Part shown: positions 1 to 64,000 of the stretch, in pieces
Layout: the number at the start of each line of letters is the position of its first letter
How positions within the stretch are numbered: the stretch's first letter is position 1
Assembly (NCBI RefSeq): GCF_003269295.1
Contig: NZ_QLTT01000004.1
Coordinates: 496,001-560,000, forward strand
Direction: 5' to 3'
Origin: Lentzea atacamensis
GTDB lineage: Bacteria; Actinomycetota; Actinomycetes; Mycobacteriales; Pseudonocardiaceae
DNA length: 64,000 bases
Position numbers and translations under genes: made by a program
The notes under the pieces: generated by a model
The model's database searches: none
Told to the model about the DNA's origin: nothing
The model's input: the letters and a program-made list of their open reading frames with translations, nothing else

Positions 1-4
1 TTCG

Positions 5-766
5 TCACCCGGCATCGCGCAGGTCGTACCGCTGGGCGGCCCACGTGGCGAGACGTGGTCGCAGGGCGAGGTAGACGTCGGGATCGAGGCCCATGCCGGT
101 GTGGGTGCTGTGCACCTCGACGCACTCGGCGGCCGGGTCGAGGCTCAGCCGCCACGGCACGATTCCATCGGATCGGGAATAGATCGACACCGCGGGCACG
201 TCCAGGGGAGCGCTGATCGCCTTGACGTTGTCCTCGAAGCAGGTGCCGGAGAGGCAGTCGGTGTTCATCAGCCCCGGCACGCCGATCGCGGACAGCCGGG
301 CCAGTGCCTTCGCGGCGAGCAGCACGTGAGGATGGGCGCCCATCGGGTCGATCACCGGGCTGCCCAGCATGACCAGGCCGCACACCAGGTCCGGGCGGCG
401 CACGGCGGCCAGGCGGGCCAGCGCGCCACCGCGGCTCTGCCCCAGCAGCACCACCGGGCCGCCGGTGGCCTCGGCATGCTCCTCCAGACGTCGTTCGACG
501 CGGTCCACCAGCTCCGCCGTGCAGCCCACGTTGAACCCGACACCCGCGCCCACCGGCACGTAGCCGCGGTCGCGCAACCACGTGGTGGCGAACGTGAGGC
601 TGAAGTCGCCCGCACCGAAACCCGGCACCAGGACCACGCCGAGGCCGGCACCCTCGTGGGGATTCGCGTCACGCCACACCCGATGCCGCAGCAGACGGGG
701 GATCGTGAGCGCGGCGACGGCGACGTGCTCACGTGCCAGCGATCGCAGTGCTCCAGCAGCACTCAT
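5..766 (-). CDS. alpha/beta hydrolase
   Basis: A 253-residue predicted cytoplasmic alpha/beta hydrolase of unknown substrate. Seen: an early VVLVPGFGAGD segment fitting the oxyanion-hole turn, a GQSRGG nucleophile elbow with the candidate catalytic Ser, and late Asp (SRSDGIVPW) and His (STHTGMG) residues placed as acid and base. No signal peptide or membrane segment is visible. I chose ATG 766 because GGAGAACGAGA lies just upstream; an in-frame extension to 826 has no ribosome binding site. It is divergent from the carboxylate-amine ligase at 1011, with an inverted repeat between them. Family assignment is firm; esterase, lipase or acyltransferase activity cannot be separated from sequence. 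Confidence 0.8.
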   Translation of the reverse strand: MSAAGALRSLAREHVAVAALTIPRLLRHRVWRDANPHEGAGLGVVLVPGFGAGDFSLTFATTWLRDRGYVPVGAGVGFNVGCTAELVDRVERRLEEHAEATGGPVVLLGQSRGGALARLAAVRRPDLVCGLVMLGSPVIDPMGAHPHVLLAAKALARLSAIGVPGLMNTDCLSGTCFEDNVKAISAPLDVPAVSIYSRSDGIVPWRLSLDPAAECVEVHSTHTGMGLDPDVYLALRPRLATWAAQRYDLRDAG

Positions 767-902
767 TCTCGTTCTCCGCTCAGTTCGTCCTGGTGCGGAG
801 GAATTAGCCCGGCAGAGCCCGGGCAAACACCGAGCAGCGTCACGTTTCCGGTCGCCACGATGGCGGTAGTTCCAGCTGAGGTCGTGTGAGCACCAGCTCG
901 GT

Positions 903-944
903 CGAACGCACTGAATTCACCGGAGCGCAGGTTGAGTGCGTTCG
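903..944. promoter_or_regulatory. 10-bp inverted repeat, possible operator
   Basis: CGAACGCACT at 903-912 is repeated in inverse as AGTGCGTTCG at 935-944, separated by 22 bp. It lies between the divergent hydrolase (start 766) and carboxylate-amine ligase (start 1011), about 66 bp before the latter. The two half-sites are two helical turns apart plus their own length, as expected for a dimer-of-dimers regulator. It could also form a hairpin. No regulator gene is adjacent. Confidence 0.45.
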
Positions 945-1010
945 CCGCGCAAGGGGTATCCGCCAGTTCCCCGGCAGCGCGTATCGGTGCCATGAGCAGG
1001 ACGGTGAAAC

Positions 1011-2153
1011 GTGGAGCAGGCGTCAGCGAAGCGCGTGTGGTGCCCGACGGTCGGTGTGGAGGAGGAATTCCTCCTGGTGGATCCGGTGACCGGCGTCCCG
1101 GTGAACCGGGCGGACGATGTTCTCGCCGTTGCGCGTGAGCAGTTCGGCCTCGAGCTGGAACACGAGCTGACCGGGGCGCAGGTGGAGATCAACACGTCGG
1201 TGTGCCGTGATGTGGAGCAAGTTCGCAGTGAGTTGTGCGAGACGCGTCGCGCGGTCGCGCAGGCCGCGCGGTCGGCCGGGTGCCGGGCCATCGCCGTGGG
1301 GGCGCCTCCGCTGGGCCATGCCACCGGGGAGATAACGGACAGCTTGCGTTATCGCCGAATCGCCCGCGAGTTCGGTGCGCTCGCCGAGCAGCAGCTGATC
1401 TGCGGATGCCACGTCCACGTCGCCGTACCCGATCGGGAGACCGCGGTGCAGGTGTGCAACCACGTGCGGCCATGGCTGCCCGTGCTGGCCGCGGTGACCG
1501 CGAACTCACCCTTCTCGGACGGGAAGGACACCGGTTTCGCGAGCTGGCGCTCGACGGTGTGGTCGCGTTGGCCGGTGTCCGGCCCGCCGCCGTTTTTCAG
1601 GTCGTGGCGGCACTATGAGGAGGTTTGCGACACCCTGATCGTTGCGGGGACGGCACTGGACCGGGCGATGGTCTACTGGGACGTGCGGCCCGCCACCGAG
1701 CTGCCGACCGTGGAGGTGCGGATCGCGGATGTCGCCGTGACCGTGGACGATGCGGCCTTGCTCGCGGCGCTTGTGCGCGCACTCGTCGCGAAGGCGGTTG
1801 TCGACGTCGAAGGCGGCGTACCGGCGGAGCCGATTCCACAGGAGACCTTGCGGCAGGCTTGCTGGGGTGCGGCGAACGAAGGCCTGCGAGGCAGCACTTT
1901 GGACGTGTCGTCCGGCGAGTCGCGGCCGGTCCGGCAACAGCTGAGCGATCTGGTTCGGCGACTCACCCCCGTGTTCGAGGCCAACGGTGATCTGACTGCG
2001 GTGCAACGAGGTTTGCGCTTGCTGGACGGTGACGGAGGCGGCGCGGACCGCCAGCGCCGTGCGTTCCGCGCAGGACAGGTCGAACCGCTGCTGAGCCTGC
2101 TCGACGTCGACAGCGCGGACCGGAGCGAGGCCCGTGGAACCACCGCTTGCTGA
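1011..2153 (+). CDS. ybdK: YbdK-family carboxylate-amine ligase (glutamate-cysteine ligase 2 family)
   Basis: A 380-residue GCS2-family enzyme, predicted to join a carboxylate (often glutamate) to an amine (often cysteine) using ATP in the cytoplasm. Seen: the N-terminal GVEEEFLLVDP signature, GAQVEINTSVC, the metal/ATP segment CGCHVHVAVPDRE, and TVEVRIADVAVTVDD towards the C terminus; length matches the family (about 370). The GTG start at 1011 has a weak upstream purine run, so the true start could be slightly downstream. The next gene (PPK2) begins just after its stop, suggesting co-transcription. Such proteins form gamma-glutamylcysteine weakly in vitro; the physiological product here is unknown. 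Confidence 0.88.
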   Translation: MEQASAKRVWCPTVGVEEEFLLVDPVTGVPVNRADDVLAVAREQFGLELEHELTGAQVEINTSVCRDVEQVRSELCETRRAVAQAARSAGCRAIAVGAPPLGHATGEITDSLRYRRIAREFGALAEQQLICGCHVHVAVPDRETAVQVCNHVRPWLPVLAAVTANSPFSDGKDTGFASWRSTVWSRWPVSGPPPFFRSWRHYEEVCDTLIVAGTALDRAMVYWDVRPATELPTVEVRIADVAVTVDDAALLAALVRALVAKAVVDVEGGVPAEPIPQETLRQACWGAANEGLRGSTLDVSSGESRPVRQQLSDLVRRLTPVFEANGDLTAVQRGLRLLDGDGGGADRQRRAFRAGQVEPLLSLLDVDSADRSEARGTTAC

Positions 2154-2175
2154 CGTGAGACGTACGGAGGTTTTC

Positions 2176-3135
2176 GTGACCGACCTGACTGTCGGCTCGC
2201 ACGACCTCGTGGTCGAGGGCTACACCGCTGACTTCCGGGACGCCGACGAACCGGTGCTGCGCGACGCGAACGGCCGGGAGGTGCTCACCTGGCGGGAGAA
2301 CTACCCGTTCACCGAACGGATGCCCCGTCCCGAGTACGAACGGCTCAAGCGGCTGTTGCAGATCGAGCTGCTGAAGCTCCAGCACTGGGTCAGGGAGACC
2401 GGGCAACGTCTCGTCATCCTCTTCGAGGGCCGTGACGCCGCCGGCAAGGGTGGCACGATCAAGCGGTTCACCGAACATCTCGACCCACGCGGCGCACGGA
2501 CCGTCGCCCTGGGCAAGCCGAGCGAGCGCGAACGGGGCGAGTGGTACTTCCAGCGCTACGTCCGCGAGTTGCCGACCGCGGGAGAGATCGTGCTGTTCGA
2601 CCGGTCCTGGTACAACCGCGCCGTGGTCGAGCACGTCATGGGGTACTGCACCCAGGCGGAGTACGAGCTGTTCATGCGGCAGGCGCCGGTGTTCGAACGG
2701 ATGCTCGTCGACGATGGAGTGCTGCTGGTGAAGTTCTGGTTCTCCGTGTCCCGCAAGGAACAGCGGACCCGGTTCGTCATCCGGCAGATCGACCCGGTGC
2801 GCCAGTGGAAGCTCAGCCCCAACGACATCAAGTCCCTGGACCTCTGGGACGACTACACCGAGGCGAAGGTCGCCATGCTGCGCGTCACGGACACCGAGAT
2901 CGCACCGTGGACAGTGGTCAAGAGCAACGACAAGAAACGGGCTCGCATCGAGGCCATGCGCAGCGTCCTGGCTCGCTTCGACTACGCCGACAGGGACCTC
3001 GAGGTGGTCGGCACCCCGGACGTCCGCGTCGTCGGCGCCGCAGCCACGCTCCTCGAAGAGGGCGAGGACGACACCGCGCTCAGTCCGACTCCAATCGCTC
3101 CCGGCACGGAGCCGGGCCCCGGTCTGCATCCCTGA
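2176..3135 (+). CDS. ppk2: polyphosphate kinase 2
   Basis: A 319-residue class I type PPK2, which transfers phosphate between polyphosphate and nucleotides in the cytoplasm. Seen: Walker A LFEGRDAAGKGGTIK, the conserved block LGKPSERERGEWYFQRY, and the lid/Walker B region VLFDRSWYNRAVVE followed by VMGYC. The start is GTG 2176, preceded by GGAGG at 2166-2170 with 5-nt spacing; an ATG-frame extension from 2134 would overlap the upstream gene and has no such site. It probably forms an operon with the carboxylate-amine ligase (22 bp from that stop). Family identity is very secure. Confidence 0.93.
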   Translation: MTDLTVGSHDLVVEGYTADFRDADEPVLRDANGREVLTWRENYPFTERMPRPEYERLKRLLQIELLKLQHWVRETGQRLVILFEGRDAAGKGGTIKRFTEHLDPRGARTVALGKPSERERGEWYFQRYVRELPTAGEIVLFDRSWYNRAVVEHVMGYCTQAEYELFMRQAPVFERMLVDDGVLLVKFWFSVSRKEQRTRFVIRQIDPVRQWKLSPNDIKSLDLWDDYTEAKVAMLRVTDTEIAPWTVVKSNDKKRARIEAMRSVLARFDYADRDLEVVGTPDVRVVGAAATLLEEGEDDTALSPTPIAPGTEPGPGLHP

Positions 3136-3184
3136 ACGCACCCATGACAGCACGCCGCGACGTTTCTGCGACTTTCGCGGCGGC

Positions 3185-3970
3185 TCAGCGCTGACTGACG
3201 CTGTCGAGCAGGTTCTGCGCGACGTCGCGGAGCTTGACGTTCTCGTGCTGGGAGCGTTGGACGAGCATGGTGAAGGCCTCGTCCGCTGTGCAGGAGTGCA
3301 CCGCGATGAGCACGCCCTTGGCCTGTTCGATCACCGCTCGCGAGACCAGTGCGGTCTCGAGCTGCTTGATGTGCTCGCGGGACCGTTGCCACTGGTGGGC
3401 GTTGGCGATCGCCGCGCTGGCGGCGGTGGTGAACAGCCGCATGACGCTTTCATCGAACGGATCGAAGGCCGTCGCGGTGTAGCTGTAGATGTTGAGCGAT
3501 CCCACGTGCATGGCGTCGTTGTGGTTCGAGGCCGGGAGCACGACCGGTACGGACAGATAGGCGCGCACGCCGTGTTCGTCCGCAGCAGCCTCGAACTCCG
3601 GCCAGGTGTCGTTGTTCTGACCGACGACCGCGCGGACGGCGTGGAGTGTGCGGGCGGCCTCCAGGCAGGGACCGCGGTTGGCGCCGTACTGCTTCTCGTC
3701 GATCTCGATGAGTGTGCTGTCGCTGGCCGCGGCGGTTCTCGGTTGCTGAGGCCCGACGGTGATGGTGACGGCATCGGCGTCCTGGATGGCTCTCGTCGCG
3801 GTTTCGGCGAGCCGCTGCAGGACCTCGTCGAGGGGCTCCTCGGCGGAGAACCCGTCCCTCAGCATCGCCAGTGCCGCGGTCGCCTCGTCCAGCCGCTCCA
3901 CCGGGTCTTGCCTGTCCGCGTCCGCGGACTGCGCGTCCGCCCGCACAGGCGTGGTAACCAGGTCGTCCAT
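3185..3970 (-). CDS. GAF-ANTAR regulator
   Basis: A 261-residue predicted RNA-binding antiterminator. Seen: an N-terminal linker, a GAF sensor domain (about 45-190, with the GPCLEAARTLHAVRAVV block), and a C-terminal ANTAR domain (about 200-255: SRAVIEQAKGVLIAVHSCTADEAF then LVQRSQHENVKLRDVAQNL). ANTAR domains bind paired RNA stem-loops and stop transcription termination. I start at ATG 3970 (MDDLVTTPV); the in-frame extension to 4174 has no homology and crosses a large hairpin at 4083-4127. The gene is convergent with PPK2. What the GAF domain senses is unknown. Confidence 0.88.
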   Translation of the reverse strand: MDDLVTTPVRADAQSADADRQDPVERLDEATAALAMLRDGFSAEEPLDEVLQRLAETATRAIQDADAVTITVGPQQPRTAAASDSTLIEIDEKQYGANRGPCLEAARTLHAVRAVVGQNNDTWPEFEAAADEHGVRAYLSVPVVLPASNHNDAMHVGSLNIYSYTATAFDPFDESVMRLFTTAASAAIANAHQWQRSREHIKQLETALVSRAVIEQAKGVLIAVHSCTADEAFTMLVQRSQHENVKLRDVAQNLLDSVSQR

Positions 3971-4082
3971 GCCGCATCGCCTTTCGCTGAGAGCGAGTTC
4001 GCGGCGCTGGAGGCTCAACGCTCGCAGCGAATGGTACGGCGTCGGAGCTTCGATGGCTGCACCACTCCGGGTGAGGGAAACC

Positions 4083-4127
4083 GAACCGGTGCGGGTGCTG
4101 GATTGCTCAACAGGCCCGCACCGGTTC
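4083..4127. repeat. 13-bp stem hairpin upstream of the ANTAR gene
   Basis: GAACCGGTGCGGG (4083-4095) pairs perfectly with CCCGCACCGGTTC (4115-4127) around a 19-nt loop. On the minus strand it sits in or before the leader of the GAF-ANTAR gene. It could be a second terminator for the secreted-protein transcript or a leader structure. The loop is much larger than the hexaloops ANTAR domains are known to bind. Confidence 0.55.
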
Positions 4128-4290
4128 CGTCCGGCCACGCGAGGTGGCCTGCCGTGCAGAACGCGCGCGTGCACGGTATCGGTCTTGTACCCCGATTCGA
4201 TCCAAGTGACTCCAGCACCATGCCACTGATTCAGCTGACGGGCTCATCGCGGCTTTCAGGACCACCGAAGGTGGGCATGTCGTGTGACAA

Positions 4291-4314
4291 GGGGCACGGG
4301 CGAGCCCGTGCCCC
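4291..4314 (-). terminator. intrinsic terminator hairpin
   Basis: GGGGCACGGG, a CGAG loop and CCCGTGCCCC form a perfect 10-bp stem with a 4-nt loop, 6 bp past the stop codon of the secreted protein at 4320-4880. There is no strong T-run, as is common in actinomycetes. Confidence 0.85.
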
Positions 4315-4319
4315 TGCCG

Positions 4320-4880
4320 TCAGGCCACGCGGATCTCGTTCCACAGGTGCAGCGCTTCCCGCGCCGACCCCGGGCTGAGCGCGTCCGTGGACGCGATCAC
4401 CTTGAACGTGGGGAACTTCCCGTCCGTCACCTCACCGCTGTTCTTGAGCTTGCGGTGCGTCGTGGCGTTCTCCCAGAACCAGTAGAGCTTGCCGTTGACG
4501 TGCTTGAGGCCCGTGGTCTGCCACACCTGCTTGGTGGCCGAACCCGGTGCCGTCTCGCAGGTGACCTCCCTGACCTGTGCGTTGGCGCCGGCGTCGGAGA
4601 TGCACTTCTGGGTGGCGACGTTCTTCAGCTGCCACCCGGACGCGCTTCCCCCGCCCGGCAACGCGATGGTGCGCTCCGTCGCGTGCCATCGCTGCAGGCT
4701 GTCGGCCGCGTTGGGTGGTGCCGCCACCACGAACCCGGACAGGTTCGAGGCGAGGCTGCTGTTGAGGTTGAGACTGGTCTCGGTGTACTGCGCCGGCGCC
4801 GCCGACGCGGTGTTCGCGAGGCTCAGCACGGCCGCGGCGGTCAGTCCGGCCACCGCGGCGATCCGCTTCGTTGCGATCAT
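4320..4880 (-). CDS. secreted protein, lectin-like
   Basis: A 186-residue exported protein. Seen: a Sec signal peptide (MIATKRIAAVAGLTAAAVLS, with cleavage likely after NTASA), then a mature domain with two cysteines (QKCISDAG and VTCETAPG) and repeated short Trp motifs (LQRWHA, GWQLKN, KQVWQTTG, YWFWEN, LHLWNEI). The Q-x-W style spacing recalls ricin/RICIN-like beta-trefoil lectins, but I do not see three clean repeats. ATG 4880 is preceded by GGGAGA; the frame runs further upstream but without a signal sequence. A strong terminator follows. Function in carbohydrate binding is inference. Confidence 0.72.
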   Translation of the reverse strand: MIATKRIAAVAGLTAAAVLSLANTASAAPAQYTETSLNLNSSLASNLSGFVVAAPPNAADSLQRWHATERTIALPGGGSASGWQLKNVATQKCISDAGANAQVREVTCETAPGSATKQVWQTTGLKHVNGKLYWFWENATTHRKLKNSGEVTDGKFPTFKVIASTDALSPGSAREALHLWNEIRVA

Positions 4881-4970
4881 TCGAATCTCCCGTGGTTGGG
4901 TTGGGGCTTCCATGCCACCAACCACGGGGTGTTCGCCTCCATACGTACTTCTGCGTAGTCGTATCTGCGG

Positions 4971-5807
4971 GTGCTGCTGGGGCTCTTTCGTTCTGTGGCA
5001 GATCTGACCGCACGCGACCTGCGCCGCGCTCTCGACCTGGTGCACGAGTGGAACGACGACGACACGCTTCCAACCCTCGACGGGCTGGGGCGCCTCGTCG
5101 GCTGCGACACGGCGGGAATCATCGGCAGCGACCACGTCGCACGACGGCTGACGAGCGTTCACATCACCCGCCCCGAACGAAACCTGCTGGGCCGTCCCGG
5201 TTTCGTCGCCGCGGTGGCACACCATCCCGCGTTCACGGCGTACCGCTCCGGCCGGTTGTCGCCCACGTCCTCGGTCGCGCTGACCGACCTGGAGGACCGG
5301 CGAAGCCTGTTGCGGCTACCGCTCTACGCCGACTTCTACCGTCCAGAGGGGACGGTCGACCAGCTGCTGCGGGTCGTGCGGCTGAACGGGCGCCGGGGCA
5401 GCGTGGTGGTGTTCAACCGCTCCCGGCCCAGCTTCTCCCGGCGCGACCGGGCGGTCGTCGACCTGCTGGCGCCCCACCTGTCCCAGGCGCTGGTCCGGCG
5501 TGAGCGGCTGGCCGCGCTGGTCGCGGCCGCCCGGCACGCGACGCTGGTGTCCGAACAGGCCACACGCTCGTTCGCCCGGCTGCCCGAGCTCACACCGCGG
5601 GAACGGCACGTCGCCGTGCACGTGGCCGACGGCTCGACCGACCGGGAGATCGCCCGCAACCTCGGCATCAGCCCGCGGACCGTGCACAAGCACCTCGAGC
5701 AGATCTACCGCAAGCTCGGCCTCACCAACCGCGCCGGCCTCGCTGTGCTGATCAACTCGACCAGCGTTGACGTGCCGGAAACATCGTTGTCACCGCAGCC
5801 GGACTGA
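4971..5807 (+). CDS. LuxR-family transcriptional regulator
   Basis: A 278-residue regulator. Seen: a C-terminal LuxR/FixJ helix-turn-helix (LTPRERHVAVHVADGSTDREIA, then GISPRTVHKHLEQIYRKLGLTNRAGL) and an N-terminal domain of about 180 residues with a GAF-like pattern (RLVGCDTAGII, LPLYADFYRPEGTVDQLLRVV, SVVVFNRSRPSFSRRD). The GTG at 4971 has only a weak ribosome binding site; GTG 4995 (MADLTARDL) is an equally good start. It is divergent from the secreted protein at 4880 and precedes an amino-acid permease. Signal and targets are unknown. Confidence 0.82.
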   Translation: MLLGLFRSVADLTARDLRRALDLVHEWNDDDTLPTLDGLGRLVGCDTAGIIGSDHVARRLTSVHITRPERNLLGRPGFVAAVAHHPAFTAYRSGRLSPTSSVALTDLEDRRSLLRLPLYADFYRPEGTVDQLLRVVRLNGRRGSVVVFNRSRPSFSRRDRAVVDLLAPHLSQALVRRERLAALVAAARHATLVSEQATRSFARLPELTPRERHVAVHVADGSTDREIARNLGISPRTVHKHLEQIYRKLGLTNRAGLAVLINSTSVDVPETSLSPQPD

Positions 5808-5927
5808 CTGTCGGATTTGGACAACGCGGCAGCGCACCTTCGACGATTTGTCGACTGTCCCTCGCAGGGCGGCACTCGCAGACTGATCGGAAACAGTCGA
5901 TCGTTCTCGTCGAGGGAAGGAGGGCCG

Positions 5928-7304
5928 ATGTCGCAGGACCTGCAACCCTCGTTGCGCAAGCGGCACCTCAGCATGATCGCAATTGCCGGGGTCATCGGCG
6001 CCGGGTTGTTCGTCGGCAGTGGTGCGGCGATCGGCAAGGCAGGGCCTGGCGTGCTCCTCTCGTACGCCGCGGCCGGTCTGCTCGTCGTGCTCGTGATGCG
6101 GATGCTGGGCGAGATGTCCTCGGCCAATCCCGACACCGGCAGCTTCTCCGCCTACGCCGAACGCGCGATCGGCCCGTGGGCCGGCTTCGCGATCGGGTGG
6201 CTGTACTGGTGGTTCTGGGTCGTCGTGGTCGGCATCGAGGCCACCGCCGGGGCCGCGATCGTGCACCGCTGGGTCCCGGCCGTGCCGCAGTGGACGTGGG
6301 CGCTCCTGCTGACGATCGTGCTGACGCTGACGAACCTGTACTCGGTCCGGTCGTTCGGCGAGTTCGAGTTCTGGTTCGCCGGCATCAAGGTCGCGGCGAT
6401 CACCGTGTTCCTCGCGGTGGGAGTGCTGGCGATCGGAGGCCTGCTGCCGGGCTTCGACTCTCCGGGCCTCACCAACCTCACCGGCCACGGCGGCTTCTTC
6501 CCCCAGGGCACGGGTCCGGTCTTCGCCGCGATGCTCGTCGTGGTCTTCTCGTTCTTCGGCGCGGAGATCGCCACCGTCGCCGCGGGGGAGTCGGCCAACC
6601 CCGTGCAGGCGGTGCGCGCCGCGGTGAAATCGGTGGTGTGGCGCATCCTCGTCTTCTACATCGGTTCGATCGCCGTCGTCGTCACTCTGCTGCCGTGGGA
6701 TGACGCCGATGTCGCCAAGAGTCCTTACGTAGCGGTGCTGGACACGCTCGGTCTGCCCGCGGCCGCGGTGGTCATGGACGTCGTGGTGCTCACGTCGGTG
6801 CTGTCCTGCCTGAACTCAGGTCTGTTCACCGCTTCCCGGATGGTCTTCTCGCTCTCCCGGCGCGGTGAGGCTCCCGCGGTGATGGGCAGGGTCTCCCGGC
6901 GAGGAGTGCCGACGGCCGCGGTGCTGGCCTCCACCGTCGTCGGATTCGCCACGGTGGCGCTGAACTACCTCTCGCCGGACACGGTGTTCCTCTTCCTGGT
7001 CAACTCTTCCGGTGCGGTGGCGGTGTTCGTGTGGCTGGCCATCGCGGTGTCCCAGCTGCGGATGCGGAAGCACCTGGAAGAGCGGACCCCCGAGCAGCTC
7101 ACCTTGCGCATGTGGGGCTACCCGTACCTGACGTGGGCGGCGATCGTCGGCATGGTGGCCCTGCTGGTGGGCATGCTGTTCGACGCCGATGCCCGTTCCC
7201 AGCTGCTGCTGAGTCTGCTGGTCGCGGCGGTCGTGGTGGCGGTCGGCGTCGTACGCGGTCGGCGTGGCGCACCACGGGCTGCGGAAGTAGCGGAAACAAG
7301 GTGA
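5928..7304 (+). CDS. APC-family amino-acid permease
   Basis: A 458-residue integral membrane transporter of the amino acid-polyamine-organocation superfamily, close to the AnsP/GabP/CycA group that imports amino acids with protons. Seen: the N-terminal signature RHLSMIAIAGVIGAGLFVGSG followed by about 12 hydrophobic segments, the MLGEMSSANPDTGSFSAYAE loop, and FFGAEIATVAAGES in the middle. ATG 5928 has GGGAAGGAGGG upstream; an in-frame TTG extension from 5817 is unlikely. Substrate cannot be assigned from sequence; short neutral amino acids or GABA are reasonable guesses. Confidence 0.88.
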   Translation: MSQDLQPSLRKRHLSMIAIAGVIGAGLFVGSGAAIGKAGPGVLLSYAAAGLLVVLVMRMLGEMSSANPDTGSFSAYAERAIGPWAGFAIGWLYWWFWVVVVGIEATAGAAIVHRWVPAVPQWTWALLLTIVLTLTNLYSVRSFGEFEFWFAGIKVAAITVFLAVGVLAIGGLLPGFDSPGLTNLTGHGGFFPQGTGPVFAAMLVVVFSFFGAEIATVAAGESANPVQAVRAAVKSVVWRILVFYIGSIAVVVTLLPWDDADVAKSPYVAVLDTLGLPAAAVVMDVVVLTSVLSCLNSGLFTASRMVFSLSRRGEAPAVMGRVSRRGVPTAAVLASTVVGFATVALNYLSPDTVFLFLVNSSGAVAVFVWLAIAVSQLRMRKHLEERTPEQLTLRMWGYPYLTWAAIVGMVALLVGMLFDADARSQLLLSLLVAAVVVAVGVVRGRRGAPRAAEVAETR

Positions 7305-7329
7305 CGGCCGGCGTCCCGGTGCCGCGCGG

Positions 7330-7755
7330 TCACCAAAAGGCGGCCGTGGCGAGCACCGTGGACGCGAGCGCGAGGCCGACCAGGGGCGCGGCTGGACCAC
7401 CGAACGCGAACCTCGCCGTCCCGGGCAGCGCGGAGGCGGTGCCGGCGATGCCGGGGTAGTGCGCGAGGGCCAGCGAGGTCGCGGGCGGGGTGGTGGCGGC
7501 GAACCCGAAGACCATGAACCCAGCGAGTTCAGCCCGAACGCGTAGGAGTAGCCCTGCGGCGGGAGTCCGTAGATGCCTTGCAGGACATAGGTCGCGCCGC
7601 TGAGGCAGGCGAACAGGGCGGCGTTGACGAAGCCCGTGACGAGTACGGCGCCGGGGAACACCGGATCGGTGAGCAAGCGTCGGAAGTCTTGTGCGGTACT
7701 GGTCAGGCCGCCGGTCGCGACCGGCAGTACACCCCGGTGCCGTTGACAGCCGGCT
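7330..7755 (-). pseudogene. remnant of a Bcr/CflA-type MFS drug transporter
   Basis: C-terminal remnant of a major-facilitator exporter split across two frames. In one frame about 7515-7755 reads GLTSTAQDFRRLLTDPVFPG, then AVLVTGFVNAALFACLSGAT and YVLQGIYGLPPQGYSYAFGLNSLG. A frame change near 7515 then continues as MVFGFAATTPPATSLALAHYP and ends FGGPAAPLVGLALASTVLATA. Both pieces join into the normal last membrane segments of Bcr/CflA proteins, so a single-base indel is likely. The N-terminal two thirds (about 250 residues) is absent; the sequence above 7755 resembles no transporter. It is convergent with the permease. Confidence 0.72.
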
Positions 7756-7854
7756 TTCTCACCTGTGGGCGAGGTCGTCCGCCAGCGCGCTCAGCAGATG
7801 TTCCGCCATCCTCGCCGACGTCGCCCTCGACTGGCCGGTCCTCCTGCGACTGGC

Positions 7855-8301
7855 CTACTCGTCGGACTGGATGACCATCAGCCGGAACGTCGTCGACGGT
7901 GACTCGCGGCCGCACGTCTGCAACATGTGCCAGGCCAGGTTGCCGGGGCCGTTGCCGGCCTGCGGGAGTCGCTGCCTGCTGATGCCGAGGACGCCGTCCG
8001 GGCTCTCGTCGAGGATCTCGGGCGTGCCGACGAGCACCGCCAGGCCGAACGCCAGCACGTCGGCGCGCAGGTCGTCGTCGAGGTCGTCGGTGAGTCCGAT
8101 CGAGCACTGCGGCTCGCCGTCGTCGCCGGAGCTGACACCGACCAGGCCCGCGAGTCCGACGCTGTGTGCCGCGGGCACGTCGAACACGCGGATGCCGGTG
8201 CCCATCGCCAGTGCCAGCAGTCTGGCCACGGGGGTGGAGAGCAGTGGGTCGTTGATGGAGCCGTCGCCTTTGGCCGTGGGATCGTCCGCGCGCTCGCACA
8301 T
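7855..8301 (-). CDS. hypothetical acidic protein
   Basis: A possible 148-residue cytoplasmic protein I do not recognise. Seen: an acidic central stretch (SIGLTDDLDDDLRADVLAFG), a hydrophobic segment before it (PVARLLALAMGTGIRVFDVP) and no signal peptide. ATG 8301 has no ribosome binding site, so it may be leaderless or not real. Codon composition supports this frame over a longer overlapping minus-strand frame (7703-8344), which is rich in Arg and looks like a shadow. It lies between the MFS remnant and a DUF4386 gene. Confidence 0.5.
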   Translation of the reverse strand: MCERADDPTAKGDGSINDPLLSTPVARLLALAMGTGIRVFDVPAAHSVGLAGLVGVSSGDDGEPQCSIGLTDDLDDDLRADVLAFGLAVLVGTPEILDESPDGVLGISRQRLPQAGNGPGNLAWHMLQTCGRESPSTTFRLMVIQSDE

Positions 8302-8390
8302 GATGAGTCAGATCGTATTGCCAAGCGCTCCCGGACCGGCGCACCTTGCCGCTACGACACGGCGGTGTGGTTGCTCGGCCGCAACGAGCT

Positions 8391-8420
8391 GACGTCCGGG
8401 GCCGCGACGCCCCGGACGTC
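8391..8420. terminator. intrinsic terminator hairpin
   Basis: GACGTCCGGGGC (8391-8402) and GCCCCGGACGTC (8409-8420) form a perfect 12-bp stem with a 6-nt loop. It starts just past the stop codon of the minus-strand DUF4386 gene at 8427. Confidence 0.82.
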
Positions 8421-8426
8421 GACCGG

Positions 8427-9122
8427 TCAGACCGCGGCCGGCGCAGCTGCCGGCGTTTCCTCGCGGGCGCGACCGCCCACGCCGCGCACGAGCAGGTAGC
8501 CGATCATCCAGAACTCTCCCACGGTCGCGGGGAGGGCGAGCGCGTCGACGAAGGCGTCCGCGCCGGGGACGAGGTAGCGCACGAACGCGTTGAGCACGTA
8601 GGCGACGCCGCCGGCGATGAGCACCCAGCCGAGCGCGCGCGGCATCCATCCGGACCGGAGCACGCACCAGCCCATCGGGATCAGCCACAGGCCGAAGAAC
8701 AACGCCCCGACGCCCCACAGGTTCGCGCTGATCAGGTAGAGCAGCTGGACGGTGGCGGCCGCGTCGCCCGCCGGCGTCTGCGCGACCTGGAGCGCGGTGC
8801 CGAGCATCGCCGCGCTGGCGAGAATCGCGACCGCGTTGACGAGGCCGAAGGCGGCGATGCCGGCGGCGGCGAACGAGTCCGCGGTGCGGAACAGCCGGTA
8901 GAACCACACGGCGGCGAGCGCCTGCGTGAGGACGACGAGCAGTTCGAACGCGACATCGGCACGGGCGAGCGTCTTGTGCTCGACGAGGTTGGCGAGCGTC
9001 GCGGCGGGGTCGTTCGCCACGAAGAGCTGTGACCGGATGAGCAGGAAACCGAGGGCGCCGGCGAAGGCCAGGCCGAGGTAGAGCAGGCCTGTCGTGCGGG
9101 CGGTGCGGACAAGCGCGTGCAT
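8427..9122 (-). CDS. DUF4386 membrane protein
   Basis: A 231-residue integral membrane protein matching the DUF4386 family. Seen: six to seven hydrophobic helices (for example TGLLYLGLAFAGALGFLLI, AGIAAFGLVNAVAILASAAM, ANLWGVGALFFGLWLIPMGW), the typical first helix after an RTARTTGLLYL start, and the family-type GWMPRALGWVLIAGGVAYVLN segment. The biochemical role is unknown. It is divergent from a TetR regulator at 9217, and three phased palindromes fill the space between the two start codons, so it is very likely that regulator's main target. A strong terminator follows. Confidence 0.85.
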   Translation of the reverse strand: MHALVRTARTTGLLYLGLAFAGALGFLLIRSQLFVANDPAATLANLVEHKTLARADVAFELLVVLTQALAAVWFYRLFRTADSFAAAGIAAFGLVNAVAILASAAMLGTALQVAQTPAGDAAATVQLLYLISANLWGVGALFFGLWLIPMGWCVLRSGWMPRALGWVLIAGGVAYVLNAFVRYLVPGADAFVDALALPATVGEFWMIGYLLVRGVGGRAREETPAAAPAAV

Positions 9123-9144
9123 CTTGGCTCCTTCGAGGGCCGAA

Positions 9145-9192
9145 CCTTACGACGTAAGGCACCTTACGTCGTAAGGTAACTTACGATGTAAG
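9145..9192. promoter_or_regulatory. triple TetR-type operator
   Basis: Three near-identical palindromes lie head to tail: CCTTACGACGTAAGG (9145-9159), ACCTTACGTCGTAAGGT (9161-9177) and CTTACGATGTAAG (9180-9192). Their centres (9152, 9169, 9186) are exactly 17 bp apart. The core is CTTACGNNGTAAG with one base variable. They lie between the DUF4386 gene and the TetR gene, so one array can repress both. Confidence 0.88.
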
Positions 9193-9216
9193 GTGGGGGC
9201 AAGAGTGAGGAGACAG

Positions 9217-9900
9217 GTGACAGCCAAGGCATCACGGACGCCGCTCAGCCGCGAGCGAGTGCTGGCGGCGGCCGTCGCCCTGGTGGACTCCGAAGGAATC
9301 CAGGCGCTGACGATGCGCCGCCTCGCGGCCGACCTCGGGGTCGAGGCGATGTCGCTCTACTACCACCTGCCCGCCAAGGAAGCCCTGCTCGACGGCGTCG
9401 TCGAGACGGTGCTCGCGGAGATCGACGCCGCGACCGCCGGCTCCCCGGCGAACGGCGACGACTGGCGTGCGCGAATTCGGCGGCAGTTCCTCGCGGCGCG
9501 CCAGGTCATGCTGCGCCATCCGTGGATGCCGGGGCTGCTGAGCACGCGCCGGACGATTCCGCCGCGCGTGTTCGCGTACTACGACGGCATTCTGGGCGTC
9601 ATGATCGACGCCGGGTTCTCGTACCGGCTCGCGCACCGCGCGCTGCACGCGTTCGGCAGCATGCCGCTCGGGTTCGTGCAGGAGATCTTCAGCCCCGGAG
9701 CGGCCGACGGCGGGGCGGAGGACGGCGCCTCAGAGGCGGAGCTTGCCGCGCTCGCGCAGCAGATGCCGCATCTCGCGGCCATGATGGCGGCCGAGATGCA
9801 CGACAGCGCCGATCCCACGCTGGGGTGGTGCGACGGCCAGGTCGAGTTCGAGTTCACCCTCGACCTGCTCCTCGACGGGCTCGAACGCCTCCGCGCCTGA
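9217..9900 (+). CDS. TetR/AcrR-family regulator
   Basis: A 227-residue repressor. Seen: an N-terminal TetR helix-turn-helix (LSRERVLAAAVALVDSEGIQ, ALTMRRLAADLGVEAMSLYY and HLPAKEALLDGVV) and a C-terminal ligand domain of the TetR_C type (RAALHAFGSMPLGF-like segment around 140-160 and a final FEFTLDLLLDGLERL). GTG 9217 is preceded by GAGGAGA with good spacing; longer GTG starts at 9193 and 9205 would run into the operators. It probably represses itself and the divergent DUF4386 gene through the three palindromes at 9145-9192. The ligand is unknown. Confidence 0.9.
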   Translation: MTAKASRTPLSRERVLAAAVALVDSEGIQALTMRRLAADLGVEAMSLYYHLPAKEALLDGVVETVLAEIDAATAGSPANGDDWRARIRRQFLAARQVMLRHPWMPGLLSTRRTIPPRVFAYYDGILGVMIDAGFSYRLAHRALHAFGSMPLGFVQEIFSPGAADGGAEDGASEAELAALAQQMPHLAAMMAAEMHDSADPTLGWCDGQVEFEFTLDLLLDGLERLRA

Positions 9901-10051
9901 AGCGTTCAGGGCACTGCCGGTCCGTCCCGGAGCACGCCTCGCACCTGGTCCAGCGAGACCGTGTCCGGGTCGAACTCCGCCAGCCTCCGCGTTCGGGTCC
10001 TTCTCGCTCACCGCCGCGTTGTACGGGTCGGTCGCCGTGGACACCGCGACG

Positions 10052-10180
10052 ATGTTCGTCTGGGGCTGCACGGCGGGGCGGCACATGAAGGCGAGCGTGC
10101 TCATGTCGGTCCTCAGCGGACTCGTCAACCTGCTGATCGGTGGTGTCGTCATCGTGGTCAAGGTGGTCGGCGGTCACTGA
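10052..10180 (+). CDS. possible 42-residue membrane peptide
   Basis: A short frame starting MFVWGCTAGRHMKASVLMSV and ending with a hydrophobic stretch (LSGLVNLLIGGVVIVVKVV) before GGH. The hydrophobicity continues upstream in frame (FGSFSLTAALYGSVAVDTAT), so it may be the tail of a degraded membrane protein instead. There is no ribosome binding site before ATG 10052. I list it only because a 20-residue membrane segment is otherwise unexplained. Confidence 0.25.
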   Translation: MFVWGCTAGRHMKASVLMSVLSGLVNLLIGGVVIVVKVVGGH

Positions 10181-10201
10181 GGGTGCGTCACCCGTGTGCG
10201 T

Positions 10202-10229
10202 GCGGGCGAGAGGGTGTCCTCTCGCCCGC
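10202..10229. terminator. intrinsic terminator hairpin
   Basis: GCGGGCGAGAG (10202-10212) pairs with CTCTCGCCCGC (10219-10229) around a 6-nt loop, 12 bp past the stop of the minus-strand GH127 gene. Confidence 0.83.
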
Positions 10230-10241
10230 TGTCCACTGTGG

Positions 10242-12545
10242 TCAGTTGGCGATCAGGCGCCAGCGGTTGTCCGCGCTGCCGTTGTCGGAGTCCTGCACGA
10301 CCTGCGCGCCCGCGGCGGTGGAGCCGTTGAGGATGCCGAGCAGCTTGCCGCTGTTGGCGTTGCGGATCTTGTAGGTGCCGTCGCCGTTGGCGATCAGGGT
10401 CCACCTGTGGTCGGCGGTGCCGTTGTCGGACCATTGCAGCACGCGGGCGTTGTCGGCGGTGGACATGTTCTCCACGCCGAGCACCTTGCCGCTGTTGGCG
10501 TTGCGGAACCTCACGTCGGAGCCGTCGGTGATCAGCTGCCAGTTGTGGTCGGCTGTGCCGCTGTCGTGCCACTGCACGGCGAGGCCGCCGTCCGCGGTGG
10601 ACATGTTCTGGATGCCCAGCACCAGGCCGGTGCCGGCGTTGACGAGCCGGTGGGTCGTGCCGCCGCTGGTGGTGCTCCAGTAGACGGTGTAGTTGAAGCC
10701 GTGCGCGTCGTGGAAGGGGCCGAGGTTCACCTGCGTGCCGTTCGCCTTCGCGGTGAACGCGAGTGACGAGGTGCTGGTGCGGGTGACGGAGTTGACGTCC
10801 AGCGAGGGCAACGCCGGCAGGGTGGTGTTGCCGTAGTTGCCCGCCAGCACGGCCGGGCCGTAGGTCAGCGCCACGACGTTGGCGTTGTCGTTGGAGGGCT
10901 GGACGATCACGCGCATCGGGAGGCGCAGGGTCACCACGTCGCCGGACGTCCACGACCGCGTCAGGGAGGCGTAGGTGCCGGGGGTGGTGGTCACGTTCTG
11001 CGCGACGCCGTTGACGCTGATGACCGCGCCCGAGGTCCAGGCGGGGATGCGGAACCGCATCGTCCAGCTTCCGCCCGCGTTGCCGGTGACGGTCAGCGTC
11101 GTGGTGTCGCTCGCCGGGTAGGTCGTGGTCTGGGTGACCGTGATGTTGCGGGACGACCACGTCAGCACCGAGGGCGCGTACAGGTTCACGGTGAGCGTGG
11201 TGCCGTTGAAGAAGTAGATGGAGTCGGCGAGCTTCGTGTTGGTTTCCAGGCCGGTGCCCTGGCAGCACCAGAACGTGCCGTAGTCCGTGCTCCAGTTGCC
11301 GCCGCCCCACGCCGGGCCGGTGTTGCCGCGGCGGTGGCCGGGGTTGAGGCCGGTGAAGTAGCAGATGTGGCCGTGCGGGTCGGCCGGGTTCTGCTGGCCG
11401 ATCAGGTGGTTGATCAGGGCGCGCTCGTAGTAGTCGAAGTAGGCCGCCCTGCCGGGGTCGGTCAGCCACAGCTCGCGGGTCAGCCTGAGCATGTTGTAGG
11501 TGTTGCAGGCTTCGCACGCGTCGGTGTTGAGGTAGGCCGCGATGGCGTTGGGCGCGCGGAAGTGCTCGGCCTGGCTGTTGCCGCCGATGACGTAGGTGTG
11601 GGCGCCGACGGTGATGTTCCAGGCGTTGAGGGCGATGTCGCGGTAGTGGGTGGTGCCGGTCGCCTTGTACTCGCGGGCGGCGCCGATCCACTTCGGCACC
11701 TGGGTGTTGGCGTGCAGGCCGTTCAGCCGGTCCTGGTTGGCGGCGAGCGGGTCGAACACCGCGGCGTGGTCGAACCGCTGGGCCGCCGTCAGCCAGCGGG
11801 AGTCGCCCGTCTGCTGGTACAGGTCGGCGAGCACCGCGTTCATGCCGCCGAACTCCGTGCCCAGAACCCTCTGCATCACGCTGTAGGACAGGCGGGCCGT
11901 GCGCCGGTCCACCCATCCGGCGAGGCGCAGCAACACGTCCCGCGCCTGGTTGTTGCCCAGGTAGCGCCACGCGTCCAGCAGCCCGGCGAGGGTCTTGTGC
12001 AGGGAGTAGTACGACACGGACTTGGGTGAACCGGCTTCCATCGCGTCGAAGTCCGACTCCGGAAAGCCCGACAGGTAACCGGTGTTGAACCCGGCCGCCG
12101 CGTTGTTCGCCTGGCACTTGGCCAGCTCGGCCACCATGCGGTTCGCCTTGTCACGGCACGTCGTGTCGCCCAGGACCGCCCACGCCTGCGCCCAGGCCGT
12201 GAGGAAGTGCCCCTGGCTGTGCGTGCGGAACGGGAAGTCCGGCGCCTCCCAGCCGCCCAGCGGTGCGGCGCCGTTGGTGGACAGGCGATGGTTGGCGCGG
12301 AAGTTGTAGAGCAGCCGATCGACGTCGACGAACCGCAGGTAGGACAGCGTTCTGTTCTGGTTGTCCAGCCACCGGCCCTGCGTCAGCCGGACCTCGGACA
12401 GGTCGAACGCGTAGGCCGACACCCCCGCGTCGCCGCGTGCGGGGGGCACCGTGGCCGCCTGCGCCGAACCTGCCGCCAGCGACGGCGCGACGGCCGCCAC
12501 ACCCGCGGCTTGGAAGAGCCTGCGTCGACTCAACGATGAGGACAT
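10242..12545 (-). CDS. secreted GH127 beta-L-arabinofuranosidase-like enzyme with ricin-type lectin domain
   Basis: A 767-residue exported glycoside hydrolase. Seen: a Tat signal peptide (SLSRRRLFQAAGVAAVAPSL, cleavage near GSAQA), a GH127/DUF1680 alpha/alpha barrel (about 40-600) with the metal-thiol residues expected for this family (DACEACNTYNM and TFWCCQGTGLE; Glu and three Cys), then a C-terminal ricin-type beta-trefoil of three repeats (GTADHNW, GTADHRW, GSADNRW). GH127 enzymes release beta-L-arabinofuranose from plant glycans. ATG 12545 follows GGAG at 7-nt spacing; an extension to 12599 would place extra residues before the twin-Arg. LacI-type boxes lie upstream. Confidence 0.9.
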   Translation of the reverse strand: MSSSLSRRRLFQAAGVAAVAPSLAAGSAQAATVPPARGDAGVSAYAFDLSEVRLTQGRWLDNQNRTLSYLRFVDVDRLLYNFRANHRLSTNGAAPLGGWEAPDFPFRTHSQGHFLTAWAQAWAVLGDTTCRDKANRMVAELAKCQANNAAAGFNTGYLSGFPESDFDAMEAGSPKSVSYYSLHKTLAGLLDAWRYLGNNQARDVLLRLAGWVDRRTARLSYSVMQRVLGTEFGGMNAVLADLYQQTGDSRWLTAAQRFDHAAVFDPLAANQDRLNGLHANTQVPKWIGAAREYKATGTTHYRDIALNAWNITVGAHTYVIGGNSQAEHFRAPNAIAAYLNTDACEACNTYNMLRLTRELWLTDPGRAAYFDYYERALINHLIGQQNPADPHGHICYFTGLNPGHRRGNTGPAWGGGNWSTDYGTFWCCQGTGLETNTKLADSIYFFNGTTLTVNLYAPSVLTWSSRNITVTQTTTYPASDTTTLTVTGNAGGSWTMRFRIPAWTSGAVISVNGVAQNVTTTPGTYASLTRSWTSGDVVTLRLPMRVIVQPSNDNANVVALTYGPAVLAGNYGNTTLPALPSLDVNSVTRTSTSSLAFTAKANGTQVNLGPFHDAHGFNYTVYWSTTSGGTTHRLVNAGTGLVLGIQNMSTADGGLAVQWHDSGTADHNWQLITDGSDVRFRNANSGKVLGVENMSTADNARVLQWSDNGTADHRWTLIANGDGTYKIRNANSGKLLGILNGSTAAGAQVVQDSDNGSADNRWRLIAN

Positions 12546-12795
12546 GAGGATGCTCCAGTTGCTCGGCGAAACGGTGCGGTTCAGTGAGGTGTTGCGCATC
12601 CGGAGGAGGTGGGGGCGTGACTTCGCCCTCGGCGCCGGGAATCTGGGCAGAGCCGGGATGACCGCATCGAGACCCCTGACGTCGTCGTTGACGGACGGTC
12701 CGGGGGATGGCCCGGGCAGTCCGGGGCGGGTTCCGCGTGGTGGCGGCCCTGCGACGGAATGTAGTCACGTCTCCGCAAGGCGGTCAACGCCCTAT

Positions 12796-12807
12796 GTTAG
12801 CGCTAAC
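12796..12807. promoter_or_regulatory. LacI-family operator
   Basis: Perfect 12-bp palindrome GTTAGCGCTAAC with the central CG step typical of LacI/GalR sites. It lies about 250 bp before the GH127 start codon, in a divergent promoter region. Confidence 0.75.
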
Positions 12808-12892
12808 GGCACTGTGAAAAGTTGAGCGGAAGTCGGATTGCTGTTCGGAGTGGGTTTTGCGCGGGTGGCGGTGCCGCATGAGAACAATACTT

Positions 12893-12904
12893 GTTAACGC
12901 TAAC
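12893..12904. promoter_or_regulatory. second LacI-family operator
   Basis: GTTAACGCTAAC differs by one base per half-site from the perfect box at 12796, keeping the TTA-N-CG-N-TAA core. It lies 116 bp before the ATP-grasp start. Two sites 97 bp centre to centre would allow looping by a tetrameric repressor. Confidence 0.68.
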
Positions 12905-13019
12905 ATAACCACTCGCGTGCGCCGATCCGACCGTGGCACCAGTCACGAGCGTGCCCTGGCAGCTCCGCGGTTCGGGAGTCTTGACTCCAGTGGATCGGCG
13001 AGAAGCGCGGGGGGCACTG

Positions 13020-14267
13020 ATGAGAACGAAGATCGTTGCGCTGCAGTCGAAGCAGCCGTTCACCGTCGCGCCGGCCGTGGCGTTTCCTTCCGGGGAGTTC
13101 GACGTCGTCGTGCTGACCGACGGCCCGGCGGACGCGGTGCTGCGTGAGGACGTCACCGGTCCCGCGCCCGAGATCACCGTGCTGGACAGGGGGAAGTGGC
13201 TGGAGCACCTCCTCGGGTTCGAGGGGCCGGTCGAGGTCGTGACGAACGACGAGTACTGCCTGGCGGAGTGCGCGCGGCTGCGGGCGGAACTGGGCCTCGC
13301 GGCCCGGCATCCCGAACAGCCGGCCGCGTATCGGGACAAGGTCTTGATGAAACGACTGCTCGCGGCCGGTGGCGTGCGGGTGCCGCGGTTTCACGCATTC
13401 GAACCCGTTGTCACCACGCAGGCGGCCGAGGTGCTGGTCGAGGAGATCGGGCTGCCCGCGGTCGCGAAACCGCGGCAGGAGGCCAACTCGCGCGGCATCA
13501 CGATCCTGCGCACCCCGCAGGACGTGCACGACTGGCTGGCCGCGCACGACGGTGAGACCGGGTGGCAGGCCGACGAGTTCGTCGACGGCACCCTGCACCA
13601 CGTCAACGCGGTCGTGCGGGACGGTGAGATCACCCCGGTGCTGGTGGGCCGGTACCTGGGGCCGCTGCTAGGACTCGACGCCGGGCGCATCCTCGGCGGT
13701 GTCACCGAACAGGAGTCGCCGTTCACCGCTGCCGCGCACGAGCTGAACGAGCGTGTCGTGCGCGCGTTGGGCAGCCGGGGGAGTTTCGTCGTGCACACCG
13801 AGTTCGCCGTGAACCCGGACGGTGAGCTGGTGGTGCTGGAGGTCGCCGGCCGGGCACCGGGCGCGCTGGTGCCGGAGCTGGCACGGCTGCACGCCGGGGT
13901 GAACCTGGAGGTCGTGAGCCTCAGGATGCAGGCGGGATCGCCGGTGCCGGAGCCGGTTCAGCAGGACCTTCAAGCAGCTTGGCTGTGGCCGCCGGTCATG
14001 CCGGGCAAGAGGTTTCACGAACCGGGCCCTGATCTGAGCGGTCTTACAAGTGAGCACGAGGTCCACGTCCGCAAAGCCGGCCGGGAGGGAAACCAGGGCG
14101 AGAGCGGGGTGATCGGCGCGTCGGTGCTGCTGTGGCACCGGGATCCGGCACAACTCGCCGAGGACGTTGCACGCGCTTGTGAGCTGACCTGGTTCGCTCA
14201 GGACGGAGCACGATCACCCCTGAACGGCCTACTGCGTTCGCCTGTAAGGGGTAGCGCAGCCCGCTAA
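13020..14267 (+). CDS. ATP-grasp domain protein
   Basis: A 415-residue ATP-grasp enzyme, the group that forms peptide-like or carboxylate-amine bonds through acyl phosphates. Seen: an N-terminal pre-ATP-grasp domain, AYRDKVLMKRLLAAGGVRVP at about 110-130, the ATP-binding strand VAKPRQEANSRGITIL, DEFVDGTLHHVNAVV, and the metal-binding HTEFAVNPDGELVVLEVAGR. ATG 13020 follows GGGGGGC. A non-homologous in-frame extension reaches 12933. The partner substrates are unknown; related actinomycete proteins often make dipeptides or modify amino acids, but the neighbours give no clue. Confidence 0.83.
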   Translation: MRTKIVALQSKQPFTVAPAVAFPSGEFDVVVLTDGPADAVLREDVTGPAPEITVLDRGKWLEHLLGFEGPVEVVTNDEYCLAECARLRAELGLAARHPEQPAAYRDKVLMKRLLAAGGVRVPRFHAFEPVVTTQAAEVLVEEIGLPAVAKPRQEANSRGITILRTPQDVHDWLAAHDGETGWQADEFVDGTLHHVNAVVRDGEITPVLVGRYLGPLLGLDAGRILGGVTEQESPFTAAAHELNERVVRALGSRGSFVVHTEFAVNPDGELVVLEVAGRAPGALVPELARLHAGVNLEVVSLRMQAGSPVPEPVQQDLQAAWLWPPVMPGKRFHEPGPDLSGLTSEHEVHVRKAGREGNQGESGVIGASVLLWHRDPAQLAEDVARACELTWFAQDGARSPLNGLLRSPVRGSAAR

Positions 14268-14311
14268 CCTCGCAGTGTACGAGCAGTTCCGCGAGGAGGG
14301 GTGCGAAGATC

Positions 14312-15172
14312 GTGGACCACTGGAAGGGCCTGGTAGCCCGTGCTCTCGCGCTGGGCGCGGCGGTGGCTCTGTTGCTGGCTCTGTCCGAAGTGGACACCTC
14401 CGCCTCGCCCGGCTGCCCGTCCGTCGGAAAGGCCTGGGCAGCGCCCGGTCCGTTCGCGGTGGCCGAGACGCCGAGCGGGGCCGGGCACACGCTCTTCCAC
14501 CCGGCCCGGCTCGGGGGCTGCCGCACGCATCCAGTCTTGTTGTGGGGCAACGGCAGCGGGTCCACGCCGGAGACGTACGCCGGGCTTCTGCGGCATCTCG
14601 CCTCCCACGGCTTCATCGTGGTCGCCGCCGACACGGGCGCCGCCGGGTCCGGCAGGGAGATGCTCGCCGGGCTGGACCACGTCACCGCCGAGCACCACCG
14701 GCCCGGCGGCGTCTTCCGCGGCAGGGTCGCTCTCGACCGGGTCGGCGGCACCGGCCACTCCCAGGGCGGTGCCGGCGCCATCGTCACGGGCGCCGATCCC
14801 AGGGTGGACACCGTCGTGCCGATCCAGCCAGGGCCGTTCGGCGACCACCGGCTGCTGCACGGGCCGGCGTTCTACCTGGCCGGTCAGCTGGACCTGGTCG
14901 TATCGCCACTGCTGCTGGTTCACCCGCGGTACCGGGAGACGAGCCACGTGCCGGCCGTCTACGGGGAGCTCGCGGGAGCCGGTCACACCGAGCCCACCGG
15001 GCACGGCGGCGGCTACCGGGGGCCCGTCACCGCGTGGTTCCGGTTCCACCTGCTCGGCGACGAACAGGCTCGCGGTGTGTTTTTCGGGCCGGACTGCACC
15101 TCTTGTGCCGCACCGGAATGGTCCCGGTTCGAACGCAACGCCAGGGCGCAGGCCGTGCCGGGCGTTCGGTGA
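14312..15172 (+). CDS. secreted alpha/beta hydrolase
   Basis: A 286-residue exported hydrolase. Seen: an N-terminal signal sequence (GLVARALALGAAVALLLALS), the GNGSGSTPETYAGLLRHLAS oxyanion region, nucleophile elbow GTGHSQGGAG, and a late HTEPTGHGGGYRGP His. Four Cys in the mature chain (PGCPS, GGCRT, PDCTSCAAP) suggest two disulfides. The fold resembles dienelactone-hydrolase/PET-hydrolase/chlorophyllase-like proteins; an ester substrate is likely but unassigned. GTG 14312 follows GGAGGGG at slightly long spacing. It stands alone between the ATP-grasp gene and a convergent DUF3592 gene. Confidence 0.82.
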   Translation: MDHWKGLVARALALGAAVALLLALSEVDTSASPGCPSVGKAWAAPGPFAVAETPSGAGHTLFHPARLGGCRTHPVLLWGNGSGSTPETYAGLLRHLASHGFIVVAADTGAAGSGREMLAGLDHVTAEHHRPGGVFRGRVALDRVGGTGHSQGGAGAIVTGADPRVDTVVPIQPGPFGDHRLLHGPAFYLAGQLDLVVSPLLLVHPRYRETSHVPAVYGELAGAGHTEPTGHGGGYRGPVTAWFRFHLLGDEQARGVFFGPDCTSCAAPEWSRFERNARAQAVPGVR

Positions 15173-15173
15173 G

Positions 15174-15590
15174 TCACCCGGATCGCGGTTTGGGTGCCCA
15201 CGCGATGAGGTTCGCGAAGAACGCGCCGAGGATCACGAAGCCCAGCATGCCGCCGGCCACCCAGTGCGCCTGGTCGTTGTCGGCCAGGGCGGCCTCGACG
15301 ACCCGGCCGTTCTCCAGGTCGTAGCGGACGGTCACGCGGTCACCGGGGTGCCTGGCCGGTCCGTTCTCCGACAGGACCGTCACCTGCTTGGTGCCGTCCG
15401 GGAGCGGATACTCGACCTTGACCGAGATGCTCTTCCCCGAGCGCAGCCGTTCCTGCACGGTGCCCTCGGTGCTGGCCCAGGACCTCTGCTCGGTCGACGA
15501 GCGGATCACGAGCACCAGCCCGGCGATCGCGCCCGCCAGCACGATCGCGGCCACGACCCGGCCTGTCTGCGACTTCAGCGACTTCGCCAC
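15174..15590 (-). CDS. DUF3592 membrane protein
   Basis: A small membrane protein of about 138 residues. Seen: a first membrane helix (RVVAAIVLAGAIAGLVLVI), an exposed beta-rich middle (WASTEGTVQERLRSGKSISV, VTVRYDLENGRVVEA) and a second helix (GGMLGFVILGAFFANLIAW). This matches the DUF3592 layout. The start is one of two adjacent GTG codons (15593 or 15590) after GGGAGG; an upstream GTG at about 15608 is also possible. Its stop is 1 bp from the stop of the secreted hydrolase. Function is unknown. Confidence 0.78.
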   Translation of the reverse strand: MAKSLKSQTGRVVAAIVLAGAIAGLVLVIRSSTEQRSWASTEGTVQERLRSGKSISVKVEYPLPDGTKQVTVLSENGPARHPGDRVTVRYDLENGRVVEAALADNDQAHWVAGGMLGFVILGAFFANLIAWAPKPRSG

Positions 15591-15734
15591 CACGCCTCCC
15601 TCGCCCACGACATCGCTGCACAGGTGCCGAACGTGACATGTGCCGATCGGCACCCTTCGGGGCATTACTTCTGACGTCCGAAGTGGCCGGTGGTGACTTC
15701 GGGGCACGGTGGCCGCGTTCATAGCGTCGGTGGC

Positions 15735-16292
15735 GTGACGGACAACAAGGTCTTCTTGCCGAGGTTCGGTGCGGTGTGCGGGGGTGTGCTCGCCCTGTCG
15801 ATCGGGGTGCCGGGGGCCGTCGAGGCGTTCACCGGGGAGACGGCGGCGACCAGTCTGGTGATCGGGCTGGGGACGGCGTTCGGGGCGCCGGCGGTGGTGG
15901 CGTTGCACGGGCATCAGGCGCACGCGTCGGGGAGGTTCGGGGCGTTCGCGTTCGCGGCGAACATGCTCGGGCTGGGGCTGTTCACCGGGGTGGCGTTCGC
16001 GTTGAACCTGGTGCTCTTCTTCCAGGAGCCGGGACAGGTGGCGGCGGTGACGCAGGCGGTGCTGAAGGGGGCGTCGCTGGCGTTCGTGCTCGGCACCGTG
16101 CTGTTCGGGGTGTCGATGGTGCGGGCGAAGGTGTTTCCCGCGGTGCCGGCCTGGGGCTACGGGATCAGCTTCACGGTGCTGGGCGTGTTCGCGGCGCTGC
16201 CGGACACGCCTTGGTCCGCGCTGGCGCATGTCGTCTGCGCGGTGGTGCTGGTGTGGCTCGCAAAGTCCGTATGGCCAACGGCACTAGCCTGA
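15735..16292 (+). CDS. integral membrane protein
   Basis: A 185-residue membrane protein with six hydrophobic helices (for example [73 protein letters not shown]). I do not recognise the family. GTG 15735 (MTDNKVFLP) has no clear ribosome binding site and may be leaderless. It ends 5 bp before the histidine kinase start, so the three genes 15735-18012 are probably one operon and it may be a sensor or transport partner. Confidence 0.75.
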
Positions 16293-16297
16293 GCGGC

Positions 16298-17392
16298 ATG
16301 CACACGTCGCGACCGGCGCCCTGGGTCTCGCCCGTGCTGTGTGCCGCGGTGCTGGCCGCGGGGGTGTACGCCGCGGTCCTCGGGCTGGGCACCACCAGAC
16401 TGCCGCTGCTCGTCGGCGGGCTCATGGTGCTCGTGGCAGTCGACGTGGCCGAGTTCCGCCGTTACCCGGTCCGCACGCCGAAGCCCGTGGCGGCGGCGTT
16501 GCTGGGGCTGCGGGCCGCGCTGTACGTCGGACTGGCCCATGTGGACGGTTCGGGGATGGCACGGGTGCTGCTGGTGCTCGTGCCGTTCACGGCGTACTTC
16601 GCGTTCGGGCAGACCGTCGCGATCGGGCTGGCCGCGGTGTGCCTGGCGGTGGCGGTGGCGAGCACGCCGGACTGGTACGCCCACGTGGAGCGGGTGTCGG
16701 ACCTGGTGATGCTCACCGTCGGGCTGGTGCTCGCCATCGCGATGGCCGCGGTGGCGGTGCGCGAGCGGGACGGGCGCATCCGGTTGCAGGAGTCGCACCG
16801 CACAGTGGCCGAGCTGTCGGCGGCGGCGGAGCGGGCGAGGGTGGCCAGGGATCTGCACGACGACCTCGGCCACCACCTGACCGCGATCGTGGTGCTGCTG
16901 GAGAAGGCGGCCGCGTTCCACGACCGCGAACCCGGCACCGCGAAGGACGCTGTCCTCGACGCCGAGCGGTCGGCGCGGCGGGCGCTGGGCGAGGTGCGCG
17001 AGTCGGTGCGGTCGCTGCGGTCGTTCCACCTGCTCGCCGCTCTCGACGAACTCGTTGCGGGCCAAGGAGACGTCACCCTCACGGTCAGCGGCTCACCCGA
17101 CGGCCACGACACCAGCGCCTTGCACGCGCTGTACCGGGCCGCGCAGGAGGGCATCACCAACTCGCGGAGGCACGCCGCCGCCACGCGCATCGCGGTCGCC
17201 GTCGACCTCGGCGCCGAGCGGGCCCGGCTGACCGTGGCCGACGACGGGCGCGGCATGGGCGCGGCGGTGGAGGGGTTCGGGTTGCTCGGGATGCGGGAGC
17301 GGGTCGCGCTGGCAGGTGGGCGGGTCGACCTCGCCAGCACGTCGTCCGGCACGAGGCTGACCGTCACGATTCCCGCGGCGAGGACCGCGTGA
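16298..17392 (+). CDS. NarL-type sensor histidine kinase
   Basis: A 364-residue membrane histidine kinase of the HisKA_3 class. Seen: five to six N-terminal membrane helices (1-150), a coiled linker ([19 protein letters not shown]), the phosphoacceptor motif [20 protein letters not shown] with His in DLHDD, and a HATPase_c domain ([15 protein letters not shown]-box, VADDGRGMG and [17 protein letters not shown]-boxes). It phosphorylates the response regulator whose GTG start overlaps its stop. No extracytoplasmic sensor domain is present, so the signal is probably membrane-borne. Confidence 0.92.
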
Positions 17393-18012
17393 CCCGCGTG
17401 CTGGTCGTCGACGACCAGCGGCTGATCCGCGAGGGCATCGCGTCACTTCTGGGCCTGCAGCCGGGCATCGAGGTCGTCGGCACCGCCGCCGACGGGCACG
17501 AGGCCGTGGAGCAGGCGGTGACGCTGGCCCCGGACGTCGTGCTGATGGACGTGCGGATGCCGGGGATCGACGGCGTCGAGGCGGTGGCACTGCTGCGAAA
17601 GCGCGCTCCCGGCTGCCGGGTCGTCATGCTGACCACGTTCGACGACGAGGACTACGTGGTGCGCTCGTTGCGTGCGGGCGCGACCGGCTACCTGCTCAAG
17701 GACCTGCCGTCGCAGGAGCTGGCGGCGGCGGTCAAGCTCGCCGCGGCGGGCGTGGCCCAGTTCGACCCGGCCGCCGCGGCACGGCTGGCGGCGGTGCTCG
17801 ACCGGTCCGGCGGGCAGCGCGAACCGCTCACCGTGCGGGAGGTCGAGGTGCTGCGGCTGGTCGCGGCCGGAGCCACGAACCGGGAGATCGCCGAGCGCCT
17901 GTACCTGTCGGAGGGCACGGTGAAGAACCACATCTCCCGCATCCTCGGCAGGCTGGGGCTGCGCGACCGGACTCAGGCCGCGCTCTACGCCCAGTCGCAC
18001 GGCCTGGTGTGA
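17389..18012 (+). CDS. NarL/FixJ-type response regulator
   Basis: A 207-residue DNA-binding response regulator. Seen: receiver domain ([20 protein letters not shown]; phosphoacceptor Asp in [13 protein letters not shown]; switch residues MLTTF and YLLKDLP) and a C-terminal LuxR helix-turn-helix ([20 protein letters not shown], then [20 protein letters not shown]). GTG 17389 overlaps the kinase stop (GTGA), giving translational coupling. Targets are unknown; the PHB-depolymerase-like gene follows 190 bp downstream. Confidence 0.93.
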
Positions 18013-18205
18013 GTCACAGCTGGTAGGTGAGACGTAAATGATCCAGTCAGACCGCTCGCCGCCTTCTGAAGCATGGGCGCAATGGTGGTTCTCCACGTCA
18101 GGCCGCAGCTCGAAGTGTCGATCGCACCCGTCGTGCCGTCCTTTTACCGACTCTTAACATCGGCCGGGTCCAGGGGTTTCTGCCTGCAACGACGGAGGCG
18201 AGCAC

Positions 18206-19423
18206 ATGCGATTGAGGAACGCGTTCCTGGTTCTGGCCGCGGCAACCGGCCTGGCCGCGGCCTCCCTGTCGATGTCGACCGCTGCGGTTCCGGCACCGCA
18301 GCCCGGCGGTCTTGGCAGGTACGACATCACCGGTACCTACGTGAGCGGGCTGTCGTCCGGTGGGTACCTGGCCAACCAGCTCCACGTCGCGTACTCCGGC
18401 CTGTTCCAGGGCGCGGGCATCTTCTCCGCCGGTGCCTACGACTGCGCTCAGAACAACTTGAACACCGCTCTGTACGCGTGCATGGACACGTACCAGGTGC
18501 GCAAGACGCCGGCCGAACTGGAGCAGCTCACCAGGAACCGGGCTGCGGCGGGCAGCGTCGACTCGCCGCAGAACCTGGCTGGTGACCCGGTCTGGCTCTT
18601 TCACGGCGGTGCGGACCAGACGGTCGACCGGGTGGTGAACGACGATCTCGCCACCTACTACCGCGACTTCGGTGCGCGGGTCGCTTACAACAACACGACC
18701 GCGGCCGGGCATGCCTGGGTCAGTCCGATCGGGTCGAACAGTTGCGGGTCCACGTCTTCGCCGTACGTCAACAAGTGCGGGACCTCGGATCCGGTCGGGG
18801 AGATGCTCGGGCACCTGTTCGGGCAGGTGAACCCGGCGGCTTCGGCGTTGTCCGGCAAGCTCGTCCAGTTCGACCAGAGCGGGTACGTGCCCGGCGGCAA
18901 CGCGGCGGCGGTCAGCATGGGGCGTGAGGGTTTCGCCTACGTGCCGCGGGCGTGCGAGACCGGGCCCTGCAAGCTGATGGTGACGTTGCACGGTTGCTAC
19001 CAGTACTACGGCCTGGTGGGCAATGCGTTGATGGACAAGGGATATCTCAACGAGTACGCCGACACCAACAACATGATCGTGCTCTACCCGCAGGTGACCA
19101 CGATGGCCGGAAACCCGCGCGGCTGCTGGGACTGGTGGGGGTACCAGTCCGCCCAGTACGCGCTCAAGACCGGGCCGCAGATGACCGCCGTGGTGAACAT
19201 GGTGAAGGCGATGAGCGGTGGGCAGCCGCCCACGACCACGACGACGCAGCCGGTTCCTGAGTGCGTGACCGCGAGCAACTACGCACACACCACGGCCGGT
19301 CGTGCCTACGCCGTCGCGGGGCAGACCTACGCGACGGGCTCCGGCCAGGCCCTCGGTTTGTGGAACACGTTCACGAGCAGCAGCGTCCGTCAGACCTCGC
19401 CGAACTACTGGGTGAAGTGCTGA
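18206..19423 (+). CDS. secreted PHB-depolymerase-like esterase
   Basis: A 405-residue exported hydrolase of the extracellular polyhydroxybutyrate depolymerase family. Seen: signal peptide (RNAFLVLAAATGLAAASLSM), nucleophile elbow GLSSGGYLANQLH, LFHGGADQTVDR and GHAWVSP for the Asp and His, many Cys likely in disulfides, an oxyanion block MVTLHGCYQYYG, a Thr-rich linker (QPPTTTTTQPVPE) and a 50-residue C-terminal domain (ASNYAHTTAGRAYAVAG, NYWVKC). The linker plus tail fits a substrate-binding module. ATG 18206 is preceded by a GGAGG-like site. Natural substrate could be short-chain polyester or another ester. Confidence 0.85.
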   Translation: MRLRNAFLVLAAATGLAAASLSMSTAAVPAPQPGGLGRYDITGTYVSGLSSGGYLANQLHVAYSGLFQGAGIFSAGAYDCAQNNLNTALYACMDTYQVRKTPAELEQLTRNRAAAGSVDSPQNLAGDPVWLFHGGADQTVDRVVNDDLATYYRDFGARVAYNNTTAAGHAWVSPIGSNSCGSTSSPYVNKCGTSDPVGEMLGHLFGQVNPAASALSGKLVQFDQSGYVPGGNAAAVSMGREGFAYVPRACETGPCKLMVTLHGCYQYYGLVGNALMDKGYLNEYADTNNMIVLYPQVTTMAGNPRGCWDWWGYQSAQYALKTGPQMTAVVNMVKAMSGGQPPTTTTTQPVPECVTASNYAHTTAGRAYAVAGQTYATGSGQALGLWNTFTSSSVRQTSPNYWVKC

Positions 19424-19482
19424 CCAGGCGTGACTGAATGTTTCATTGAAGTTTCGCAGAGTTACCTGTAGGCTTGATGTTC

Positions 19483-19496
19483 TGGGAGCGCTCCCA
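19483..19496. promoter_or_regulatory. CebR-type operator
   Basis: TGGGAGCGCTCCCA, a perfect 14-bp palindrome identical to the cellulose-utilisation (CebR) box known from Streptomyces. It lies 46 bp before the LPMO start codon, where it would block transcription until cello-oligosaccharides release the repressor. Confidence 0.92.
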
Positions 19497-19542
19497 TTCC
19501 GCCGCTGCTGCTGTTCGATCATCGGAGAATGGAGGCTCATTC

Positions 19543-20205
19543 ATGCGTGTCCGCACCACCTCCAGGTCCGCTACCAGACGGCGTGGCGTCATCGCGCTGG
19601 TCATCGGCATGCTGGCGAGCACTTTCCTGTGGGCGCAGCCGGCTTCGGCGCACGGCACCATCGTCAGCCCGGCCACCCGTGCCTACCAATGCTGGAAGAC
19701 GTGGGGCAGTCAGCACACGAACCCTGCCATGCGTGAGCAGGACCCCATGTGCTACCAGGCTTTCCAGGCCAACGCCGACACCATGTGGAACTGGATGAGC
19801 GCGCTTCGGGACGGACTCCGCGGGAACTTCCAGGGGTCCACGCCGAACGGGCAGCTCTGCAGCAACGCCCTGGCGCGCAACAACTCGCTGAACACCCCGG
19901 GCCGGTGGAAGACCACCAGCGTGGGGGCCAGCTTCACGATGCACCTGTACGACCAGGCGAGTCACGGTGCTGACTACTTCCGCGTCTACGTGAGCAAGAA
20001 CGGGTACGACCCCACCACGCAGAGTCTCGGCTGGGGCAACCTCGATCTCGTCACGACGACCGGAAGGTTCGCCCCTGCCAAGGACATCAGGTTCAACGTC
20101 CAGACCAACGGCTCGTACCGGGGCCACCACATCGTGTTCACGATCTGGCAGGCCTCGCACCTCGACCAGACCTACATGTGGTGCAGCGACGTGAACTTCG
20201 GCTAG
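19543..20205 (+). CDS. AA10 lytic polysaccharide monooxygenase
   Basis: A 220-residue secreted copper enzyme that oxidatively cleaves crystalline cellulose or chitin. Seen: a signal peptide (RRRGVIALVIGMLASTFLWA) cut at ASA-HGTIV, exposing the N-terminal His of the copper histidine brace; a second His in GHHIVFTIWQASHLDQTYMW; and disulfide Cys in YQCWKTW, DPMCYQAF, QLCSNAL and MWCSDVNFG. The single domain has no binding module. The CebR box upstream points to cellulose as the inducer. ATG 19543 gives the natural signal peptide; the frame is open further upstream. Confidence 0.93.
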   Translation: MRVRTTSRSATRRRGVIALVIGMLASTFLWAQPASAHGTIVSPATRAYQCWKTWGSQHTNPAMREQDPMCYQAFQANADTMWNWMSALRDGLRGNFQGSTPNGQLCSNALARNNSLNTPGRWKTTSVGASFTMHLYDQASHGADYFRVYVSKNGYDPTTQSLGWGNLDLVTTTGRFAPAKDIRFNVQTNGSYRGHHIVFTIWQASHLDQTYMWCSDVNFG

Positions 20206-20223
20206 CAGATCAACTGAGTCCGG

Positions 20224-20267
20224 AAGGCCGGCTCGGCGCCAGCGGTACTGGCGTCGGGCCGGCCTTT
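20224..20267. terminator. bidirectional terminator
   Basis: AAGGCCGGC (20224-20232) pairs with GCCGGCCTT (20258-20266) and an inner CGCCAG/CTGGCG stem closes a 5-nt loop. It sits between the convergent LPMO (stop 20205) and esterase (stop 20274) and ends in TTT on the plus strand. Confidence 0.85.
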
Positions 20268-20273
20268 CCCAGG

Positions 20274-21188
20274 TCAGCTGGTGATGCCGAAGAACTGGAG
20301 TGCGACGGCGGCCATGCCCGCGGACGGCAGGTTGTGCCCTGCGCCCTGGATGCTGTAGGCCTCGACCTTGTCGGAGTAGCGGCGCCGGTTCCAGTTGGGA
20401 CGCGGGGTGTCGCTGGACGTCGGTGCCTGGCTCAGGCCGAACACGTTGGTCCACTGCTCGATGGATTCCTCCAGCAGGGAGTACGGCACCAGGAAGTCGG
20501 CGGTGCCGTGCCACAGCTGGATCCGCGGGCGTGGGCCGGTGTAGCCGGGGTAGGCCTGCCGGACGGCGTCGCCCCACTGCTGCGGCGTGCGGTTCATGCT
20601 CCCGCCAGTGCACTTGCTGCGGCCGGGCGGGAAGTCGGCGGCGTTGGCGAAGCAGTTGAAGGGCACGCCCATGAACGCCGCACCCGCCTTGAACACGTCC
20701 GGGTAGAGGGCGAGCATCTCGTTGGTCATCATGCCGCCGGACGACGAGCCGGTGGCGAAGACGCGGTTCGGGTCACCGCTGTAGCGCTGCTGGACGTAGG
20801 TCACCATCGACACGATCGAAACCGGGTCACTGCCGCCGCCGCGCCGCTTCGCCGCGTCGGACCACGTGTCGAAGCACTTGCCGAACCCGGCTTCCTGTTG
20901 TGCGCTCGGGTAGATGACGATGAACCCGTGCCTGTTGGCGAGCGAGGCGAACTCGCTGCCGGCGTAGAAGGCGGGGCCGGAGCCGCCGCAGCCGTGCATG
21001 GCGACCACGATCGCGGGCTTGGCGGGGCGGGTGTCCGGTACGTAGACGTGCATGCGCATCCGGCCGGGGTTGTCGCCGAAGCTGGTCACCTCCACCAGCG
21101 ACGCGGCGGACGCCTGTGGTGCGAGTACGACGCCGATCATGGTGATCAGGGCGCTGACGAGTGTCATGAGGGTTTTGCGCGCGGTCAT
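20274..21188 (-). CDS. secreted CE1/PHB-depolymerase-family esterase
   Basis: A 304-residue exported esterase. Seen: signal peptide (LMTLVSALITMIGVVLAP, cut near ASA), VVAMHGCGGSGPAFYAGS oxyanion block, nucleophile elbow ATGSSSGGMMTNEM, and the acid and base in LWHGTADFLVP and IQGAGHNLP. This layout is shared by acetylxylan/feruloyl esterases (CE1) and PHB depolymerases. Two adjacent ATG codons (21191, 21188) follow GGAGG; 21188 has the better spacing. It probably removes ester groups from plant polymers alongside the neighbouring LPMO, but no CebR box is visible in front of it. Confidence 0.87.
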   Translation of the reverse strand: MTARKTLMTLVSALITMIGVVLAPQASAASLVEVTSFGDNPGRMRMHVYVPDTRPAKPAIVVAMHGCGGSGPAFYAGSEFASLANRHGFIVIYPSAQQEAGFGKCFDTWSDAAKRRGGGSDPVSIVSMVTYVQQRYSGDPNRVFATGSSSGGMMTNEMLALYPDVFKAGAAFMGVPFNCFANAADFPPGRSKCTGGSMNRTPQQWGDAVRQAYPGYTGPRPRIQLWHGTADFLVPYSLLEESIEQWTNVFGLSQAPTSSDTPRPNWNRRRYSDKVEAYSIQGAGHNLPSAGMAAVALQFFGITS

Positions 21189-21259
21189 CATCGACCTCCG
21201 GTTCAGGGATTCCGGACCACCGAAGGTATTCAGATTTGTGACGGCCGTCAATCTTTTGA

Positions 21260-21282
21260 CGAATGACGTGGCGAGTCATTCG
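21260..21282. promoter_or_regulatory. inverted repeat before the PaaX-like gene
   Basis: CGAATGAC (21260-21267) and GTCATTCG (21275-21282) form 8-bp inverted half-sites with a 7-bp spacer, 16 bp before the ATG of the PaaX-family regulator. This is a good position for autoregulation. Confidence 0.68.
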
Positions 21283-21297
21283 ACGAATAATGGTCCG

Positions 21298-22134
21298 ATG
21301 TCAGCAGCTTTGACTCCTCCGGACGGTGGCGTGGCCGGCTCCGCCGTGCGCCCCGAAACCGCCGCACTCGCGCTGTTCGGCGACCACGTGCTCGATCGCG
21401 GTGTGGCCGTGTCGACGGTGGGCGTCGTCGCCGCCCTCGGGCGGCTCGGCATCGGTGAGCACGCCGCGAGGACGGCGCTGAGCCGAATGGGCCGCCGCGG
21501 CCTGCTCCGCACGCTCCGCCGTGGCCGCCAGGCTTTTCTCGGGCTGACCGAGCACGGCACCGAGGTGCTGCACGACGGGCAGCGCAAGCTCGAGGGGGAA
21601 ATCGTCGACCAGCACTGGGACGGCCGCTGGACGCTGCTGTCGTTCTCCGTCCCGGAAAGCAGGCGCGCGGATCGGCACGCCCTGCGCACCCGGCTCGGCT
21701 GGTTCGGCTTCGGGCCGTTGCGCAGCGGCCTGTGGGTCTCGACGTCGGCCGCGGACGTCTCGGCGACGCTGGCCGAGCTCGACCTGCTCGACCGCGCCGA
21801 GGTGTTCCGCGCTGAGGCGTTCATGTGGGCCGATCCCGCGCGGATCGCCGCGGAGGCCTGGGATCTGCCGGCGATCGCCGCGGGTTACGAGGACTTCCTG
21901 GTGCGGTGGGCGGACGGGGCGTTCGGGCATCTCGACGAACTGTCGCGGCGGATCCTGCTGGGTGCCGAGTGGTTGCTGCTGATCCGGCGTGATCCGGTGC
22001 TGCCGTCCGTGTTGCTGCCGGAGGGATGGCCGGGGACCCGTGCCGCGGAACGGTTCCGCACGCTGCGGCACGGGTGGGAGCGTCAGGCCGGTGAGCTCGC
22101 CGCCGGCGTGCTCGAATCCATTGCGGACGAGTGA
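21298..22134 (+). CDS. PaaX-family transcriptional regulator
   Basis: A 278-residue repressor of the PaaX family, known for control of phenylacetic acid degradation by phenylacetyl-CoA. Seen: N-terminal winged helix (VSTVGVVAALGRLGIGEHAA, then RTALSRMGRRGLLRTLRRGR), the PaaX central domain (HWDGRWTLLSFSVPESRR, LGWFGFGPLRSGLWVS) and the C-terminal helical domain (FLVRWADGAFGHLDELSRRI). ATG 21298 may be leaderless. It is convergent with the CoA-ligase operon; phenylacetate genes themselves are not in the window, so the effector could be another aryl-CoA made by the neighbouring ligase. Confidence 0.88.
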   Translation: MSAALTPPDGGVAGSAVRPETAALALFGDHVLDRGVAVSTVGVVAALGRLGIGEHAARTALSRMGRRGLLRTLRRGRQAFLGLTEHGTEVLHDGQRKLEGEIVDQHWDGRWTLLSFSVPESRRADRHALRTRLGWFGFGPLRSGLWVSTSAADVSATLAELDLLDRAEVFRAEAFMWADPARIAAEAWDLPAIAAGYEDFLVRWADGAFGHLDELSRRILLGAEWLLLIRRDPVLPSVLLPEGWPGTRAAERFRTLRHGWERQAGELAAGVLESIADE

Positions 22135-22138
22135 GGAG

Positions 22139-23641
22139 TCAGTTGCCGGCGAAGGTGGCTGCGGCTCGCGCCCGCAGCTCGACGCGGCGGACCTTGCCGG
22201 TGGCGTTGCGCGGCAAGGCATCCACGAAGACGAGGTGCTTGGGCACCTTGTAGCGGGCCAGGTTGGCTTCGAGGTGTTTGCGCAACGTGTCCTCGTCGAG
22301 ATCCGTGCGAACCACGACGTAGGCGACGCCGACCTCGCCCCAGCGTTCGTCGGGCACGCCGACCACCGCGCACGACTCGACCTCGTCGAGCTGCACGACG
22401 ACGGCCTCGACCTCGGCGGGATAGACGTTCTCGCCGCCGGAGATGATCATGTCCTTCACCCGGTCCACGACGTAGGTCCAGCCGTCGTCGTCGACCCGGA
22501 CCACGTCGCCGGTGCGGAACCACTCGTCGTCGACGAAGCTGTCCCTGGACTCCTGCGGCCGGTTCCAGTAGCCGGCGAACACGTTGGGGCCGCGGACGAG
22601 CAGCTCGGCTGGCTGCGTGCCGAGCGGTGCGACGCGCTCGTCCAGGCCGAGTGCGGCGACGTCGGTGAAGAAGTGCGGGACACCGGCCGAGACGGGGTGG
22701 GCCGGGGTGCCCTCGTGGGTGCCCATCGACACGCCGGGGGAGGCCTCGGTCATGCCGTAGCCCTGCAGCAGCCGGACGCCGCGGTCGAGCCACGCCCGCG
22801 CGACGCGCTCCTGCACCGGTGAGCCGCCGTAGAGCACGCAGGTGAGCGAGCTGAGGTCGGTGGTGTCCCAGGCCGAGGCCTGGCACATCATCTGCAACAT
22901 CGTTGGTACGGCGGAAAAACCGGTGATCCGTGCTTCGGAGATGCGCGCGAGGATCACGCCCGGGTCGAACCTGGCGACTGGTTCGACGCTGCCGCCCTTG
23001 AAGAGCGTCGGCAGGGTGATCTGGCCGAGGCCGACGCAGTGGAACAGCGGTGCGATGCACAGCGCGCGATCGGTGCTGAGGACGTCGAAGTGAGCGAGCT
23101 GGTTGACCGTGTTCCAGGTCAGGTTGCCGTGCGTCAGCACGGCCGCCTTCGGTTTGCCGGTCGTGCCGGAGGTGTAGAGCAGCAGGCACGGGTCGTCGAG
23201 CGTCACCTCCGCCGAGGGCGGCTCACCGGCTGTCTCCGCGTCGAGGTCGGCGGTTCGCAGCACGCGCGGCAGCGGTCCGGACGACGCGACGAGCTCGTCG
23301 GCGTCCGCGCTGTGCACGAGCAGGGAGGCGCCGCAGTCGGCGAGCATGTAACCGATCTCCGCGCCGGACAGCCGGTAGTTCAGCGGCACGAAGATCGCCC
23401 CGCACAGCGCGGTCGCGAACAGCGTCTCGAACACGCTGACGTCGTTGACCCCGAGGTAGGCGACCCGGTCGCCGCGCCGCACACCGAGTCCGGTCAGCAC
23501 GGCCGCCAGCCGGTCGACGCGGTGCGCGAGCTCGGCGTAGGTCAGCGTCCGGTTCGCCTGCACGAGCGCGGTGCGGTGCGGGGAGATGCGCGCACGCCGG
23601 GCCGGCCAGCTGCCGACGCCGGGGTTGGCCGGTCCGATCAT
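22139..23641 (-). CDS. acyl-CoA synthetase (AMP-forming)
   Basis: A 500-residue adenylate-forming acyl/aryl-CoA ligase. Seen: P-loop LLLYTSGTTGKPKAAVLTH, the A5 motif QGYGMTEASP, hinge region WFRTGDVVRVDDDGWTYVVD, and the A10 lysine in LPRNATGKVRRVEL. It activates a carboxylic acid with ATP and CoA in the cytoplasm. It is the last gene of a three-gene operon (ALDH, ADH, ligase; gaps of 17 and 7 bp), so its substrate is most likely the acid made by the first two enzymes. Aromatic rather than fatty acid specificity is inferred from the PaaX/MarR/Rieske neighbourhood. Confidence 0.9.
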   Translation of the reverse strand: MIGPANPGVGSWPARRARISPHRTALVQANRTLTYAELAHRVDRLAAVLTGLGVRRGDRVAYLGVNDVSVFETLFATALCGAIFVPLNYRLSGAEIGYMLADCGASLLVHSADADELVASSGPLPRVLRTADLDAETAGEPPSAEVTLDDPCLLLYTSGTTGKPKAAVLTHGNLTWNTVNQLAHFDVLSTDRALCIAPLFHCVGLGQITLPTLFKGGSVEPVARFDPGVILARISEARITGFSAVPTMLQMMCQASAWDTTDLSSLTCVLYGGSPVQERVARAWLDRGVRLLQGYGMTEASPGVSMGTHEGTPAHPVSAGVPHFFTDVAALGLDERVAPLGTQPAELLVRGPNVFAGYWNRPQESRDSFVDDEWFRTGDVVRVDDDGWTYVVDRVKDMIISGGENVYPAEVEAVVVQLDEVESCAVVGVPDERWGEVGVAYVVVRTDLDEDTLRKHLEANLARYKVPKHLVFVDALPRNATGKVRRVELRARAAATFAGN

Positions 23642-23648
23642 CGCCGCC

Positions 23649-24758
23649 TCACCCCAGCCGCAGCACTGGCTTGATCGTCGTGCCCGTCAGCACGTCGTCG
23701 ACAGCCTGCCCGATCTCGTCGAACGCGTAGTGGGTGATGAGCCGGTCGATCGGCAGGCGGCCGGTGGTGACGTGCTCGACGAGCGCGGGGATCAGCGACT
23801 GCGTCTCGGCGTCGCCCATGGTGAGCCCGGTGACGCGGCGGCCGGGCAGCATGAAGTTCACGTCGAACGGCACCTGCGTGCCGAACGCGGGCGCGCCGAC
23901 GATCACCGCGGTGCCCCGGCTCGCGAGCGAGGAGATCGCCGTGCCGAGCACGCCGGCGTTGCCCGTGGTCTCCACGACGCCGTCGACGCCGCGGCCGGAC
24001 GTGAGCTTCGCGACCGCCTCGCCCAGGTCCTGGTGGGTGGTGTCGACGGTGTCGGTGGCGCCGAGCTCGGCCGCCAGCTCCAGCCGCCGCGGCACGCGGT
24101 CCGCCGCGATGATCCGGGTCGCGGGCGTGAGCCGTGCCGCCATGACCGCCGAGAGGCCGACCGCCCCCGCTCCGGTGACGAGCAGCGTGGCGCCGGGCCG
24201 CGGCGCCAGCACGTTCCAGACCGCGCCGGCACCGGTCATGACCCCGCACCCGAGTGGCGCGAGCAGGTCGAGCGGCGCGTCGGCGGCGACCTTGACCAGG
24301 CTGCGCTCGTCGACGACGGCGTGGTGGGCGAAGCTCGACTGCCCGAAGAAGTGACCGCCGAGCGGGACGCCGCCGCGGGAGATCGGCGACGTCCCGTCGG
24401 CCCGTTCGCCGCCGATGAGGTTCGACGGCAGCCAGGTGTCGCAGTAGGCGGGATGCCCTGCGCGGCAGTTCTGGCAACGGCCGCAGGAGGTGTAGCTCAG
24501 CAGGACGTGGTCACCCGCGGCGACCCTGGTGACCGCGGAGCCGACCTCCTCGACGACACCAGCGCCCTCGTGGCCGAGCACGCCGGGCAGCGGGAACGGC
24601 AGGTGGCCGCCCGCCACGCCGAGGTCGGTGTGGCAGATGCCGGTGGCGACGACGCGGACGCGCACCTCGTCGGGGCGCAGGTCGTCCAGCGTCACCTCGG
24701 CGAGCGTGAACCCGGAACCGGCGGCCTCGACCACGGCCGCTGTCGTTGTTGTGGGCAT
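23649..24758 (-). CDS. zinc-dependent alcohol dehydrogenase
   Basis: A 369-residue medium-chain dehydrogenase that oxidises an alcohol to an aldehyde with NAD. Seen: catalytic zinc ligands ATGICHTDLGV and LGHEGAGVVEEVG, the four-Cys structural zinc lobe CGRCQNCRAGHPAYC, and the cofactor fold LLVTGAGAVGLSAVMAA followed by Asp in IIAADRVPRR, which favours NAD over NADP. The closest types are aryl/benzyl alcohol dehydrogenases. ATG 24758 follows CAGGAGAAA. It lies between ALDH and CoA ligase in one operon. Confidence 0.92.
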   Translation of the reverse strand: MPTTTTAAVVEAAGSGFTLAEVTLDDLRPDEVRVRVVATGICHTDLGVAGGHLPFPLPGVLGHEGAGVVEEVGSAVTRVAAGDHVLLSYTSCGRCQNCRAGHPAYCDTWLPSNLIGGERADGTSPISRGGVPLGGHFFGQSSFAHHAVVDERSLVKVAADAPLDLLAPLGCGVMTGAGAVWNVLAPRPGATLLVTGAGAVGLSAVMAARLTPATRIIAADRVPRRLELAAELGATDTVDTTHQDLGEAVAKLTSGRGVDGVVETTGNAGVLGTAISSLASRGTAVIVGAPAFGTQVPFDVNFMLPGRRVTGLTMGDAETQSLIPALVEHVTTGRLPIDRLITHYAFDEIGQAVDDVLTGTTIKPVLRLG

Positions 24759-24775
24759 GGGTTTCTCCTGCGGGG

Positions 24776-26254
24776 TCAGGCGAGCGAGATGACGACGGAC
24801 TTGGTCCTGGTGTAGGAGGCGAGCGCTTCCGGGCCGTACTCCCGGCCGTACCCGGAGTCCTTGACGCCGCCGAACGGGATCGCGGGGTCGAGCATCGCCC
24901 AGTCGTTGACCCAGACGATGCCCGCCTGCAGCCGGGCGGCCACGCGGTGCGCGCGGGCGAGGTTCTCGGTCTGCAAACCAGCTGCGAGGCCGTAGGAGGT
25001 GCCGTTGGCCATGGCGATCGCCTCGTCCTCGGTGTCGAACCGCTGCACGGTCAGCACCGGGCCGAAGATCTCCTCCTGCACGACGGGGGAGGTGTCCGGC
25101 AGGTCCGCGATCACCGTCGGCTCGAAGAAGAAGCCGGGCCGGTCCGCCCGCTGCCCGCCCGTGACGATCCGGCCGCCGGCCTCCTTCGCCTGCGCCACAT
25201 AGCGTTCCACTTTGGACAGATGGCGTTCGCCGGCCATCGGGCCGATCACGGTGGCCGGGTCGAACGGGTCGCCGAGCGGGACGTGCGGCACGGCGCCGGC
25301 GAGCGCGCCGACGACGGCGTCGTACAACGGTGACGCGACCAGCAACCTGGGGCCGCCCATGCAGAACTGGCCCGTGTTGAACACGAAGCCCTTGATGGCC
25401 GCGCCGATCGCCTTGTCCAGGTCGGCGTCTTCGAAGATGATGTGCGCCGCGTTGCCGCCCAGCTCCATCGTCATCGGCTTGAGCTGTGCGCCCGCCACGC
25501 TCGCCGCGTGCCTGCCGACGGCCGTCGACCCGGTGAAGGCCACCTTGTCGATGCCGGGATGGCGCAGCAGGTGCTCGCCGATCTCGGCGCCGTAGCCGGT
25601 CACCACGTTGACCACGCCCGCCGGCACGCCGGCCTCGGCGAGGATCTCGGCCATCAGCAACGCGCTGAGCGGGGTGTCCTCGGCCGGCTTGTGCACGACG
25701 GTGCAGCCGGCCGCGAGGGCGGGGGCGATCTTCGAGCTCGACAGGATCAGCGGGAAGTTGAACGGCGTGATCGCCGCGACCACGCCGACCGGCTCGCGGC
25801 GGGTGTAGGCGTGCGCGGGAATGGGGATCTGCCGCGTCGCGCCGTCGATGCTCTGCGCCAGCGCCGCGTAGTACTCGTACTGCTCGGCGGTCGTCTCCAC
25901 GTCGACGGGGCGGCACAGCGCGACCGGCTTGCCGACGTCGAGGCTCTCCACCGCCACCAGCTCGTCCGCCCTGGCCCGGATGACGTCGGCGACGCGGTGC
26001 AGGATCCGGGCGCGGTGTCTGCCGGGTGTAGCCGCCCAGCCGTCGAACGCCGCGCGGGCCGCGTCCACCGCGTCGTTCACGTCCGCCGTCCCCGCCCTGG
26101 CGACGGACGTCACGACGGAACCCGTGGAGGGGTCGGCGACGTTGATCCGGCCGCCTTCCGCTGCCTCCTGCCACTGCCCCCCGATGAACAACCTGCCAGG
26201 CTTGACGTCGGGGCGGAGCAGCGTTGCGGCCGGCCGGTCGTCCAGTGTGGTCAT
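24776..26254 (-). CDS. aldehyde dehydrogenase
   Basis: A 492-residue NAD(P)-dependent aldehyde dehydrogenase, converting the aldehyde from the neighbouring alcohol dehydrogenase to an acid. Seen: NAD site AAITPFNFPLI and FTGSTAVGRHA, general base Glu in MELGGNAAHIIF, catalytic Cys in NTGQFCMGG, and EEIFGPVLTVQRF plus PFGGVKDSGYGREYG near the end. The residues after the Cys (CMGGPR rather than the common CTAGxR) are unusual but the nucleophile is intact. First gene of the operon; a divergent MarR regulator starts 49 bp away and probably controls it. Confidence 0.92.
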   Translation of the reverse strand: MTTLDDRPAATLLRPDVKPGRLFIGGQWQEAAEGGRINVADPSTGSVVTSVARAGTADVNDAVDAARAAFDGWAATPGRHRARILHRVADVIRARADELVAVESLDVGKPVALCRPVDVETTAEQYEYYAALAQSIDGATRQIPIPAHAYTRREPVGVVAAITPFNFPLILSSSKIAPALAAGCTVVHKPAEDTPLSALLMAEILAEAGVPAGVVNVVTGYGAEIGEHLLRHPGIDKVAFTGSTAVGRHAASVAGAQLKPMTMELGGNAAHIIFEDADLDKAIGAAIKGFVFNTGQFCMGGPRLLVASPLYDAVVGALAGAVPHVPLGDPFDPATVIGPMAGERHLSKVERYVAQAKEAGGRIVTGGQRADRPGFFFEPTVIADLPDTSPVVQEEIFGPVLTVQRFDTEDEAIAMANGTSYGLAAGLQTENLARAHRVAARLQAGIVWVNDWAMLDPAIPFGGVKDSGYGREYGPEALASYTRTKSVVISLA

Positions 26255-26303
26255 GGTGGGTTTGCCTTCCTGTGACAGGCTTCGAGGGGAGAGGGGAGTG
26301 CAG

Positions 26304-26741
26304 ATGGGGAAGGTGAGGCGCTTGCGACCGTCGCTGATGTACGAGGTGAAGCAGGTGGAGCTCGCGGTGCGCGCCCTCATGGACGAGGTGCTGCGTCCCG
26401 CCGGCGTGACGACCCTGCAGTACACCGCGCTGACGGTGCTGGCCGGCCGTGACGGCCTCACGTCAGCGGAACTGGCGCGCCACTCGTTCGTGACCGCGCA
26501 GACGATGACCGACATGGTCGCCGCACTGGAGCGGCGTGAGCTGATCGTCCGCGAGCAGGACCCCGCGCACGGCAGGAGGTTGCTGATCAGCCTCACGGAC
26601 AAGGGCAGGGCGTTCCTGGACGAGCACGCCGCCGAGGTCGCGGCGATCGAGGAACGGATGGTGAGCAGGCTCAACAAGGACGAGCGAACCGCGCTGCACG
26701 ACCTGCTCAACAGGTGCCGCGCCGCTCTCTCCGGCTCCTAG
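26304..26741 (+). CDS. MarR-family regulator
   Basis: A 145-residue winged-helix repressor. Seen: SLMYEVKQVELAVRALMDEV dimer helix, recognition region LTSAELARHSFVTAQTMTDM followed by VAALERRELIVREQDPAHGR, with the wing Arg and Gly of the family (HGRRLLISLT). ATG 26304 follows GAGGGGAG. It is divergent from the ALDH-ADH-ligase operon, the usual layout for MarR proteins that respond to aryl-CoA thioesters or phenolics, which fits the product of that operon. Confidence 0.9.
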   Translation: MGKVRRLRPSLMYEVKQVELAVRALMDEVLRPAGVTTLQYTALTVLAGRDGLTSAELARHSFVTAQTMTDMVAALERRELIVREQDPAHGRRLLISLTDKGRAFLDEHAAEVAAIEERMVSRLNKDERTALHDLLNRCRAALSGS

Positions 26742-26777
26742 TGGCCACGCATGGTTCTGCTCCTCGTCGAGCGCTGG

Positions 26778-26809
26778 TATCAGGATCACGAATATAAGGA
26801 ATCCTGATA
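26778..26809. repeat. AT-rich inverted repeat
   Basis: TATCAGGAT (26778-26786) and ATCCTGATA (26801-26809) are perfect 9-bp inverted arms around 14 AT-rich bases. It lies between convergent genes (MarR stop 26741, reductase stop 26872). The A/T content is far above the surroundings. It could be an operator, a weak bidirectional terminator or a remnant of inserted DNA. Confidence 0.55.
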
Positions 26810-26871
26810 TAGACAGCATGGGTCTGCTTTGTTGAACTGTCAAGTGTTTCTCGTGCGCGGCCGTGCCGTGC

Positions 26872-27801
26872 TCAGAGATCGAGCACCAGGCGCGGTGAGC
26901 GCGACCGGGACACGCAGATCATCATCGCGTCGCCGCACTCCTGTTCCTCCGCGGTGAGAACGGAGTCGCGGTGATCGGGCTCGCCGCCGAGCACGATCGT
27001 CTCGCAGGTGCCGCAGGTGCCCTCCTGGCAGGACGACAGCACGGACACGCCCGCCTGCTCGACGACCTCGAGCACTGACCGGTCGGCCGGCACCCGCAGC
27101 ACGGTTCCGGTTTGTGCCAGCTCGATCTCGAACTCGTGCCGAGGCCCTTGTGCCGCATCGGGTTTCGGCGCGAACCGTTCGATGTGGAGGGTCCCGTCGG
27201 GCCACTCCGCGCAGTGCTCCTCCACGGCGGCCAGCAGGGGTTCCGGGCCGCAGCAGTACACCGCGGTGCCTTCCTCCGGCCGGCCGAGCAACGACTCCAG
27301 GTCCAGCAGGCCGTGCTCGTCCTGAGGGTGGATCTCGGCACAGCCGTGGCGTTCCAGCTCGTCGCGGAACGCCATGGACGACCGCGTCCTGCCGCCGTAG
27401 ACCAGCCGCCAGTCGTGACCGGCCGCCTCCACCCGCGCGATCATCGGCAGGATCGGCGTGATGCCGATGCCGCCCGCGATGAACAGGTAGCGCTTCGCCT
27501 CGACGAGCTCGAAGTGGTTGCGCGGCCCGCCCACCTCGATCAGCTGGCCCGCGGCGAGAACGTCGTGCACGTGCCGCGAGCCACCGCGCCCGTCGAGCTC
27601 ACGCAGGACGGCGACCTTCATGGCCGAGGTGTCGGACGGATCCCCGCACAACGAGTACTGGCGGACCAGGCCGTCGGCGAGCACCAGGTCCACGTGGGCG
27701 CCCGGTGCCCAGGCCGGCAGCGGGTCGCCGTCCGGATGTCGCAGCGTCAGCAGCACCACGCCGTCGGCGATCGGTTCCTTGTTCTCCAGCAACAGTTTCA
27801 T
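26872..27801 (-). CDS. ferredoxin-NAD(P) reductase of the phthalate dioxygenase reductase type
   Basis: A 309-residue electron-transfer protein for the neighbouring Rieske oxygenase. Seen: FMN/FAD-binding barrel (RQYSLCGDPSD), nucleotide-binding domain (FIAGGIGITPILPMI, YGGRTRSSMAF, VYCCGPEPLLAAV) and a C-terminal plant-type [2Fe-2S] ferredoxin (SCQEGTCGTCETIVL with a final Cys in MMICVSRS). This is the VanB/OphA1-like order, passing electrons from NAD(P)H through flavin to the iron-sulfur cluster. ATG 27801 overlaps the stop of a 52-residue gene (ATGA), which itself overlaps the oxygenase. Confidence 0.93.
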   Translation of the reverse strand: MKLLLENKEPIADGVVLLTLRHPDGDPLPAWAPGAHVDLVLADGLVRQYSLCGDPSDTSAMKVAVLRELDGRGGSRHVHDVLAAGQLIEVGGPRNHFELVEAKRYLFIAGGIGITPILPMIARVEAAGHDWRLVYGGRTRSSMAFRDELERHGCAEIHPQDEHGLLDLESLLGRPEEGTAVYCCGPEPLLAAVEEHCAEWPDGTLHIERFAPKPDAAQGPRHEFEIELAQTGTVLRVPADRSVLEVVEQAGVSVLSSCQEGTCGTCETIVLGGEPDHRDSVLTAEEQECGDAMMICVSRSRSPRLVLDL

Positions 27802-27956
27802 GGCGTGTGTCCCACGGGGTGGTCGAGCAGCCATTCCCACAGCTCGACCGGATCCTCGAACTCTCGCTCCGCCTGGCAGTGGCACACCGCCCGGAGCCGG
27901 TCGGTGCCCAGCACCCAGTGGATGCGGAACACGCGGTTGCCGGTGAGCGCGTTCAC
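27798..27956 (-). CDS. small coupled protein between Rieske oxygenase and reductase
   Basis: A 52-residue protein, too short for routine gene finding but locked into the operon: its GTG start overlaps the oxygenase stop (GTGA) and its stop overlaps the reductase start (ATGA). It begins MNALTGNRVFRIHWVLGTDR, has a CHC motif (RAVCHCQAEREFEDP) and ends WEWLLDHPVGHTP. The Cys-x-Cys with nearby His could hold a metal, but no family is recognised. Both overlaps make translation very likely. A role in assembly or regulation of the oxygenase is inference. Confidence 0.78.
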   Translation of the reverse strand: MNALTGNRVFRIHWVLGTDRLRAVCHCQAEREFEDPVELWEWLLDHPVGHTP

Positions 27957-28987
27957 GACTTCTCGACCAGGCGCTTGAGCATCCGCCGCGCGGCGAGCCC
28001 GCCGGTGTCGATGTTGATCGACAGTTCCTGGTAGCCCTCCGGTTCGTTGGCGATGACCTTCTCCAGCACGTTCAGCGCCACCACGTCCTGCATCACGACA
28101 GTGCGGTTGTTCTCCGCGAGGAACGCGGAGACCTCCTCGTCGCCGAGCGCGAAATCCCTTGCCACGGCCCAGAAGTCGTGGGTCGAGGTCTCGGTCTCCG
28201 GCGTGATCGCGTACACGACCTCGACGTGGAACGCGTCAGGGTCGCTTCCGTCCGGGTTGGGCACGGACCCCACCGGCGCGATGCGGCTGTGCAGCTTGTA
28301 CAGGCACGGCGGCGTGTACTCGATGTCCTGCCAGCGCGCGATCCTGCCCTGCAGGCCGGTCGACTTCGAGTAGAACGGCGGGCACTCCGCGTCGTCCATG
28401 TGCCGCGAGACGTAGACGATGCCCGCGTCCTCGTCGACCTCCGTCGTGATCGGGGTGGAGGCGACCTCCGGCGTGCCGATGTAACCGCCGTGCAGGTACG
28501 TCTCGTGCGAGAGGTCCAGCAGGTTGTCGACGAGCAGCTCGTACCTGGCGTTCAACGGTTCCATGCCGTAGACCGTCGTGTAGTCCGATGCCACGAGCCA
28601 CGGCGCGCGCGGGATCCGCGTCGGGTCGGCGTTCGCCGGGTCGCCGATGAAGACCCAGACGAACGAGTCCTGCTCGACGACGGGGTACGGCAGAAGCCTT
28701 GCGGTGCGCGGGATCCGGGTCTGCCCGGGGACGGCGACGCACTTGCCGCCGGCGTCGTAGGTGAAGCCGTGGTAGCCGCAGACCACCTGGTCGTCGACGA
28801 GCCGCGAAGGCGGCTGGGACAACGGGAAACGGCGGTGCACGCACCGGTCCGGCATGGCCGTCACGGCTCCGTCCCTGGTGCGCCAGAACAGGATCGGCTC
28901 GCCGCAGATGGTGCGGGTGAACAGGTCGTGCTCGATCTCGGACCCGTAGGCGGCGACGTACCACTGGTCGCGAGGGAAGCCGGTCAT
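27953..28987 (-). CDS. Rieske non-heme iron oxygenase (VanA-like)
   Basis: A 344-residue aromatic oxygenase or O-demethylase alpha subunit. Seen: Rieske [2Fe-2S] ligands DRCVHRRFPLS and VVCGYHGFTYDAGG, and the mononuclear iron motif LLVDNLLDLSHETYLHGG (Asp/His/His), with the third carboxylate expected in the SINIDTGGL region near the end. The size and single-subunit layout match vanillate O-demethylase, phenoxybenzoate dioxygenase and similar enzymes. ATG 28987 follows GGAGCGCCG. It uses the reductase two genes downstream. An aromatic methyl ether or hydroxylated ring acid is the likely substrate; the exact one cannot be named. Confidence 0.92.
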   Translation of the reverse strand: MTGFPRDQWYVAAYGSEIEHDLFTRTICGEPILFWRTRDGAVTAMPDRCVHRRFPLSQPPSRLVDDQVVCGYHGFTYDAGGKCVAVPGQTRIPRTARLLPYPVVEQDSFVWVFIGDPANADPTRIPRAPWLVASDYTTVYGMEPLNARYELLVDNLLDLSHETYLHGGYIGTPEVASTPITTEVDEDAGIVYVSRHMDDAECPPFYSKSTGLQGRIARWQDIEYTPPCLYKLHSRIAPVGSVPNPDGSDPDAFHVEVVYAITPETETSTHDFWAVARDFALGDEEVSAFLAENNRTVVMQDVVALNVLEKVIANEPEGYQELSINIDTGGLAARRMLKRLVEKS

Positions 28988-29053
28988 CGGCGCTCCTAAT
29001 TCGTGGTGGGGAGCAACAGCGTGACCCAGACCACCGCTTCCGCCGTAGCGCGG

Positions 29054-29063
29054 TTTCCGGAAA
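29054..29063. promoter_or_regulatory. possible IclR operator
   Basis: TTTCCGGAAA is a 10-bp palindrome, followed by ATGGAA so that TTCC and GGAA half-sites repeat. It lies 67 bp upstream of the Rieske oxygenase start, between it and the IclR gene. IclR-type sites often have TGGAAA/TTTCCA arms, so this fits, but loosely. Confidence 0.45.
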
Positions 29064-29073
29064 ATGGAAGCTC

Positions 29074-29841
29074 TTAGGCCGAGAGGGCGCGGGAGATCGC
29101 CTGGGCGCTGGTGCGCACGAGCCTCGCGAGCGCATGCGGTGTGGTGCTGCCGTGCCGCACGACCAGCGACACCGCGGCGACGACCTGGCCGCGCCGGTCG
29201 TGGATCGGCGCGCCGACCGACAGCGCGTCCATCGTGACCTGCCGGTCGCTGATCGAAAAGCCGTTCGACCGCACGGCGGCGAGCATCCGGCGCAGCTGTG
29301 CGGGATCGGTGACGGTCCGTTCGGTGTACCGGTCGATCGAGCCGCCCAGCACCTCCTCCTGCACCTCGACGGGAGCGTGCGCGAGCAGGACCAGGCCGAC
29401 ACCGGTGGCGGTGAGCGCGAACCGGCCGCCGACGCGGGTGAGCACCGGCACCGCGCCGGATCCGGCGATCCGCTCGACGAAGACGACCTCCGTGCCCTCC
29501 CTGACCGCGAGCTGCACGTTCTCCCGGGTGATCAGGGAGAGGTCCTCCAGGAACGGCAGCGCGGTCTCGCGCAGGCCCGGACCACGCGGCGCGAGCGAGC
29601 CGAGCTCCCACAACCGCAGGCCGATCCGGTACAGCCCATCGCCACCGCGTTCGACGGCACCCCACTCGCAGAGCTCGTGCATCAGCCGATGCGCGGTCGA
29701 CAACGGCATGTCCGCCCGCCGGGCGAGCTCACTCAGCGTCAGCTCGCGGTGCTCCGCGTCGAACGCGCCGAGCAGCTGGAGCGCACGGCCGATCACCGGC
29801 CCGGTGGGACCGGTGGGCCGGCCTCGCCTGGGCGCGCTCAC
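29074..29841 (-). CDS. IclR-family regulator
   Basis: A 255-residue regulator. Seen: winged helix-turn-helix (RALQLLGAFDAEHRELTLSE, then ARRADMPLSTAHRLMHELCE) and the IclR effector domain (LREGTEVVF-like VREGTEVVFVERIAGSG, RFALTATGVGLVLLAHAP, ISDRQVTMDALSVGAPIHDR). GTG 29841 or 29856 are both possible starts; long N-terminal extensions lack homology. It sits upstream of and in the same direction as the Rieske operon, and IclR proteins commonly control aromatic catabolism, so it probably regulates that operon. Confidence 0.88.
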   Translation of the reverse strand: MSAPRRGRPTGPTGPVIGRALQLLGAFDAEHRELTLSELARRADMPLSTAHRLMHELCEWGAVERGGDGLYRIGLRLWELGSLAPRGPGLRETALPFLEDLSLITRENVQLAVREGTEVVFVERIAGSGAVPVLTRVGGRFALTATGVGLVLLAHAPVEVQEEVLGGSIDRYTERTVTDPAQLRRMLAAVRSNGFSISDRQVTMDALSVGAPIHDRRGQVVAAVSLVVRHGSTTPHALARLVRTSAQAISRALSA

Positions 29842-29872
29842 CTCGTCATCTTCCACCGTCTCGGAGGCCCGT

Positions 29873-30052
29873 GTGTGGTGGGTCGGTTTCGGCGGCACCG
29901 GCATCCTCCACTCCAACATCGACTCCGGCCGCGACCACAAGACCGGCGAGCTCACCGTCCGCAACGAGCACTGGCGCGCGCCGACCATGGTCGCGGAGAA
30001 GGCGCTGGCCGAGGAGAGCCGCGAGATCACCGAGGTCCACCGGACCAGCTGA
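29873..30052 (+). CDS. small hypothetical protein
   Basis: A 59-residue frame: MWWVGFGGTGILHSNIDSGR, then DHKTGELTVRNEHWRAPTMV and AEKALAEESREITEVHRTS. GTG 29873 is preceded by GGAGG with 5-nt spacing, the best ribosome binding site in the neighbourhood. I do not recognise it. The GFGGTG start and charged helical end read like a fragment of a larger enzyme, so it could be a C-terminal remnant that has gained a start, or a true small protein. It is divergent from the IclR gene. Confidence 0.5.
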   Translation: MWWVGFGGTGILHSNIDSGRDHKTGELTVRNEHWRAPTMVAEKALAEESREITEVHRTS

Positions 30053-30103
30053 CCGGCGATCAGTAATCTCCACACCGGAGCTCCCCATGAGAGGGTTTGG
30101 GCA

Positions 30104-31492
30104 ATGCCTGGCGTGTTCGTCAACTACCGCACCGGAGACGGTGAATGGGCTGCTGCCCTGGTGAAGCGGGAGTTGAGCGCGCGCTTCGGTGCTGACCAGG
30201 TGTTCTACGCGAGCCAGTCGATCCGCCTCGGCGAGGACTTCTCCCGCGAGATCCTGAGCGGGCTGCGCCGGTGCGAGGTGCTGCTGGCGCTCATCGGCCC
30301 CCGCTGGGTCGGCGCCGTGGATCGCGAGGGCGTCCGAAGACTCGACAAGGCCGACGACTGGGTGCGTCGCGAGATCACCGAGGCCTTCCAGTACGGGCTG
30401 CGCGTCATCCCCGTGCTGATGGACGGCATCGACCCGCTCACCGAAGCCGACCTGCCGGACGCGCTGAAGCGCCTGGCGCGCTGCCAGTACCTGCGCATCC
30501 ACCACCGCAGCGACGATCTCGACCTCCCGCGCCTGGTGGACGAGCTGGTCGAGCTGGTACCGGAACTGGTCACGGCGAAGGCGGCGCCGGCGGTGGCGCG
30601 GGAGCACCGGCCGGCCGAGGGCGAGCTGCGCAGCACCGTCACCGAGTTCCGGCGTGCCCTGACCGAGCCCGTGGGCCAGTCGGTGAGCGAACGCGTGCAG
30701 GCGGCGGCAGCGGCGGTGCTCGACCTGCTGACGGAGGCGCGCTACCCCACCTCGGGTCACCTCGACGACCGCGAACTTCCCGCGGAGCTGGAGAAACGGC
30801 TCACCGGCTACGAGCACGACCTGGCACCACTGCTGCGGCTGGTCGCCATCGGCGTGCGATCCGGCGACCGGCGGCACGACGACCTGTGGGTCACGCTGGC
30901 CGAACGCTTCCTGCGCCCTTCGCCGCATTACCGCGGCGCACAGGACGTGTGGGTCAACGCCGCGGCCTATCCGGCGTTGCTGCTGGTCTACGTGATCGGC
31001 GTGGCCGCGGTGGAGGCGGGCCGCGAGGACCTCGTCCACCGGCTGCTCTGCCAGACCTCGGTCATCGGCACCGACGGGCGGTCCACGCCGGTGCTGCGCC
31101 TCCTCGCGTTGCGCAACGTGGTCGACCCGCGGCACGCTGCGGCGCTGCCCGCGTGGGGTGGCGCACCGCCGCATCAGGCGTTGAGCGTGCAGCTGCGGCA
31201 GGTGCTGAGCCGGGTGTTCTTCAACGTCGTCGACGGCAGCGCGTTCGAATGGGCGTTCGCGGACTACGAGTTCCTGCGCAGCCTGCTGGAGCTGCACGAC
31301 GGGGCGTTCTCCTCGCTCGGCGAGTTCGCCGTGCGCCTCGACCGGGTCGACGACGTCATCTACGAACGCAACATCGCCCGCCTCAACGCGGACTCCGCAC
31401 TGCTGCGGGCAGGGGCGTTCGGCGGCGACCCGGAGCGGGTCGCGGTGGCCTGGCGCGAGCTGCGCCAGGCCACCCGTGCCCGCTACTCGTAG
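30104..31492 (+). CDS. TIR-domain protein
   Basis: A 462-residue protein with an N-terminal TIR domain (about 1-150): MPGVFVNYRTGDGEWAAALV, VFYASQSIRLGEDFSREILS, CEVLLALIGPRWVG and ADDWVRREITEAFQYGLRVI. The Glu in VRREI is at the position of the catalytic Glu of NAD-cleaving TIR proteins. The remaining 300 residues are helical (for example VWVNAAAYPALLLVYVIGVA) and unrecognised. TIR proteins act in signalling or as NADase effectors of immunity; no known defence partner (SLOG, SIR2, kinase, STAND) is adjacent, so defence is only a possibility. It is convergent with the RCC1 gene, 5 bp apart. Confidence 0.83.
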   Translation: MPGVFVNYRTGDGEWAAALVKRELSARFGADQVFYASQSIRLGEDFSREILSGLRRCEVLLALIGPRWVGAVDREGVRRLDKADDWVRREITEAFQYGLRVIPVLMDGIDPLTEADLPDALKRLARCQYLRIHHRSDDLDLPRLVDELVELVPELVTAKAAPAVAREHRPAEGELRSTVTEFRRALTEPVGQSVSERVQAAAAAVLDLLTEARYPTSGHLDDRELPAELEKRLTGYEHDLAPLLRLVAIGVRSGDRRHDDLWVTLAERFLRPSPHYRGAQDVWVNAAAYPALLLVYVIGVAAVEAGREDLVHRLLCQTSVIGTDGRSTPVLRLLALRNVVDPRHAAALPAWGGAPPHQALSVQLRQVLSRVFFNVVDGSAFEWAFADYEFLRSLLELHDGAFSSLGEFAVRLDRVDDVIYERNIARLNADSALLRAGAFGGDPERVAVAWRELRQATRARYS

Positions 31493-31497
31493 CTCCG

Positions 31498-34173
31498 TCA
31501 GTCGAGGCCTTCCACCACGACCAGGCTGAAGTGCCAGCCGGCGGCGGCGGCCAGCACGCCGCGGTTGTACTGGGGTGGTGGCGACGCCTCTCCGTCCACG
31601 TTGCTGCCCCAGCCGACCACGGAGCCGTCCGTCTTCACAGCGAGGCTGTGCACGAAGTTGGTGGAGAACGAGATGACGCCGGTCCGGGCTGCGGGCGGTA
31701 CTTCCTGCTCGTCGTCCGCCATCGTCGCCAGGGAGTGCTGGACACCCCCAGACAGGTCGACCGCTCCGCGGCCGGCCTCCGCAGGCCATTCGGGCCGGCC
31801 CCAGGAGATCACGGAGCCACCCGGCTTCAGCGCCAGGCTGTGGCCGGTGCCGGCGGCGATCGCGGTGACGCCGGTCAGGGCCTCCTGCGGAACGGTCGAC
31901 TGACCGGCGAAGTTGCTGCCCCAGGCGAGGACGGAGCCGTCCGTCTTCAGCGCCAGGCTGTGGCCGCCGCCCGCGGCGATCGCGGTGACGCCGCTCAGGG
32001 CCTCCTGCGGAACGGCCAGCTGACCGACGAAGTTGTCGCCCCAGGCGAGGACGGAGCCATCCGCTTTCAACGCCACGCTGTGGCCGCCGCCGGCGGCGAT
32101 CGCGACCACGTCGTGCATGGCCTGAGGCGGAACGGTCGACTGGCCGTACTGGTCGTCGCCCCAGGCGATGACGGAGCCGTTCGCCTTCAACGCCAGATTG
32201 TGGCCGGTGCCGGCGGCGATGGCGATCACTCCGCTGGTCGCCGCCAGCGGCACGTCTGTCTGCCCCAGTCCGCCCTCGCCCCAGGCGATGACGGAGCCGT
32301 CCGCCTTCAACGCCAGACTGTGGTCGGCCCCGGCATCGATCGCGACCACGCCACTCGACGCCGCGAGCGGAACATCCGTCTGGCCCGCGAGGTTGGAGCC
32401 CCAGGCCTTGACCGCGCCCCGGGAAACCTTGAGCTGCCGGGACGACTGCGCGGTCCGCGTGCCGCTCGTGACGGTGAGCGAGACGGTGTAGACACCCGGC
32501 GCGGCGAACCTGTGGTCGAACTCGGTTGTGTCCGCGGTGACCACGGGCGTGGTCGTGCCGGGCCTGGTCACGGTCCACCGCCAGCGGTCGGCTCGCCCCG
32601 TGGTGTCCGCGCTGAAGTGCACCGACTCGCCGATCACCGGCCGTGGCCGCCGGAAGTCGATCCGGCTGATGCCCGGCGGCGCCTCTGCCGGAACCACGGT
32701 CACCACCGTCTCCGACTCCGCTGTGCGCCCCTCGCCGAGGGTTGCGGTGGCACGGACGGTGAAGCTGCCTGGTTGGTGCCAGCGGTGGTGGACGGTGGCG
32801 CCCGCAGCCTCCGTTCCGTCGCCGAACGACCAGCGGGTGGTGGCGGTGGCAGCGGGCCGGAGCAGCAGAGTCAGTTCGAACTCGTCTCCGACCACACCGC
32901 GATTGCCCGGCCGGACCACGATGGACGGGGTGATCTCCGGTGCCCGCGGTGGTGGGTTCGCCCGCGGCGTCGAGCTCGCCCGGACGGGGAGTCCCAGGCC
33001 CGGTTGCTGCGTCCGGTGGTCGATCTTCGTCGCCTGCGCCTGCGCCTGCGCCCGCGGATCCGGTGCGGGCGGGGCCTCGTCCGTGGTGGGGCCGTCCGTG
33101 TACTTGGTGATCGTCCGGACGTCGCCCGCCAGGTCCAGCACCCCGGCCTTGTCGCCGTTCGGGTCGTTGAAGAACAGGATGCCGTCCCTGGCGACCAGCT
33201 CGAACCGGGTCGGCTTGTCGAACAGCTGGCGCTGGGCGACCACCCGGGAGGTGGCGGCATCGACGATCGTCGCCTGCCCGGTGGAGTGGTTGGGAACCAC
33301 GACGTCGTTGCCGACCTCGATCGGCGTCCCGAGCTCCGCGCCCGCGGAGCTGACCGGCACGGGCTCGGTGCAGCCGGTGTCGAACGCGCACGAGACCAGC
33401 TCGCCCCGGCTGCCGGTCGCGATGAGCACTCGCGCCTGGCCGGTGGAACCTCCGATCACCGCCGTGTCGTCAACACGCGCGTCAAGCCGTACCGACTTCG
33501 CCACCTCACCGGTCTCGGGGTCGAGCAACTCCGCTGCGCCTCGCTCCGGGTCCACCAGCGCAGGCCGGCCGTCGGTGATCGTCAGGTGACCGTTCTTCGT
33601 TGCGGCAGAACGGGTCCGTCGTTGCCCGTCGCTGAGCCAGACCAGGTCACCGGTCGTGTCGTCGATCGCCCACAACCGGCCGTTCTCGTCGACACCGACG
33701 TTGCCCGGCCTGATCGCCGCCGCCAGCCGCCGCGGTTCTCCTCGTGGCGTCAGCGTCGCCGGGTCGACGGAAGCAGTCATTCCACTGTGGACATCGACCA
33801 CGTGCAGCGTGTCCGGAGCTGGCAGCACGACCAGCCCGTCGCTCGCGGGGAGAACCGGCACCGGTGCGGTGGGCCGTTCGGTGGCGGTGTCGATGCGGCT
33901 CAACCCACCGGTCTGCTCGTTCAGGACGAAGGCGGCGCCGGCCTGCTGGGCCACGTTCAGCACCGCGCCCGCGCCTGCGACCGGCACACGGGCCGTCACC
34001 TCGGCGGAAGCGCCGTTCACCAGCGTCACCTCGCCGACTCGGCCGGACGGCAGCCAGGCCGCGCCGGAGTACATCCGCGCCTGTGAGGTCTCGTAACCCG
34101 GCCCTGCCACCAGAACAGCCGCCGCGATCACGGCGACGGAGGCGAGCGCGACTCCGATGTCTCTCGATTTCAT
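31498..34173 (-). CDS. exported PKD and RCC1-repeat protein
   Basis: An 891-residue surface protein. Seen: an N-terminal signal or anchor helix (IGVALASVAVIAAAVLVAGP), a beta-propeller-like region of repeated short strands (about 30-370), a proline-rich linker, two PKD-like Ig folds (about 420-590: TRWSFGDGTEAAGATVHH and RWRWTVTRPG) and a C-terminal propeller of seven to eight RCC1-type repeats with a 40-residue period (AIAAGGGHSLALKTDGSVLA, WGSNFAGQSTVP). ATG 34173 overlaps the transglutaminase-like gene stop (ATGA), placing it as the last gene of the MoxR operon. A binding role at the cell surface is inferred. Confidence 0.88.
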   Translation of the reverse strand: MKSRDIGVALASVAVIAAAVLVAGPGYETSQARMYSGAAWLPSGRVGEVTLVNGASAEVTARVPVAGAGAVLNVAQQAGAAFVLNEQTGGLSRIDTATERPTAPVPVLPASDGLVVLPAPDTLHVVDVHSGMTASVDPATLTPRGEPRRLAAAIRPGNVGVDENGRLWAIDDTTGDLVWLSDGQRRTRSAATKNGHLTITDGRPALVDPERGAAELLDPETGEVAKSVRLDARVDDTAVIGGSTGQARVLIATGSRGELVSCAFDTGCTEPVPVSSAGAELGTPIEVGNDVVVPNHSTGQATIVDAATSRVVAQRQLFDKPTRFELVARDGILFFNDPNGDKAGVLDLAGDVRTITKYTDGPTTDEAPPAPDPRAQAQAQATKIDHRTQQPGLGLPVRASSTPRANPPPRAPEITPSIVVRPGNRGVVGDEFELTLLLRPAATATTRWSFGDGTEAAGATVHHRWHQPGSFTVRATATLGEGRTAESETVVTVVPAEAPPGISRIDFRRPRPVIGESVHFSADTTGRADRWRWTVTRPGTTTPVVTADTTEFDHRFAAPGVYTVSLTVTSGTRTAQSSRQLKVSRGAVKAWGSNLAGQTDVPLAASSGVVAIDAGADHSLALKADGSVIAWGEGGLGQTDVPLAATSGVIAIAAGTGHNLALKANGSVIAWGDDQYGQSTVPPQAMHDVVAIAAGGGHSVALKADGSVLAWGDNFVGQLAVPQEALSGVTAIAAGGGHSLALKTDGSVLAWGSNFAGQSTVPQEALTGVTAIAAGTGHSLALKPGGSVISWGRPEWPAEAGRGAVDLSGGVQHSLATMADDEQEVPPAARTGVISFSTNFVHSLAVKTDGSVVGWGSNVDGEASPPPQYNRGVLAAAAGWHFSLVVVEGLD
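31801..32440 (-). repeat. 120-bp tandem repeats encoding RCC1-type units
   Basis: Blocks beginning CCAGG(C/A)GA at 31801, 31921, 32041, 32161, 32281 and 32401 repeat at exactly 120 bp. Each encodes one 40-residue propeller blade of the RCC1-like protein. DNA identity between the inner copies is visibly high, suggesting recent duplication or gene conversion. Confidence 0.85.
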
Positions 34174-36404
34174 CTGTATCGCCCCATTTCCAGGCTTTCG
34201 CCTGCCTGTCGCCTGCGTCGCGCGACCATCCACGAAGTCCACAGCGGACGTGGGTCCAGTGCGGCGCGAAGGCGTGCCGCGGACATGCGTCCCGGGTAGA
34301 GCTCGGCGTTCAGTCGTTCCACCAGTTCCCAGGCCTGGTCGGCGTCCGGCCGGTCGAGTTGTTCCGGCGCGTAGATCGCCTTGGTCGCCAGTTCCGCGGT
34401 CGCGCAGATCGGGTTCGCCGCGCTGCCGAGCGTGTCGCGCACGTGCTGAGCCACCTCGTGGAACGTGAGCGAGACCGGCGGTGAGATGCCTCGTTCGGTC
34501 AGCCGGTCGAGCTGTTCGTGCCACGCGCCGATCACCCGTACCGCGTGGTCGGGAGCGCGGCGCCGCTGTCTGCGGCGACGGGCTTTGCCGAGCACCACGA
34601 GCCCACCCGTGAGCAGCACCAGCAGAACCGCCGACGGCACCAGCACGAAGGTCCCGTTCAGGACGTTGTCCCAGCGGAACCCGCGGTCGTCCGGCGCTTC
34701 GGCGGGCTGCGCGTCGGCCTGCGGTGCGGGCGACGGCGTGGTGGGCGACGGTGAGAGTTGCGGTGGCGGGACCACTCTGGGTGCCTCCGACGGCGGGTTC
34801 CCCGTGCTCGTGTCGTCGAGGGAGCTGGGCTCGTACGCGATCCAGCCGTACCCGGCGAAGTGCACCTCGGACCATGCGTGGGCGTCGGCGGTGGTGACCT
34901 GGAAGACCCCGTCCCCGGCGGGGCGCAAGCGGTATCCGACCGCGACCCTGGCCGGATACCCCCACATCCTGGCGATCACCGTGAACGCCGCGGCGTACTG
35001 CTCCGCGTACCCGCCGCCCGCGTCCCCTTCGGCCAGCGCGCGGGCGATGGCGGCGTAGGAATGCCCCGGTGGCCGATTCATCAGGTAGGGCTTGCTCCGC
35101 AGCTCTTGTTCCAGGGCGTCGAGCCGGTTGCGCGCGAGCCTGCTGTCGTGCCATTGCACAGCCGTGGCGGCCAGCGTGCGCAGGGCTTCCGGGACACCGG
35201 GGGGAAGCGGTGACGAGCGGGTCGCCGTCGTCGCGGCCGTTGCCAGGTCGGTGTCCCACGAATGGACCTCGCCCGTGACCTCGTAGCTGAACCCCGCCGA
35301 GGTGTGGCCGGTGCTCACCACCACGCCCGAGTCCGGGTCGAACCCGAACCGGCCCCTGGTCTCGCCGGGCACGTGCAACCGGGATGGCCAGCCGATGACC
35401 GGCAGGTACGGGCCGGAGAGCTCCTGCAGCTCGATGCGCGCCGTCACGGGCCTGCGGCGCACCAGCGCGGGATCGACGGAGAGGCGGCTCCCGGCCACGC
35501 GATAGGTGTCGGTCGAAGTCCAGGTGGTGCCGTCGAACGCGTCCAGCGCGGCGGTGCGCACCCGGTCGATCTGCGCGGCGGACTGGGGGGTCGTCCGCAC
35601 GGTGAACAACGGGCGGGGCGGGGTCTCGTTGAGTTGTTTCTTGAGCTGCGCCAGCGGGGTGAGGGCGTCGGCGTGCACGACCGGCGGTGCGAGCCGGTCG
35701 CGCGGATCGAACCGGTGCTCACCGGACGCCAGGGGCAGCACCTGCCCACCCACGAGGCCGAACGCCGCGCTGGCGGCGACCATCGCGGCGGCGGCCACGA
35801 GCGCTGCGACCGTTCTGGGCGACCGGCGTTCGAGCCGCACGGCGCCGTCCCCGGTGCCGCGGTGAGTGCGGATCGCGGTCAGGATCAGCGCGGCGACCAG
35901 GAACACGACGGTGGCGAACGGGTGCCCGCCTGCCTGGTTGCCGACGACGAAGAGAGCGAACAGGAAGCCCGCCAGGGGCGGCAGGAGTGGCGCCAGCGCG
36001 CTCCGCGTCCACAGGACGAGCAGGACCGACGAGAACGCCGCCGCCCACGCCACCAGTGTCGGTGCCGCCAGCAGTTCGCCCCACGTGTCAGCGGGCACGG
36101 TCACGGTGAGCAGGCGGTGCCAGCTGCCGCGCACCCCGTCGAGGACGGCCGAGCTGTCGCCGCCGAACACGCCGTAGACCAGGACCAGGCCCAGTCCCGC
36201 GACCGCCGGCACCGGCGTGATCCACGCCCGCCGGCGGCCCAGCGTGGCCGTCACACCGCCGGCGAGGCACGCGAGCGTGAGCACGAGAAGGTGCTCGTCG
36301 GTGACGAAGAAGCCTTGGTACACCAGTGCTCCGGCGGCCGACGCCACCATCGCGAGCACCACCTCGGCGACCGGGCCACCCCGTGCGAACCTCCGCCAGT
36401 TCAT
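34170..36404 (-). CDS. transglutaminase-like membrane protein (TgpA/DUF3488 type)
   Basis: A 744-residue membrane protein. Seen: about six N-terminal helices (1-190), a periplasm-facing DUF3488-like part, a transglutaminase-like core (about 410-500: YAEQYAAAFTVIARMWGYPA, DAHAWSEVHFAGYGWIAYEP), a Pro-rich stretch, one more helix (GTFVLVPSAVLLVLLTGGLV) and a cytoplasmic DUF4129-like tail. In classical members the core starts FCExF with the nucleophilic Cys; here it is YAEQY, so the Cys is replaced by Ala, although the His remains. Start and stop both overlap neighbours by 4 nt (MoxR-DUF58-TGase-RCC1 operon). Confidence 0.88.
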   Translation of the reverse strand: MNWRRFARGGPVAEVVLAMVASAAGALVYQGFFVTDEHLLVLTLACLAGGVTATLGRRRAWITPVPAVAGLGLVLVYGVFGGDSSAVLDGVRGSWHRLLTVTVPADTWGELLAAPTLVAWAAAFSSVLLVLWTRSALAPLLPPLAGFLFALFVVGNQAGGHPFATVVFLVAALILTAIRTHRGTGDGAVRLERRSPRTVAALVAAAAMVAASAAFGLVGGQVLPLASGEHRFDPRDRLAPPVVHADALTPLAQLKKQLNETPPRPLFTVRTTPQSAAQIDRVRTAALDAFDGTTWTSTDTYRVAGSRLSVDPALVRRRPVTARIELQELSGPYLPVIGWPSRLHVPGETRGRFGFDPDSGVVVSTGHTSAGFSYEVTGEVHSWDTDLATAATTATRSSPLPPGVPEALRTLAATAVQWHDSRLARNRLDALEQELRSKPYLMNRPPGHSYAAIARALAEGDAGGGYAEQYAAAFTVIARMWGYPARVAVGYRLRPAGDGVFQVTTADAHAWSEVHFAGYGWIAYEPSSLDDTSTGNPPSEAPRVVPPPQLSPSPTTPSPAPQADAQPAEAPDDRGFRWDNVLNGTFVLVPSAVLLVLLTGGLVVLGKARRRRQRRRAPDHAVRVIGAWHEQLDRLTERGISPPVSLTFHEVAQHVRDTLGSAANPICATAELATKAIYAPEQLDRPDADQAWELVERLNAELYPGRMSAARLRAALDPRPLWTSWMVARRRRQAGESLEMGRYR

Positions 36405-37549
36405 CGCAGCACCAGCCGGTTCCAGCCGGCGGCGAACCGTTCGCTGCTCGGCGCGGCGACCGCGAGCACACCGCGCGGCCGCGGCGGGAGGGCGGAGTCC
36501 GGCGAGACCAGCTGAGCGAGGCTGACCGAGAGGAACCTGTGGCGCAGCAACATCAGCAGCTGCGCGGCGTCGGCGTCCAAGCGGCCGGTGACGATGACGA
36601 GTGCGACGCCCTGCGTGTCGGAGACGACGTCCCGCACCAGGCCGGACAGAGCCGCGAGTCCCCGATCGGCGCTGTCCGGCTCCACAGTGGACAGAAACTC
36701 CAGCGCGGTACCGCTCGACTCCCTCTCGGCCGCACCGGTGGTGCGCAGCTGAAGCGGCAGCCCGGATCGCTCGGCCGCCACGCAGAACGACGCGGCGACG
36801 CGGACGGCGTCCTCGAACAGCGAACCGTGGTAGGGCGCGGAGCTGGTGTCCAGCACGACCAGCTGGCGCGGCTCGTCAGGCACCACCACGTGGCGGGTCA
36901 TCACCGTGCCGGTGCGAGCCGTTGCGCCCCAATGGATGCGTCGCCAGTCGTCGCCCGGCGTGTACTCCCGCAGGCTGTGGAACGCCGCGCCGCCCAGCGG
37001 AGCGTTGCCGGTCGTCTGGCCGTCCGTGTCCTGCGGCCCGCCGGCGGTGATCGTGGCCAGGAGATGCACGCGCGGGTAGACGTGCACGACCAGCTCACCC
37101 CCGCACGCGCGGCCGCGGTGCAGCAGCCGCAACGGGTCGGAGTGGCCGAGCGCGACCGGTGGGATCACGTAGCGGCCGCGCCGTGCCACCGGTAGCGGAT
37201 AGGAGACCGTGCAGCTGTGGCCGGCCGTCAGCGCGGGCACCGCGACGGTGGTGCGGTGTCCGCCGATCGTCTCGCTGACCAGCAGCGGCGGGCTGCCGCG
37301 CCTGCCCACGTTCGTCACGGTCAGCGTGCCCTGGGCGGCGCCGCCCTCGAACACGCGTCTCGGCCGGACCTCCCGCACCACCGTCAGCCGGGGTGTCGCC
37401 ACCAGCCAGGCGGCGGCCACCAGCAGGGCACCCGCCGCGGCGAGGCCGAGCGTCACCAGTTCCGGGTAGTCGGTCCACGTGCCGAGGGCGACCAGGCCCA
37501 CGGCGGCAGCCGCCGTCCAGGCCCCGGATCTGGTCAGCACAGCGCTCAC
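36401..37549 (-). CDS. DUF58 protein
   Basis: A 382-residue membrane-anchored DUF58 protein. Seen: two N-terminal helices (TAAAAVGLVALGTW, LVTLGLAAAGALLVAAAWLV), a beta-rich exposed part (VVREVRPRRVFEGGAAQGTL) and the DUF58 signature LREYTPGDDWRRIHWGATAR followed by a vWA-like fold (QLVVLDTSSAPY). DUF58 proteins partner MoxR ATPases in complex assembly or maturation. GTG 37549 overlaps the MoxR stop (GTGA) and its stop overlaps the next start (ATGA). Confidence 0.9.
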   Translation of the reverse strand: MSAVLTRSGAWTAAAAVGLVALGTWTDYPELVTLGLAAAGALLVAAAWLVATPRLTVVREVRPRRVFEGGAAQGTLTVTNVGRRGSPPLLVSETIGGHRTTVAVPALTAGHSCTVSYPLPVARRGRYVIPPVALGHSDPLRLLHRGRACGGELVVHVYPRVHLLATITAGGPQDTDGQTTGNAPLGGAAFHSLREYTPGDDWRRIHWGATARTGTVMTRHVVVPDEPRQLVVLDTSSAPYHGSLFEDAVRVAASFCVAAERSGLPLQLRTTGAAERESSGTALEFLSTVEPDSADRGLAALSGLVRDVVSDTQGVALVIVTGRLDADAAQLLMLLRHRFLSVSLAQLVSPDSALPPRPRGVLAVAAPSSERFAAGWNRLVLR

Positions 37550-38502
37550 CGGCCTGCCGGGACCGGCGCGCCGGCCAGGACGTCGTTGAGCACCGACTCG
37601 GTGGTGCGTTGCTGGATGCGCGCTTCCGGGGTGAGCAGCAGGCGGTGGTTGAGCACCGGGACGGCCACGGCCTTGACGTCGTCGGCGGTGACGTAGGGGC
37701 GGCCGGCGGCCAGGGCGTAGGCCTGGGAGGCGGTCACCAGGGCGATGCCGCCGCGCGGGCTCACGCCCAGTTCGACGTCGGGATGCACCCTCGTGGCGCG
37801 GATCAGGCGGGCCACGTACTCGCGGAGGTTGTCGGCGACGCGCTGGTCGCGGACGGCCCGGATCATCAGGCGGAGGTCGTCGAGCTCCATGACGGACTTC
37901 AGTTCTTCCGGACGGCGGCGCGTCACCCCGTAGGCGAGGATGCTCACCTCGTCGGCCAGGTCCTCCGGGTAGCCGATGCTGACGCGCATCATGAACCGGT
38001 CCATCTGGGCTTCCGGGAGGGCGTAGGTGCCCTGGTGCTCCACCGGGTTCTGGGTGGCGATGCAGAGGAACGGGTAGGGCACCGCCATCGGGCGGCCGTC
38101 GACCGTGACCTGGCCTTCCGCCATGACCTCGAGCAGGGCCGACTGGGTCTTCGGCGAGGCGCGGTTGATCTCGTCGCCCAGCAGGATGTTCGTGAAGACC
38201 GGGCCCTGCCGGAACTCGAAGCGCGAGCGGCCCTGGTCGTAGACCTGCACGCCGGTGACGTCGGAGGGCAGCAGGTCGGGGGTGAACTGGATGCGCTTCA
38301 CCTCCGCACCCGCCACCGAGCGGGCGATCGCCTTGGCCAGCGACGTCTTCGCCACGCCCGGCACGTCCTCGATCAGCAGGTGTCCCTCGGCCAGCAGGCA
38401 CACCAGCGCCAGCCGGACCACCTCGGGCTTGCCTCGGATGAAGTCCTCGACGTTCGCCGCCAGCGCCTCGAACCTGCGCTGGAAGATCGCGGCATCGGAC
38501 AC
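37546..38502 (-). CDS. MoxR-family AAA+ ATPase
   Basis: A 318-residue AAA+ chaperone. Seen: Walker A LIEDVPGVAKTSLAKAIAR, Walker B and sensor ILLGDEINRASPKTQSALLE, second sensor FLCIATQNPVEHQGTYALPE AQMDRF region, and the C-terminal lid. MoxR proteins remodel partner complexes together with DUF58/vWA proteins, as encoded immediately downstream. I prefer GTG 38502, which has GGGGGC at ideal spacing; ATG 38523 in the same frame lacks a site. First gene of a four-gene operon. Confidence 0.92.
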   Translation of the reverse strand: MSDAAIFQRRFEALAANVEDFIRGKPEVVRLALVCLLAEGHLLIEDVPGVAKTSLAKAIARSVAGAEVKRIQFTPDLLPSDVTGVQVYDQGRSRFEFRQGPVFTNILLGDEINRASPKTQSALLEVMAEGQVTVDGRPMAVPYPFLCIATQNPVEHQGTYALPEAQMDRFMMRVSIGYPEDLADEVSILAYGVTRRRPEELKSVMELDDLRLMIRAVRDQRVADNLREYVARLIRATRVHPDVELGVSPRGGIALVTASQAYALAAGRPYVTADDVKAVAVPVLNHRLLLTPEARIQQRTTESVLNDVLAGAPVPAGR

Positions 38503-38545
38503 CTCATCGCCCCCATCGTGCATACATCAGTGATCGGTCCGTCGT

Positions 38546-39847
38546 TCAGAGAACAGGGCTGCGGAGGGCGGCGTTCAGGCGGGGGTGGACCTCGCGGACG
38601 GCGGCGTGATCGCGTTCGCGGCCGAGCAGGCGGGCCAGGCGTTTCAGGTCCTGCCGGACGGTGGCCGAGTCGACCAGGTCGGCGGCGTCGAGGACCTTCG
38701 CGGCCAGTGCGCTCGCGTGGTCGATGTCGCCCGCCGCGGCGTAGGCGAGGGCGCGGCGGGCGCCGAAGCGGGCGTGGGTGCGGTGGGCGGTCTCCGGCAC
38801 GAGGGAGAGCTGCCGGTCCAGCACGTCCGCCGCCTGGCGCGACTGGCCGAGGTCGTGCAGGCACCAGGCCGCGACGAGACTGTTCAGGTCGGCCCCGCTC
38901 ACCGAGGCGGAGCCGATCACCATGCCGCTCGACGTGTCCGCCTCGTCGAGCAGTGCGGCGGCGCGGTCGAGTGCCCGCTGGCAGTTGTCGTAGTCGCACG
39001 CCAGCGCGTGGCCCTGCGCCTCGCGCAACGCCGCGAGCCCCTGGACCCGCGGCGACGTGCCCGGTGCCGCCTGCGCCTGCTGGGCCAGGTCGATCGTGCC
39101 CACGGCGTCGTCGCGGTAGAGCGTGATCAGCGCCTGCCTGATCAGCGAGTACGTGGCGAGCTCGGTGTCGCCGGCCGCGGCGCCCATCTCCACCGCGTTG
39201 CGGGTCCACCACATCGCGGCCCTGTCGTCACCGGCCTCCTGCGCCATCCACCCCGCGTACTCGCTGTAGCGCGCGGCCAGCCCGAGCAGCTGCTCGCGGA
39301 CCGGGGAGGGCGCCCCGTTCGCCATGCCGCGCAGGGTGTGGGTGTGGACGGTCACCATCGGCAGCACCACGCTGGGACTCGTCGTCTGCCCCAGCTGCCT
39401 GACCTGGGCGAACAACGAGCGGAACGCCGTCAGCGTGCCGTCGTGCGCCGCGGCCGCCGAGGCGCTGCGCGGTGCCCCGAGCGTCAGCCCGAGCAGCGAG
39501 GCCGCGCCCGTCGCGATCGCCTCACGCCGAGGCATCGGAACCATCCAGCTCGATCCGTCCGGAGCCATGCTCATCACCCACACTTCGCCGTCGCCGTCGG
39601 CCGCGACGGCTGCCGGCGGGCTCGCGGGAGCGGGCTGGTCCACCAGCGAGGCCAGACGTCCACCGGCTCCGAGAACCGCGTCGCAGCGCCGGGCCAGATC
39701 AACACCTGGTTGCTTGATGCCAGTTTCGATCTTGCCCAGATAGCCCTTGCTGTAGTGGACCTGCTGCGCCAGCGTCGCCAGCGACAGGCCCGCCGCGGTG
39801 CGCAGGCGCCGCAGTTCCACCCCAAAGACATCCGACTGCTCAGCCAT
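38546..39847 (-). CDS. XRE-family regulator with TPR-like C-terminal domain
   Basis: A 433-residue DNA-binding protein. Seen: N-terminal XRE helix-turn-helix (VELRRLRTAAGLSLATLAQQ, VHYSKGYLGKIETGIKQPGV), a linker, then helical TPR-like repeats (about 130-430: EQLLGLAARYSEYAGWMAQE, ATYSLIRQALITLYRDDAVG, ARRALAYAAAGDIDHASALA). This is the common actinomycete type of regulator whose repeat domain may bind a peptide or small ligand. ATG 39847. It precedes the MoxR operon in the same direction (43 bp gap) and is divergent from the conservon; either could be its target. Confidence 0.85.
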   Translation of the reverse strand: MAEQSDVFGVELRRLRTAAGLSLATLAQQVHYSKGYLGKIETGIKQPGVDLARRCDAVLGAGGRLASLVDQPAPASPPAAVAADGDGEVWVMSMAPDGSSWMVPMPRREAIATGAASLLGLTLGAPRSASAAAAHDGTLTAFRSLFAQVRQLGQTTSPSVVLPMVTVHTHTLRGMANGAPSPVREQLLGLAARYSEYAGWMAQEAGDDRAAMWWTRNAVEMGAAAGDTELATYSLIRQALITLYRDDAVGTIDLAQQAQAAPGTSPRVQGLAALREAQGHALACDYDNCQRALDRAAALLDEADTSSGMVIGSASVSGADLNSLVAAWCLHDLGQSRQAADVLDRQLSLVPETAHRTHARFGARRALAYAAAGDIDHASALAAKVLDAADLVDSATVRQDLKRLARLLGRERDHAAVREVHPRLNAALRSPVL

Positions 39848-40127
39848 GAGCCCCCGCCCCCATCCGCCACCGGAGCGCAGCGCGTGCCCGCGGCCGGTGA
39901 ATCGACCGTTGCAGACTACTGAGCCCCTGGTCGCGGGCCCAGCCCCGGAGCGGCGAGGGCTGACCTCTGGCCGCACGGACCGAGTGTGATCGGCCACCGA
40001 TCCGATTCCCAGGCGTCTCCCGTCGCCTTCGCCACCGGGAGACGGGAGACCCCTGCCGCTCCGCTCCTGGCGGCGTGATGCTGGTGGCACGACGGAGACG
40101 CTCAGCGTCACGGTCGGGTTCTGGGGG

Positions 40128-40173
40128 GTGGCAGCAGGACTGGGTTCGCCCAGTGGTCCGGTCCTGCTGCCAC
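40128..40173. repeat. long hairpin upstream of the conservon
   Basis: GTGGCAGCAGGAC (40128-40140) pairs perfectly with GTCCTGCTGCCAC (40161-40173). Inside, TGGG-TTCG-CCCA forms a UUCG-tetraloop stem. It has no following T-run. It lies 20 bp before a short leader frame. Confidence 0.7.
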
Positions 40174-40192
40174 GTGTAAAGGGGGAGTCGCC

Positions 40193-40225
40193 GTGAACAG
40201 GGATTGGACGGGTGCGCCCTCCTGA
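40193..40225 (+). CDS. possible 10-residue leader peptide
   Basis: GTG 40193 opens MNRDWTGAPS then TGA. It is preceded by AAAGGGGGAG at good spacing, stronger than the site of most genes here. The stop codon lies inside a GCCCTCC-TGA-GGAGGGC inverted repeat, so ribosome movement would melt that hairpin. Its distance from the conservon start (over 400 bp) weakens a classical attenuation model. Confidence 0.35.
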   Translation: MNRDWTGAPS

Positions 40226-40638
40226 GGAGGGCTCGCTCCCACTGCCTGTCGCAGGACTCACGCAAGTCGCGGCCGCGAATTTACGAATAAGAAACGGTGA
40301 CGGAAAGCGACGACGGGGCGCACTCCGTTCTCGCTTAGAAGACTCCTCACGTTCTGTCAAGTTCGCGCCAATCACCAGTGCGTTTGTCGGGTGCGGTTGG
40401 AGAAAGCCCAGTCGGGCATCCCGTGCCCGCAATGACCTTCCGTGACCGATCTACCTGCGAGAGCGTGTTCACGCACCACAACAACGCTTCGCCGCCCAGG
40501 ACCGGAACCTGGGGCGGGGGTGTTGCGGTGGTCATCGGACTGAGTAGTCTCTACGCGCCCCCCAAGATCATCGCTGTTGATCGTCTCGATCGCGCGATGC
40601 TATCTTTCCGTCGCCAATTCGCGTGGTCGTGGAGCGTT

Positions 40639-43053
40639 GTGAAGCTGAAGACCGTGCCTGAGACGAATTACAAGACAATTCGTTCTCGGCTCACTGGTGT
40701 CGTGGTGGTTCCCAGCATCGTCCTTCTGGCCATGTGGGCGCTGTTCTCGTCCTATACGGTGTTCGAAGGGCTGTACCTTCAGCTGGTCGCCTCCGGTGTG
40801 AAAGACGCGTCGATTCCGGCGGTTCAGTCGTTCGCATCGCTGCAGAAGGAACGCGAGCTCAGCATGACGAGCCTGAGCCGGCCCGGCTCCGGTACGTCCG
40901 CGTTGATCAAGCAGCAGCAGGAGACCGACAAGGACCTGGCCACGATGAGGACGGCCTTCACCGAGCTCGCCTCCCAGGCGCCGCAGGAGGTCGCCGACGG
41001 GATCGGCAAGCTCAACGGGCTGCTGGACCAGCTACCGCAGCAGCGTGCGGCGCTCGAGGCCGGCACCGCGTCCAAGGCCGAGATCTACCGCTACTACAAC
41101 AGCGTGCTCGACGCGGGTGCCGCGCTGTTCAACACGCAGGCCCGCATCGTGCCGGACGCCGAGACGGTGCAGGGCGCGCTGGCCGCGGTGCAGTACTTCC
41201 AGGCGGTCGACTCGATGTCGCGGTCGGGTTCGGTCGCGGCCGGAGCGCTGGCGGCGGGGAAGTTCACGCCGGAGGAGCACCGCGAGTTCGTCTACCTCGT
41301 CGGCGCGTACCGGTCCTCGCTCAACTCGATCGAGCCCTACGCCCTGCCGAACGTGCGTGAGCACTACAAGACGGTCACCGGCAGCGCCCAGTGGCAGCAG
41401 CTGGTCTCCCTGGAGAACCGCCTGCTGCAGAACGCGGAGCGGCCCATCGGTCAGTCGGTCGGGCTGCCCGACTGGGAGGCCGCGAGCCGCGCGGTGTCGG
41501 CCGAGCTGACCACGATGGTGCAGGAGCAGTCCAACGGCGCCGTGAACATCGCGATGTCCAACGGCGAGAGCAAGTTCACCACGGTGCTGATCGGCAGTCT
41601 CATCGCACTGGTCGCGGTGATCATCGGAATCTTCGTCGCCGTCCGCATCTCCAGCCGCCTGGTCAACAAGGCGTTGATCGTCCGGCTGAACAACCTGAAG
41701 AGCGACTCGCTCAAGCTCGCGCACGAGCGGCTGCCGGACATCGTCGAGCGGCTGCGCGACGGCAAGCACGTCGACGTGGCGCACGAGGTGCCCGCGCTGG
41801 ACTACGGCAACGACGAGATCGGCCAGGTGGCCGACGCGTTCAACGCCGCGCAGTACACCGCGGTGGCCGCGGCGGTGAAGGAGAGCCAGACGCGTGAAGG
41901 CGTGAACCGGGTCTTCCTCGACATCGCGCGCCGCAACCAGGGTCTCGTGCACCGCCAGCTGAAGATCCTCGACAAGCTGGAGCGCGAGGAGGAGAACCCC
42001 GACCACCTCGACGCGTTCTTCCAGCTCGACCACCTCGCCACCCGCGCGCGGCGCAACGCCGAGAACCTGATCATCCTGACCGGCGAGCAGCCGGGACGGC
42101 AGTGGCGCAAGCCGGTCCGGATGCTCGACGTGGTGCGCGCCGCCGTCGCGGAGACCGAGCAGTACGCGCGGGTGAAGGTGCACCCCGTGCCCGAGGTGGC
42201 GCTCGCCGGTGCCGCCGTCGCGGACGTGATCCACCTGATCGCCGAGCTCGTCGACAACGCGACGTCGTTCTCCTCTCCGCGCTCGCAGGTCGAGGTGCAC
42301 AGCAGCGAGGTGCCGCAGGGTCTCGTGATCGAGATCGAGGACCACGGTCTCGGCATCAAGCCGGAGGACCGCGAGCTGCACAACCAGATGCTGGCCGCGC
42401 CGCCCGACTTCGAGGCCATGCGGCTGCGCGGCGAGTCCCGCCTCGGCCTGTTCGTCGTCGCCCGGCTGGCCGCCCGCCGAGGCATCCGGGTCGAGCTGCG
42501 CGACTGCTCGTCCGGCGGCACGATCGCGCTGGTGCTCGTCCCGTCCGAGCTGATCGTCGGTGAGGCGGGTGCGGTGGACGCCGCGGATCCCGTGCAGATG
42601 CCCAAGCCGACGTTCCGGCAGCAGACGCTCGCCCAGACCGCCCTCCCGCACGCCGCCGAGGACGTGGTGCTCGACGCGCGGCCCAGCTCCGAGCTGAACG
42701 AGTTCTGGGCAGGGGGAGGAGTGGGAAACGACCGGAGCTCCCGCCGGGACAGCGATCCCGACAGCGGGAGCATCGGCGGCGTGCTGCCCACGGCCGACCA
42801 CCCGGCGGGCCCGTGGCCGGCAGAAGACCACCGGGAAGGTGACGCGGCGCGTCAGGACGCCCGGCCGGAGCTGCCCCGCCGCAGGCGTCAGCAGCACCTC
42901 GTGCCCCAGCTGGCGAACGACGATCACCGGTCCACGCCCGACTTCGCCGAGTTCGACACGGAGGAACGGGCGGAACGCACTCGCGACGGCATGTCGGCCT
43001 TCCAGCAGGGCACGCGTGATGCCCGCCGGGCCGATGACGACGTCGAACCGTGA
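40639..43053 (+). CDS. cvnA: conservon sensor kinase-like protein CvnA
   Basis: An 804-residue membrane sensor, first gene of a conservon. Seen: a short cytoplasmic start, membrane helix (RLTGVVVVPSIVLLAMWALF), a 270-residue extracytoplasmic nitrate/nitrite-sensor-like helical domain (KERELSMTSLSRPGSG), second helix (VLIGSLIALVAVIIGIFVAV), HAMP region, and a HATPase_c domain (LIAELVDNATSFSSPRSQVE, EIEDHGLGIK). The phosphoacceptor region is atypical, as in other CvnA proteins. The last 200 residues are charged and disordered. The start may be GTG 40639 (GGAG 4 nt upstream) or ATG 40597. It works with CvnB-D downstream at the membrane. Confidence 0.9.
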   Translation: MKLKTVPETNYKTIRSRLTGVVVVPSIVLLAMWALFSSYTVFEGLYLQLVASGVKDASIPAVQSFASLQKERELSMTSLSRPGSGTSALIKQQQETDKDLATMRTAFTELASQAPQEVADGIGKLNGLLDQLPQQRAALEAGTASKAEIYRYYNSVLDAGAALFNTQARIVPDAETVQGALAAVQYFQAVDSMSRSGSVAAGALAAGKFTPEEHREFVYLVGAYRSSLNSIEPYALPNVREHYKTVTGSAQWQQLVSLENRLLQNAERPIGQSVGLPDWEAASRAVSAELTTMVQEQSNGAVNIAMSNGESKFTTVLIGSLIALVAVIIGIFVAVRISSRLVNKALIVRLNNLKSDSLKLAHERLPDIVERLRDGKHVDVAHEVPALDYGNDEIGQVADAFNAAQYTAVAAAVKESQTREGVNRVFLDIARRNQGLVHRQLKILDKLEREEENPDHLDAFFQLDHLATRARRNAENLIILTGEQPGRQWRKPVRMLDVVRAAVAETEQYARVKVHPVPEVALAGAAVADVIHLIAELVDNATSFSSPRSQVEVHSSEVPQGLVIEIEDHGLGIKPEDRELHNQMLAAPPDFEAMRLRGESRLGLFVVARLAARRGIRVELRDCSSGGTIALVLVPSELIVGEAGAVDAADPVQMPKPTFRQQTLAQTALPHAAEDVVLDARPSSELNEFWAGGGVGNDRSSRRDSDPDSGSIGGVLPTADHPAGPWPAEDHREGDAARQDARPELPRRRRQQHLVPQLANDDHRSTPDFAEFDTEERAERTRDGMSAFQQGTRDARRADDDVEP

Positions 43054-43084
43054 TGACACCGCTGAACACCGAAAGGGCTATTAC

Positions 43085-43525
43085 GTGGACGACGACCTGA
43101 CCGGCGGGCACCCCGAGCTCAACTGGTTGCTGGACGACCTCGTCGCCAGAGTGGTCGGTGCCAGGCACGCTGTGGTGCTCTCCGCTGACGGTTTGCTGCT
43201 CGCTCGCTCTCCCGAACTGTCCAAGGACGACTCCGACCACCTCTCGGCGATGGCGTCGGCGTTCCAGAGCCTCGCCCGCGGCACCGGAAGGCACTTCGGC
43301 GGCGGTCAGGTCCGGCAGACCATCGTGGAGATGGAGCGCGCTCACCTGTTCGTCACCGCGGCGGGCCAGGGTGCCTGTCTAGCGGTCGTCGGTGACGAGG
43401 ACGCGGACATGGGCATGATCGCCTACGAGATGAACATGCTCGTGAAGCGCGTGGGCAGCTACCTGTCGACAGCGCCTCGAACACTCGCGTCGCCGCGGCT
43501 CCCCAACGCGCTCGGGTTGTCATGA
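43085..43525 (+). CDS. cvnB: roadblock/LC7-domain protein CvnB
   Basis: A 146-residue roadblock/LC7 protein. Seen: LNWLLDDLVARVVGARHAVV, LSADGLLLARSPELSKDDSD and the hydrophobic core HLFVTAAGQGACLAVVGDED followed by MIAYEMNMLVKRVG. Roadblock proteins regulate small GTPases; here the partner is CvnD. GTG 43085 follows AAAGGG at 8-nt spacing. Its stop overlaps the cvnC start (ATGA). Confidence 0.9.
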   Translation: MDDDLTGGHPELNWLLDDLVARVVGARHAVVLSADGLLLARSPELSKDDSDHLSAMASAFQSLARGTGRHFGGGQVRQTIVEMERAHLFVTAAGQGACLAVVGDEDADMGMIAYEMNMLVKRVGSYLSTAPRTLASPRLPNALGLS

Positions 43526-43896
43526 GCTCCCGGTCGTCGGACTGGTGGTACGACGAGGCGGCGGGCCCGCTGGTCCGTCCCTACGCCCTGGTGAGCGGCA
43601 GGACCAGGCCCACGTGGGGCCGGCTGAACCTCGCGACCCAGGTGCGGTCGATCCGCACGTCGACCGACCCCAGTTCGCTCTCCGTGGAGCACCAGGAGAT
43701 CATCCGACTGTGCCGCACCCCGCTGTCCGTGGCGGAGGTCGCCGCGTATCTGCACGCGCCGCTCGTCGTTGCGAAGGTGTTGCTGAGCGACCTGATCCAG
43801 CGCGGCGACGTCATCACCAGCGATCCGTCGCGGCTGGCGACCGGGCCGGATCTGAACCTACTGCAGAAGGTGCTTGATGGTGTCCGTGCGATCTGA
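43522..43896 (+). CDS. cvnC: DUF742 protein CvnC
   Basis: A 124-residue DUF742 protein. Seen: the family opening DWWYDEAAGPLVRPYALVSG RTRP region and a winged-helix-like C-terminal part (EHQEIIRLCRTPLSVAEVAA, LHAPLVVAKVLLSDLIQRGD). Its role is thought to be in the membrane-associated complex with CvnA, B and D. It overlaps both neighbours: 4 nt with cvnB and 20 nt with cvnD. Confidence 0.9.
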   Translation: MSSRSSDWWYDEAAGPLVRPYALVSGRTRPTWGRLNLATQVRSIRTSTDPSSLSVEHQEIIRLCRTPLSVAEVAAYLHAPLVVAKVLLSDLIQRGDVITSDPSRLATGPDLNLLQKVLDGVRAI

Positions 43897-44473
43897 GCAG
43901 AGAGAAGAACTGCTCGTCCCCTCGTCCGTGAAGATCGTGGTGGCGGGCGGGTTCGGCGTCGGCAAGACGACGCTGGTCGGCGCGGTCAGCGAGATCACGC
44001 CGCTGCGGACGGAGGAGCTGCTCACCGAGGCCGGCACGGAGATCGACGACCTGGCCGGCGTCGAGGGCAAGAACACGACGACGGTCGCGCTGGACTTCGG
44101 CCGCATCACGATCAACCCCGAGGTCGTGCTGTACCTCTTCGGCACGCCGGGCCAGGACCGCTTCTGGTTCATGTGGGACGAGCTGTCCCACGGCGCGATC
44201 GGCGCGGTCGTCCTGGTGGACACCCGCAGGCTGGACAGCGGTTTCGGGGCGATCGACTTCTTCGAGCGCCGCGGCATCCCGTTCGTGGTGGCGGTGAACT
44301 GCTTCGACGGCAGCCACTCCTACACCGAGGACGAGCTGCGGCACGCGCTCGACGTCACCACCAACGTGCCGTTGGTGCTGTGCGACGCGCGTGACCGCGA
44401 GTCGTGCAAGGTGGTGCTCGCCCGCGTGATCGAGCATGCGATGAGCAAGCTCGACCACGCGGCAATTGCCTGA
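43877..44473 (+). CDS. cvnD: small GTPase CvnD
   Basis: A 198-residue Ras-like GTPase. Seen: P-loop VVAGGFGVGKTTLVGAVSEI, switch region KNTTTVALDFGRI, G3 YLFGTPGQDRFWFMWDEL, and G4-like AVNCFDGSHSY in place of NKxD (N and D spaced differently, as in other CvnD). It completes the conservon; a fifth gene (cvnE, cytochrome P450) found in some conservons is absent, as the tryptophanase-like gene follows convergently 24 bp away. Confidence 0.92.
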   Translation: MVSVRSEQREELLVPSSVKIVVAGGFGVGKTTLVGAVSEITPLRTEELLTEAGTEIDDLAGVEGKNTTTVALDFGRITINPEVVLYLFGTPGQDRFWFMWDELSHGAIGAVVLVDTRRLDSGFGAIDFFERRGIPFVVAVNCFDGSHSYTEDELRHALDVTTNVPLVLCDARDRESCKVVLARVIEHAMSKLDHAAIA

Positions 44474-44497
44474 GTTCTCAGCTGTGACCGCCGGCCT

Positions 44498-45922
44498 TCA
44501 CGGCGTCGTCCTGCGTGGTTCCGAACGCCGGAACGCAGGGGTTGGCCCGGCGGTCACCACACCGTCCCGCACCTGTTCCAACCGGCAGCGGAACGGTCGC
44601 AGCATGGCGGGTGCCTCGGTCAGCCGGTAACCGGGCACCTGCTCCGGGTTCTTGGCGATCCCCGCGAGCGTCTCGGCCACGTACTCCAGGTGGCTGCGCG
44701 TGTAGACGCGTCGCGGGATCGCCAGGCGCACCAGCTCGAACGGCGCGGGCGTGATCAGCTCGCCGGACTCGTCGATCTCCCCGAGGTAGAGCGAACCCAG
44801 TTCGGCACAACGGATTCCGCCCGCGAGGTAGAGCTCCGACGCGAGCGCGTGACCGGTGAACCGGTGCGGCGGGATGTGCGGCAGCAGCCTGCCCGCGTTG
44901 AGGTAGACGGCGTGCACGCCCGTCGGCGTCACACTGTCCACACCGGCCTCACGGGCGCACTCGGCGAGGTAGGCGGTGGCGTCCGCGCGCTCCCGCAGGT
45001 ACAGCGGGTCGGTGACCTCCATCAGGCCCTGCGCGCACATGTCGAGGTCACGGCCGGAAAGCCCGCCGTAGGTGCGAAACCCCTCGGTGGCGATCAGCAG
45101 GAGCTCGCACCGCTTGGCGAGCTCCTCGTCGTTCAGCCCGAGCAACCCTCCGATGTGGACGATGCCGTCCTTCTTCAGGCTGGCGACGCATCCGTCGGCC
45201 AGCCGGAACGCGAGCTTCGCGACGTCGCGCGGGCTGTGGCCGCGGTACTTCTCCTCCCGCTGCGTCACCAGCCACGCGTTCTCGGCGAACCGGGCCGCGT
45301 CGAGGATGAACGGCACCCCGTGGCGGCGGCACAGCGCGCTCGCCGCCTCGATGTTCGCCATCGACACCGGCTGGCCGCCACCGCCGTTGTTGGTGATCGT
45401 CATGAGCACCAGGCCGACGTCGTCCGGTCCGCTCAACGCCGCTTCGAGCGCGACGAGGTCGATGTCGCCCTTGAACGGTTCGTCGCTGTCGAGGTCCGCG
45501 GCCAGCGGGCACGGGAGGTCCCGCACCACTCCGCCCGCCAGCTCCACGTTCGCGCGCGTCGTGTCGAAGTGCGTGTTGCTGATGGAGATCTGACCGGGCT
45601 TCAGCAGCGCGTTGAACAGGATCCGTTCCGCGGCCCGGCCCTGGTGGACCGGGAAGATGTACCGGTAGCCGGTCAGCTCCTCCGCCACGTCGCGGAACCG
45701 GGAGAACGAGCGGGCACCCGCGTACGTCTCGTCGCCACGCATGCCAGCCGCCTGCTGCTCCGCCGACAGCGCGCCGGTGCCGGAGTCGCTCAGCAGGTCG
45801 ATCGTCACGTCGTCCGCGGTGAGGTTGAACTGGTTGTACCCGCCCTCGGCGTACCGGCGTTCCCGGTAGTCGCGGGTCGTGATGGGGATGGGCTCGACGA
45901 CCTTGATCCGGTACGGCTCCAC
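44498..45922 (-). CDS. tnaA: tryptophanase-like C-C lyase
   Basis: A 474-residue PLP enzyme of the tryptophanase/tyrosine phenol-lyase family, which splits aromatic amino acids into the ring, pyruvate and ammonia. Seen: MRGDETYAGARSFSRF, FPVHQGRAAERILF, FILDAARFAENAWLV (Arg 211) and ADGCVASLKKDGIVHIGG with the PLP Lys (251). At the substrate-ring position near the end, tryptophanase has His and tyrosine phenol-lyase Phe (LRHFTA / LRFFTA); here it is Pro 443 (LRPFRC), and there is a 20-residue tail. With the prenyltransferase upstream on the same strand, the likely substrate is a prenylated tryptophan, giving prenylindole. ATG 45922. Confidence 0.9.
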   Translation of the reverse strand: MEPYRIKVVEPIPITTRDYRERRYAEGGYNQFNLTADDVTIDLLSDSGTGALSAEQQAAGMRGDETYAGARSFSRFRDVAEELTGYRYIFPVHQGRAAERILFNALLKPGQISISNTHFDTTRANVELAGGVVRDLPCPLAADLDSDEPFKGDIDLVALEAALSGPDDVGLVLMTITNNGGGGQPVSMANIEAASALCRRHGVPFILDAARFAENAWLVTQREEKYRGHSPRDVAKLAFRLADGCVASLKKDGIVHIGGLLGLNDEELAKRCELLLIATEGFRTYGGLSGRDLDMCAQGLMEVTDPLYLRERADATAYLAECAREAGVDSVTPTGVHAVYLNAGRLLPHIPPHRFTGHALASELYLAGGIRCAELGSLYLGEIDESGELITPAPFELVRLAIPRRVYTRSHLEYVAETLAGIAKNPEQVPGYRLTEAPAMLRPFRCRLEQVRDGVVTAGPTPAFRRSEPRRTTP

Positions 45923-45958
45923 GGTCTTGCCTTTCTAGTGCCGCGGCACGAAATCTGC

Positions 45959-46074
45959 CGGGTTGTTCGGTGGTCAGACGGGTGGATCGTGGTGCCGCCC
46001 GCGCGTCCTCATACTGGATGTACGGGGGCGCGGGGCGGTGCCGCGAGGCGCCCTGCTGAGCGCCGAACAACCCG
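45959..46074. repeat. 12-bp inverted repeat between the prenylindole genes
   Basis: CGGGTTGTTCGG (45959-45970) is repeated in inverse as CCGAACAACCCG (46063-46074), 92 bp apart, between the prenyltransferase stop (46096) and tryptophanase start (45922). The enclosed GC-rich sequence can fold into its own imperfect hairpin. Confidence 0.6.
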
Positions 46075-46095
46075 CCAAGGGGTCGTGTCGCGGCG

Positions 46096-47202
46096 CTAGA
46101 GCGACATTGCTTTGGTGCGGGTGCGGGTGCGGGGTGGTGTTACGTCGTATGCCTCGGACGACAGGTAGACCGTGACTCCTGGGCGAGGGCGGCCCAGGCG
46201 CAGCGACACGTGGGCGATCAGCCCGACGCCGTCGGCGAGCGGACGGCGGACCATGCTCGCCAGCGCCATGACGAACGGCGCGGTGTCCATCCCGCACCTG
46301 GCCATGATCGCGAGAACGCGCTCACACGCTTCCAGGTCGTCCTGCACGTAGTCCCGCACGGGGATGTAGAGCGAGTAGCCGCTCGGCCGGTCGACGTCGC
46401 CGGACAGGAAGGTGTAGCTGGACATCAGCGGGCGCCGGTCGAACGGTCCCGTGCCGCCACCGGCCAGCGCGACGACGTCCGCCAGGAGCTCGGGATCCAC
46501 GTCGGGGGCCGCGGCGGCCGCGCGCACCACGTCCGGGATCTCGGCGGCGTCGTGCGACACGTAGGTCTTCACCCTCGCGCGGTCCGCCTCCGTCAGGTCG
46601 AGGGCGAAGAACGAGAACCGGTCGAGGCCTTCACGTTGCAGCGCGTGGCCGGCCACCGTCGGGTGGGCTGCGCCGAGGCCGAGCCGCCGCAGTGCCTCGC
46701 TGACAAGGGAGGTCGCGCTCTCACGGCCACGCACCTCCGGGTTGAGGTAGACCTTGATCGCGGGTGCCGCGTCCCTGTTGACGATCAGCGAGTACCAGAA
46801 CGAGAACGCTCCCTGCGGATCGTCCGGGAGGAACAGGTCGCGCACCTGGTCCAGCCGCCGGCGGTCCAGCCGGTGCTGGGCCGTCAGCCGGTCGAGCACA
46901 CCGAGCGCCGCGGCGAGGTTCGCGGCCGGGCCCGGCTGCTCGGCGAGCGACTCGACGATCATGCGGACCGCGGGTGGCTCGTTTTGGGCCAAAGCCACCG
47001 AGAATTCGACCGGTGTGTGGTCGTCGGCGACGAAAGACGGCCAATGGGGGACCGCCGTGAGCGGCCTCAGGCAGCCGGGGCCCATTGCCTCAGCCAGCAG
47101 TTTCGTCGATCTTTCCGAGGACTCTGCTAATCCGACCGCGCGCAGAAGGGTCTGGAGTTGTGCAACGGCGAAATCGCGTATTGAGACATCTGGCACGCTC
47201 AA
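46096..47202 (-). CDS. DMATS-type aromatic prenyltransferase
   Basis: A 368-residue ABBA-fold prenyltransferase of the tryptophan dimethylallyltransferase family, adding a dimethylallyl group to an indole ring in the cytoplasm. Seen: PVEFSVALAQNEPPAVRMIV with the base Glu, basic diphosphate-binding motifs IKVYLNPEVRG, RFSFFALDL and RVKTYVSHD, and C-terminal SGYSLYIPVRDYV and GVTVYLSSEAY. Bacterial relatives (IptA, SCO7467) prenylate tryptophan at ring C5 or C6. TTG 47202 has GGAGA at ideal spacing; GTG 47196 is the alternative. It lies 173 bp before the tryptophanase gene, with a 16-bp palindrome upstream. Confidence 0.88.
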   Translation of the reverse strand: MSVPDVSIRDFAVAQLQTLLRAVGLAESSERSTKLLAEAMGPGCLRPLTAVPHWPSFVADDHTPVEFSVALAQNEPPAVRMIVESLAEQPGPAANLAAALGVLDRLTAQHRLDRRRLDQVRDLFLPDDPQGAFSFWYSLIVNRDAAPAIKVYLNPEVRGRESATSLVSEALRRLGLGAAHPTVAGHALQREGLDRFSFFALDLTEADRARVKTYVSHDAAEIPDVVRAAAAAPDVDPELLADVVALAGGGTGPFDRRPLMSSYTFLSGDVDRPSGYSLYIPVRDYVQDDLEACERVLAIMARCGMDTAPFVMALASMVRRPLADGVGLIAHVSLRLGRPRPGVTVYLSSEAYDVTPPRTRTRTKAMSL

Positions 47203-48003
47203 GACAGGGGTCTCCTGATCGGCCGGGGAATCAGGGCGGGGTGCAATCCGGTCGGGGTGGAATCGCGGGGTGAATTCTCTCAACCAGCTACATGGCCAGG
47301 TCAAGGGCCGGAGGGGTTGCGTGCGACACTCTGAGCTGTGATCAAGGTTGCACTGCACGGCCTATTGACTGTCATCGAATTCGATGATGGGTGAGGCATT
47401 CCGGGGGATGTGAATGATGACGCAAAGTGCGGAATTGCGCGAGTAGCCGGCAGTGTGATAAGTCGGACTGTTGCATCTTCAACGAAGACTTATTGTGACC
47501 TTCTGGGCCTCGTGGTAGGCGATTGGAATCACGGCGCGAACCTGTGTGGTCCTCAATTTCCGGCTGTGTTCCCGGTGACCGTACCGTGCCCGGCTCTCGC
47601 CGGCGTGACGCGCTGTGCGCGCGGTTGACGGCTCGCGGCAGGGGGTGGCAACGTCGTTCACGTGATCTTCTGACACCCGCACCGACACGTGTCTGCGGCC
47701 CGCGCTGGTTGAGCGCTGTGTGCCCGGCGTGTTCTCCGTTTCCGATCTTCCTTCGGCGGTGGGTGGCTCATGACGAACATTCCTTTCCGCATGCCGTGAT
47801 CTGGTGAAGTCGTACGGCCTGGACGGACGTGCCGGGTCGGATTCGGACTGTCTGATGTGGACAGCGAGCAGGCCGGAGATGGCCTGCAAGCCGGTCGCGC
47901 CGGCTGAAACCTCTGATACGCCAAGAGAAAGGACGAGGGAGGTGTTCCACAACGAAACGCACGGCGACCTGTCCCTTCTCTTCACCCGCGTTCGGAGGCT
48001 TCC
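47203..48003. other. 801-bp divergent region between prenyltransferase and ABC-F genes
   Basis: Contains a 16-bp perfect palindrome (47372-47387) and a possible upstream reading frame at 47942-48079 overlapping the ABC-F start. No full gene is supported. Base composition is more AT-rich between 47340 and 47520 than in the flanking genes, as expected for promoters. Confidence 0.55.
47372..47387. promoter_or_regulatory. 16-bp palindrome, likely operator
   Basis: TCATCGAATTCGATGA is a perfect palindrome 170 bp upstream of the prenyltransferase start. It is AT-rich against a GC-rich background and next to TTGACT on the plus strand. A dimeric regulator site is the simplest reading; the regulator gene is unknown. 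Confidence 0.72.
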
Positions 48004-48079
48004 ATGTCAGGTCAGCTCACAATTCGGCCGGTCAGCAAGACCTTCGCCCACCGCCGCGTGCTCGACGCCGTCTCGCTGA
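47942..48079 (+). CDS. possible upstream reading frame of the ABC-F gene
   Basis: GTG 47942 (after AAAGGACGAGGG) opens MFHNETHGDLSLLFTRVRRL and stays open for 45 codons, ending 76 nt inside the ABC-F gene. Resistance ABC-F genes often have leader frames whose translation senses stalled ribosomes. The peptide has no recognisable stall motif and the frame inside the ABC-F gene looks like a shadow. Confidence 0.3.
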   Translation: MFHNETHGDLSLLFTRVRRLPCQVSSQFGRSARPSPTAACSTPSR

Positions 48080-49626
48080 CGGTCCGAGCCGGCGAAAAGG
48101 TCGGCGTAGTAGGAGAGAACGGTTCCGGCAAGTCGACGCTGCTGCGGCTGATCACCGGGCAGGAGACGCCGGACGACGGCGAGATCACCGTGGTCGCGGA
48201 AGGCGGTGCCGGGCACCTCGGACAGGTGCTCGCACTGCCGGACGACGCCACGGTGGGTGACGCCGTCGACGCCGCGCTCGTCGAGATCCACGTGCTGGAG
48301 CAGCGGATCAAGGCCGCGGAGCAGGAGCTCGGCACGGCCGGTTCCGCGGAGCGGGCGGCGTACGGCGAGCTGCTCACCGCGTTCGAGCTGCGGGACGGCT
48401 ACTCGGCCGACGCCAGGGTCGAGGCCGCCATGTCGGAGCTCGGCATCGGCGATCTCGGCTCGGCACGGCGGCTCGGCACGCTGTCCGGTGGGCAGCGGGC
48501 CCGGCTGGCGCTCGCCGGAGTGCTGTCGGCGCAAGCGGAACTGCTTCTGCTCGACGAGCCCACGAACCACCTAGACCACCAGGCGCTGGCCTGGCTGGAA
48601 GACCGGTTGCGGGCACACCGCGGCACCCTTTTCGTGGTGACGCGCGACCGTCTGCTGCTGGATCGGGTGGTGGTCACCGCGATCGTCGAGGTCGACGGCG
48701 ACCGTCGCACGATCTCCCGCTACGGCAACGGTCGTGCCGGCTACCTCGCCGAGAAGCGGGTGGCCAGGCAGCGCTGGGAACAGGCGTACGCGGAGTGGGC
48801 CGGCGAGATCGCGCGCTGGACCGAGTGGCGCGGCACGACGGCGTACCGCGTCGCGCCTGGCCGGGCGATCAAGGACCACAACAAGTGCAAGTACAACGGC
48901 GACGGGCGGCGCGTGCAGGCGTCGATCTCGACGCGGGTGCGCAGCGCGTCGGAACGGCTGGAGCGGCTCCTGGCCGATCCAGTGCCGAAACCGCCGGATC
49001 CGTTGCACCTCAACGCACCGTTCGACGCGGCGGTGCGGGAGGGCCCGGTGCTCGAACTGGCGGGCGTCCGCGTCGGCGACCGGCTGCGCGTGGACGAGCT
49101 CGTCGTGGCCGCGGGCCGGCGGCTGCTCGTGACCGGTCCGAACGGGGCGGGCAAGTCGACGTTGCTCGACGTGCTGGCGGGGACGCTCCGGCCGGAGCGC
49201 GGCACCGTCACGCGGCACGGCGTCGTCGGCTACCTGCCGCAGGAAACCGTGGTGCGGCACCCGCGCCGGACGGTGCTCGCGGCGTTCGCCTCCGGCAGGC
49301 CGGGGACGCCGGAGAACCACGCCGAGCAGCTGGCATCGCTGGGACTGTTCCGCGAGGCGGACTTCGTGACTCCGGTCGGAGCGTTGTCGATCGGGCAGCG
49401 GCGACGGCTGGCGCTCGCGCGGTTGCTGCGGCAGGAGTCGGACGTCCTGCTGCTGGACGAACCGGCGAACCACCTGTCGCTCGCGCTGGTGGAGGAGCTC
49501 GAAGCCGCGCTCGCCGGTTACTCCGGTGCCGTGGTCGTGGTGTCGCACGACCGGTTGCTGCGGGGGCGGTGGCAGGGCGAGGAGCTGGCGCTGAACGACG
49601 GTCGGGTGTTGCTCGCGGCAGCGTGA
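48004..49626 (+). CDS. ABC-F ribosome-protection type protein
   Basis: A 540-residue cytoplasmic protein with two ATPase domains and no membrane segments. Seen: domain 1 Walker A VVGENGSGKSTLLRL, signature LSGGQRARLAL, Walker B LLLLDEPTNHLD; interdomain helices with a basic tip (KDHNKCKYNGDGRRVQASIS); domain 2 Walker A VTGPNGAGKSTLLDV, signature LSIGQRRRLAL, Walker B LLLDEPANHLS. The H-loop of domain 1 is TRDRLLLD rather than SHDR; domain 2 keeps SHDR. This class (TlrC, OleB, Vga, Msr) frees ribosomes from antibiotics and is often self-resistance in producers. ATG 48004 follows GGAGG. A terminator follows the stop. Confidence 0.9.
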   Translation: MSGQLTIRPVSKTFAHRRVLDAVSLTVRAGEKVGVVGENGSGKSTLLRLITGQETPDDGEITVVAEGGAGHLGQVLALPDDATVGDAVDAALVEIHVLEQRIKAAEQELGTAGSAERAAYGELLTAFELRDGYSADARVEAAMSELGIGDLGSARRLGTLSGGQRARLALAGVLSAQAELLLLDEPTNHLDHQALAWLEDRLRAHRGTLFVVTRDRLLLDRVVVTAIVEVDGDRRTISRYGNGRAGYLAEKRVARQRWEQAYAEWAGEIARWTEWRGTTAYRVAPGRAIKDHNKCKYNGDGRRVQASISTRVRSASERLERLLADPVPKPPDPLHLNAPFDAAVREGPVLELAGVRVGDRLRVDELVVAAGRRLLVTGPNGAGKSTLLDVLAGTLRPERGTVTRHGVVGYLPQETVVRHPRRTVLAAFASGRPGTPENHAEQLASLGLFREADFVTPVGALSIGQRRRLALARLLRQESDVLLLDEPANHLSLALVEELEAALAGYSGAVVVVSHDRLLRGRWQGEELALNDGRVLLAAA

Positions 49627-49630
49627 GCAA

Positions 49631-49653
49631 AGCCGGTGAATGCCTCACCGGCT
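49631..49653 (+). terminator. intrinsic terminator hairpin
   Basis: AGCCGGTGA (49631-49639) and TCACCGGCT (49645-49653) form a perfect 9-bp stem with a 5-nt loop, starting 4 bp past the ABC-F stop. It separates that gene from the peptide operon. Confidence 0.83.
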
Positions 49654-49742
49654 GGGGCTGCGCATCGCAAACGCCGTCACGAGCTGATCCGGCCGGGCGG
49701 CACGGCGATCGGCCGGACGGGGTAGCGCGAGTCCGAGGGTGT

Positions 49743-49761
49743 CCGAGTCCGTCCGACTCGG
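49743..49761. promoter_or_regulatory. short inverted repeat before the peptide operon
   Basis: CCGAGTC (49743-49749) and GACTCGG (49755-49761) with a 5-nt spacer, 67 bp before the precursor start; GAGTCCGAG also occurs just upstream. This is a candidate operator or 5'-leader hairpin. Confidence 0.4.
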
Positions 49762-49828
49762 CTTCCGTTCCCGGTCGCGGCAGGACAGCGTGTGCGGCGT
49801 TCTGTTGATCAACTGGGAGGAGCGGACC

Positions 49829-49990
49829 GTGAAGCGTTTCGCACAGCTGGCCGGTGAGAAGCTCGTCGGACTGGTGCTGCCGAAGGTCGATGCCGGTGCC
49901 TGCGTGCCGGAGCACGGGCAGTGTTGCAAGCGGGGCTACCGCTTCAACTGCAACGGCATCTGCTCGTCGGTGAGCAGCAGCTGCAGGTGA
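49829..49990 (+). CDS. cysteine-rich peptide precursor
   Basis: A 53-residue peptide, too small for normal annotation. The start is GTG 49829 after GGGAGG at 8-nt spacing; an in-frame extension to 49739 has no such site. It opens MKRFAQLAGEKLVGLVLPKV, then a C-terminal half with six Cys (ACVPEHGQCC, KRGYRFNCNGICSS, SSSCR) in the order C-x6-CC-x7-C-x3-C-x6-C. An even number of Cys fits three disulfides in a knotted core. The front half is an amphipathic leader, not a classical signal peptide; cleavage could fall near DAGA. The next genes are a redox fusion, ABC exporter and signal peptidase. It resembles no class I can name. Confidence 0.82.
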   Translation: MKRFAQLAGEKLVGLVLPKVDAGACVPEHGQCCKRGYRFNCNGICSSVSSSCR

Positions 49991-50054
49991 CGCGTTGAGC
50001 CGGGGTGCCGGTGGGTCTCCCGCCGGCACCCCTCACTCGCTGGGGAGGCCTGAA

Positions 50055-50993
50055 GTGCTCGACCTGTTCGCTCGCGTGCTGCTCGCCGCTGTCTTCCTCG
50101 CGGCGTTCGCCGGCAAAGTCCGCACCCGGCAGGGGTTCGCAGAGTTCCGCGACTCGATCGGCGCTCTGGCGCCGTGGTTGCCCGCACAGCCGGTCGCCAT
50201 CGCGGTTCTCGCCGGCGAGGCAGCTGCCGTCGTGCTGCTCGCGGTTCCCGGAACGGGACTCGGCTACGCACTCGCCACCGGGTTGCTGGCGGCGTTCTGC
50301 GGCGGGATCGTCCTCGCCATCCGCAGCAGGAAAGCCGTGCGCTGCAAGTGTTTCGGCGCGGGCGGCGACGTGCTCGGACCCAAGCACCTCGTGCGCAACG
50401 GACTGCTGATCGCTGTTGCTGTCACCGGCGCGTTCGTGACGCCGCCGGCATCCTGGGAGGAACCGATGACCCTGCTCACGATCGCCGTCGTCCTGCTCGC
50501 CGTCGTGGTCGCGGTGCACGTGCTGTTCACGTACGGGCTGGTGGCCAGGGTCCGCGAGCTGCAGGAGCGGTCAGGGCCGCCGCGCAACCAGAACCTGCCG
50601 CAGCCCGGCCTGGTGATCCGGCCGTTCTCGGTCACCGGCACCGACGGCGCGCTGTTCACCGAGGCCGACCTCGACGGACCGGTGCAGGTCGGGTTCTTCT
50701 CGGTCGGCTGCGGGCCGTGCCGTTCCCTCACCGACGCGCTGCTGGCCGACCCGCCCGCCGCCCGGTTCGTGTCCGTTGTGGACGGCGACCCGACCGATCC
50801 CGAAGCCACCCGGCGGCTCGTGGAGAAGGTCAGTGCGCTGGGGCGGGTCGCGGTCATCGGCACGGACGACCCGGTGCTGTCGGCGTTCGAGGTCATGGCG
50901 TTCCCGACGCTGGTGTACACGCACGGCGGCGTGGTGACCGCGTCCGGCATCAAACTCGACGACTTCGCCGGTGTGCCGGCGCCGGTGGCATGA
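50055..50993 (+). CDS. MauE-thioredoxin fusion protein
   Basis: A 312-residue membrane redox protein. Seen: a MauE/DoxX-like part (about 1-135) with four helices (LFARVLLAAVFLAAFAGKVR, GLGYALATGLLAAFCGGIVL) and the CKCFG motif of redox-active MauE proteins; a fifth helix (LTIAVVLLAVVVAVHVLFTY); and a TlpA/MauD thioredoxin fold (about 175-312) with active site SVGCGPCRSL and AFEVMAFPTLV (cis-Pro). MauE and MauD help form disulfides in methylamine dehydrogenase. Here they probably oxidise the six-Cys peptide encoded upstream. GTG 50055 follows GGGGAGG. An internal GGGAGG-ATG at 50466 could also make the thioredoxin part alone. Confidence 0.88.
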   Translation: MLDLFARVLLAAVFLAAFAGKVRTRQGFAEFRDSIGALAPWLPAQPVAIAVLAGEAAAVVLLAVPGTGLGYALATGLLAAFCGGIVLAIRSRKAVRCKCFGAGGDVLGPKHLVRNGLLIAVAVTGAFVTPPASWEEPMTLLTIAVVLLAVVVAVHVLFTYGLVARVRELQERSGPPRNQNLPQPGLVIRPFSVTGTDGALFTEADLDGPVQVGFFSVGCGPCRSLTDALLADPPAARFVSVVDGDPTDPEATRRLVEKVSALGRVAVIGTDDPVLSAFEVMAFPTLVYTHGGVVTASGIKLDDFAGVPAPVA

Positions 50994-52771
50994 TCAGGAA
51001 CGCCGTCGCGGCTCTCGCGCTGCCGTTCCGGGCCACGCCGCTGATCGCCACCACCACGCTCGTGCTCACGGTGGTCGCGGGCGCGGCACCGGCGAGCGGG
51101 GCGTGGTTGACGATGCTGCTGGTCGACGAGCTCACCTCGGGCACGGCGAGTGCCGGCAGGGCGGCGTTCCTCGCGGTCACCTCCGCCCTCGTCGGCGGGT
51201 CCGCGATCGCGTTGCTCTACCTCGGCGGGCACCTCGGAGAGGTGGTGCAGCAACGGGTCGCGCTGACCGTGGAGAGCAGGCTGTTCCAGCGGGTCGCGAC
51301 GCTGCGGGGACTGCGGCAGATCGAGGATCCCGCGTTCCACGACCGGTTGCGGCTCGCCGAGCAGGCGGCGCAGGAGGCACCCGGCACGATCTCGCAGTTC
51401 ACCCAGGAGCTCGTCAGGTCGCTCGTGTTGCTGGTGAGCTTCGCCGGTGCGTTGCTGGTGGTGTGGCCGCCGATGACGTTGCTGCTGCTGGCTTCGGTGG
51501 TGACGGCGGTGTTCGCGAGGCTGGCGACCGCACGGCGTGAGGCGGCCACGGAGGAAGCGTGGGTGGCGACCGACCGGCGGCGGCTCTTCTACCGTGCGTT
51601 GCTCACGGATGTGCGTGCGGCCAAGGAGATCCGGCTGTTCGGGCTCGGAGAGTTGTTGCACACCAGGATGGTCGGCTCGCTCGCGACGGTGTCGGGTGCG
51701 CGGCTGGCGGCGGCACGGCGGGGAACGCTGGTGCAGAGCGGTCTGGCGCTGCTCGGGGCTGTCGTGGCCGGGGCGGGCACGGTCGTCGTGGCGGTGAACG
51801 TGGTGTCCGGCCGGTCGTCGGTCGGCGATCTCGTGCTGTTCCTCGGTGCGGTCGCGGGAGTGCAGACCGGACTGTCCGGTGTGGTGCTGCAGCTCGGCGA
51901 GGCGGGCCGCGCAGTCAAGCTCTTCGGGTACTACCTCGACGTCGTCGACACCCGTGACGACCTGGCCGCGGGAACCGGTGTGCCGGCAGAGGCGACGATC
52001 GAGCTGCGGGACGTGTGGTTCCGCTATGCCGAGGACGGCCCGTGGGTGCTGCGCGGGGTCGACCTCACGATCCCTGCCGGCGCGGCCGTCGGACTGGTCG
52101 GTGTGAACGGCGCGGGCAAGAGCACGCTCGTGAAGCTGTTGTGCCGGTTCTACGACCCGCAGCGGGGCACGATCACGTGGGGCGGCGTGGATCTCCGCGA
52201 GCTGGACGTCGAGGAACTGCGCAGGCGGATCGGCGTGGTGTTCCAGGAGTTCATGGCCTACGACCTGACCGCGGCGGAGAACATCGGCATCGGCCAGGCG
52301 GACGCACTCGGCGATCGGGCGCGGATCGTCGCGGCGGCCGAGGTGGCGCGGATCGCGGACACGCTGCAGGCACTGCCCAACGGGTACGACACGGTGTTGT
52401 CCAGGACCCACGCGGATGAGGAGCGCACCGGCGTGACGTTGTCCGGCGGGCAGTGGCAACGGGTGGCGCTGGCGCGGTGCCTGATGCGCCGCGACGCCGA
52501 GTTGATGATCCTCGACGAGCCGACGTCCGGTCTGGACGCGGAAGGCGAGCACCGGGTGCACGACACGGTCAGGCGGCACGCGGAAGGGCGGACCAGGTTG
52601 CTGATCTCGCACCGGATGGCGGCACTGCGCGGCGCGGATCTCATCGTCACGTTGGTGGGCGGGCGGATCGTCGAGCAGGGCAGCCACGACGAGCTGATGG
52701 ACGCGGACGGCGAGTACGCGCGGCTGTTCCGGCTGCAGGCGGACGGGTACCAGGATGCGAGGGCCGGCTGA
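50990..52771 (+). CDS. ABC exporter (membrane-ATPase fusion)
   Basis: A 593-residue half-transporter. Seen: six membrane helices (1-330; for example LIATTTLVLTVVAGAAPASG, AFLAVTSALVGGSAIALLYL) and an ATPase domain (345-590) with Walker A GLVGVNGAGKSTLVKLLCRF, Q-loop VVFQEFMAYDLTA, signature GVTLSGGQWQRVAL, Walker B ELMILDEPTSGLD and H-loop LLISHRMA. It has no peptidase-39 domain, so leader cleavage must come from elsewhere, plausibly the next gene. The start overlaps the fusion-protein stop (ATGA), and the stop overlaps the peptidase start (TGATG). It likely exports the Cys-rich peptide. Confidence 0.92.
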   Translation: MIRNAVAALALPFRATPLIATTTLVLTVVAGAAPASGAWLTMLLVDELTSGTASAGRAAFLAVTSALVGGSAIALLYLGGHLGEVVQQRVALTVESRLFQRVATLRGLRQIEDPAFHDRLRLAEQAAQEAPGTISQFTQELVRSLVLLVSFAGALLVVWPPMTLLLLASVVTAVFARLATARREAATEEAWVATDRRRLFYRALLTDVRAAKEIRLFGLGELLHTRMVGSLATVSGARLAAARRGTLVQSGLALLGAVVAGAGTVVVAVNVVSGRSSVGDLVLFLGAVAGVQTGLSGVVLQLGEAGRAVKLFGYYLDVVDTRDDLAAGTGVPAEATIELRDVWFRYAEDGPWVLRGVDLTIPAGAAVGLVGVNGAGKSTLVKLLCRFYDPQRGTITWGGVDLRELDVEELRRRIGVVFQEFMAYDLTAAENIGIGQADALGDRARIVAAAEVARIADTLQALPNGYDTVLSRTHADEERTGVTLSGGQWQRVALARCLMRRDAELMILDEPTSGLDAEGEHRVHDTVRRHAEGRTRLLISHRMAALRGADLIVTLVGGRIVEQGSHDELMDADGEYARLFRLQADGYQDARAG

Positions 52772-53106
52772 TGTGGATCAGGGTGACGGTGCGGGGCAAC
52801 AGCATGTCGCCGACGTTGTCCGACGGGCAGAAGCTCGTGGCGCGCAGGCTCCTGAGGAGGAGCCCACGCCGCCACGAGGTGATCGTGTTCCGCGTCCCCG
52901 ACCCCGAGCTGCCGCACCGGATCAAGCGCGTCGCGGCCGTCGCGGGTGACGCCGTGCCGGACTGGCTCGCGGCCACGCTGCCCGGCACCTCGCACGTGCC
53001 GGCCGGTTTCGTGGCCGTGTCAGGCGACAACCCGCGGTCGCAGGACTCCCGTCAGCTCGGCCTGGTCGACTGCCGCGACATCGTCGGCACCGTTCGTGGT
53101 GCGTGA
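52771..53106 (+). CDS. minimal S26 signal peptidase
   Basis: A 111-residue S26-family Ser/Lys peptidase. Seen: catalytic Ser in VRGNSMSPTLSDGQKLV, catalytic Lys in HRIKRVAAVAGD, and the SGDNPRSQDSRQLGLVD box. It is less than half the length of housekeeping signal peptidases and has no membrane anchor, so it probably works with a partner, perhaps the ABC exporter it overlaps. The likely job is removing the leader of the Cys-rich peptide. The last 55 bp overlap the antisense XRE gene. Confidence 0.88.
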   Translation: MWIRVTVRGNSMSPTLSDGQKLVARRLLRRSPRRHEVIVFRVPDPELPHRIKRVAAVAGDAVPDWLAATLPGTSHVPAGFVAVSGDNPRSQDSRQLGLVDCRDIVGTVRGA

Positions 53107-53357
53107 TCGAGCCGCTGCCACCTCGCCCGCTGGCAGGCGACGACCCAGCGCTGCCGCCAGCTCGTCGCGTCACCTCCGCACGCCTGCGCGATCGCCAGCA
53201 CCGTGTCGAGCTTCGGAAAACGGCGACCGGTCAACGCGTCGTGCAACGTGCTGCGGGCACAACCGGTGCGGCGTGCCAGCTCGCGATAGGACAGGCCGAC
53301 CAGCAGCCGCAGCTCGTCCAGGTCGACGCCCAGTTCCGCCCTACCCCCTGTGGTCAT
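53052..53357 (-). CDS. small XRE-family regulator
   Basis: A 101-residue DNA-binding protein. Seen: helix-turn-helix ELRLLVGLSYRELARRTGCA followed by RSTLHDALTGRRFPKLDTVL, and a Trp-rich tail (SWRQRWVVACQRARWQ). ATG 53357 overlaps the SdpB stop (ATGA), so it is translated with the Sdp operon. Its C-terminal 55 bp overlap the plus-strand signal peptidase gene tail to tail. It probably regulates one or both peptide operons; no SdpI/SdpR immunity pair is present, so it is the only regulator candidate in the operon. Confidence 0.82.
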   Translation of the reverse strand: MTTGGRAELGVDLDELRLLVGLSYRELARRTGCARSTLHDALTGRRFPKLDTVLAIAQACGGDATSWRQRWVVACQRARWQRLDHAPRTVPTMSRQSTRPS

Positions 53358-54280
53358 TCAGTCTCCCGTGTCGTCGGTCCTCCGTCCCTCTCCTCTTCAG
53401 CCCACTGCATGGTTACCTGAGCTCGATCGAGTTCGCCACTGTGCTCTGAACGGCCGCTGCTCGCCGCCGCCACCAGGCTGATCATCACTAGTCCGAAGCT
53501 CGCGAGGCCGAGTGCCAGGATGATTCCGCCGTGCAGCACAACGGCCAGTGCGAGGCCGACGCGGCGCACGGCCGAGTTGCCGAACACGCAGATCACGATC
53601 GCGGATTCGAGCAGGATCGTGCCCCACGTGATAGCGGGTGTGAGAACGCCTGAATCGAGGAACGGCACGAGTTCCGGGGCGGCTCCGAAATACGCGTCCT
53701 GAAGAACGAAGTGCATGGCGCTGCCGTCGCGCCATTCCGGTTCGACGAGTTTGAGCCACACTGCCTGCCCGTAGACGATGACCACCTGCAAGCGAATCAC
53801 CAGATGGGCGGTATAGGAGGTTCCTATCCACCACGCGGGCAATGGCGTCGCCGGGCGTCTCCAATGCCAGATCCGATCATCGCCGAGACACAGCGGGATG
53901 AGCAGCAGGGTGAGGACCCTGGCCACGTTCTCACCGCCGTTGGGCACGTGGATCGCGACGGCGAGGCTGAAAGTGACGTACCAGTGCGGAATGCAGGTCC
54001 AGCGGGGCCGATAGCCCGAGATCACGAGCGCCAGCACGGCGATTGTTACTACCCGGAAAATTGTCAGCGCAACCGGAGAGGAACTGACGCACCACAGCGA
54101 AAGGGTGCGCAGACCGTCGCACCGGGGTCCCGTTGGGCCGTTCGGTACAGCGGGGAAGAGATCGGCGTCGGACGTGAACACGAGGACGCTGAGTTCGGCG
54201 AGCGCGACCAGCGATCGGGCGGCGCCGAGGGTGATCGTCCGCGGCTCGAACGCCAGCGCGCGGGCTACCGGGGTGCGCAC
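53354..54280 (-). CDS. sdpB: SdpB-family membrane protein
   Basis: A 308-residue membrane protein of the SdpB (HTTM-like) family, needed in Bacillus to mature the SDP cannibalism toxin. Seen: seven to eight helices (LGAARSLVALAELSVLVFTS, FRVVTIAVLALVISGY, WYVTFSLAVAIHVPNGGENV, VARVLTLLLIPLCLGDDRIW, GTILLESAIVICVFGN, LALAVVLHGGIILALGL) and the WLKLVEPEWRDGSAMHF motif. GTG 54280 overlaps the SdpA stop by 16 nt. With SdpA it probably matures the short secreted peptide encoded upstream. Confidence 0.87.
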   Translation of the reverse strand: MRTPVARALAFEPRTITLGAARSLVALAELSVLVFTSDADLFPAVPNGPTGPRCDGLRTLSLWCVSSSPVALTIFRVVTIAVLALVISGYRPRWTCIPHWYVTFSLAVAIHVPNGGENVARVLTLLLIPLCLGDDRIWHWRRPATPLPAWWIGTSYTAHLVIRLQVVIVYGQAVWLKLVEPEWRDGSAMHFVLQDAYFGAAPELVPFLDSGVLTPAITWGTILLESAIVICVFGNSAVRRVGLALAVVLHGGIILALGLASFGLVMISLVAAASSGRSEHSGELDRAQVTMQWAEEERDGGPTTRETE

Positions 54281-54825
54281 TGGAGGTCCGCGACCGCGAC
54301 GCGCACGACGCGCCTGGCCGGCCTGTCCCCGTCAGGGCGCTCCGCCGTGAACACGGTCGGTCCGCAGGGCACTTCTGGAGAGAAGTAGCTGTTCAGACGT
54401 GCTCGAGGAGCACTGGTGATGGCGGCGGCGCAGTCCGAGACCGTCGCCGCCGCGCAGTCCTGCCAGTGCCCGGCCGGCAGTTCGTCCACCGTGGCGAGCA
54501 GCCGGACCAGGTCGGCGTACGACCCGCGGTCCAGGCCACGCAGGTGGTCCCGGTCACCCGCGGTCCGGGTGATCGGGACGAACGTGCCGGTGGGCTCGTC
54601 GTGGTGGTACGCGACGATGAACTCGCGCCCCGCCGCGTCGGTGAAGAGCTGCATGCCCTGCGGCCAGAACAGCCGGAGCGTGTCCCGCTGGGCGCTGACC
54701 CGGTGCCCGACGACGTCGGCGGGCAACTGGGCGGCGGTGGCAGCGAGAAAAATCATTCCGAGTGCGGCACCGGTGAAGGCCATGCCTTTCGCGGCACGTG
54801 CCCCGGCGTCCATTTCGGTGGGCAT
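54265..54825 (-). CDS. sdpA: SdpA-family protein
   Basis: A 186-residue protein of the SdpA antimicrobial peptide system family. Seen: an N-terminal membrane helix (GMAFTGAALGMIFLAATAAQ), the family block LRLFWPQGMQLFTDAAGREF, GLDRGSYADLVRLLATVDEL PAGHWQDC region, and RRVVRVAVADLQC at the end. In Bacillus, SdpA and SdpB are both needed to produce active SDP toxin from SdpC. Here no SdpC homologue exists; the precursor candidate is the 48-residue peptide 21 bp upstream. The start could be ATG 54825 or 54813. Confidence 0.86.
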   Translation of the reverse strand: MPTEMDAGARAAKGMAFTGAALGMIFLAATAAQLPADVVGHRVSAQRDTLRLFWPQGMQLFTDAAGREFIVAYHHDEPTGTFVPITRTAGDRDHLRGLDRGSYADLVRLLATVDELPAGHWQDCAAATVSDCAAAITSAPRARLNSYFSPEVPCGPTVFTAERPDGDRPARRVVRVAVADLQCAPR

Positions 54826-54846
54826 CGGACCGGCTGCCTGGAACGA

Positions 54847-54993
54847 TCAGCAGCCCGTTGTGCAGGGCCCGAGGATCGCCTGGGTCTTGGTCACCGATTC
54901 CGTCGGCCCGGTGTCCGAAGCTGCACTGACAATCGTTACTGCAGCAAGTGCCACGGCAGCCAGAAGTGCGCCGAAAAAGCCTGCCCGTCTCAT
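54847..54993 (-). CDS. short secreted peptide precursor of the Sdp operon
   Basis: A 48-residue secreted peptide. Seen: Sec signal (MRRAGFFGALLAAVALAAVT, cleavage near VSAA) and a mature part of about 23 residues (SDTGPTESVTKTQAILGPCT then TGC) with two Cys separated by Thr-Thr-Gly at the very end. ATG 54993 follows GGAGGGG; an in-frame extension to 55146 lacks a signal peptide at its start. It is 21 bp before sdpA. In Bacillus SDP the two Cys form a disulfide; a terminal CxxxC ring is the analogous guess. No homology to SdpC is visible. Confidence 0.78.
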   Translation of the reverse strand: MRRAGFFGALLAAVALAAVTIVSAASDTGPTESVTKTQAILGPCTTGC

Positions 54994-55253
54994 TTTCTTG
55001 ATCCCCTCCACGTGCGACGAGGAACCTCCCTCCCTCGTCACTGCGGAGGGGAATATCGCAGCGTCTGTCCAGTTCGTCAACCTGGTAACGCGCCGTGCGC
55101 GAACGGCTCCCGAGAGTGATTCGACAGTTCTGAATCGGTACAGCAACCATGTTGTATCTCAGGCGCGCACGGCGACTCCTAAAGGTGATATCTGATGGCA
55201 CTGCAGTATCGACGGCTCCACCAGAAGCAGTCCCGAGTGGAAAGTTCCGGCCG

Positions 55254-58200
55254 ATGGAATATCGCATTTTGGGCCCGCTGGAACTGCGGTCCGCGGGCCG
55301 CTCCGTCGCGCTCGGAGGCGAGCGTCAGCAGAAGCTGCTGGTGCTGTTGCTGCTCGGCCACGGCTCGGTCGTGACGTTCGACCGCCTGATCGACGAGCTG
55401 TGGGAGGACCCGCCGCAGACCGCGCGCCGTCAGGTGTGCAACGCCGCCGCTGCGGTGCGCCGAGTCGTGTCGCACCACGGTGGCGACCTGATCACGAGCA
55501 CCCACGGCTATCGGCTGGAACTGCAGGACGCGACGCTCGACGCGGATGTGTTCCGGTCCCACGTGGCCGGCGCGGAAGCCGCCGTGTCCCAAGGAAAACC
55601 GGCTCAGGCCGTGGCGCTGCTGCAGAACGCGCTCGACCTGTGGCGGGGCCCGGTGCTGGCCGGCCTGGGCTCGGCCTCCATCGACGCGGCCTCCTCCGGC
55701 CTGGGCGAACAGCGTTTGCAGGCCGTGGAACGGCTGGCCGAACTGCGCCTCGACCTGGGTGAGGTCACCTCGCTGCTGGGGCACCTCGCGGTTCAGGTGG
55801 CCGAACACCCGCTGCGGGAGTCGTTGCGCGCCACGCTGATGCGCGCTTTGCGGAAGGCGGGCCGCCGCGGCGACGCGCTGACCGTCTTCGAGGAGGGCCG
55901 TCAGGCGCTGGCCGAGGAGCTGGGCACCGATCCCGGCCCAGAGCTCCAGCGCCTGCACGCCGAACTGCTGACCGACTCGCCGGCTGTCACCTCGCGAAGA
56001 TCGTCGCTGCCGATCGACATCCCGGACTTCACCGGTCGCGAGTCCGAGGTGGACAGACTGGTGGACGCGATCGGCACACGGGCGATCGTGACCATCGAGG
56101 GAATGGGTGGCATCGGCAAGACGGCGCTGGCCGTGCACGTCGCCCACCGCCTGGCCGGCCGCTTCCCGGACGGTCACTGCTACGTCGACCTCCGCGGCTT
56201 CACCGCGGGCACCACGCCGATGACGACCGGCGCCGCGCTGGACCAGCTGCTGCGCCAGATCGGCGTGCCACCGGAGAACATCCCCGCCGACCCGGCCGCC
56301 CGCCGCGACCTGTGGCTGGCCGAGGTGTCCGCCCGGCGTGTGCTGGTGGTGCTGGACAACGCGGCCGACGCGATCCAGGTCCGCCCGCTGCTGCCCGGCG
56401 CCTCCAGCTCGGTGGTGATCATCGCCAGCCGCTGCCACCTGATGTCGATCGAGGGCGCCATCCCCGTCCCGTTGGACGTCCTGCCCGCCGACGACGCGGC
56501 GGCGCTGTTCCGCCGCATCGCGGGACCCGCTCGTGCCGACGCCGAACCGGACGCCGTCGCCGACGTGGTCTCGTTGTGCGGCAGGCTTCCGCTGGCGATC
56601 CGCATCGCCGCGTCCCGTTTCTGCCGCAGGCCCAGCTGGACCGTGGCGCACCTCGCCGGCCAGCTGCGGGACCGCCAGCGCCGCACCCGCGCCTTCACCG
56701 CGAACGACCTGAGCGTCGCCGGTGTGCTCGCCCTGTCCTACCACCACCTCACCGCCGACCGCCAAGAGCTGTTCCGCCTGCTGTCCCTGGTGCCCGGCGC
56801 CGACTTCGACGCCTGCACCGCGGCCGCGCTCGCCGCGGTGCCGGAGGACGACGCCCAGGACGTCCTGGAGGAACTGGTCGAGTGCAACCTGCTGATGCAA
56901 CGCGCCGCCGACCGCTACTGCCTGCACGACCTGGTCCGCGACTGCGCCCGTGACCTCGCGGACGCCGCACACGCACCGTCCGAACTGGACACCGCACGGC
57001 ACCGCCTGTTCGACTACTACCTGCATCTGGCGGACGTCCGCGGCCGCCGCAGCATGCCGGGCAGGCGCGGGTTCGAGCCGGACGTGAAGTGGCTGCCGGA
57101 ATCCGTGCCCGTGTCGGCCTCCGAGGAGGACGACATCCGCCAGCTGCGGGCGGAGTACAAGAACATGGTGGCGGTGGCGGACTACGCCAGCGCGCACGGA
57201 TGGCACGTGCACGCCTGGCAGCTGCCGTGCCTGCTCCTGCCTTTCCTGACCCGTGTCGGCCTGCGGTCCGGTGTGCTCGAGCTGTCGCGCAACGCACTGG
57301 CGGCGGCTCAGGCCCTGGGCGACCGGCGCGGGGTGTCGATGGCGCTGACGAACATCGCGTTCGCGTTGCGCGAGGCCGGCCGCAACAGCGAGGTGCTGGA
57401 GGTCCTGGACCAGGCCATCACGATCAGCCGTGAGCTCGGCGACCTGCCCGCCGCGGTCGGTGGGCTGCGCGACCTGGGCGCGTCGCAGGTGCAGGCGGGC
57501 ATGCTGGGCGCGGCGGCCGCCAGTTTCACCGAGGCGGTGGCGTTGGCCCGGTCCATCGGCGACCAGCGGGCCGAGGTGAACTCGCTCATCGACCTGGGGT
57601 ACGTCGACTGCAACCTCGGGCGGTACGAGGCGGCGGCCGGCCGGTTCCACGACGCGCTCGCGATGCACCAGCGCGACGGCTACACCGGCGGCGAGGTCGT
57701 GGTGCTGATCAACCTGGGGTGGCTCGCGCAGCTGCGCGGCAGGGACGTGGAGGCGGTCGAGGCGCTGGAACGGGCGGTGCGGCTCAGCCGGGAGATCGGG
57801 ATGATCCGCGGCGAGGGCATCTCCCTGGCCTGGCTCGGGGTGACGTATCGGCGGGTCGGTCGTCTCGCGGACGCGCTGCAGGTGGGTCTGGAAGCCCTGG
57901 AGTCCGCGCGCCGCATGGATCTGCGGGAGCCGGAAGGCGACGCGTTGAACGGCCTCGCCGAGACCTACCTGGCCGCCGGGCGGCTGCGTGAAGCCGAGGC
58001 GATGCTGTGGGCCGCCGAGGAACTGGCGCTCGCCGGTGCGTTGCCGATGGTGCGGGCGCGGGCACACGAGGGACTGGCTCACGCCGCTGCCCTGCGCGGC
58101 GACCAGGAGTGGGCTCGTACGCACTGGGAACGGGCTGTCGAGCTGTACCCGGCCGGTGCGGTGGACGCGGAGAACCCTCGCGCGCATCTGGCTGACGCCG

Positions 58201-58268
58201 CTGCGACCTGCATGCGGTGCGTCTGCGGCACCAGCACTCAACGCGTGGCACTCGCCTCAGCAGGCTAA
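55254..58268 (+). CDS. AfsR/SARP-family STAND regulator
   Basis: A 1004-residue regulator. Seen: N-terminal OmpR-like winged helix (ILGPLELRSAGRSVALGGER, FDRLIDELWEDPPQTARRQV), BTAD domain (VFRSHVAGAEAAVSQGKPAQ), NB-ARC ATPase (TIEGMGGIGKTALAVHVAHR Walker A, VLVVLDNAADAIQV Walker B, LPLAIRIAASR), and a C-terminal TPR array (about 680-980, eight or more repeats). SARP proteins activate antibiotic gene clusters. ATG 55254 (MEYRILGPLE) begins the domain; an extension to 55149 is unlikely. It is divergent from the Sdp operon (260 bp) and upstream of the NRPS genes, so either may be a target. Confidence 0.92.
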   Translation: MEYRILGPLELRSAGRSVALGGERQQKLLVLLLLGHGSVVTFDRLIDELWEDPPQTARRQVCNAAAAVRRVVSHHGGDLITSTHGYRLELQDATLDADVFRSHVAGAEAAVSQGKPAQAVALLQNALDLWRGPVLAGLGSASIDAASSGLGEQRLQAVERLAELRLDLGEVTSLLGHLAVQVAEHPLRESLRATLMRALRKAGRRGDALTVFEEGRQALAEELGTDPGPELQRLHAELLTDSPAVTSRRSSLPIDIPDFTGRESEVDRLVDAIGTRAIVTIEGMGGIGKTALAVHVAHRLAGRFPDGHCYVDLRGFTAGTTPMTTGAALDQLLRQIGVPPENIPADPAARRDLWLAEVSARRVLVVLDNAADAIQVRPLLPGASSSVVIIASRCHLMSIEGAIPVPLDVLPADDAAALFRRIAGPARADAEPDAVADVVSLCGRLPLAIRIAASRFCRRPSWTVAHLAGQLRDRQRRTRAFTANDLSVAGVLALSYHHLTADRQELFRLLSLVPGADFDACTAAALAAVPEDDAQDVLEELVECNLLMQRAADRYCLHDLVRDCARDLADAAHAPSELDTARHRLFDYYLHLADVRGRRSMPGRRGFEPDVKWLPESVPVSASEEDDIRQLRAEYKNMVAVADYASAHGWHVHAWQLPCLLLPFLTRVGLRSGVLELSRNALAAAQALGDRRGVSMALTNIAFALREAGRNSEVLEVLDQAITISRELGDLPAAVGGLRDLGASQVQAGMLGAAAASFTEAVALARSIGDQRAEVNSLIDLGYVDCNLGRYEAAAGRFHDALAMHQRDGYTGGEVVVLINLGWLAQLRGRDVEAVEALERAVRLSREIGMIRGEGISLAWLGVTYRRVGRLADALQVGLEALESARRMDLREPEGDALNGLAETYLAAGRLREAEAMLWAAEELALAGALPMVRARAHEGLAHAAALRGDQEWARTHWERAVELYPAGAVDAENPRAHLADAAATCMRCVCGTSTQRVALASAG

Positions 58269-58534
58269 CCACCAGCCAGATCCTCCGCGCCTGGCTCCGA
58301 TGGCGTCTGCAAGGACCACCAGCCCAACATCAACACGCACTTTTCTACTGCCAACAGGGGTCGTCACGATCAAGAGTTGGTGGTACTTGCAGACGTCTGT
58401 GACAGGCGGCTGCTGGTCAGCGCGCCGGAACGTGCGTGCATCGGTCGTCGATGCGGGACGGATGCACGGTGTTGGTGCACTCGTCCCGACGCCGGATTCC
58501 GCCCCGGCGCACGGCGAGGAAGTGGTGCCAGAAG

Positions 58535-61500
58535 ATGTCGCAGCCCGCGTTACCGGCCCGGCTCGTGGACAGGCCCGCGCTGACCGCGAGGCTCGACACC
58601 GCAGCAGGCCACAAGGTCGTCGTCGTGAAGGCCGGACCGGGCTGGGGGAAGACGACCTCGGTCGCCGCGTGGGCGGCGACCCGGCGGGCGTGCTGGCTGA
58701 GTGCGGGGGACACCTCGCTGGACCGGTTGTCGCGCGGGCTGTTGCGCGCGTTGCGGCAGCGGTTGCCGAGGTTGCCGGTGGAGCTGATCACCTCGCAGGC
58801 CGATGCGGTCGCGGACCTGGTGTGCGGGCTGCTGGACGTCCACCTCGACGAGCCTCTGGTGCTGGTGGTCGACGACGCCGGCGCGCTGGACGGCGACGGT
58901 GCGCGGTTGATCGAGGCGTTGTGCCTGCGCAGCCCGGAGTTGTTCAGCCTGGTGCTGCTGACCCGCGGCGAGCTCGGCTTCGCGCTGCCCGCGGACCTCT
59001 GCGAGATCGACTCGCGGGAGCTCGCGTTCACCGGGGAGGAGGTCGCCGCGCTCGTCGGCGCGGACGCGGCCGGGGTCGTGCGGGCGCGCACCGCCGGGTG
59101 GCCCGCTGCCGTGACGCTGTACCGGGAAGCGCTGAGCACCGGATGCGCGGTGCCGCAGGAGGATGGCGGCGATGTGCTCGTGCGGCTGGCCGCGTCGGTG
59201 CTCGCCGGCGAACCAGAGCCGGTCAGGGAGCTGTTGCGCGCCATAGCGTTGCTGGGGCGGGTGAGCATCGCGCTGTGCGTCGCGCTCGGGTTCACCGATG
59301 CCCGCGACACGTTGCCGGAGCTGACCCGGCGGGGGTTGCTGAGCGGCGACCGTCCTGAGTGGAGTGTGCTGGAGCCGATCGGCGTGTTGCTGCGGCGCGA
59401 CACCGGCGGTGAGGAGGTCCGGCACCGAGCGGCGGTCTTCTGCGAACGGACCGGCGCGCACGCGGAAGCACTGCGGCACCTCGTCGAGGCGAAGAGGTGG
59501 GACCTGGTCGCGCAGCTCCTCCTGCGCAGGGACGAGCAGATCGTCGCGGCGGGCGGTGCGGACGCGGTGCTCGAAGCGCTGGAGCACCTGGAGATCGACG
59601 ACCAGCGGCTGCACCTGGTCCAGGGCTTCGCCCGGCAGCACAAGGGGGACTGGCTCGGGGCGTTGCACAGCTACGAGCAGGCGAGCGGGAAGGTGCTGCG
59701 ACCGTGCCTGGCGTGGCGGATGGGGCAGCTGCACGCCCTCACCGGGCAGCCGGAGCGAGCCGTCGACCTGTTCGAGCGCACGGTGTTCGACGACGTCGCG
59801 TCACTGGACGAGGTGCGGCTGCTGTCGCTCGCGGTGCGGTGGTTCCGGGAGACCGGCAGGCACGCGCAGGCGCGGAAGCTGGCCGGGCGGTGTGAGCTGG
59901 CGGCACGGCGCTGTGGCGGGCACGCCGCGAAGGCCTGGAGCAGCAAGGCCTTCGGGTTCCTAGCCGCGCACGACGGTGACCGGGTCGCGTTCGAGATGCA
60001 CTACGGCCAGGCGGCGGACGGCGCCCGGCGGTCCGGCAACCGGATGCTGGAGCTGACGATCCGCACCGAACGGGCGTGGTTCCTGGCGGCGGAGACCAGC
60101 CCGGCCGACGCGCTCGCCGAGCTCGGCGAGGTCGTGGTTCTCGGCAGGCAAGCGGGACTCGTTGAGCCGGACTGCCACCACACCAGGGCGCTCGCCAACA
60201 CCAGGCTCGGCCGGTTCGACGCTGCCCTCGCCGACGCCGACAGGGCGGGCTGGGGTGTCAAGGGCCTGGTGATCAGGGCGGAGGTGCACCGCAGGCGCGG
60301 CGAACCCGGTCAGGCCCAGGCGTTCCTCGACGAGGCGCTGGCCATCCCCGGCACGGATCCGTTGCGGATCCTCGCGAAGGCGACGCTGGCGAGAGTCCTG
60401 GCGAGCGAGAACCCCGCAACCGCGCGCGAACTCGCCGACGAGGCCGTGGCCGACGCGGAGAACCTGCGGATGTGGCAGGTGCCGGCGTTGCTCGCGCGTG
60501 GCTGGGTCGCCCTGCTCGCCGGTGATCGCGAGCGGGCGCGCGAGGACGCGGCCGCCGCTCGGGCGCTGGCGGGGCGCCGGGGTGACCGGGCAGGGCTCGC
60601 CGACGCGTTGCAGCTGGCGGCGGGCACGTCGGAGAAGCCGGCGGTCGCGCTGCTCGCCGAGGCCGCGATGGTGTGGCAGGCGGCGGGAGACGAGGTCGGT
60701 GCCCTGACGGCGAAACTCGCGTCGGCCCGGCTGACCGGCGTGGACGTCCCGAGGTTCGAGGACGAGCTGCGCGGGCACGGCGTGCGCACCGACGTGCCGA
60801 TGGCCGACGTGCTCGGCACGGGGTTGCCCCGCACCGCGCGGATCGCCGTCAGGACGCTCGGCGGGTTCCAGGTGCTGCGCGACGGCGTTCCGGTGCCGGG
60901 CGCACTGTGGCAGTCGAAGAAGGCGCGCGACCTGCTGAAGATCCTGGCGGCGAACCGTGGCCGGCCCGTGCCCCGGCCGCAGCTCGTCGACCTGCTGTGG
61001 CCGGACGACCTCTCCGACCGCACGGCGAACCGGTTGTCGGTGCTGCTGTCCACGCTCAGGAACGTGCTGTCGGTGTCCGCGGACGCCGAGCCGCTGGTCG
61101 CCACCCGCGACACGGTCGCCTTGGACCTGTCCCTCGTGGACCTGGACGTCGCCGCTTTCTTCACCACGGCGAACGCCGCGCTGGTGGCGCACCGGCGCAA
61201 CGACCCGGCCGCGCACCGGTTGCTGATCGACGCGGACGAGCTGCACCTCGGCGAGTTCCTGGCCGAGGAACCCTATGAGCAGTGGGCCATCCAGGTGCGC
61301 GAGGAAGTTCGCGGCAGACACACCGCCGTGCTGCGGGCGTTGGCACAGGTACCCGACCCCGAACAGCAGGTCGGTTACCTGACGAGGTTGCTGGAGCTCG
61401 ACCCGTACGACGAGAGCGCCCACGTGCGGCTGGTGAAGGCGTTGCGGGCGGCGGGCCGGCACGGCGAGGCGCGCCGCAGGTACGAGGTCTATCTCGGGCA

Positions 61501-61570
61501 GATGAACGAGATCGGCGTCCGGCCCACCGAACCGGACCTGTTCGGCAGACCTGTTCTTCAGGTCTCCTGA
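58535..61570 (+). CDS. MalT-like STAND regulator with C-terminal SARP domain
   Basis: A 1011-residue regulator with reversed domain order: ATPase first (Walker A VVVVKAGPGWGKTTSVAAWA; VLVVDDAGALDGDGARLIEA), TPR region (about 320-760), then a C-terminal OmpR-like winged helix (VRTLGGFQVLRDGVPVPGAL, LWQSKKARDLLKILAANRGR, RPQLVDLLWPDDLSDR) and BTAD domain (about 890-1000). The winged helix marks it as a SARP rather than a LuxR. ATG 58535 fits the LVDRPALTARLDTAA opening. It ends before a strong terminator, so the NRPS operon has its own promoter, which this protein may activate. Confidence 0.9.
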   Translation: MSQPALPARLVDRPALTARLDTAAGHKVVVVKAGPGWGKTTSVAAWAATRRACWLSAGDTSLDRLSRGLLRALRQRLPRLPVELITSQADAVADLVCGLLDVHLDEPLVLVVDDAGALDGDGARLIEALCLRSPELFSLVLLTRGELGFALPADLCEIDSRELAFTGEEVAALVGADAAGVVRARTAGWPAAVTLYREALSTGCAVPQEDGGDVLVRLAASVLAGEPEPVRELLRAIALLGRVSIALCVALGFTDARDTLPELTRRGLLSGDRPEWSVLEPIGVLLRRDTGGEEVRHRAAVFCERTGAHAEALRHLVEAKRWDLVAQLLLRRDEQIVAAGGADAVLEALEHLEIDDQRLHLVQGFARQHKGDWLGALHSYEQASGKVLRPCLAWRMGQLHALTGQPERAVDLFERTVFDDVASLDEVRLLSLAVRWFRETGRHAQARKLAGRCELAARRCGGHAAKAWSSKAFGFLAAHDGDRVAFEMHYGQAADGARRSGNRMLELTIRTERAWFLAAETSPADALAELGEVVVLGRQAGLVEPDCHHTRALANTRLGRFDAALADADRAGWGVKGLVIRAEVHRRRGEPGQAQAFLDEALAIPGTDPLRILAKATLARVLASENPATARELADEAVADAENLRMWQVPALLARGWVALLAGDRERAREDAAAARALAGRRGDRAGLADALQLAAGTSEKPAVALLAEAAMVWQAAGDEVGALTAKLASARLTGVDVPRFEDELRGHGVRTDVPMADVLGTGLPRTARIAVRTLGGFQVLRDGVPVPGALWQSKKARDLLKILAANRGRPVPRPQLVDLLWPDDLSDRTANRLSVLLSTLRNVLSVSADAEPLVATRDTVALDLSLVDLDVAAFFTTANAALVAHRRNDPAAHRLLIDADELHLGEFLAEEPYEQWAIQVREEVRGRHTAVLRALAQVPDPEQQVGYLTRLLELDPYDESAHVRLVKALRAAGRHGEARRRYEVYLGQMNEIGVRPTEPDLFGRPVLQVS

Positions 61571-61592
61571 GGGAAGTCCCTGGCACACCACG

Positions 61593-61630
61593 GGGCCACC
61601 TGAGCGGATCACCGTCCGCAAGGTGGCCCT
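61593..61630. terminator. intrinsic terminator hairpin
   Basis: GGGCCACCT (61593-61601) pairs with AGGTGGCCC (61621-61629), with an inner GCGGA/TCCGC stem and a 6-nt loop. It follows the STAND-SARP stop (61570) and precedes the thioesterase (61745). Confidence 0.85.
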
Positions 61631-61744
61631 GTTGGCGTTCCAGCAGGTCAAAGCCGCCGTAAGAGTTCCATCAGGTTTCCGGAAGGGTGCGCTAAGGGCC
61701 GCTTCGTAGCTTCTCGTGGACGACGGAACACGGGGGTGTGACGG

Positions 61745-62473
61745 GTGGGAAGCAGCTGGCTGATCTGTCCTCGGCCGAGGCCTGACGCGGCACTGCGGGT
61801 GGTGTGCGTGCCCTACGCGGGCGGCGGCGCGTCGGCCTTCTGGGACTGGGCGGATCTGCTGGGCAGCAGCGTTGAGCTGTGGTGCGCGGTGCTGCCGGGA
61901 CGGGAACGCAGGTTCGCCGAGACCGCCGAGACCGAGGCGGCGCGGATCGCGGAACCGCTGGCGGAGGCCGTTCGCGAAAAGATCCGGACGCCGCTGGTGT
62001 TGTTCGGCCACAGCATGGGCGGGCTGATCGCGTTCGACGTGGCACGCAGGCTGGGCGGTCTCGTCGAGCACCTCTTCGTGTCCGCGACCAGGGCGCCGCA
62101 CCTGAAGTCCGGCGACGAGCCGCACCTGCTCGATGACGACGGCCTGCTCGACTGGATGACCAGGCTCGGTGGCGTGCCCGCGGACCTGCTGGCGCACAGG
62201 GAGATGCTCGCCCTGCTCCTGCCGACGCTGCGTGCCGACCTGACCGTGTGCGCCCGTTACCGCGGCACCGAAGACGTGATCGACGTGCCCATCACCGCGT
62301 TCGCCGGCACCGGTGACCCGCTCGCGAGCGAGGCCGAGGTCGCCGCCTGGGAGCGCCACACCACCGCCGGCTTCGACCTCGTGGTCCGGCCCGGCGGCCA
62401 CTTCTACCTCAAAGACGATCCGGCGGCGGTGACGAGCGTCCTGTGCGCGGCCGCCAAGGAAGGTGTGCAGTGA
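61745..62473 (+). CDS. type II thioesterase
   Basis: A 242-residue alpha/beta hydrolase that frees stalled or mis-primed carrier proteins on NRPS/PKS enzymes. Seen: VCVPYAGGGASAFWDWADLL, nucleophile elbow VLFGHSMGGLIAFDVARRL, FAGTGDPLASEAEVAAW with the acid and GGHFYLKDD with the base. These are the hallmarks of TEII (GrsT type). GTG 61745 is the likely start. Its stop overlaps the NRPS start (GTGA), so the two are translationally coupled. Confidence 0.93.
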   Translation: MGSSWLICPRPRPDAALRVVCVPYAGGGASAFWDWADLLGSSVELWCAVLPGRERRFAETAETEAARIAEPLAEAVREKIRTPLVLFGHSMGGLIAFDVARRLGGLVEHLFVSATRAPHLKSGDEPHLLDDDGLLDWMTRLGGVPADLLAHREMLALLLPTLRADLTVCARYRGTEDVIDVPITAFAGTGDPLASEAEVAAWERHTTAGFDLVVRPGGHFYLKDDPAAVTSVLCAAAKEGVQ

Positions 62474-64000
62474 GCCACGAGCAACCCTTTGTCGGCAAGC
62501 ACCCCGCGACTCGCGGCCAGCAGCAGATCTGGTTCTCAGACCAGCTGGCGCCGGGCGCCACGTTCAACACGGTCCCGGTGCACGTGGAGATCACCGGCGC
62601 GCTGGACACCGGCGCGCTCACCGCCGCGCTGATGGCGGTCGTGCACCGGCACGAGCCGCTGCGCACGACGTACCGGCTCGACGGCACCGAACTCGTAGCG
62701 GTGGTCGCCCCTGACCCACAGGTGACGATCAATGCCTGGGACCTCCGTGAACTCCTGCCCGCTGAACGCACTGCACGCGCCGAAGCGTTGGTGGCCAACG
62801 AACTCGCGCGCCCCATCGACATTTCCAGCGGCGCGCCGTTGCGAGCAGTGTTGCTGCGCCTGGACGACGACAGCCACCAGCTCGTCCTGCTGGTGCACCA
62901 CATCGCGGTGGACGGCGCGTCGGTCGCGGTGATCCAGGAGGAGCTCGTGCGCTCCTACGCCGGTCAGGTGGCGTTGCCGCAGCCCGGGGTCCGGTACCGC
63001 GACGTCGCCCTGCTGAGCGGTGATGCCGACGTCGAACACTGGTGCGCGGAGCTCGCGGATCTGCCGGAACCCCTGGAACTGCCCAACATCCGCACCCGGC
63101 CCGCACAGCCGGACTTCGCCGCCGAGGTGCTGCCGCTGGTCGTGCCCGAGGAACTGGCGAACGCCGTCCGGAAGACCGCGAGCACGCACCGCTCGTCGTC
63201 GTTCATGGTGCTGCTGACCGCGTTCTCCGTGCTGCTGCACAGGTTGACGGGCTCGTCGGACATCGTGGTCGGCTCGCCGTCCGCCGGACGTGAACACGCC
63301 GACACGCACGACCTGGTCGGCTACTTCGTCAACATGCTCGCGCTGCGTGTGCGGCTCGGCTGGGACCCGACCTGCGCCGAGGCGATGGACCTCGTGCGCG
63401 ACACCGTCCTGGACGCGCTCGACCACCGCGAAGCGCCGTTCCACCAGATCGTGGAAGCGCTGGGGGAGAAGGGCGACGTGGACCGGCACCCGGTCTTCCA
63501 GGTCGTCTTCGCGTCCCCGCCGCCGCTCGCCGGGCCGCTGGCCGCGGGTGGCTGCGTGTTCACGTTCACCCAGGGCACCAGCAACCAGTGCCTGTACGAC
63601 CTCGAACTGCAGCTGCCGGACTCTGGCAGCGGCGAGCTGCGCGGCTGGGCCAAGTTCCGCACCGCGCTCTACCAGCGTGCCGACATCGTCGACCTGACCG
63701 AGCGCTTCACCACCGTGCTGGAGCAGCTGACCAGCACGCCGGACGCACGCCTGTCCAACCTGTCGCTGCTCTCCGCCGACGAGACCCTGCGGATCGTCCG
63801 CGACCTCAACGCGAACGCGACCGCGTACCCGGCGGACGCGACGCTGGTCGAGCTGTTCGAGCAGACCGCGGACCGGTTCTCCGAAGACATCGCAGTCGAG
63901 TTCGGCTCGGTCAGCCTCACCTACGCGGAGCTCGACCAGCGCGCCAACCGGCTGGCCGCGCACCTCGGCGCTCTGGGCGTGGGCGTGGGAACTCCGGTCG
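62470..64000 (+). CDS. nonribosomal peptide synthetase (partial, runs off the window)
   Basis: The first 510 residues of an NRPS. Seen: a condensation domain (about 10-430) with LVLLVHHIAVDGASVAVIQE (HHxxxDG), FMVLLTAFSVLLHRLTGSSD IVVGSP region and HREAPFHQIVEAL, then the start of an adenylation domain (TLVELFEQTADRFSEDIAVE, LTYAELDQRANRLAAHLGAL). Beginning with a condensation domain means this is either a lipo-initiation module or follows another protein in assembly. Specificity residues lie outside the window. GTG 62470 overlaps the thioesterase stop. Confidence 0.95.
   Translation, partial: MSHEQPFVGKHPATRGQQQIWFSDQLAPGATFNTVPVHVEITGALDTGALTAALMAVVHRHEPLRTTYRLDGTELVAVVAPDPQVTINAWDLRELLPAERTARAEALVANELARPIDISSGAPLRAVLLRLDDDSHQLVLLVHHIAVDGASVAVIQEELVRSYAGQVALPQPGVRYRDVALLSGDADVEHWCAELADLPEPLELPNIRTRPAQPDFAAEVLPLVVPEELANAVRKTASTHRSSSFMVLLTAFSVLLHRLTGSSDIVVGSPSAGREHADTHDLVGYFVNMLALRVRLGWDPTCAEAMDLVRDTVLDALDHREAPFHQIVEALGEKGDVDRHPVFQVVFASPPPLAGPLAAGGCVFTFTQGTSNQCLYDLELQLPDSGSGELRGWAKFRTALYQRADIVDLTERFTTVLEQLTSTPDARLSNLSLLSADETLRIVRDLNANATAYPADATLVELFEQTADRFSEDIAVEFGSVSLTYAELDQRANRLAAHLGALGVGVGTPV

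What the first reader, a model, noticed from the sequence alone, without database searches (positions are those of the whole stretch)
49829..53106. Dedicated oxidative maturation and export operon for a six-cysteine peptide
Four tightly packed genes encode a 53-residue precursor whose C-terminal half has six Cys (C-x6-CC-x7-C-x3-C-x6-C), a membrane MauE-thioredoxin fusion, an ABC exporter without its own peptidase, and a 111-residue S26 peptidase. Seen: the overlaps ATGA and TGATG between the last three genes, clear active-site motifs in all enzymes, and a good ribosome binding site for the tiny gene. Known: MauE/MauD form disulfides and S26 enzymes cut leaders. Inference: together they make a disulfide-knotted secreted peptide. 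No lanthipeptide, lasso, sactipeptide or thiopeptide enzyme is present, so this may be an undescribed peptide class.
Basis: partly seen in the sequence, partly recalled or inferred. Interest (0 to 1): 0.93.

Follow-up and report, generated by a model that had tools for sequence, protein, structure and literature searches.

The report
Disulfide peptide maturation and export operon
A soil actinomycete carries a compact four-gene kit that appears to make, trim and export a small cysteine-rich peptide, and the same kit recurs in many actinomycetes with ever-different peptides, which points to a large and almost unstudied natural source of disulfide-rich mini-proteins.

Summary
At 49829-53106 of a Lentzea-type genome lie a 53-residue six-Cys precursor, a MauE-thioredoxin fusion, an ABC exporter without peptidase domain and a small S26 peptidase, overlapping as described. 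Diverged relatives in many actinomycetes and one myxococcal genome share a ~24-residue leader (..LGDRLL..VPK..A-x-A) followed by dissimilar Cys-rich cores. Core Cys number is even in 143 of 145 distinct precursors. A-x-A fits the S26 enzyme. So this looks like a RiPP-like class of disulfide-rich peptides with a signal-peptidase-type leader protease. Prior art: decRiPPter (2020) flagged three Streptomyces candidate families with MauE. Two things look new: charge bias places MauE, thioredoxin and S26 active sites on the cytoplasmic face (one control for S26 was uninformative), suggesting maturation before export; and one relative carries at least 28 precursors on 21 contigs with one clear Trx-ABC-MauE set found. 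Disulfides, knot topology, activity and order of steps are untested.

The parts
49815..49822 (+). ribosome binding site GGGAGGAG of the precursor gene
   Evidence: read directly
49829..49990 (+). 53-residue precursor peptide gene (GTG start)
   Evidence: 12 of 24 genus genomes carry an orthologue; synonymous bias; conservation drops at the stop
49829..49900 (+). leader, 24 residues ending A-G-A (A-x-A); no Cys
   Evidence: leader family: A at -3 in 50 of 53 and A at -1 in 52 of 53 core-cluster representatives
49901..49987 (+). predicted core CVPEHGQCCKRGYRFNCNGICSSVSSSCR, six Cys
   Evidence: alignment A5; AlphaFold residues 31-53 block pLDDT 81-88, residues 21-30 69, three short strands; mass
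50055..50993 (+). MauE fused to a membrane-anchored thioredoxin-like domain (CKCFG and CGPC motifs)
   Evidence: Pfam MauE 70.6 bits; fused in this clade, separate genes in most other loci compared
50990..52771 (+). ABC exporter (TMD-NBD), no C39 peptidase match
   Evidence: overlaps previous gene by ATGA
52771..53106 (+). 111-residue S26 peptidase, Ser (GNSMSPTL) and Lys (KRVAAVAGD) motifs, no N-terminal membrane anchor in this clade
   Evidence: overlaps previous gene by TGATG
53052..53357 (-). HTH (HTH_31) gene, convergent; kept beside this type of operon, likely regulator
   Evidence: Pfam HTH_31 48.4 bits; matched in all 16 window-type loci scanned (12 genomes; only a fragment in the broken G250 copy) and in none of the other 10 loci

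Best explanation
The four genes make and export a small disulfide-rich peptide. The precursor's ~24-residue leader (an amphipathic-looking helix, not a Sec signal) is the shared handle; the core carries an even number of Cys. The MauE-thioredoxin redox pair forms or sorts the disulfides, the S26 enzyme cuts after A-x-A at the leader end, and the ABC exporter moves the peptide out. Shown by sequence: gene set, co-inheritance, leader/core split, even Cys, A-x-A, catalytic motifs. Inferred: that disulfides form, that MauE-Trx forms them, that S26 cuts at A-x-A, that the ABC protein exports the product. By charge bias of the membrane flanks the redox and peptidase sites face the cytoplasm, so folding and cleavage before export is slightly preferred (about 0.5, lowered from 0.55 on recheck because the housekeeping signal peptidase control was uninformative); export first remains open. 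The likely role is antagonism or signalling between microbes (guess).
For: Co-inheritance: 11 of 24 genus genomes have full-length MauE-Trx (79-100% id) and S26 (81-100% id) orthologues, the same 11, all with the precursor; the 12th precursor (G250) stands beside a broken operon and reads ADA for AGA. Of 80 loci found by the ABC protein alone: precursor 64, Trx 74, S26 70, MauE 59; of 55 with MauE, Trx and S26, 48 have a precursor by HMM, 6 more by eye, 1 is cut by a contig end. Even Cys: 121 of 123 (51 of 53 core clusters, p=1.6e-13; seven other residues even in 23-31 of 53), 143 of 145 with the G309 set. Leader more alike than core: 0.41 vs 0.28, shuffled cores 0.26. No Cys in any of 123 leaders. 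Topology, distinct sequences: net charge around the MauE C-x-C at least +3 in 81 of 88; Trx C-side of the helix more positive in 77 of 80 (3 equal); S26 in 73 of 85 (9 equal, 3 opposite).
Against: No experiment. The A-x-A count is partly circular because the leader model was trained on such leaders. 8 of 80 ABC loci have no recognisable precursor after HMM and motif scan (L136, L154, L171, L196, L199, L202, L204, L205); L171 and L196 are cut short by contigs, and L154, L204, L205 also lack MauE, Trx and S26. Two counted precursors have odd Cys (L113, L164), and L169, found by eye, has 7. In G236, one of the 11, the ABC frame is split in two pieces, so that operon may be broken or misassembled. 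Thiol-redox genes in lasso clusters proved dispensable for disulfides (PMC9266682 passages). The charge rule is a tendency: the own housekeeping signal peptidase, whose active site is outside by general knowledge, gave equal flanks (0 and 0; one gene of three matched), and MauD is usually drawn as periplasmic (recalled).
Confidence: 0.85

Rival explanations
1. The Cys do not form disulfides but are modified otherwise or bind a metal; MauE and thioredoxin keep them reduced on the inside.
For: Predicted cytoplasmic active sites would suit a reductase; the decRiPPter text calls MauE's disulfide role speculative and MauD's function unclear.
Against: Cys parity (143 of 145) is what paired Cys predict and what metal sites or single-Cys modifications need not give. 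I did not scan the related loci for other modifying enzymes.
Confidence: 0.1
2. Export-first model: the ABC protein exports the precursor, S26 cuts outside like an ordinary signal peptidase, and disulfides form outside.
For: A-x-A is the classical signal peptidase I site (recalled); oxidative folding normally occurs outside the cytoplasm; MauD is usually drawn as periplasmic (recalled); the housekeeping signal peptidase control did not separate the two sides.
Against: Charge bias puts the S26, Trx and MauE active sites inside; the window-clade S26 has no membrane anchor or signal, so it would be stranded inside.
Confidence: 0.37
3. The small frame is a chance or non-coding frame and the three enzymes serve another substrate.
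For: Short genes are often spurious; 16 of 80 loci gave no HMM precursor hit.
Against: Synonymous bias, sharp loss of conservation after the frame, co-inheritance, 123 distinct leader-bearing relatives.
Confidence: 0.02

Closest known systems
decRiPPter MauE/MauD candidate RiPP families in Streptomyces (PMC7794033, Kloosterman et al. 2020; passages and part 1 of section 7 seen)
   Same: MauE (one family also MauD) beside predicted precursors with at least 8 Cys; their strict filter required a transporter, a peptidase and a regulator
   Different: Listed only as candidates; the passages seen give no leader motif, no S26, no Cys parity, no product. I could not test whether their precursors carry this leader (supplements not available).
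Class I lasso peptide clusters (siamycin/MS-271, sviceucin, humidimycin)
   Same: A DoxX-type membrane protein plus a thioredoxin-domain protein beside a disulfide peptide and ABC genes (PMC9266682, PMC7168211, passages)
   Different: Those have lasso B/C enzymes and a macrolactam; this operon has neither and has an S26 peptidase instead of B2
Class II bacteriocins with C39 ABC exporters (recalled)
   Same: Leader removed around export, disulfides in the core
   Different: No double-glycine site, no C39 domain; A-x-A and a separate S26 enzyme
Signal peptidase I / nickel-SOD maturation protease (NCBIfam TIGR02227, TIGR02754)
   Same: P0004 scores 67.1 bits to signal peptidase I (cut-off 47) and 36.6 to the Ni-SOD protease (cut-off 63.25)
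   Different: Sits in a peptide cluster; no membrane anchor in this clade; anchored relatives have the positive charges after the helix
Knottins / inhibitor cystine knots
   Same: Six Cys in about 30 residues, three short strands in the model
   Different: Cys-Cys doublet is at positions 2-3, where the common knot frame has it at 3-4 (recalled); Foldseek found no match (best E 7.2)

Membership tests
RiPP (ribosomal peptide with leader and core) | conserved leader, variable core | tested here: met
   mean pairwise identity 0.41 vs 0.28 among 53 core-cluster representatives
RiPP (ribosomal peptide with leader and core) | candidate modifying enzymes and leader protease in the cluster | tested here: met
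   MauE/Trx, S26, ABC co-occur with the precursor; their function was not tested
RiPP (ribosomal peptide with leader and core) | post-translational modification of the product | not testable with these tools
   needs mass spectrometry
decRiPPter MauE candidate families | precursor belongs to the same leader family | not testable with these tools
decRiPPter MauE candidate families | MauE homologue plus precursor with at least 8 Cys | tested here: inconclusive
   MauE met; the window precursor has 6 Cys, relatives have 4-12, theirs at least 8
Knottin / inhibitor cystine knot | knotted pairing of three disulfides | tested here: inconclusive
   doublet is C2-C3, unlike the common frame (recalled); pairing not testable; no fold match
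Class I lasso peptide cluster | lasso cyclase and B enzymes in the operon | tested here: not met
   the operon's genes are MauE-Trx, ABC, S26
C39 (double-glycine) bacteriocin exporter | N-terminal C39 peptidase domain and double-glycine leader | tested here: not met
   no C39 match in P0003; leader ends A-x-A
Peptidase family S26 | profile score and Ser/Lys motifs | tested here: met
   PF10502 68.3 bits, TIGR02227 67.1 bits; motifs

The most novel reading that the evidence does not exclude
A widespread, uncharacterised class of ribosomal peptides in which disulfide-rich mini-proteins are oxidised and cut from their leader by membrane enzymes facing the cytoplasm (MauE, thioredoxin, a signal-peptidase-type S26 enzyme) and exported already folded; and in at least one relative a single clear Trx-ABC-MauE set, with a few small S26 genes elsewhere, serves a scattered library of 28 or more hypervariable precursors, a bacterial counterpart of venom or prochlorosin repertoires.
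Probability: 0.37. Interest if true: 0.93.

Novelty: new variant of a known kind. Interest (0 to 1): 0.83.

Why it matters
Few disulfide-rich peptides of bacteria have been studied, and how they are oxidised is an open question. A shared 24-residue leader makes this class searchable, gives 145 ready sequences, and offers a compact four-gene cassette for making such peptides. If the enzymes truly act on the cytoplasmic face, it would be an unusual route of disulfide formation and a signal-peptidase fold working on the unexpected side of the membrane. The genome with 28 or more precursors makes diversification of cores under one enzyme set directly testable.

Tried and rejected
A phylum-wide leader search (A3, E<=0.001, 396 genomes) hit only the own genome; only up to 21 candidates per genome were scored, so this is a lower bound. 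An ABC search of 396 phylum genomes at E<=1e-130 hit 2 (own and G412; 3 candidates scored per genome). Together this says patchy, not absent. G412's locus (L236) first gave no HMM precursor; a motif scan then showed one with 8 Cys. PDB sequence search gave only sub-threshold matches, the best a plant kiwellin segment (6fpg, E 0.42); not pursued. Foldseek against PDB: none below E 7. Plasmids: one record, a 5.7 Mb Embleya replicon (ABC protein, E<=1e-100); phages: none (precursor). Shared promoter words upstream of the 30 G309 hits: words of 9-10 bases hardly exceed shuffles, the excess at 7-8 bases is GC-repeat words, and two pairs of upstream stretches were identical because their loci overlap; no shared promoter was found. 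Idea that the neighbouring SdpA/SdpB genes belong to the system: rejected, because beside the other window-type operons scanned they are complete only in G250 and otherwise absent or fragments. Literature: 9 searches, each listing at most 20 papers; among the rows listed only PMC7794033 bore on MauE in RiPP clusters; a review of RiPP leader proteases (PMC10885120) has no S26 or signal peptidase in its main text (term search). Absence from these searches is not absence from print.

Rows dropped or adjusted before counting: hits with E>10 (except L198) and one artefact at L123:7143 were left out, and the leader end was set by hand for L160, L133 and L018; core Cys>=3 was required, >=4. A second frame at L164 with 9 Cys (E 250) and L169 with 7 are not in the 123. 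Searches count some genes twice (the same genome fetched from two collections); one search repeats the flank counts on distinct sequences.
Full report
WHAT IS THERE. The window lies in a 9.3 Mb genome; its closest named relatives by the ABC protein are Lentzea species, up to 93% identity. Four frames run in one direction: precursor 49829-49990, MauE-thioredoxin fusion 50055-50993, ABC exporter 50990-52771, S26 peptidase 52771-53106, with ATGA and TGATG overlaps. A convergent HTH gene (53052-53357, minus) overlaps the end of the S26 gene; it is matched beside all 16 window-type loci scanned (12 genomes, some fetched twice; only a fragment in G250) and in none of 10 other loci.

IS THE SMALL GENE REAL. 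It has a strong ribosome binding site. Across 13 sequences (window included), variable sites by codon position are 10, 12 and 23; 18 codons vary only synonymously and 15 with a residue change; conservation is 0.93-0.97 inside the frame and 0.69 just after it. In 390 genomes of the family the precursor search hit 28 (E<=0.01): 12 same-genus orthologues at E<1e-26, three more (G214, G068, G376) with 73-88% identity, nine of a shorter four-Cys form, and four weak ones, of which G238 proved to be a real diverged precursor.

THE REFUTATION TEST. In 24 genus genomes, full-length MauE-Trx orthologues (79-100%) are in 11 and S26 orthologues (81-100%) in the same 11, all with the precursor. The ABC gene was not searched genus-wide; it is present in the six other genus loci of this type that I fetched (L034, L035, L045, L049, L050, L053), in L034 (G236) as two frame-shifted pieces. 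The twelfth precursor carrier, G250, keeps pieces of MauE-Trx and ABC, has no S26 match, and its leader reads ADA instead of AGA: what relaxed selection would look like.

THE FAMILY. The genome has a second cluster about 58 kb downstream with its own precursor (L051:8276), a similar leader and eight Cys in a dissimilar core. The ABC search did not use the leader, so co-occurrence is not circular: precursor 64, Trx 74, S26 70, MauE 59 of 80; MauE, Trx and S26 together in 55, of which 48 have an HMM-detected precursor, 6 more were found by eye (L141; L143, L166, L191, L195, L197), and L171 is cut by the contig end. The by-eye ones are post hoc. In most other loci compared MauE and Trx are two genes; the fusion marks the window's clade. 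The Myxococcaceae MAG locus L140 has a precursor with nearly the window's Cys frame (C-x6-CC-x8-C-x3-C-x5-C); the other, L136, has no MauE hit and no precursor found.

LEADER AND CORE. Among 123 distinct precursors the leader has no Cys; in 53 representatives of distinct cores there is D at -15 (43), R at -14 (44), L at -12 (45), P at -7 (48), A at -3 (50) and A at -1 (52). Leader identity averages 0.41, core 0.28 against 0.26 for shuffled cores. The model was built from such leaders, so the A-x-A count is somewhat self-selected. Core Cys counts are even in 121 of 123; after clustering at 70, 50 and 40% identity 75 of 77, 51 of 53 and 32 of 33 (p=2e-20, 1.6e-13, 4e-9); counts of S, G, Y, R, T, A, N are even about half the time (23-31 of 53). 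The strongest reading is that Cys are used in pairs.

A SCATTERED LIBRARY. One relative in the same family (G309, unnamed draft of about 110 contigs) has 54 leader hits at E<=10, the weak ones probably chance. From the 30 best loci I read 28 distinct Cys-rich precursors on 21 contigs, all with even Cys (p=3.7e-9); two further ones in the same loci appear, also even. One clear Trx-ABC-MauE set was found (C27, L233) without a precursor beside it; I looked only beside the two best MauE places and did not search this genome for ABC or Trx. Four small S26 genes lie elsewhere, two of them next to leader hits (C44, and C48 where the leader hit has E 0.17 and was not read). This looks like many precursors served in trans. 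All distinct precursors together: 143 of 145 even (p=2.4e-40).

ON WHICH SIDE. Averaged over 106 MauE sequences, the loop with the C-x-C motif has net charge +5.4 and the first loop +3.9, while the N-terminus (-0.1), the loop before the last helix (-0.9) and the tail (-1.7) are not positive; the turn between helices 2 and 3 was not resolved. On distinct sequences, 81 of 88 have at least +3 around C-x-C; the single helix of Trx is followed by the more positive flank in 77 of 80 (3 equal) and that of S26 in 73 of 85 (9 equal, 3 opposite; 18 more had no helix at my cut-off) (first counted with duplicates: 90 of 97, 86 of 90, 79 of 91). The ABC protein's loops mostly match the accepted exporter topology (N-terminus +2.7, inner loops +1.0 and +6.1, outer loops -0.2 and -0.3; the stretch before the NBD is -1.1). 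A housekeeping signal peptidase of the same genome gave 0 on both sides, so that control is uninformative. In the window's clade S26 has no helix at all. So redox and peptidase sites are predicted inside, as a tendency only; MauD is usually drawn outside (recalled).

STRUCTURE. AlphaFold2 on 20 relatives gave a helix in the leader (low confidence) and three short strands in the core, block pLDDT 81-88 for residues 31-53 and 69 for 21-30; whole model 68.1, pTM 0.39. Foldseek found no convincing match.

SPECIFICITY IN THE OWN GENOME. Of five S26 genes two are in these two clusters; of three MauE matches over the cut-off two are.

KNOWN OR NEW. decRiPPter (PMC7794033; passages and part 1 of section 7) reported three Streptomyces candidate families with MauE, one also with MauD, each with a precursor of at least 8 Cys, and suggested a role in RiPP modification. 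DoxX plus thioredoxin pairs are in class I lasso clusters, where they proved dispensable for the disulfides (PMC9266682 passages). What I did not find in print (9 searches, listed in Tried and rejected) is the leader family, the S26 A-x-A pairing, Cys parity, inside topology or scattered libraries. I therefore call it a new variant of a known kind, with a fair chance that it deserves a class of its own.

Noticed in passing
window 53354-54280 (-), 54265-54825 (-), 54847-54993 (-): An SDP-type operon: SdpB (TIGR04033 197 bits, cut-off 178), SdpA (Pfam 27.8 bits, cut-off 25) and a 48-residue secreted-looking peptide ending GPCTTGC. Relatives of all three are in G250 (73-78% id); SdpB fragments lie beside three other operons.
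   Followed up: partly
window 44498-45922 (-) and 46096-47358 (-): Beta-eliminating lyase (tryptophanase-like) beside a tryptophan dimethylallyltransferase (Pfam 74 bits): looks like a prenylated-indole pathway (the pathway name is recalled).
   Followed up: no
window 48004-49626 (+): ABC-F protein of the TlrC/CarA/OleB/SrmB type (629 bits, below the cut-off of 800) just upstream; a close relative (over 55% id) was beside the operon in only one other genome scanned (G248, fetched twice as L053 and L126).
   Followed up: partly
G000:C4:604275-608000 (L051), about 58 kb downstream of the operon: Second cluster of the same kind with an eight-Cys precursor; similar second clusters occur in several relatives.
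   Followed up: yes
G309 (L237-L266, L233): A genome with at least 28 precursors on 21 contigs sharing the leader, every core read with even Cys.
   Followed up: partly
L036/L235 (G250): Decayed operon: MauE-Trx interrupted, ABC truncated, S26 not found, precursor kept with A-x-A lost.
   Followed up: yes
window 49889-49966: Leader end and first part of the core resemble the Cys-rich start of plant kiwellin (6fpg) at E 0.42, not significant.
   Followed up: no
window 55149-58268 and 58436-61570 (+): Two large BTAD-domain regulators lie next to the SDP-type operon.
   Followed up: no
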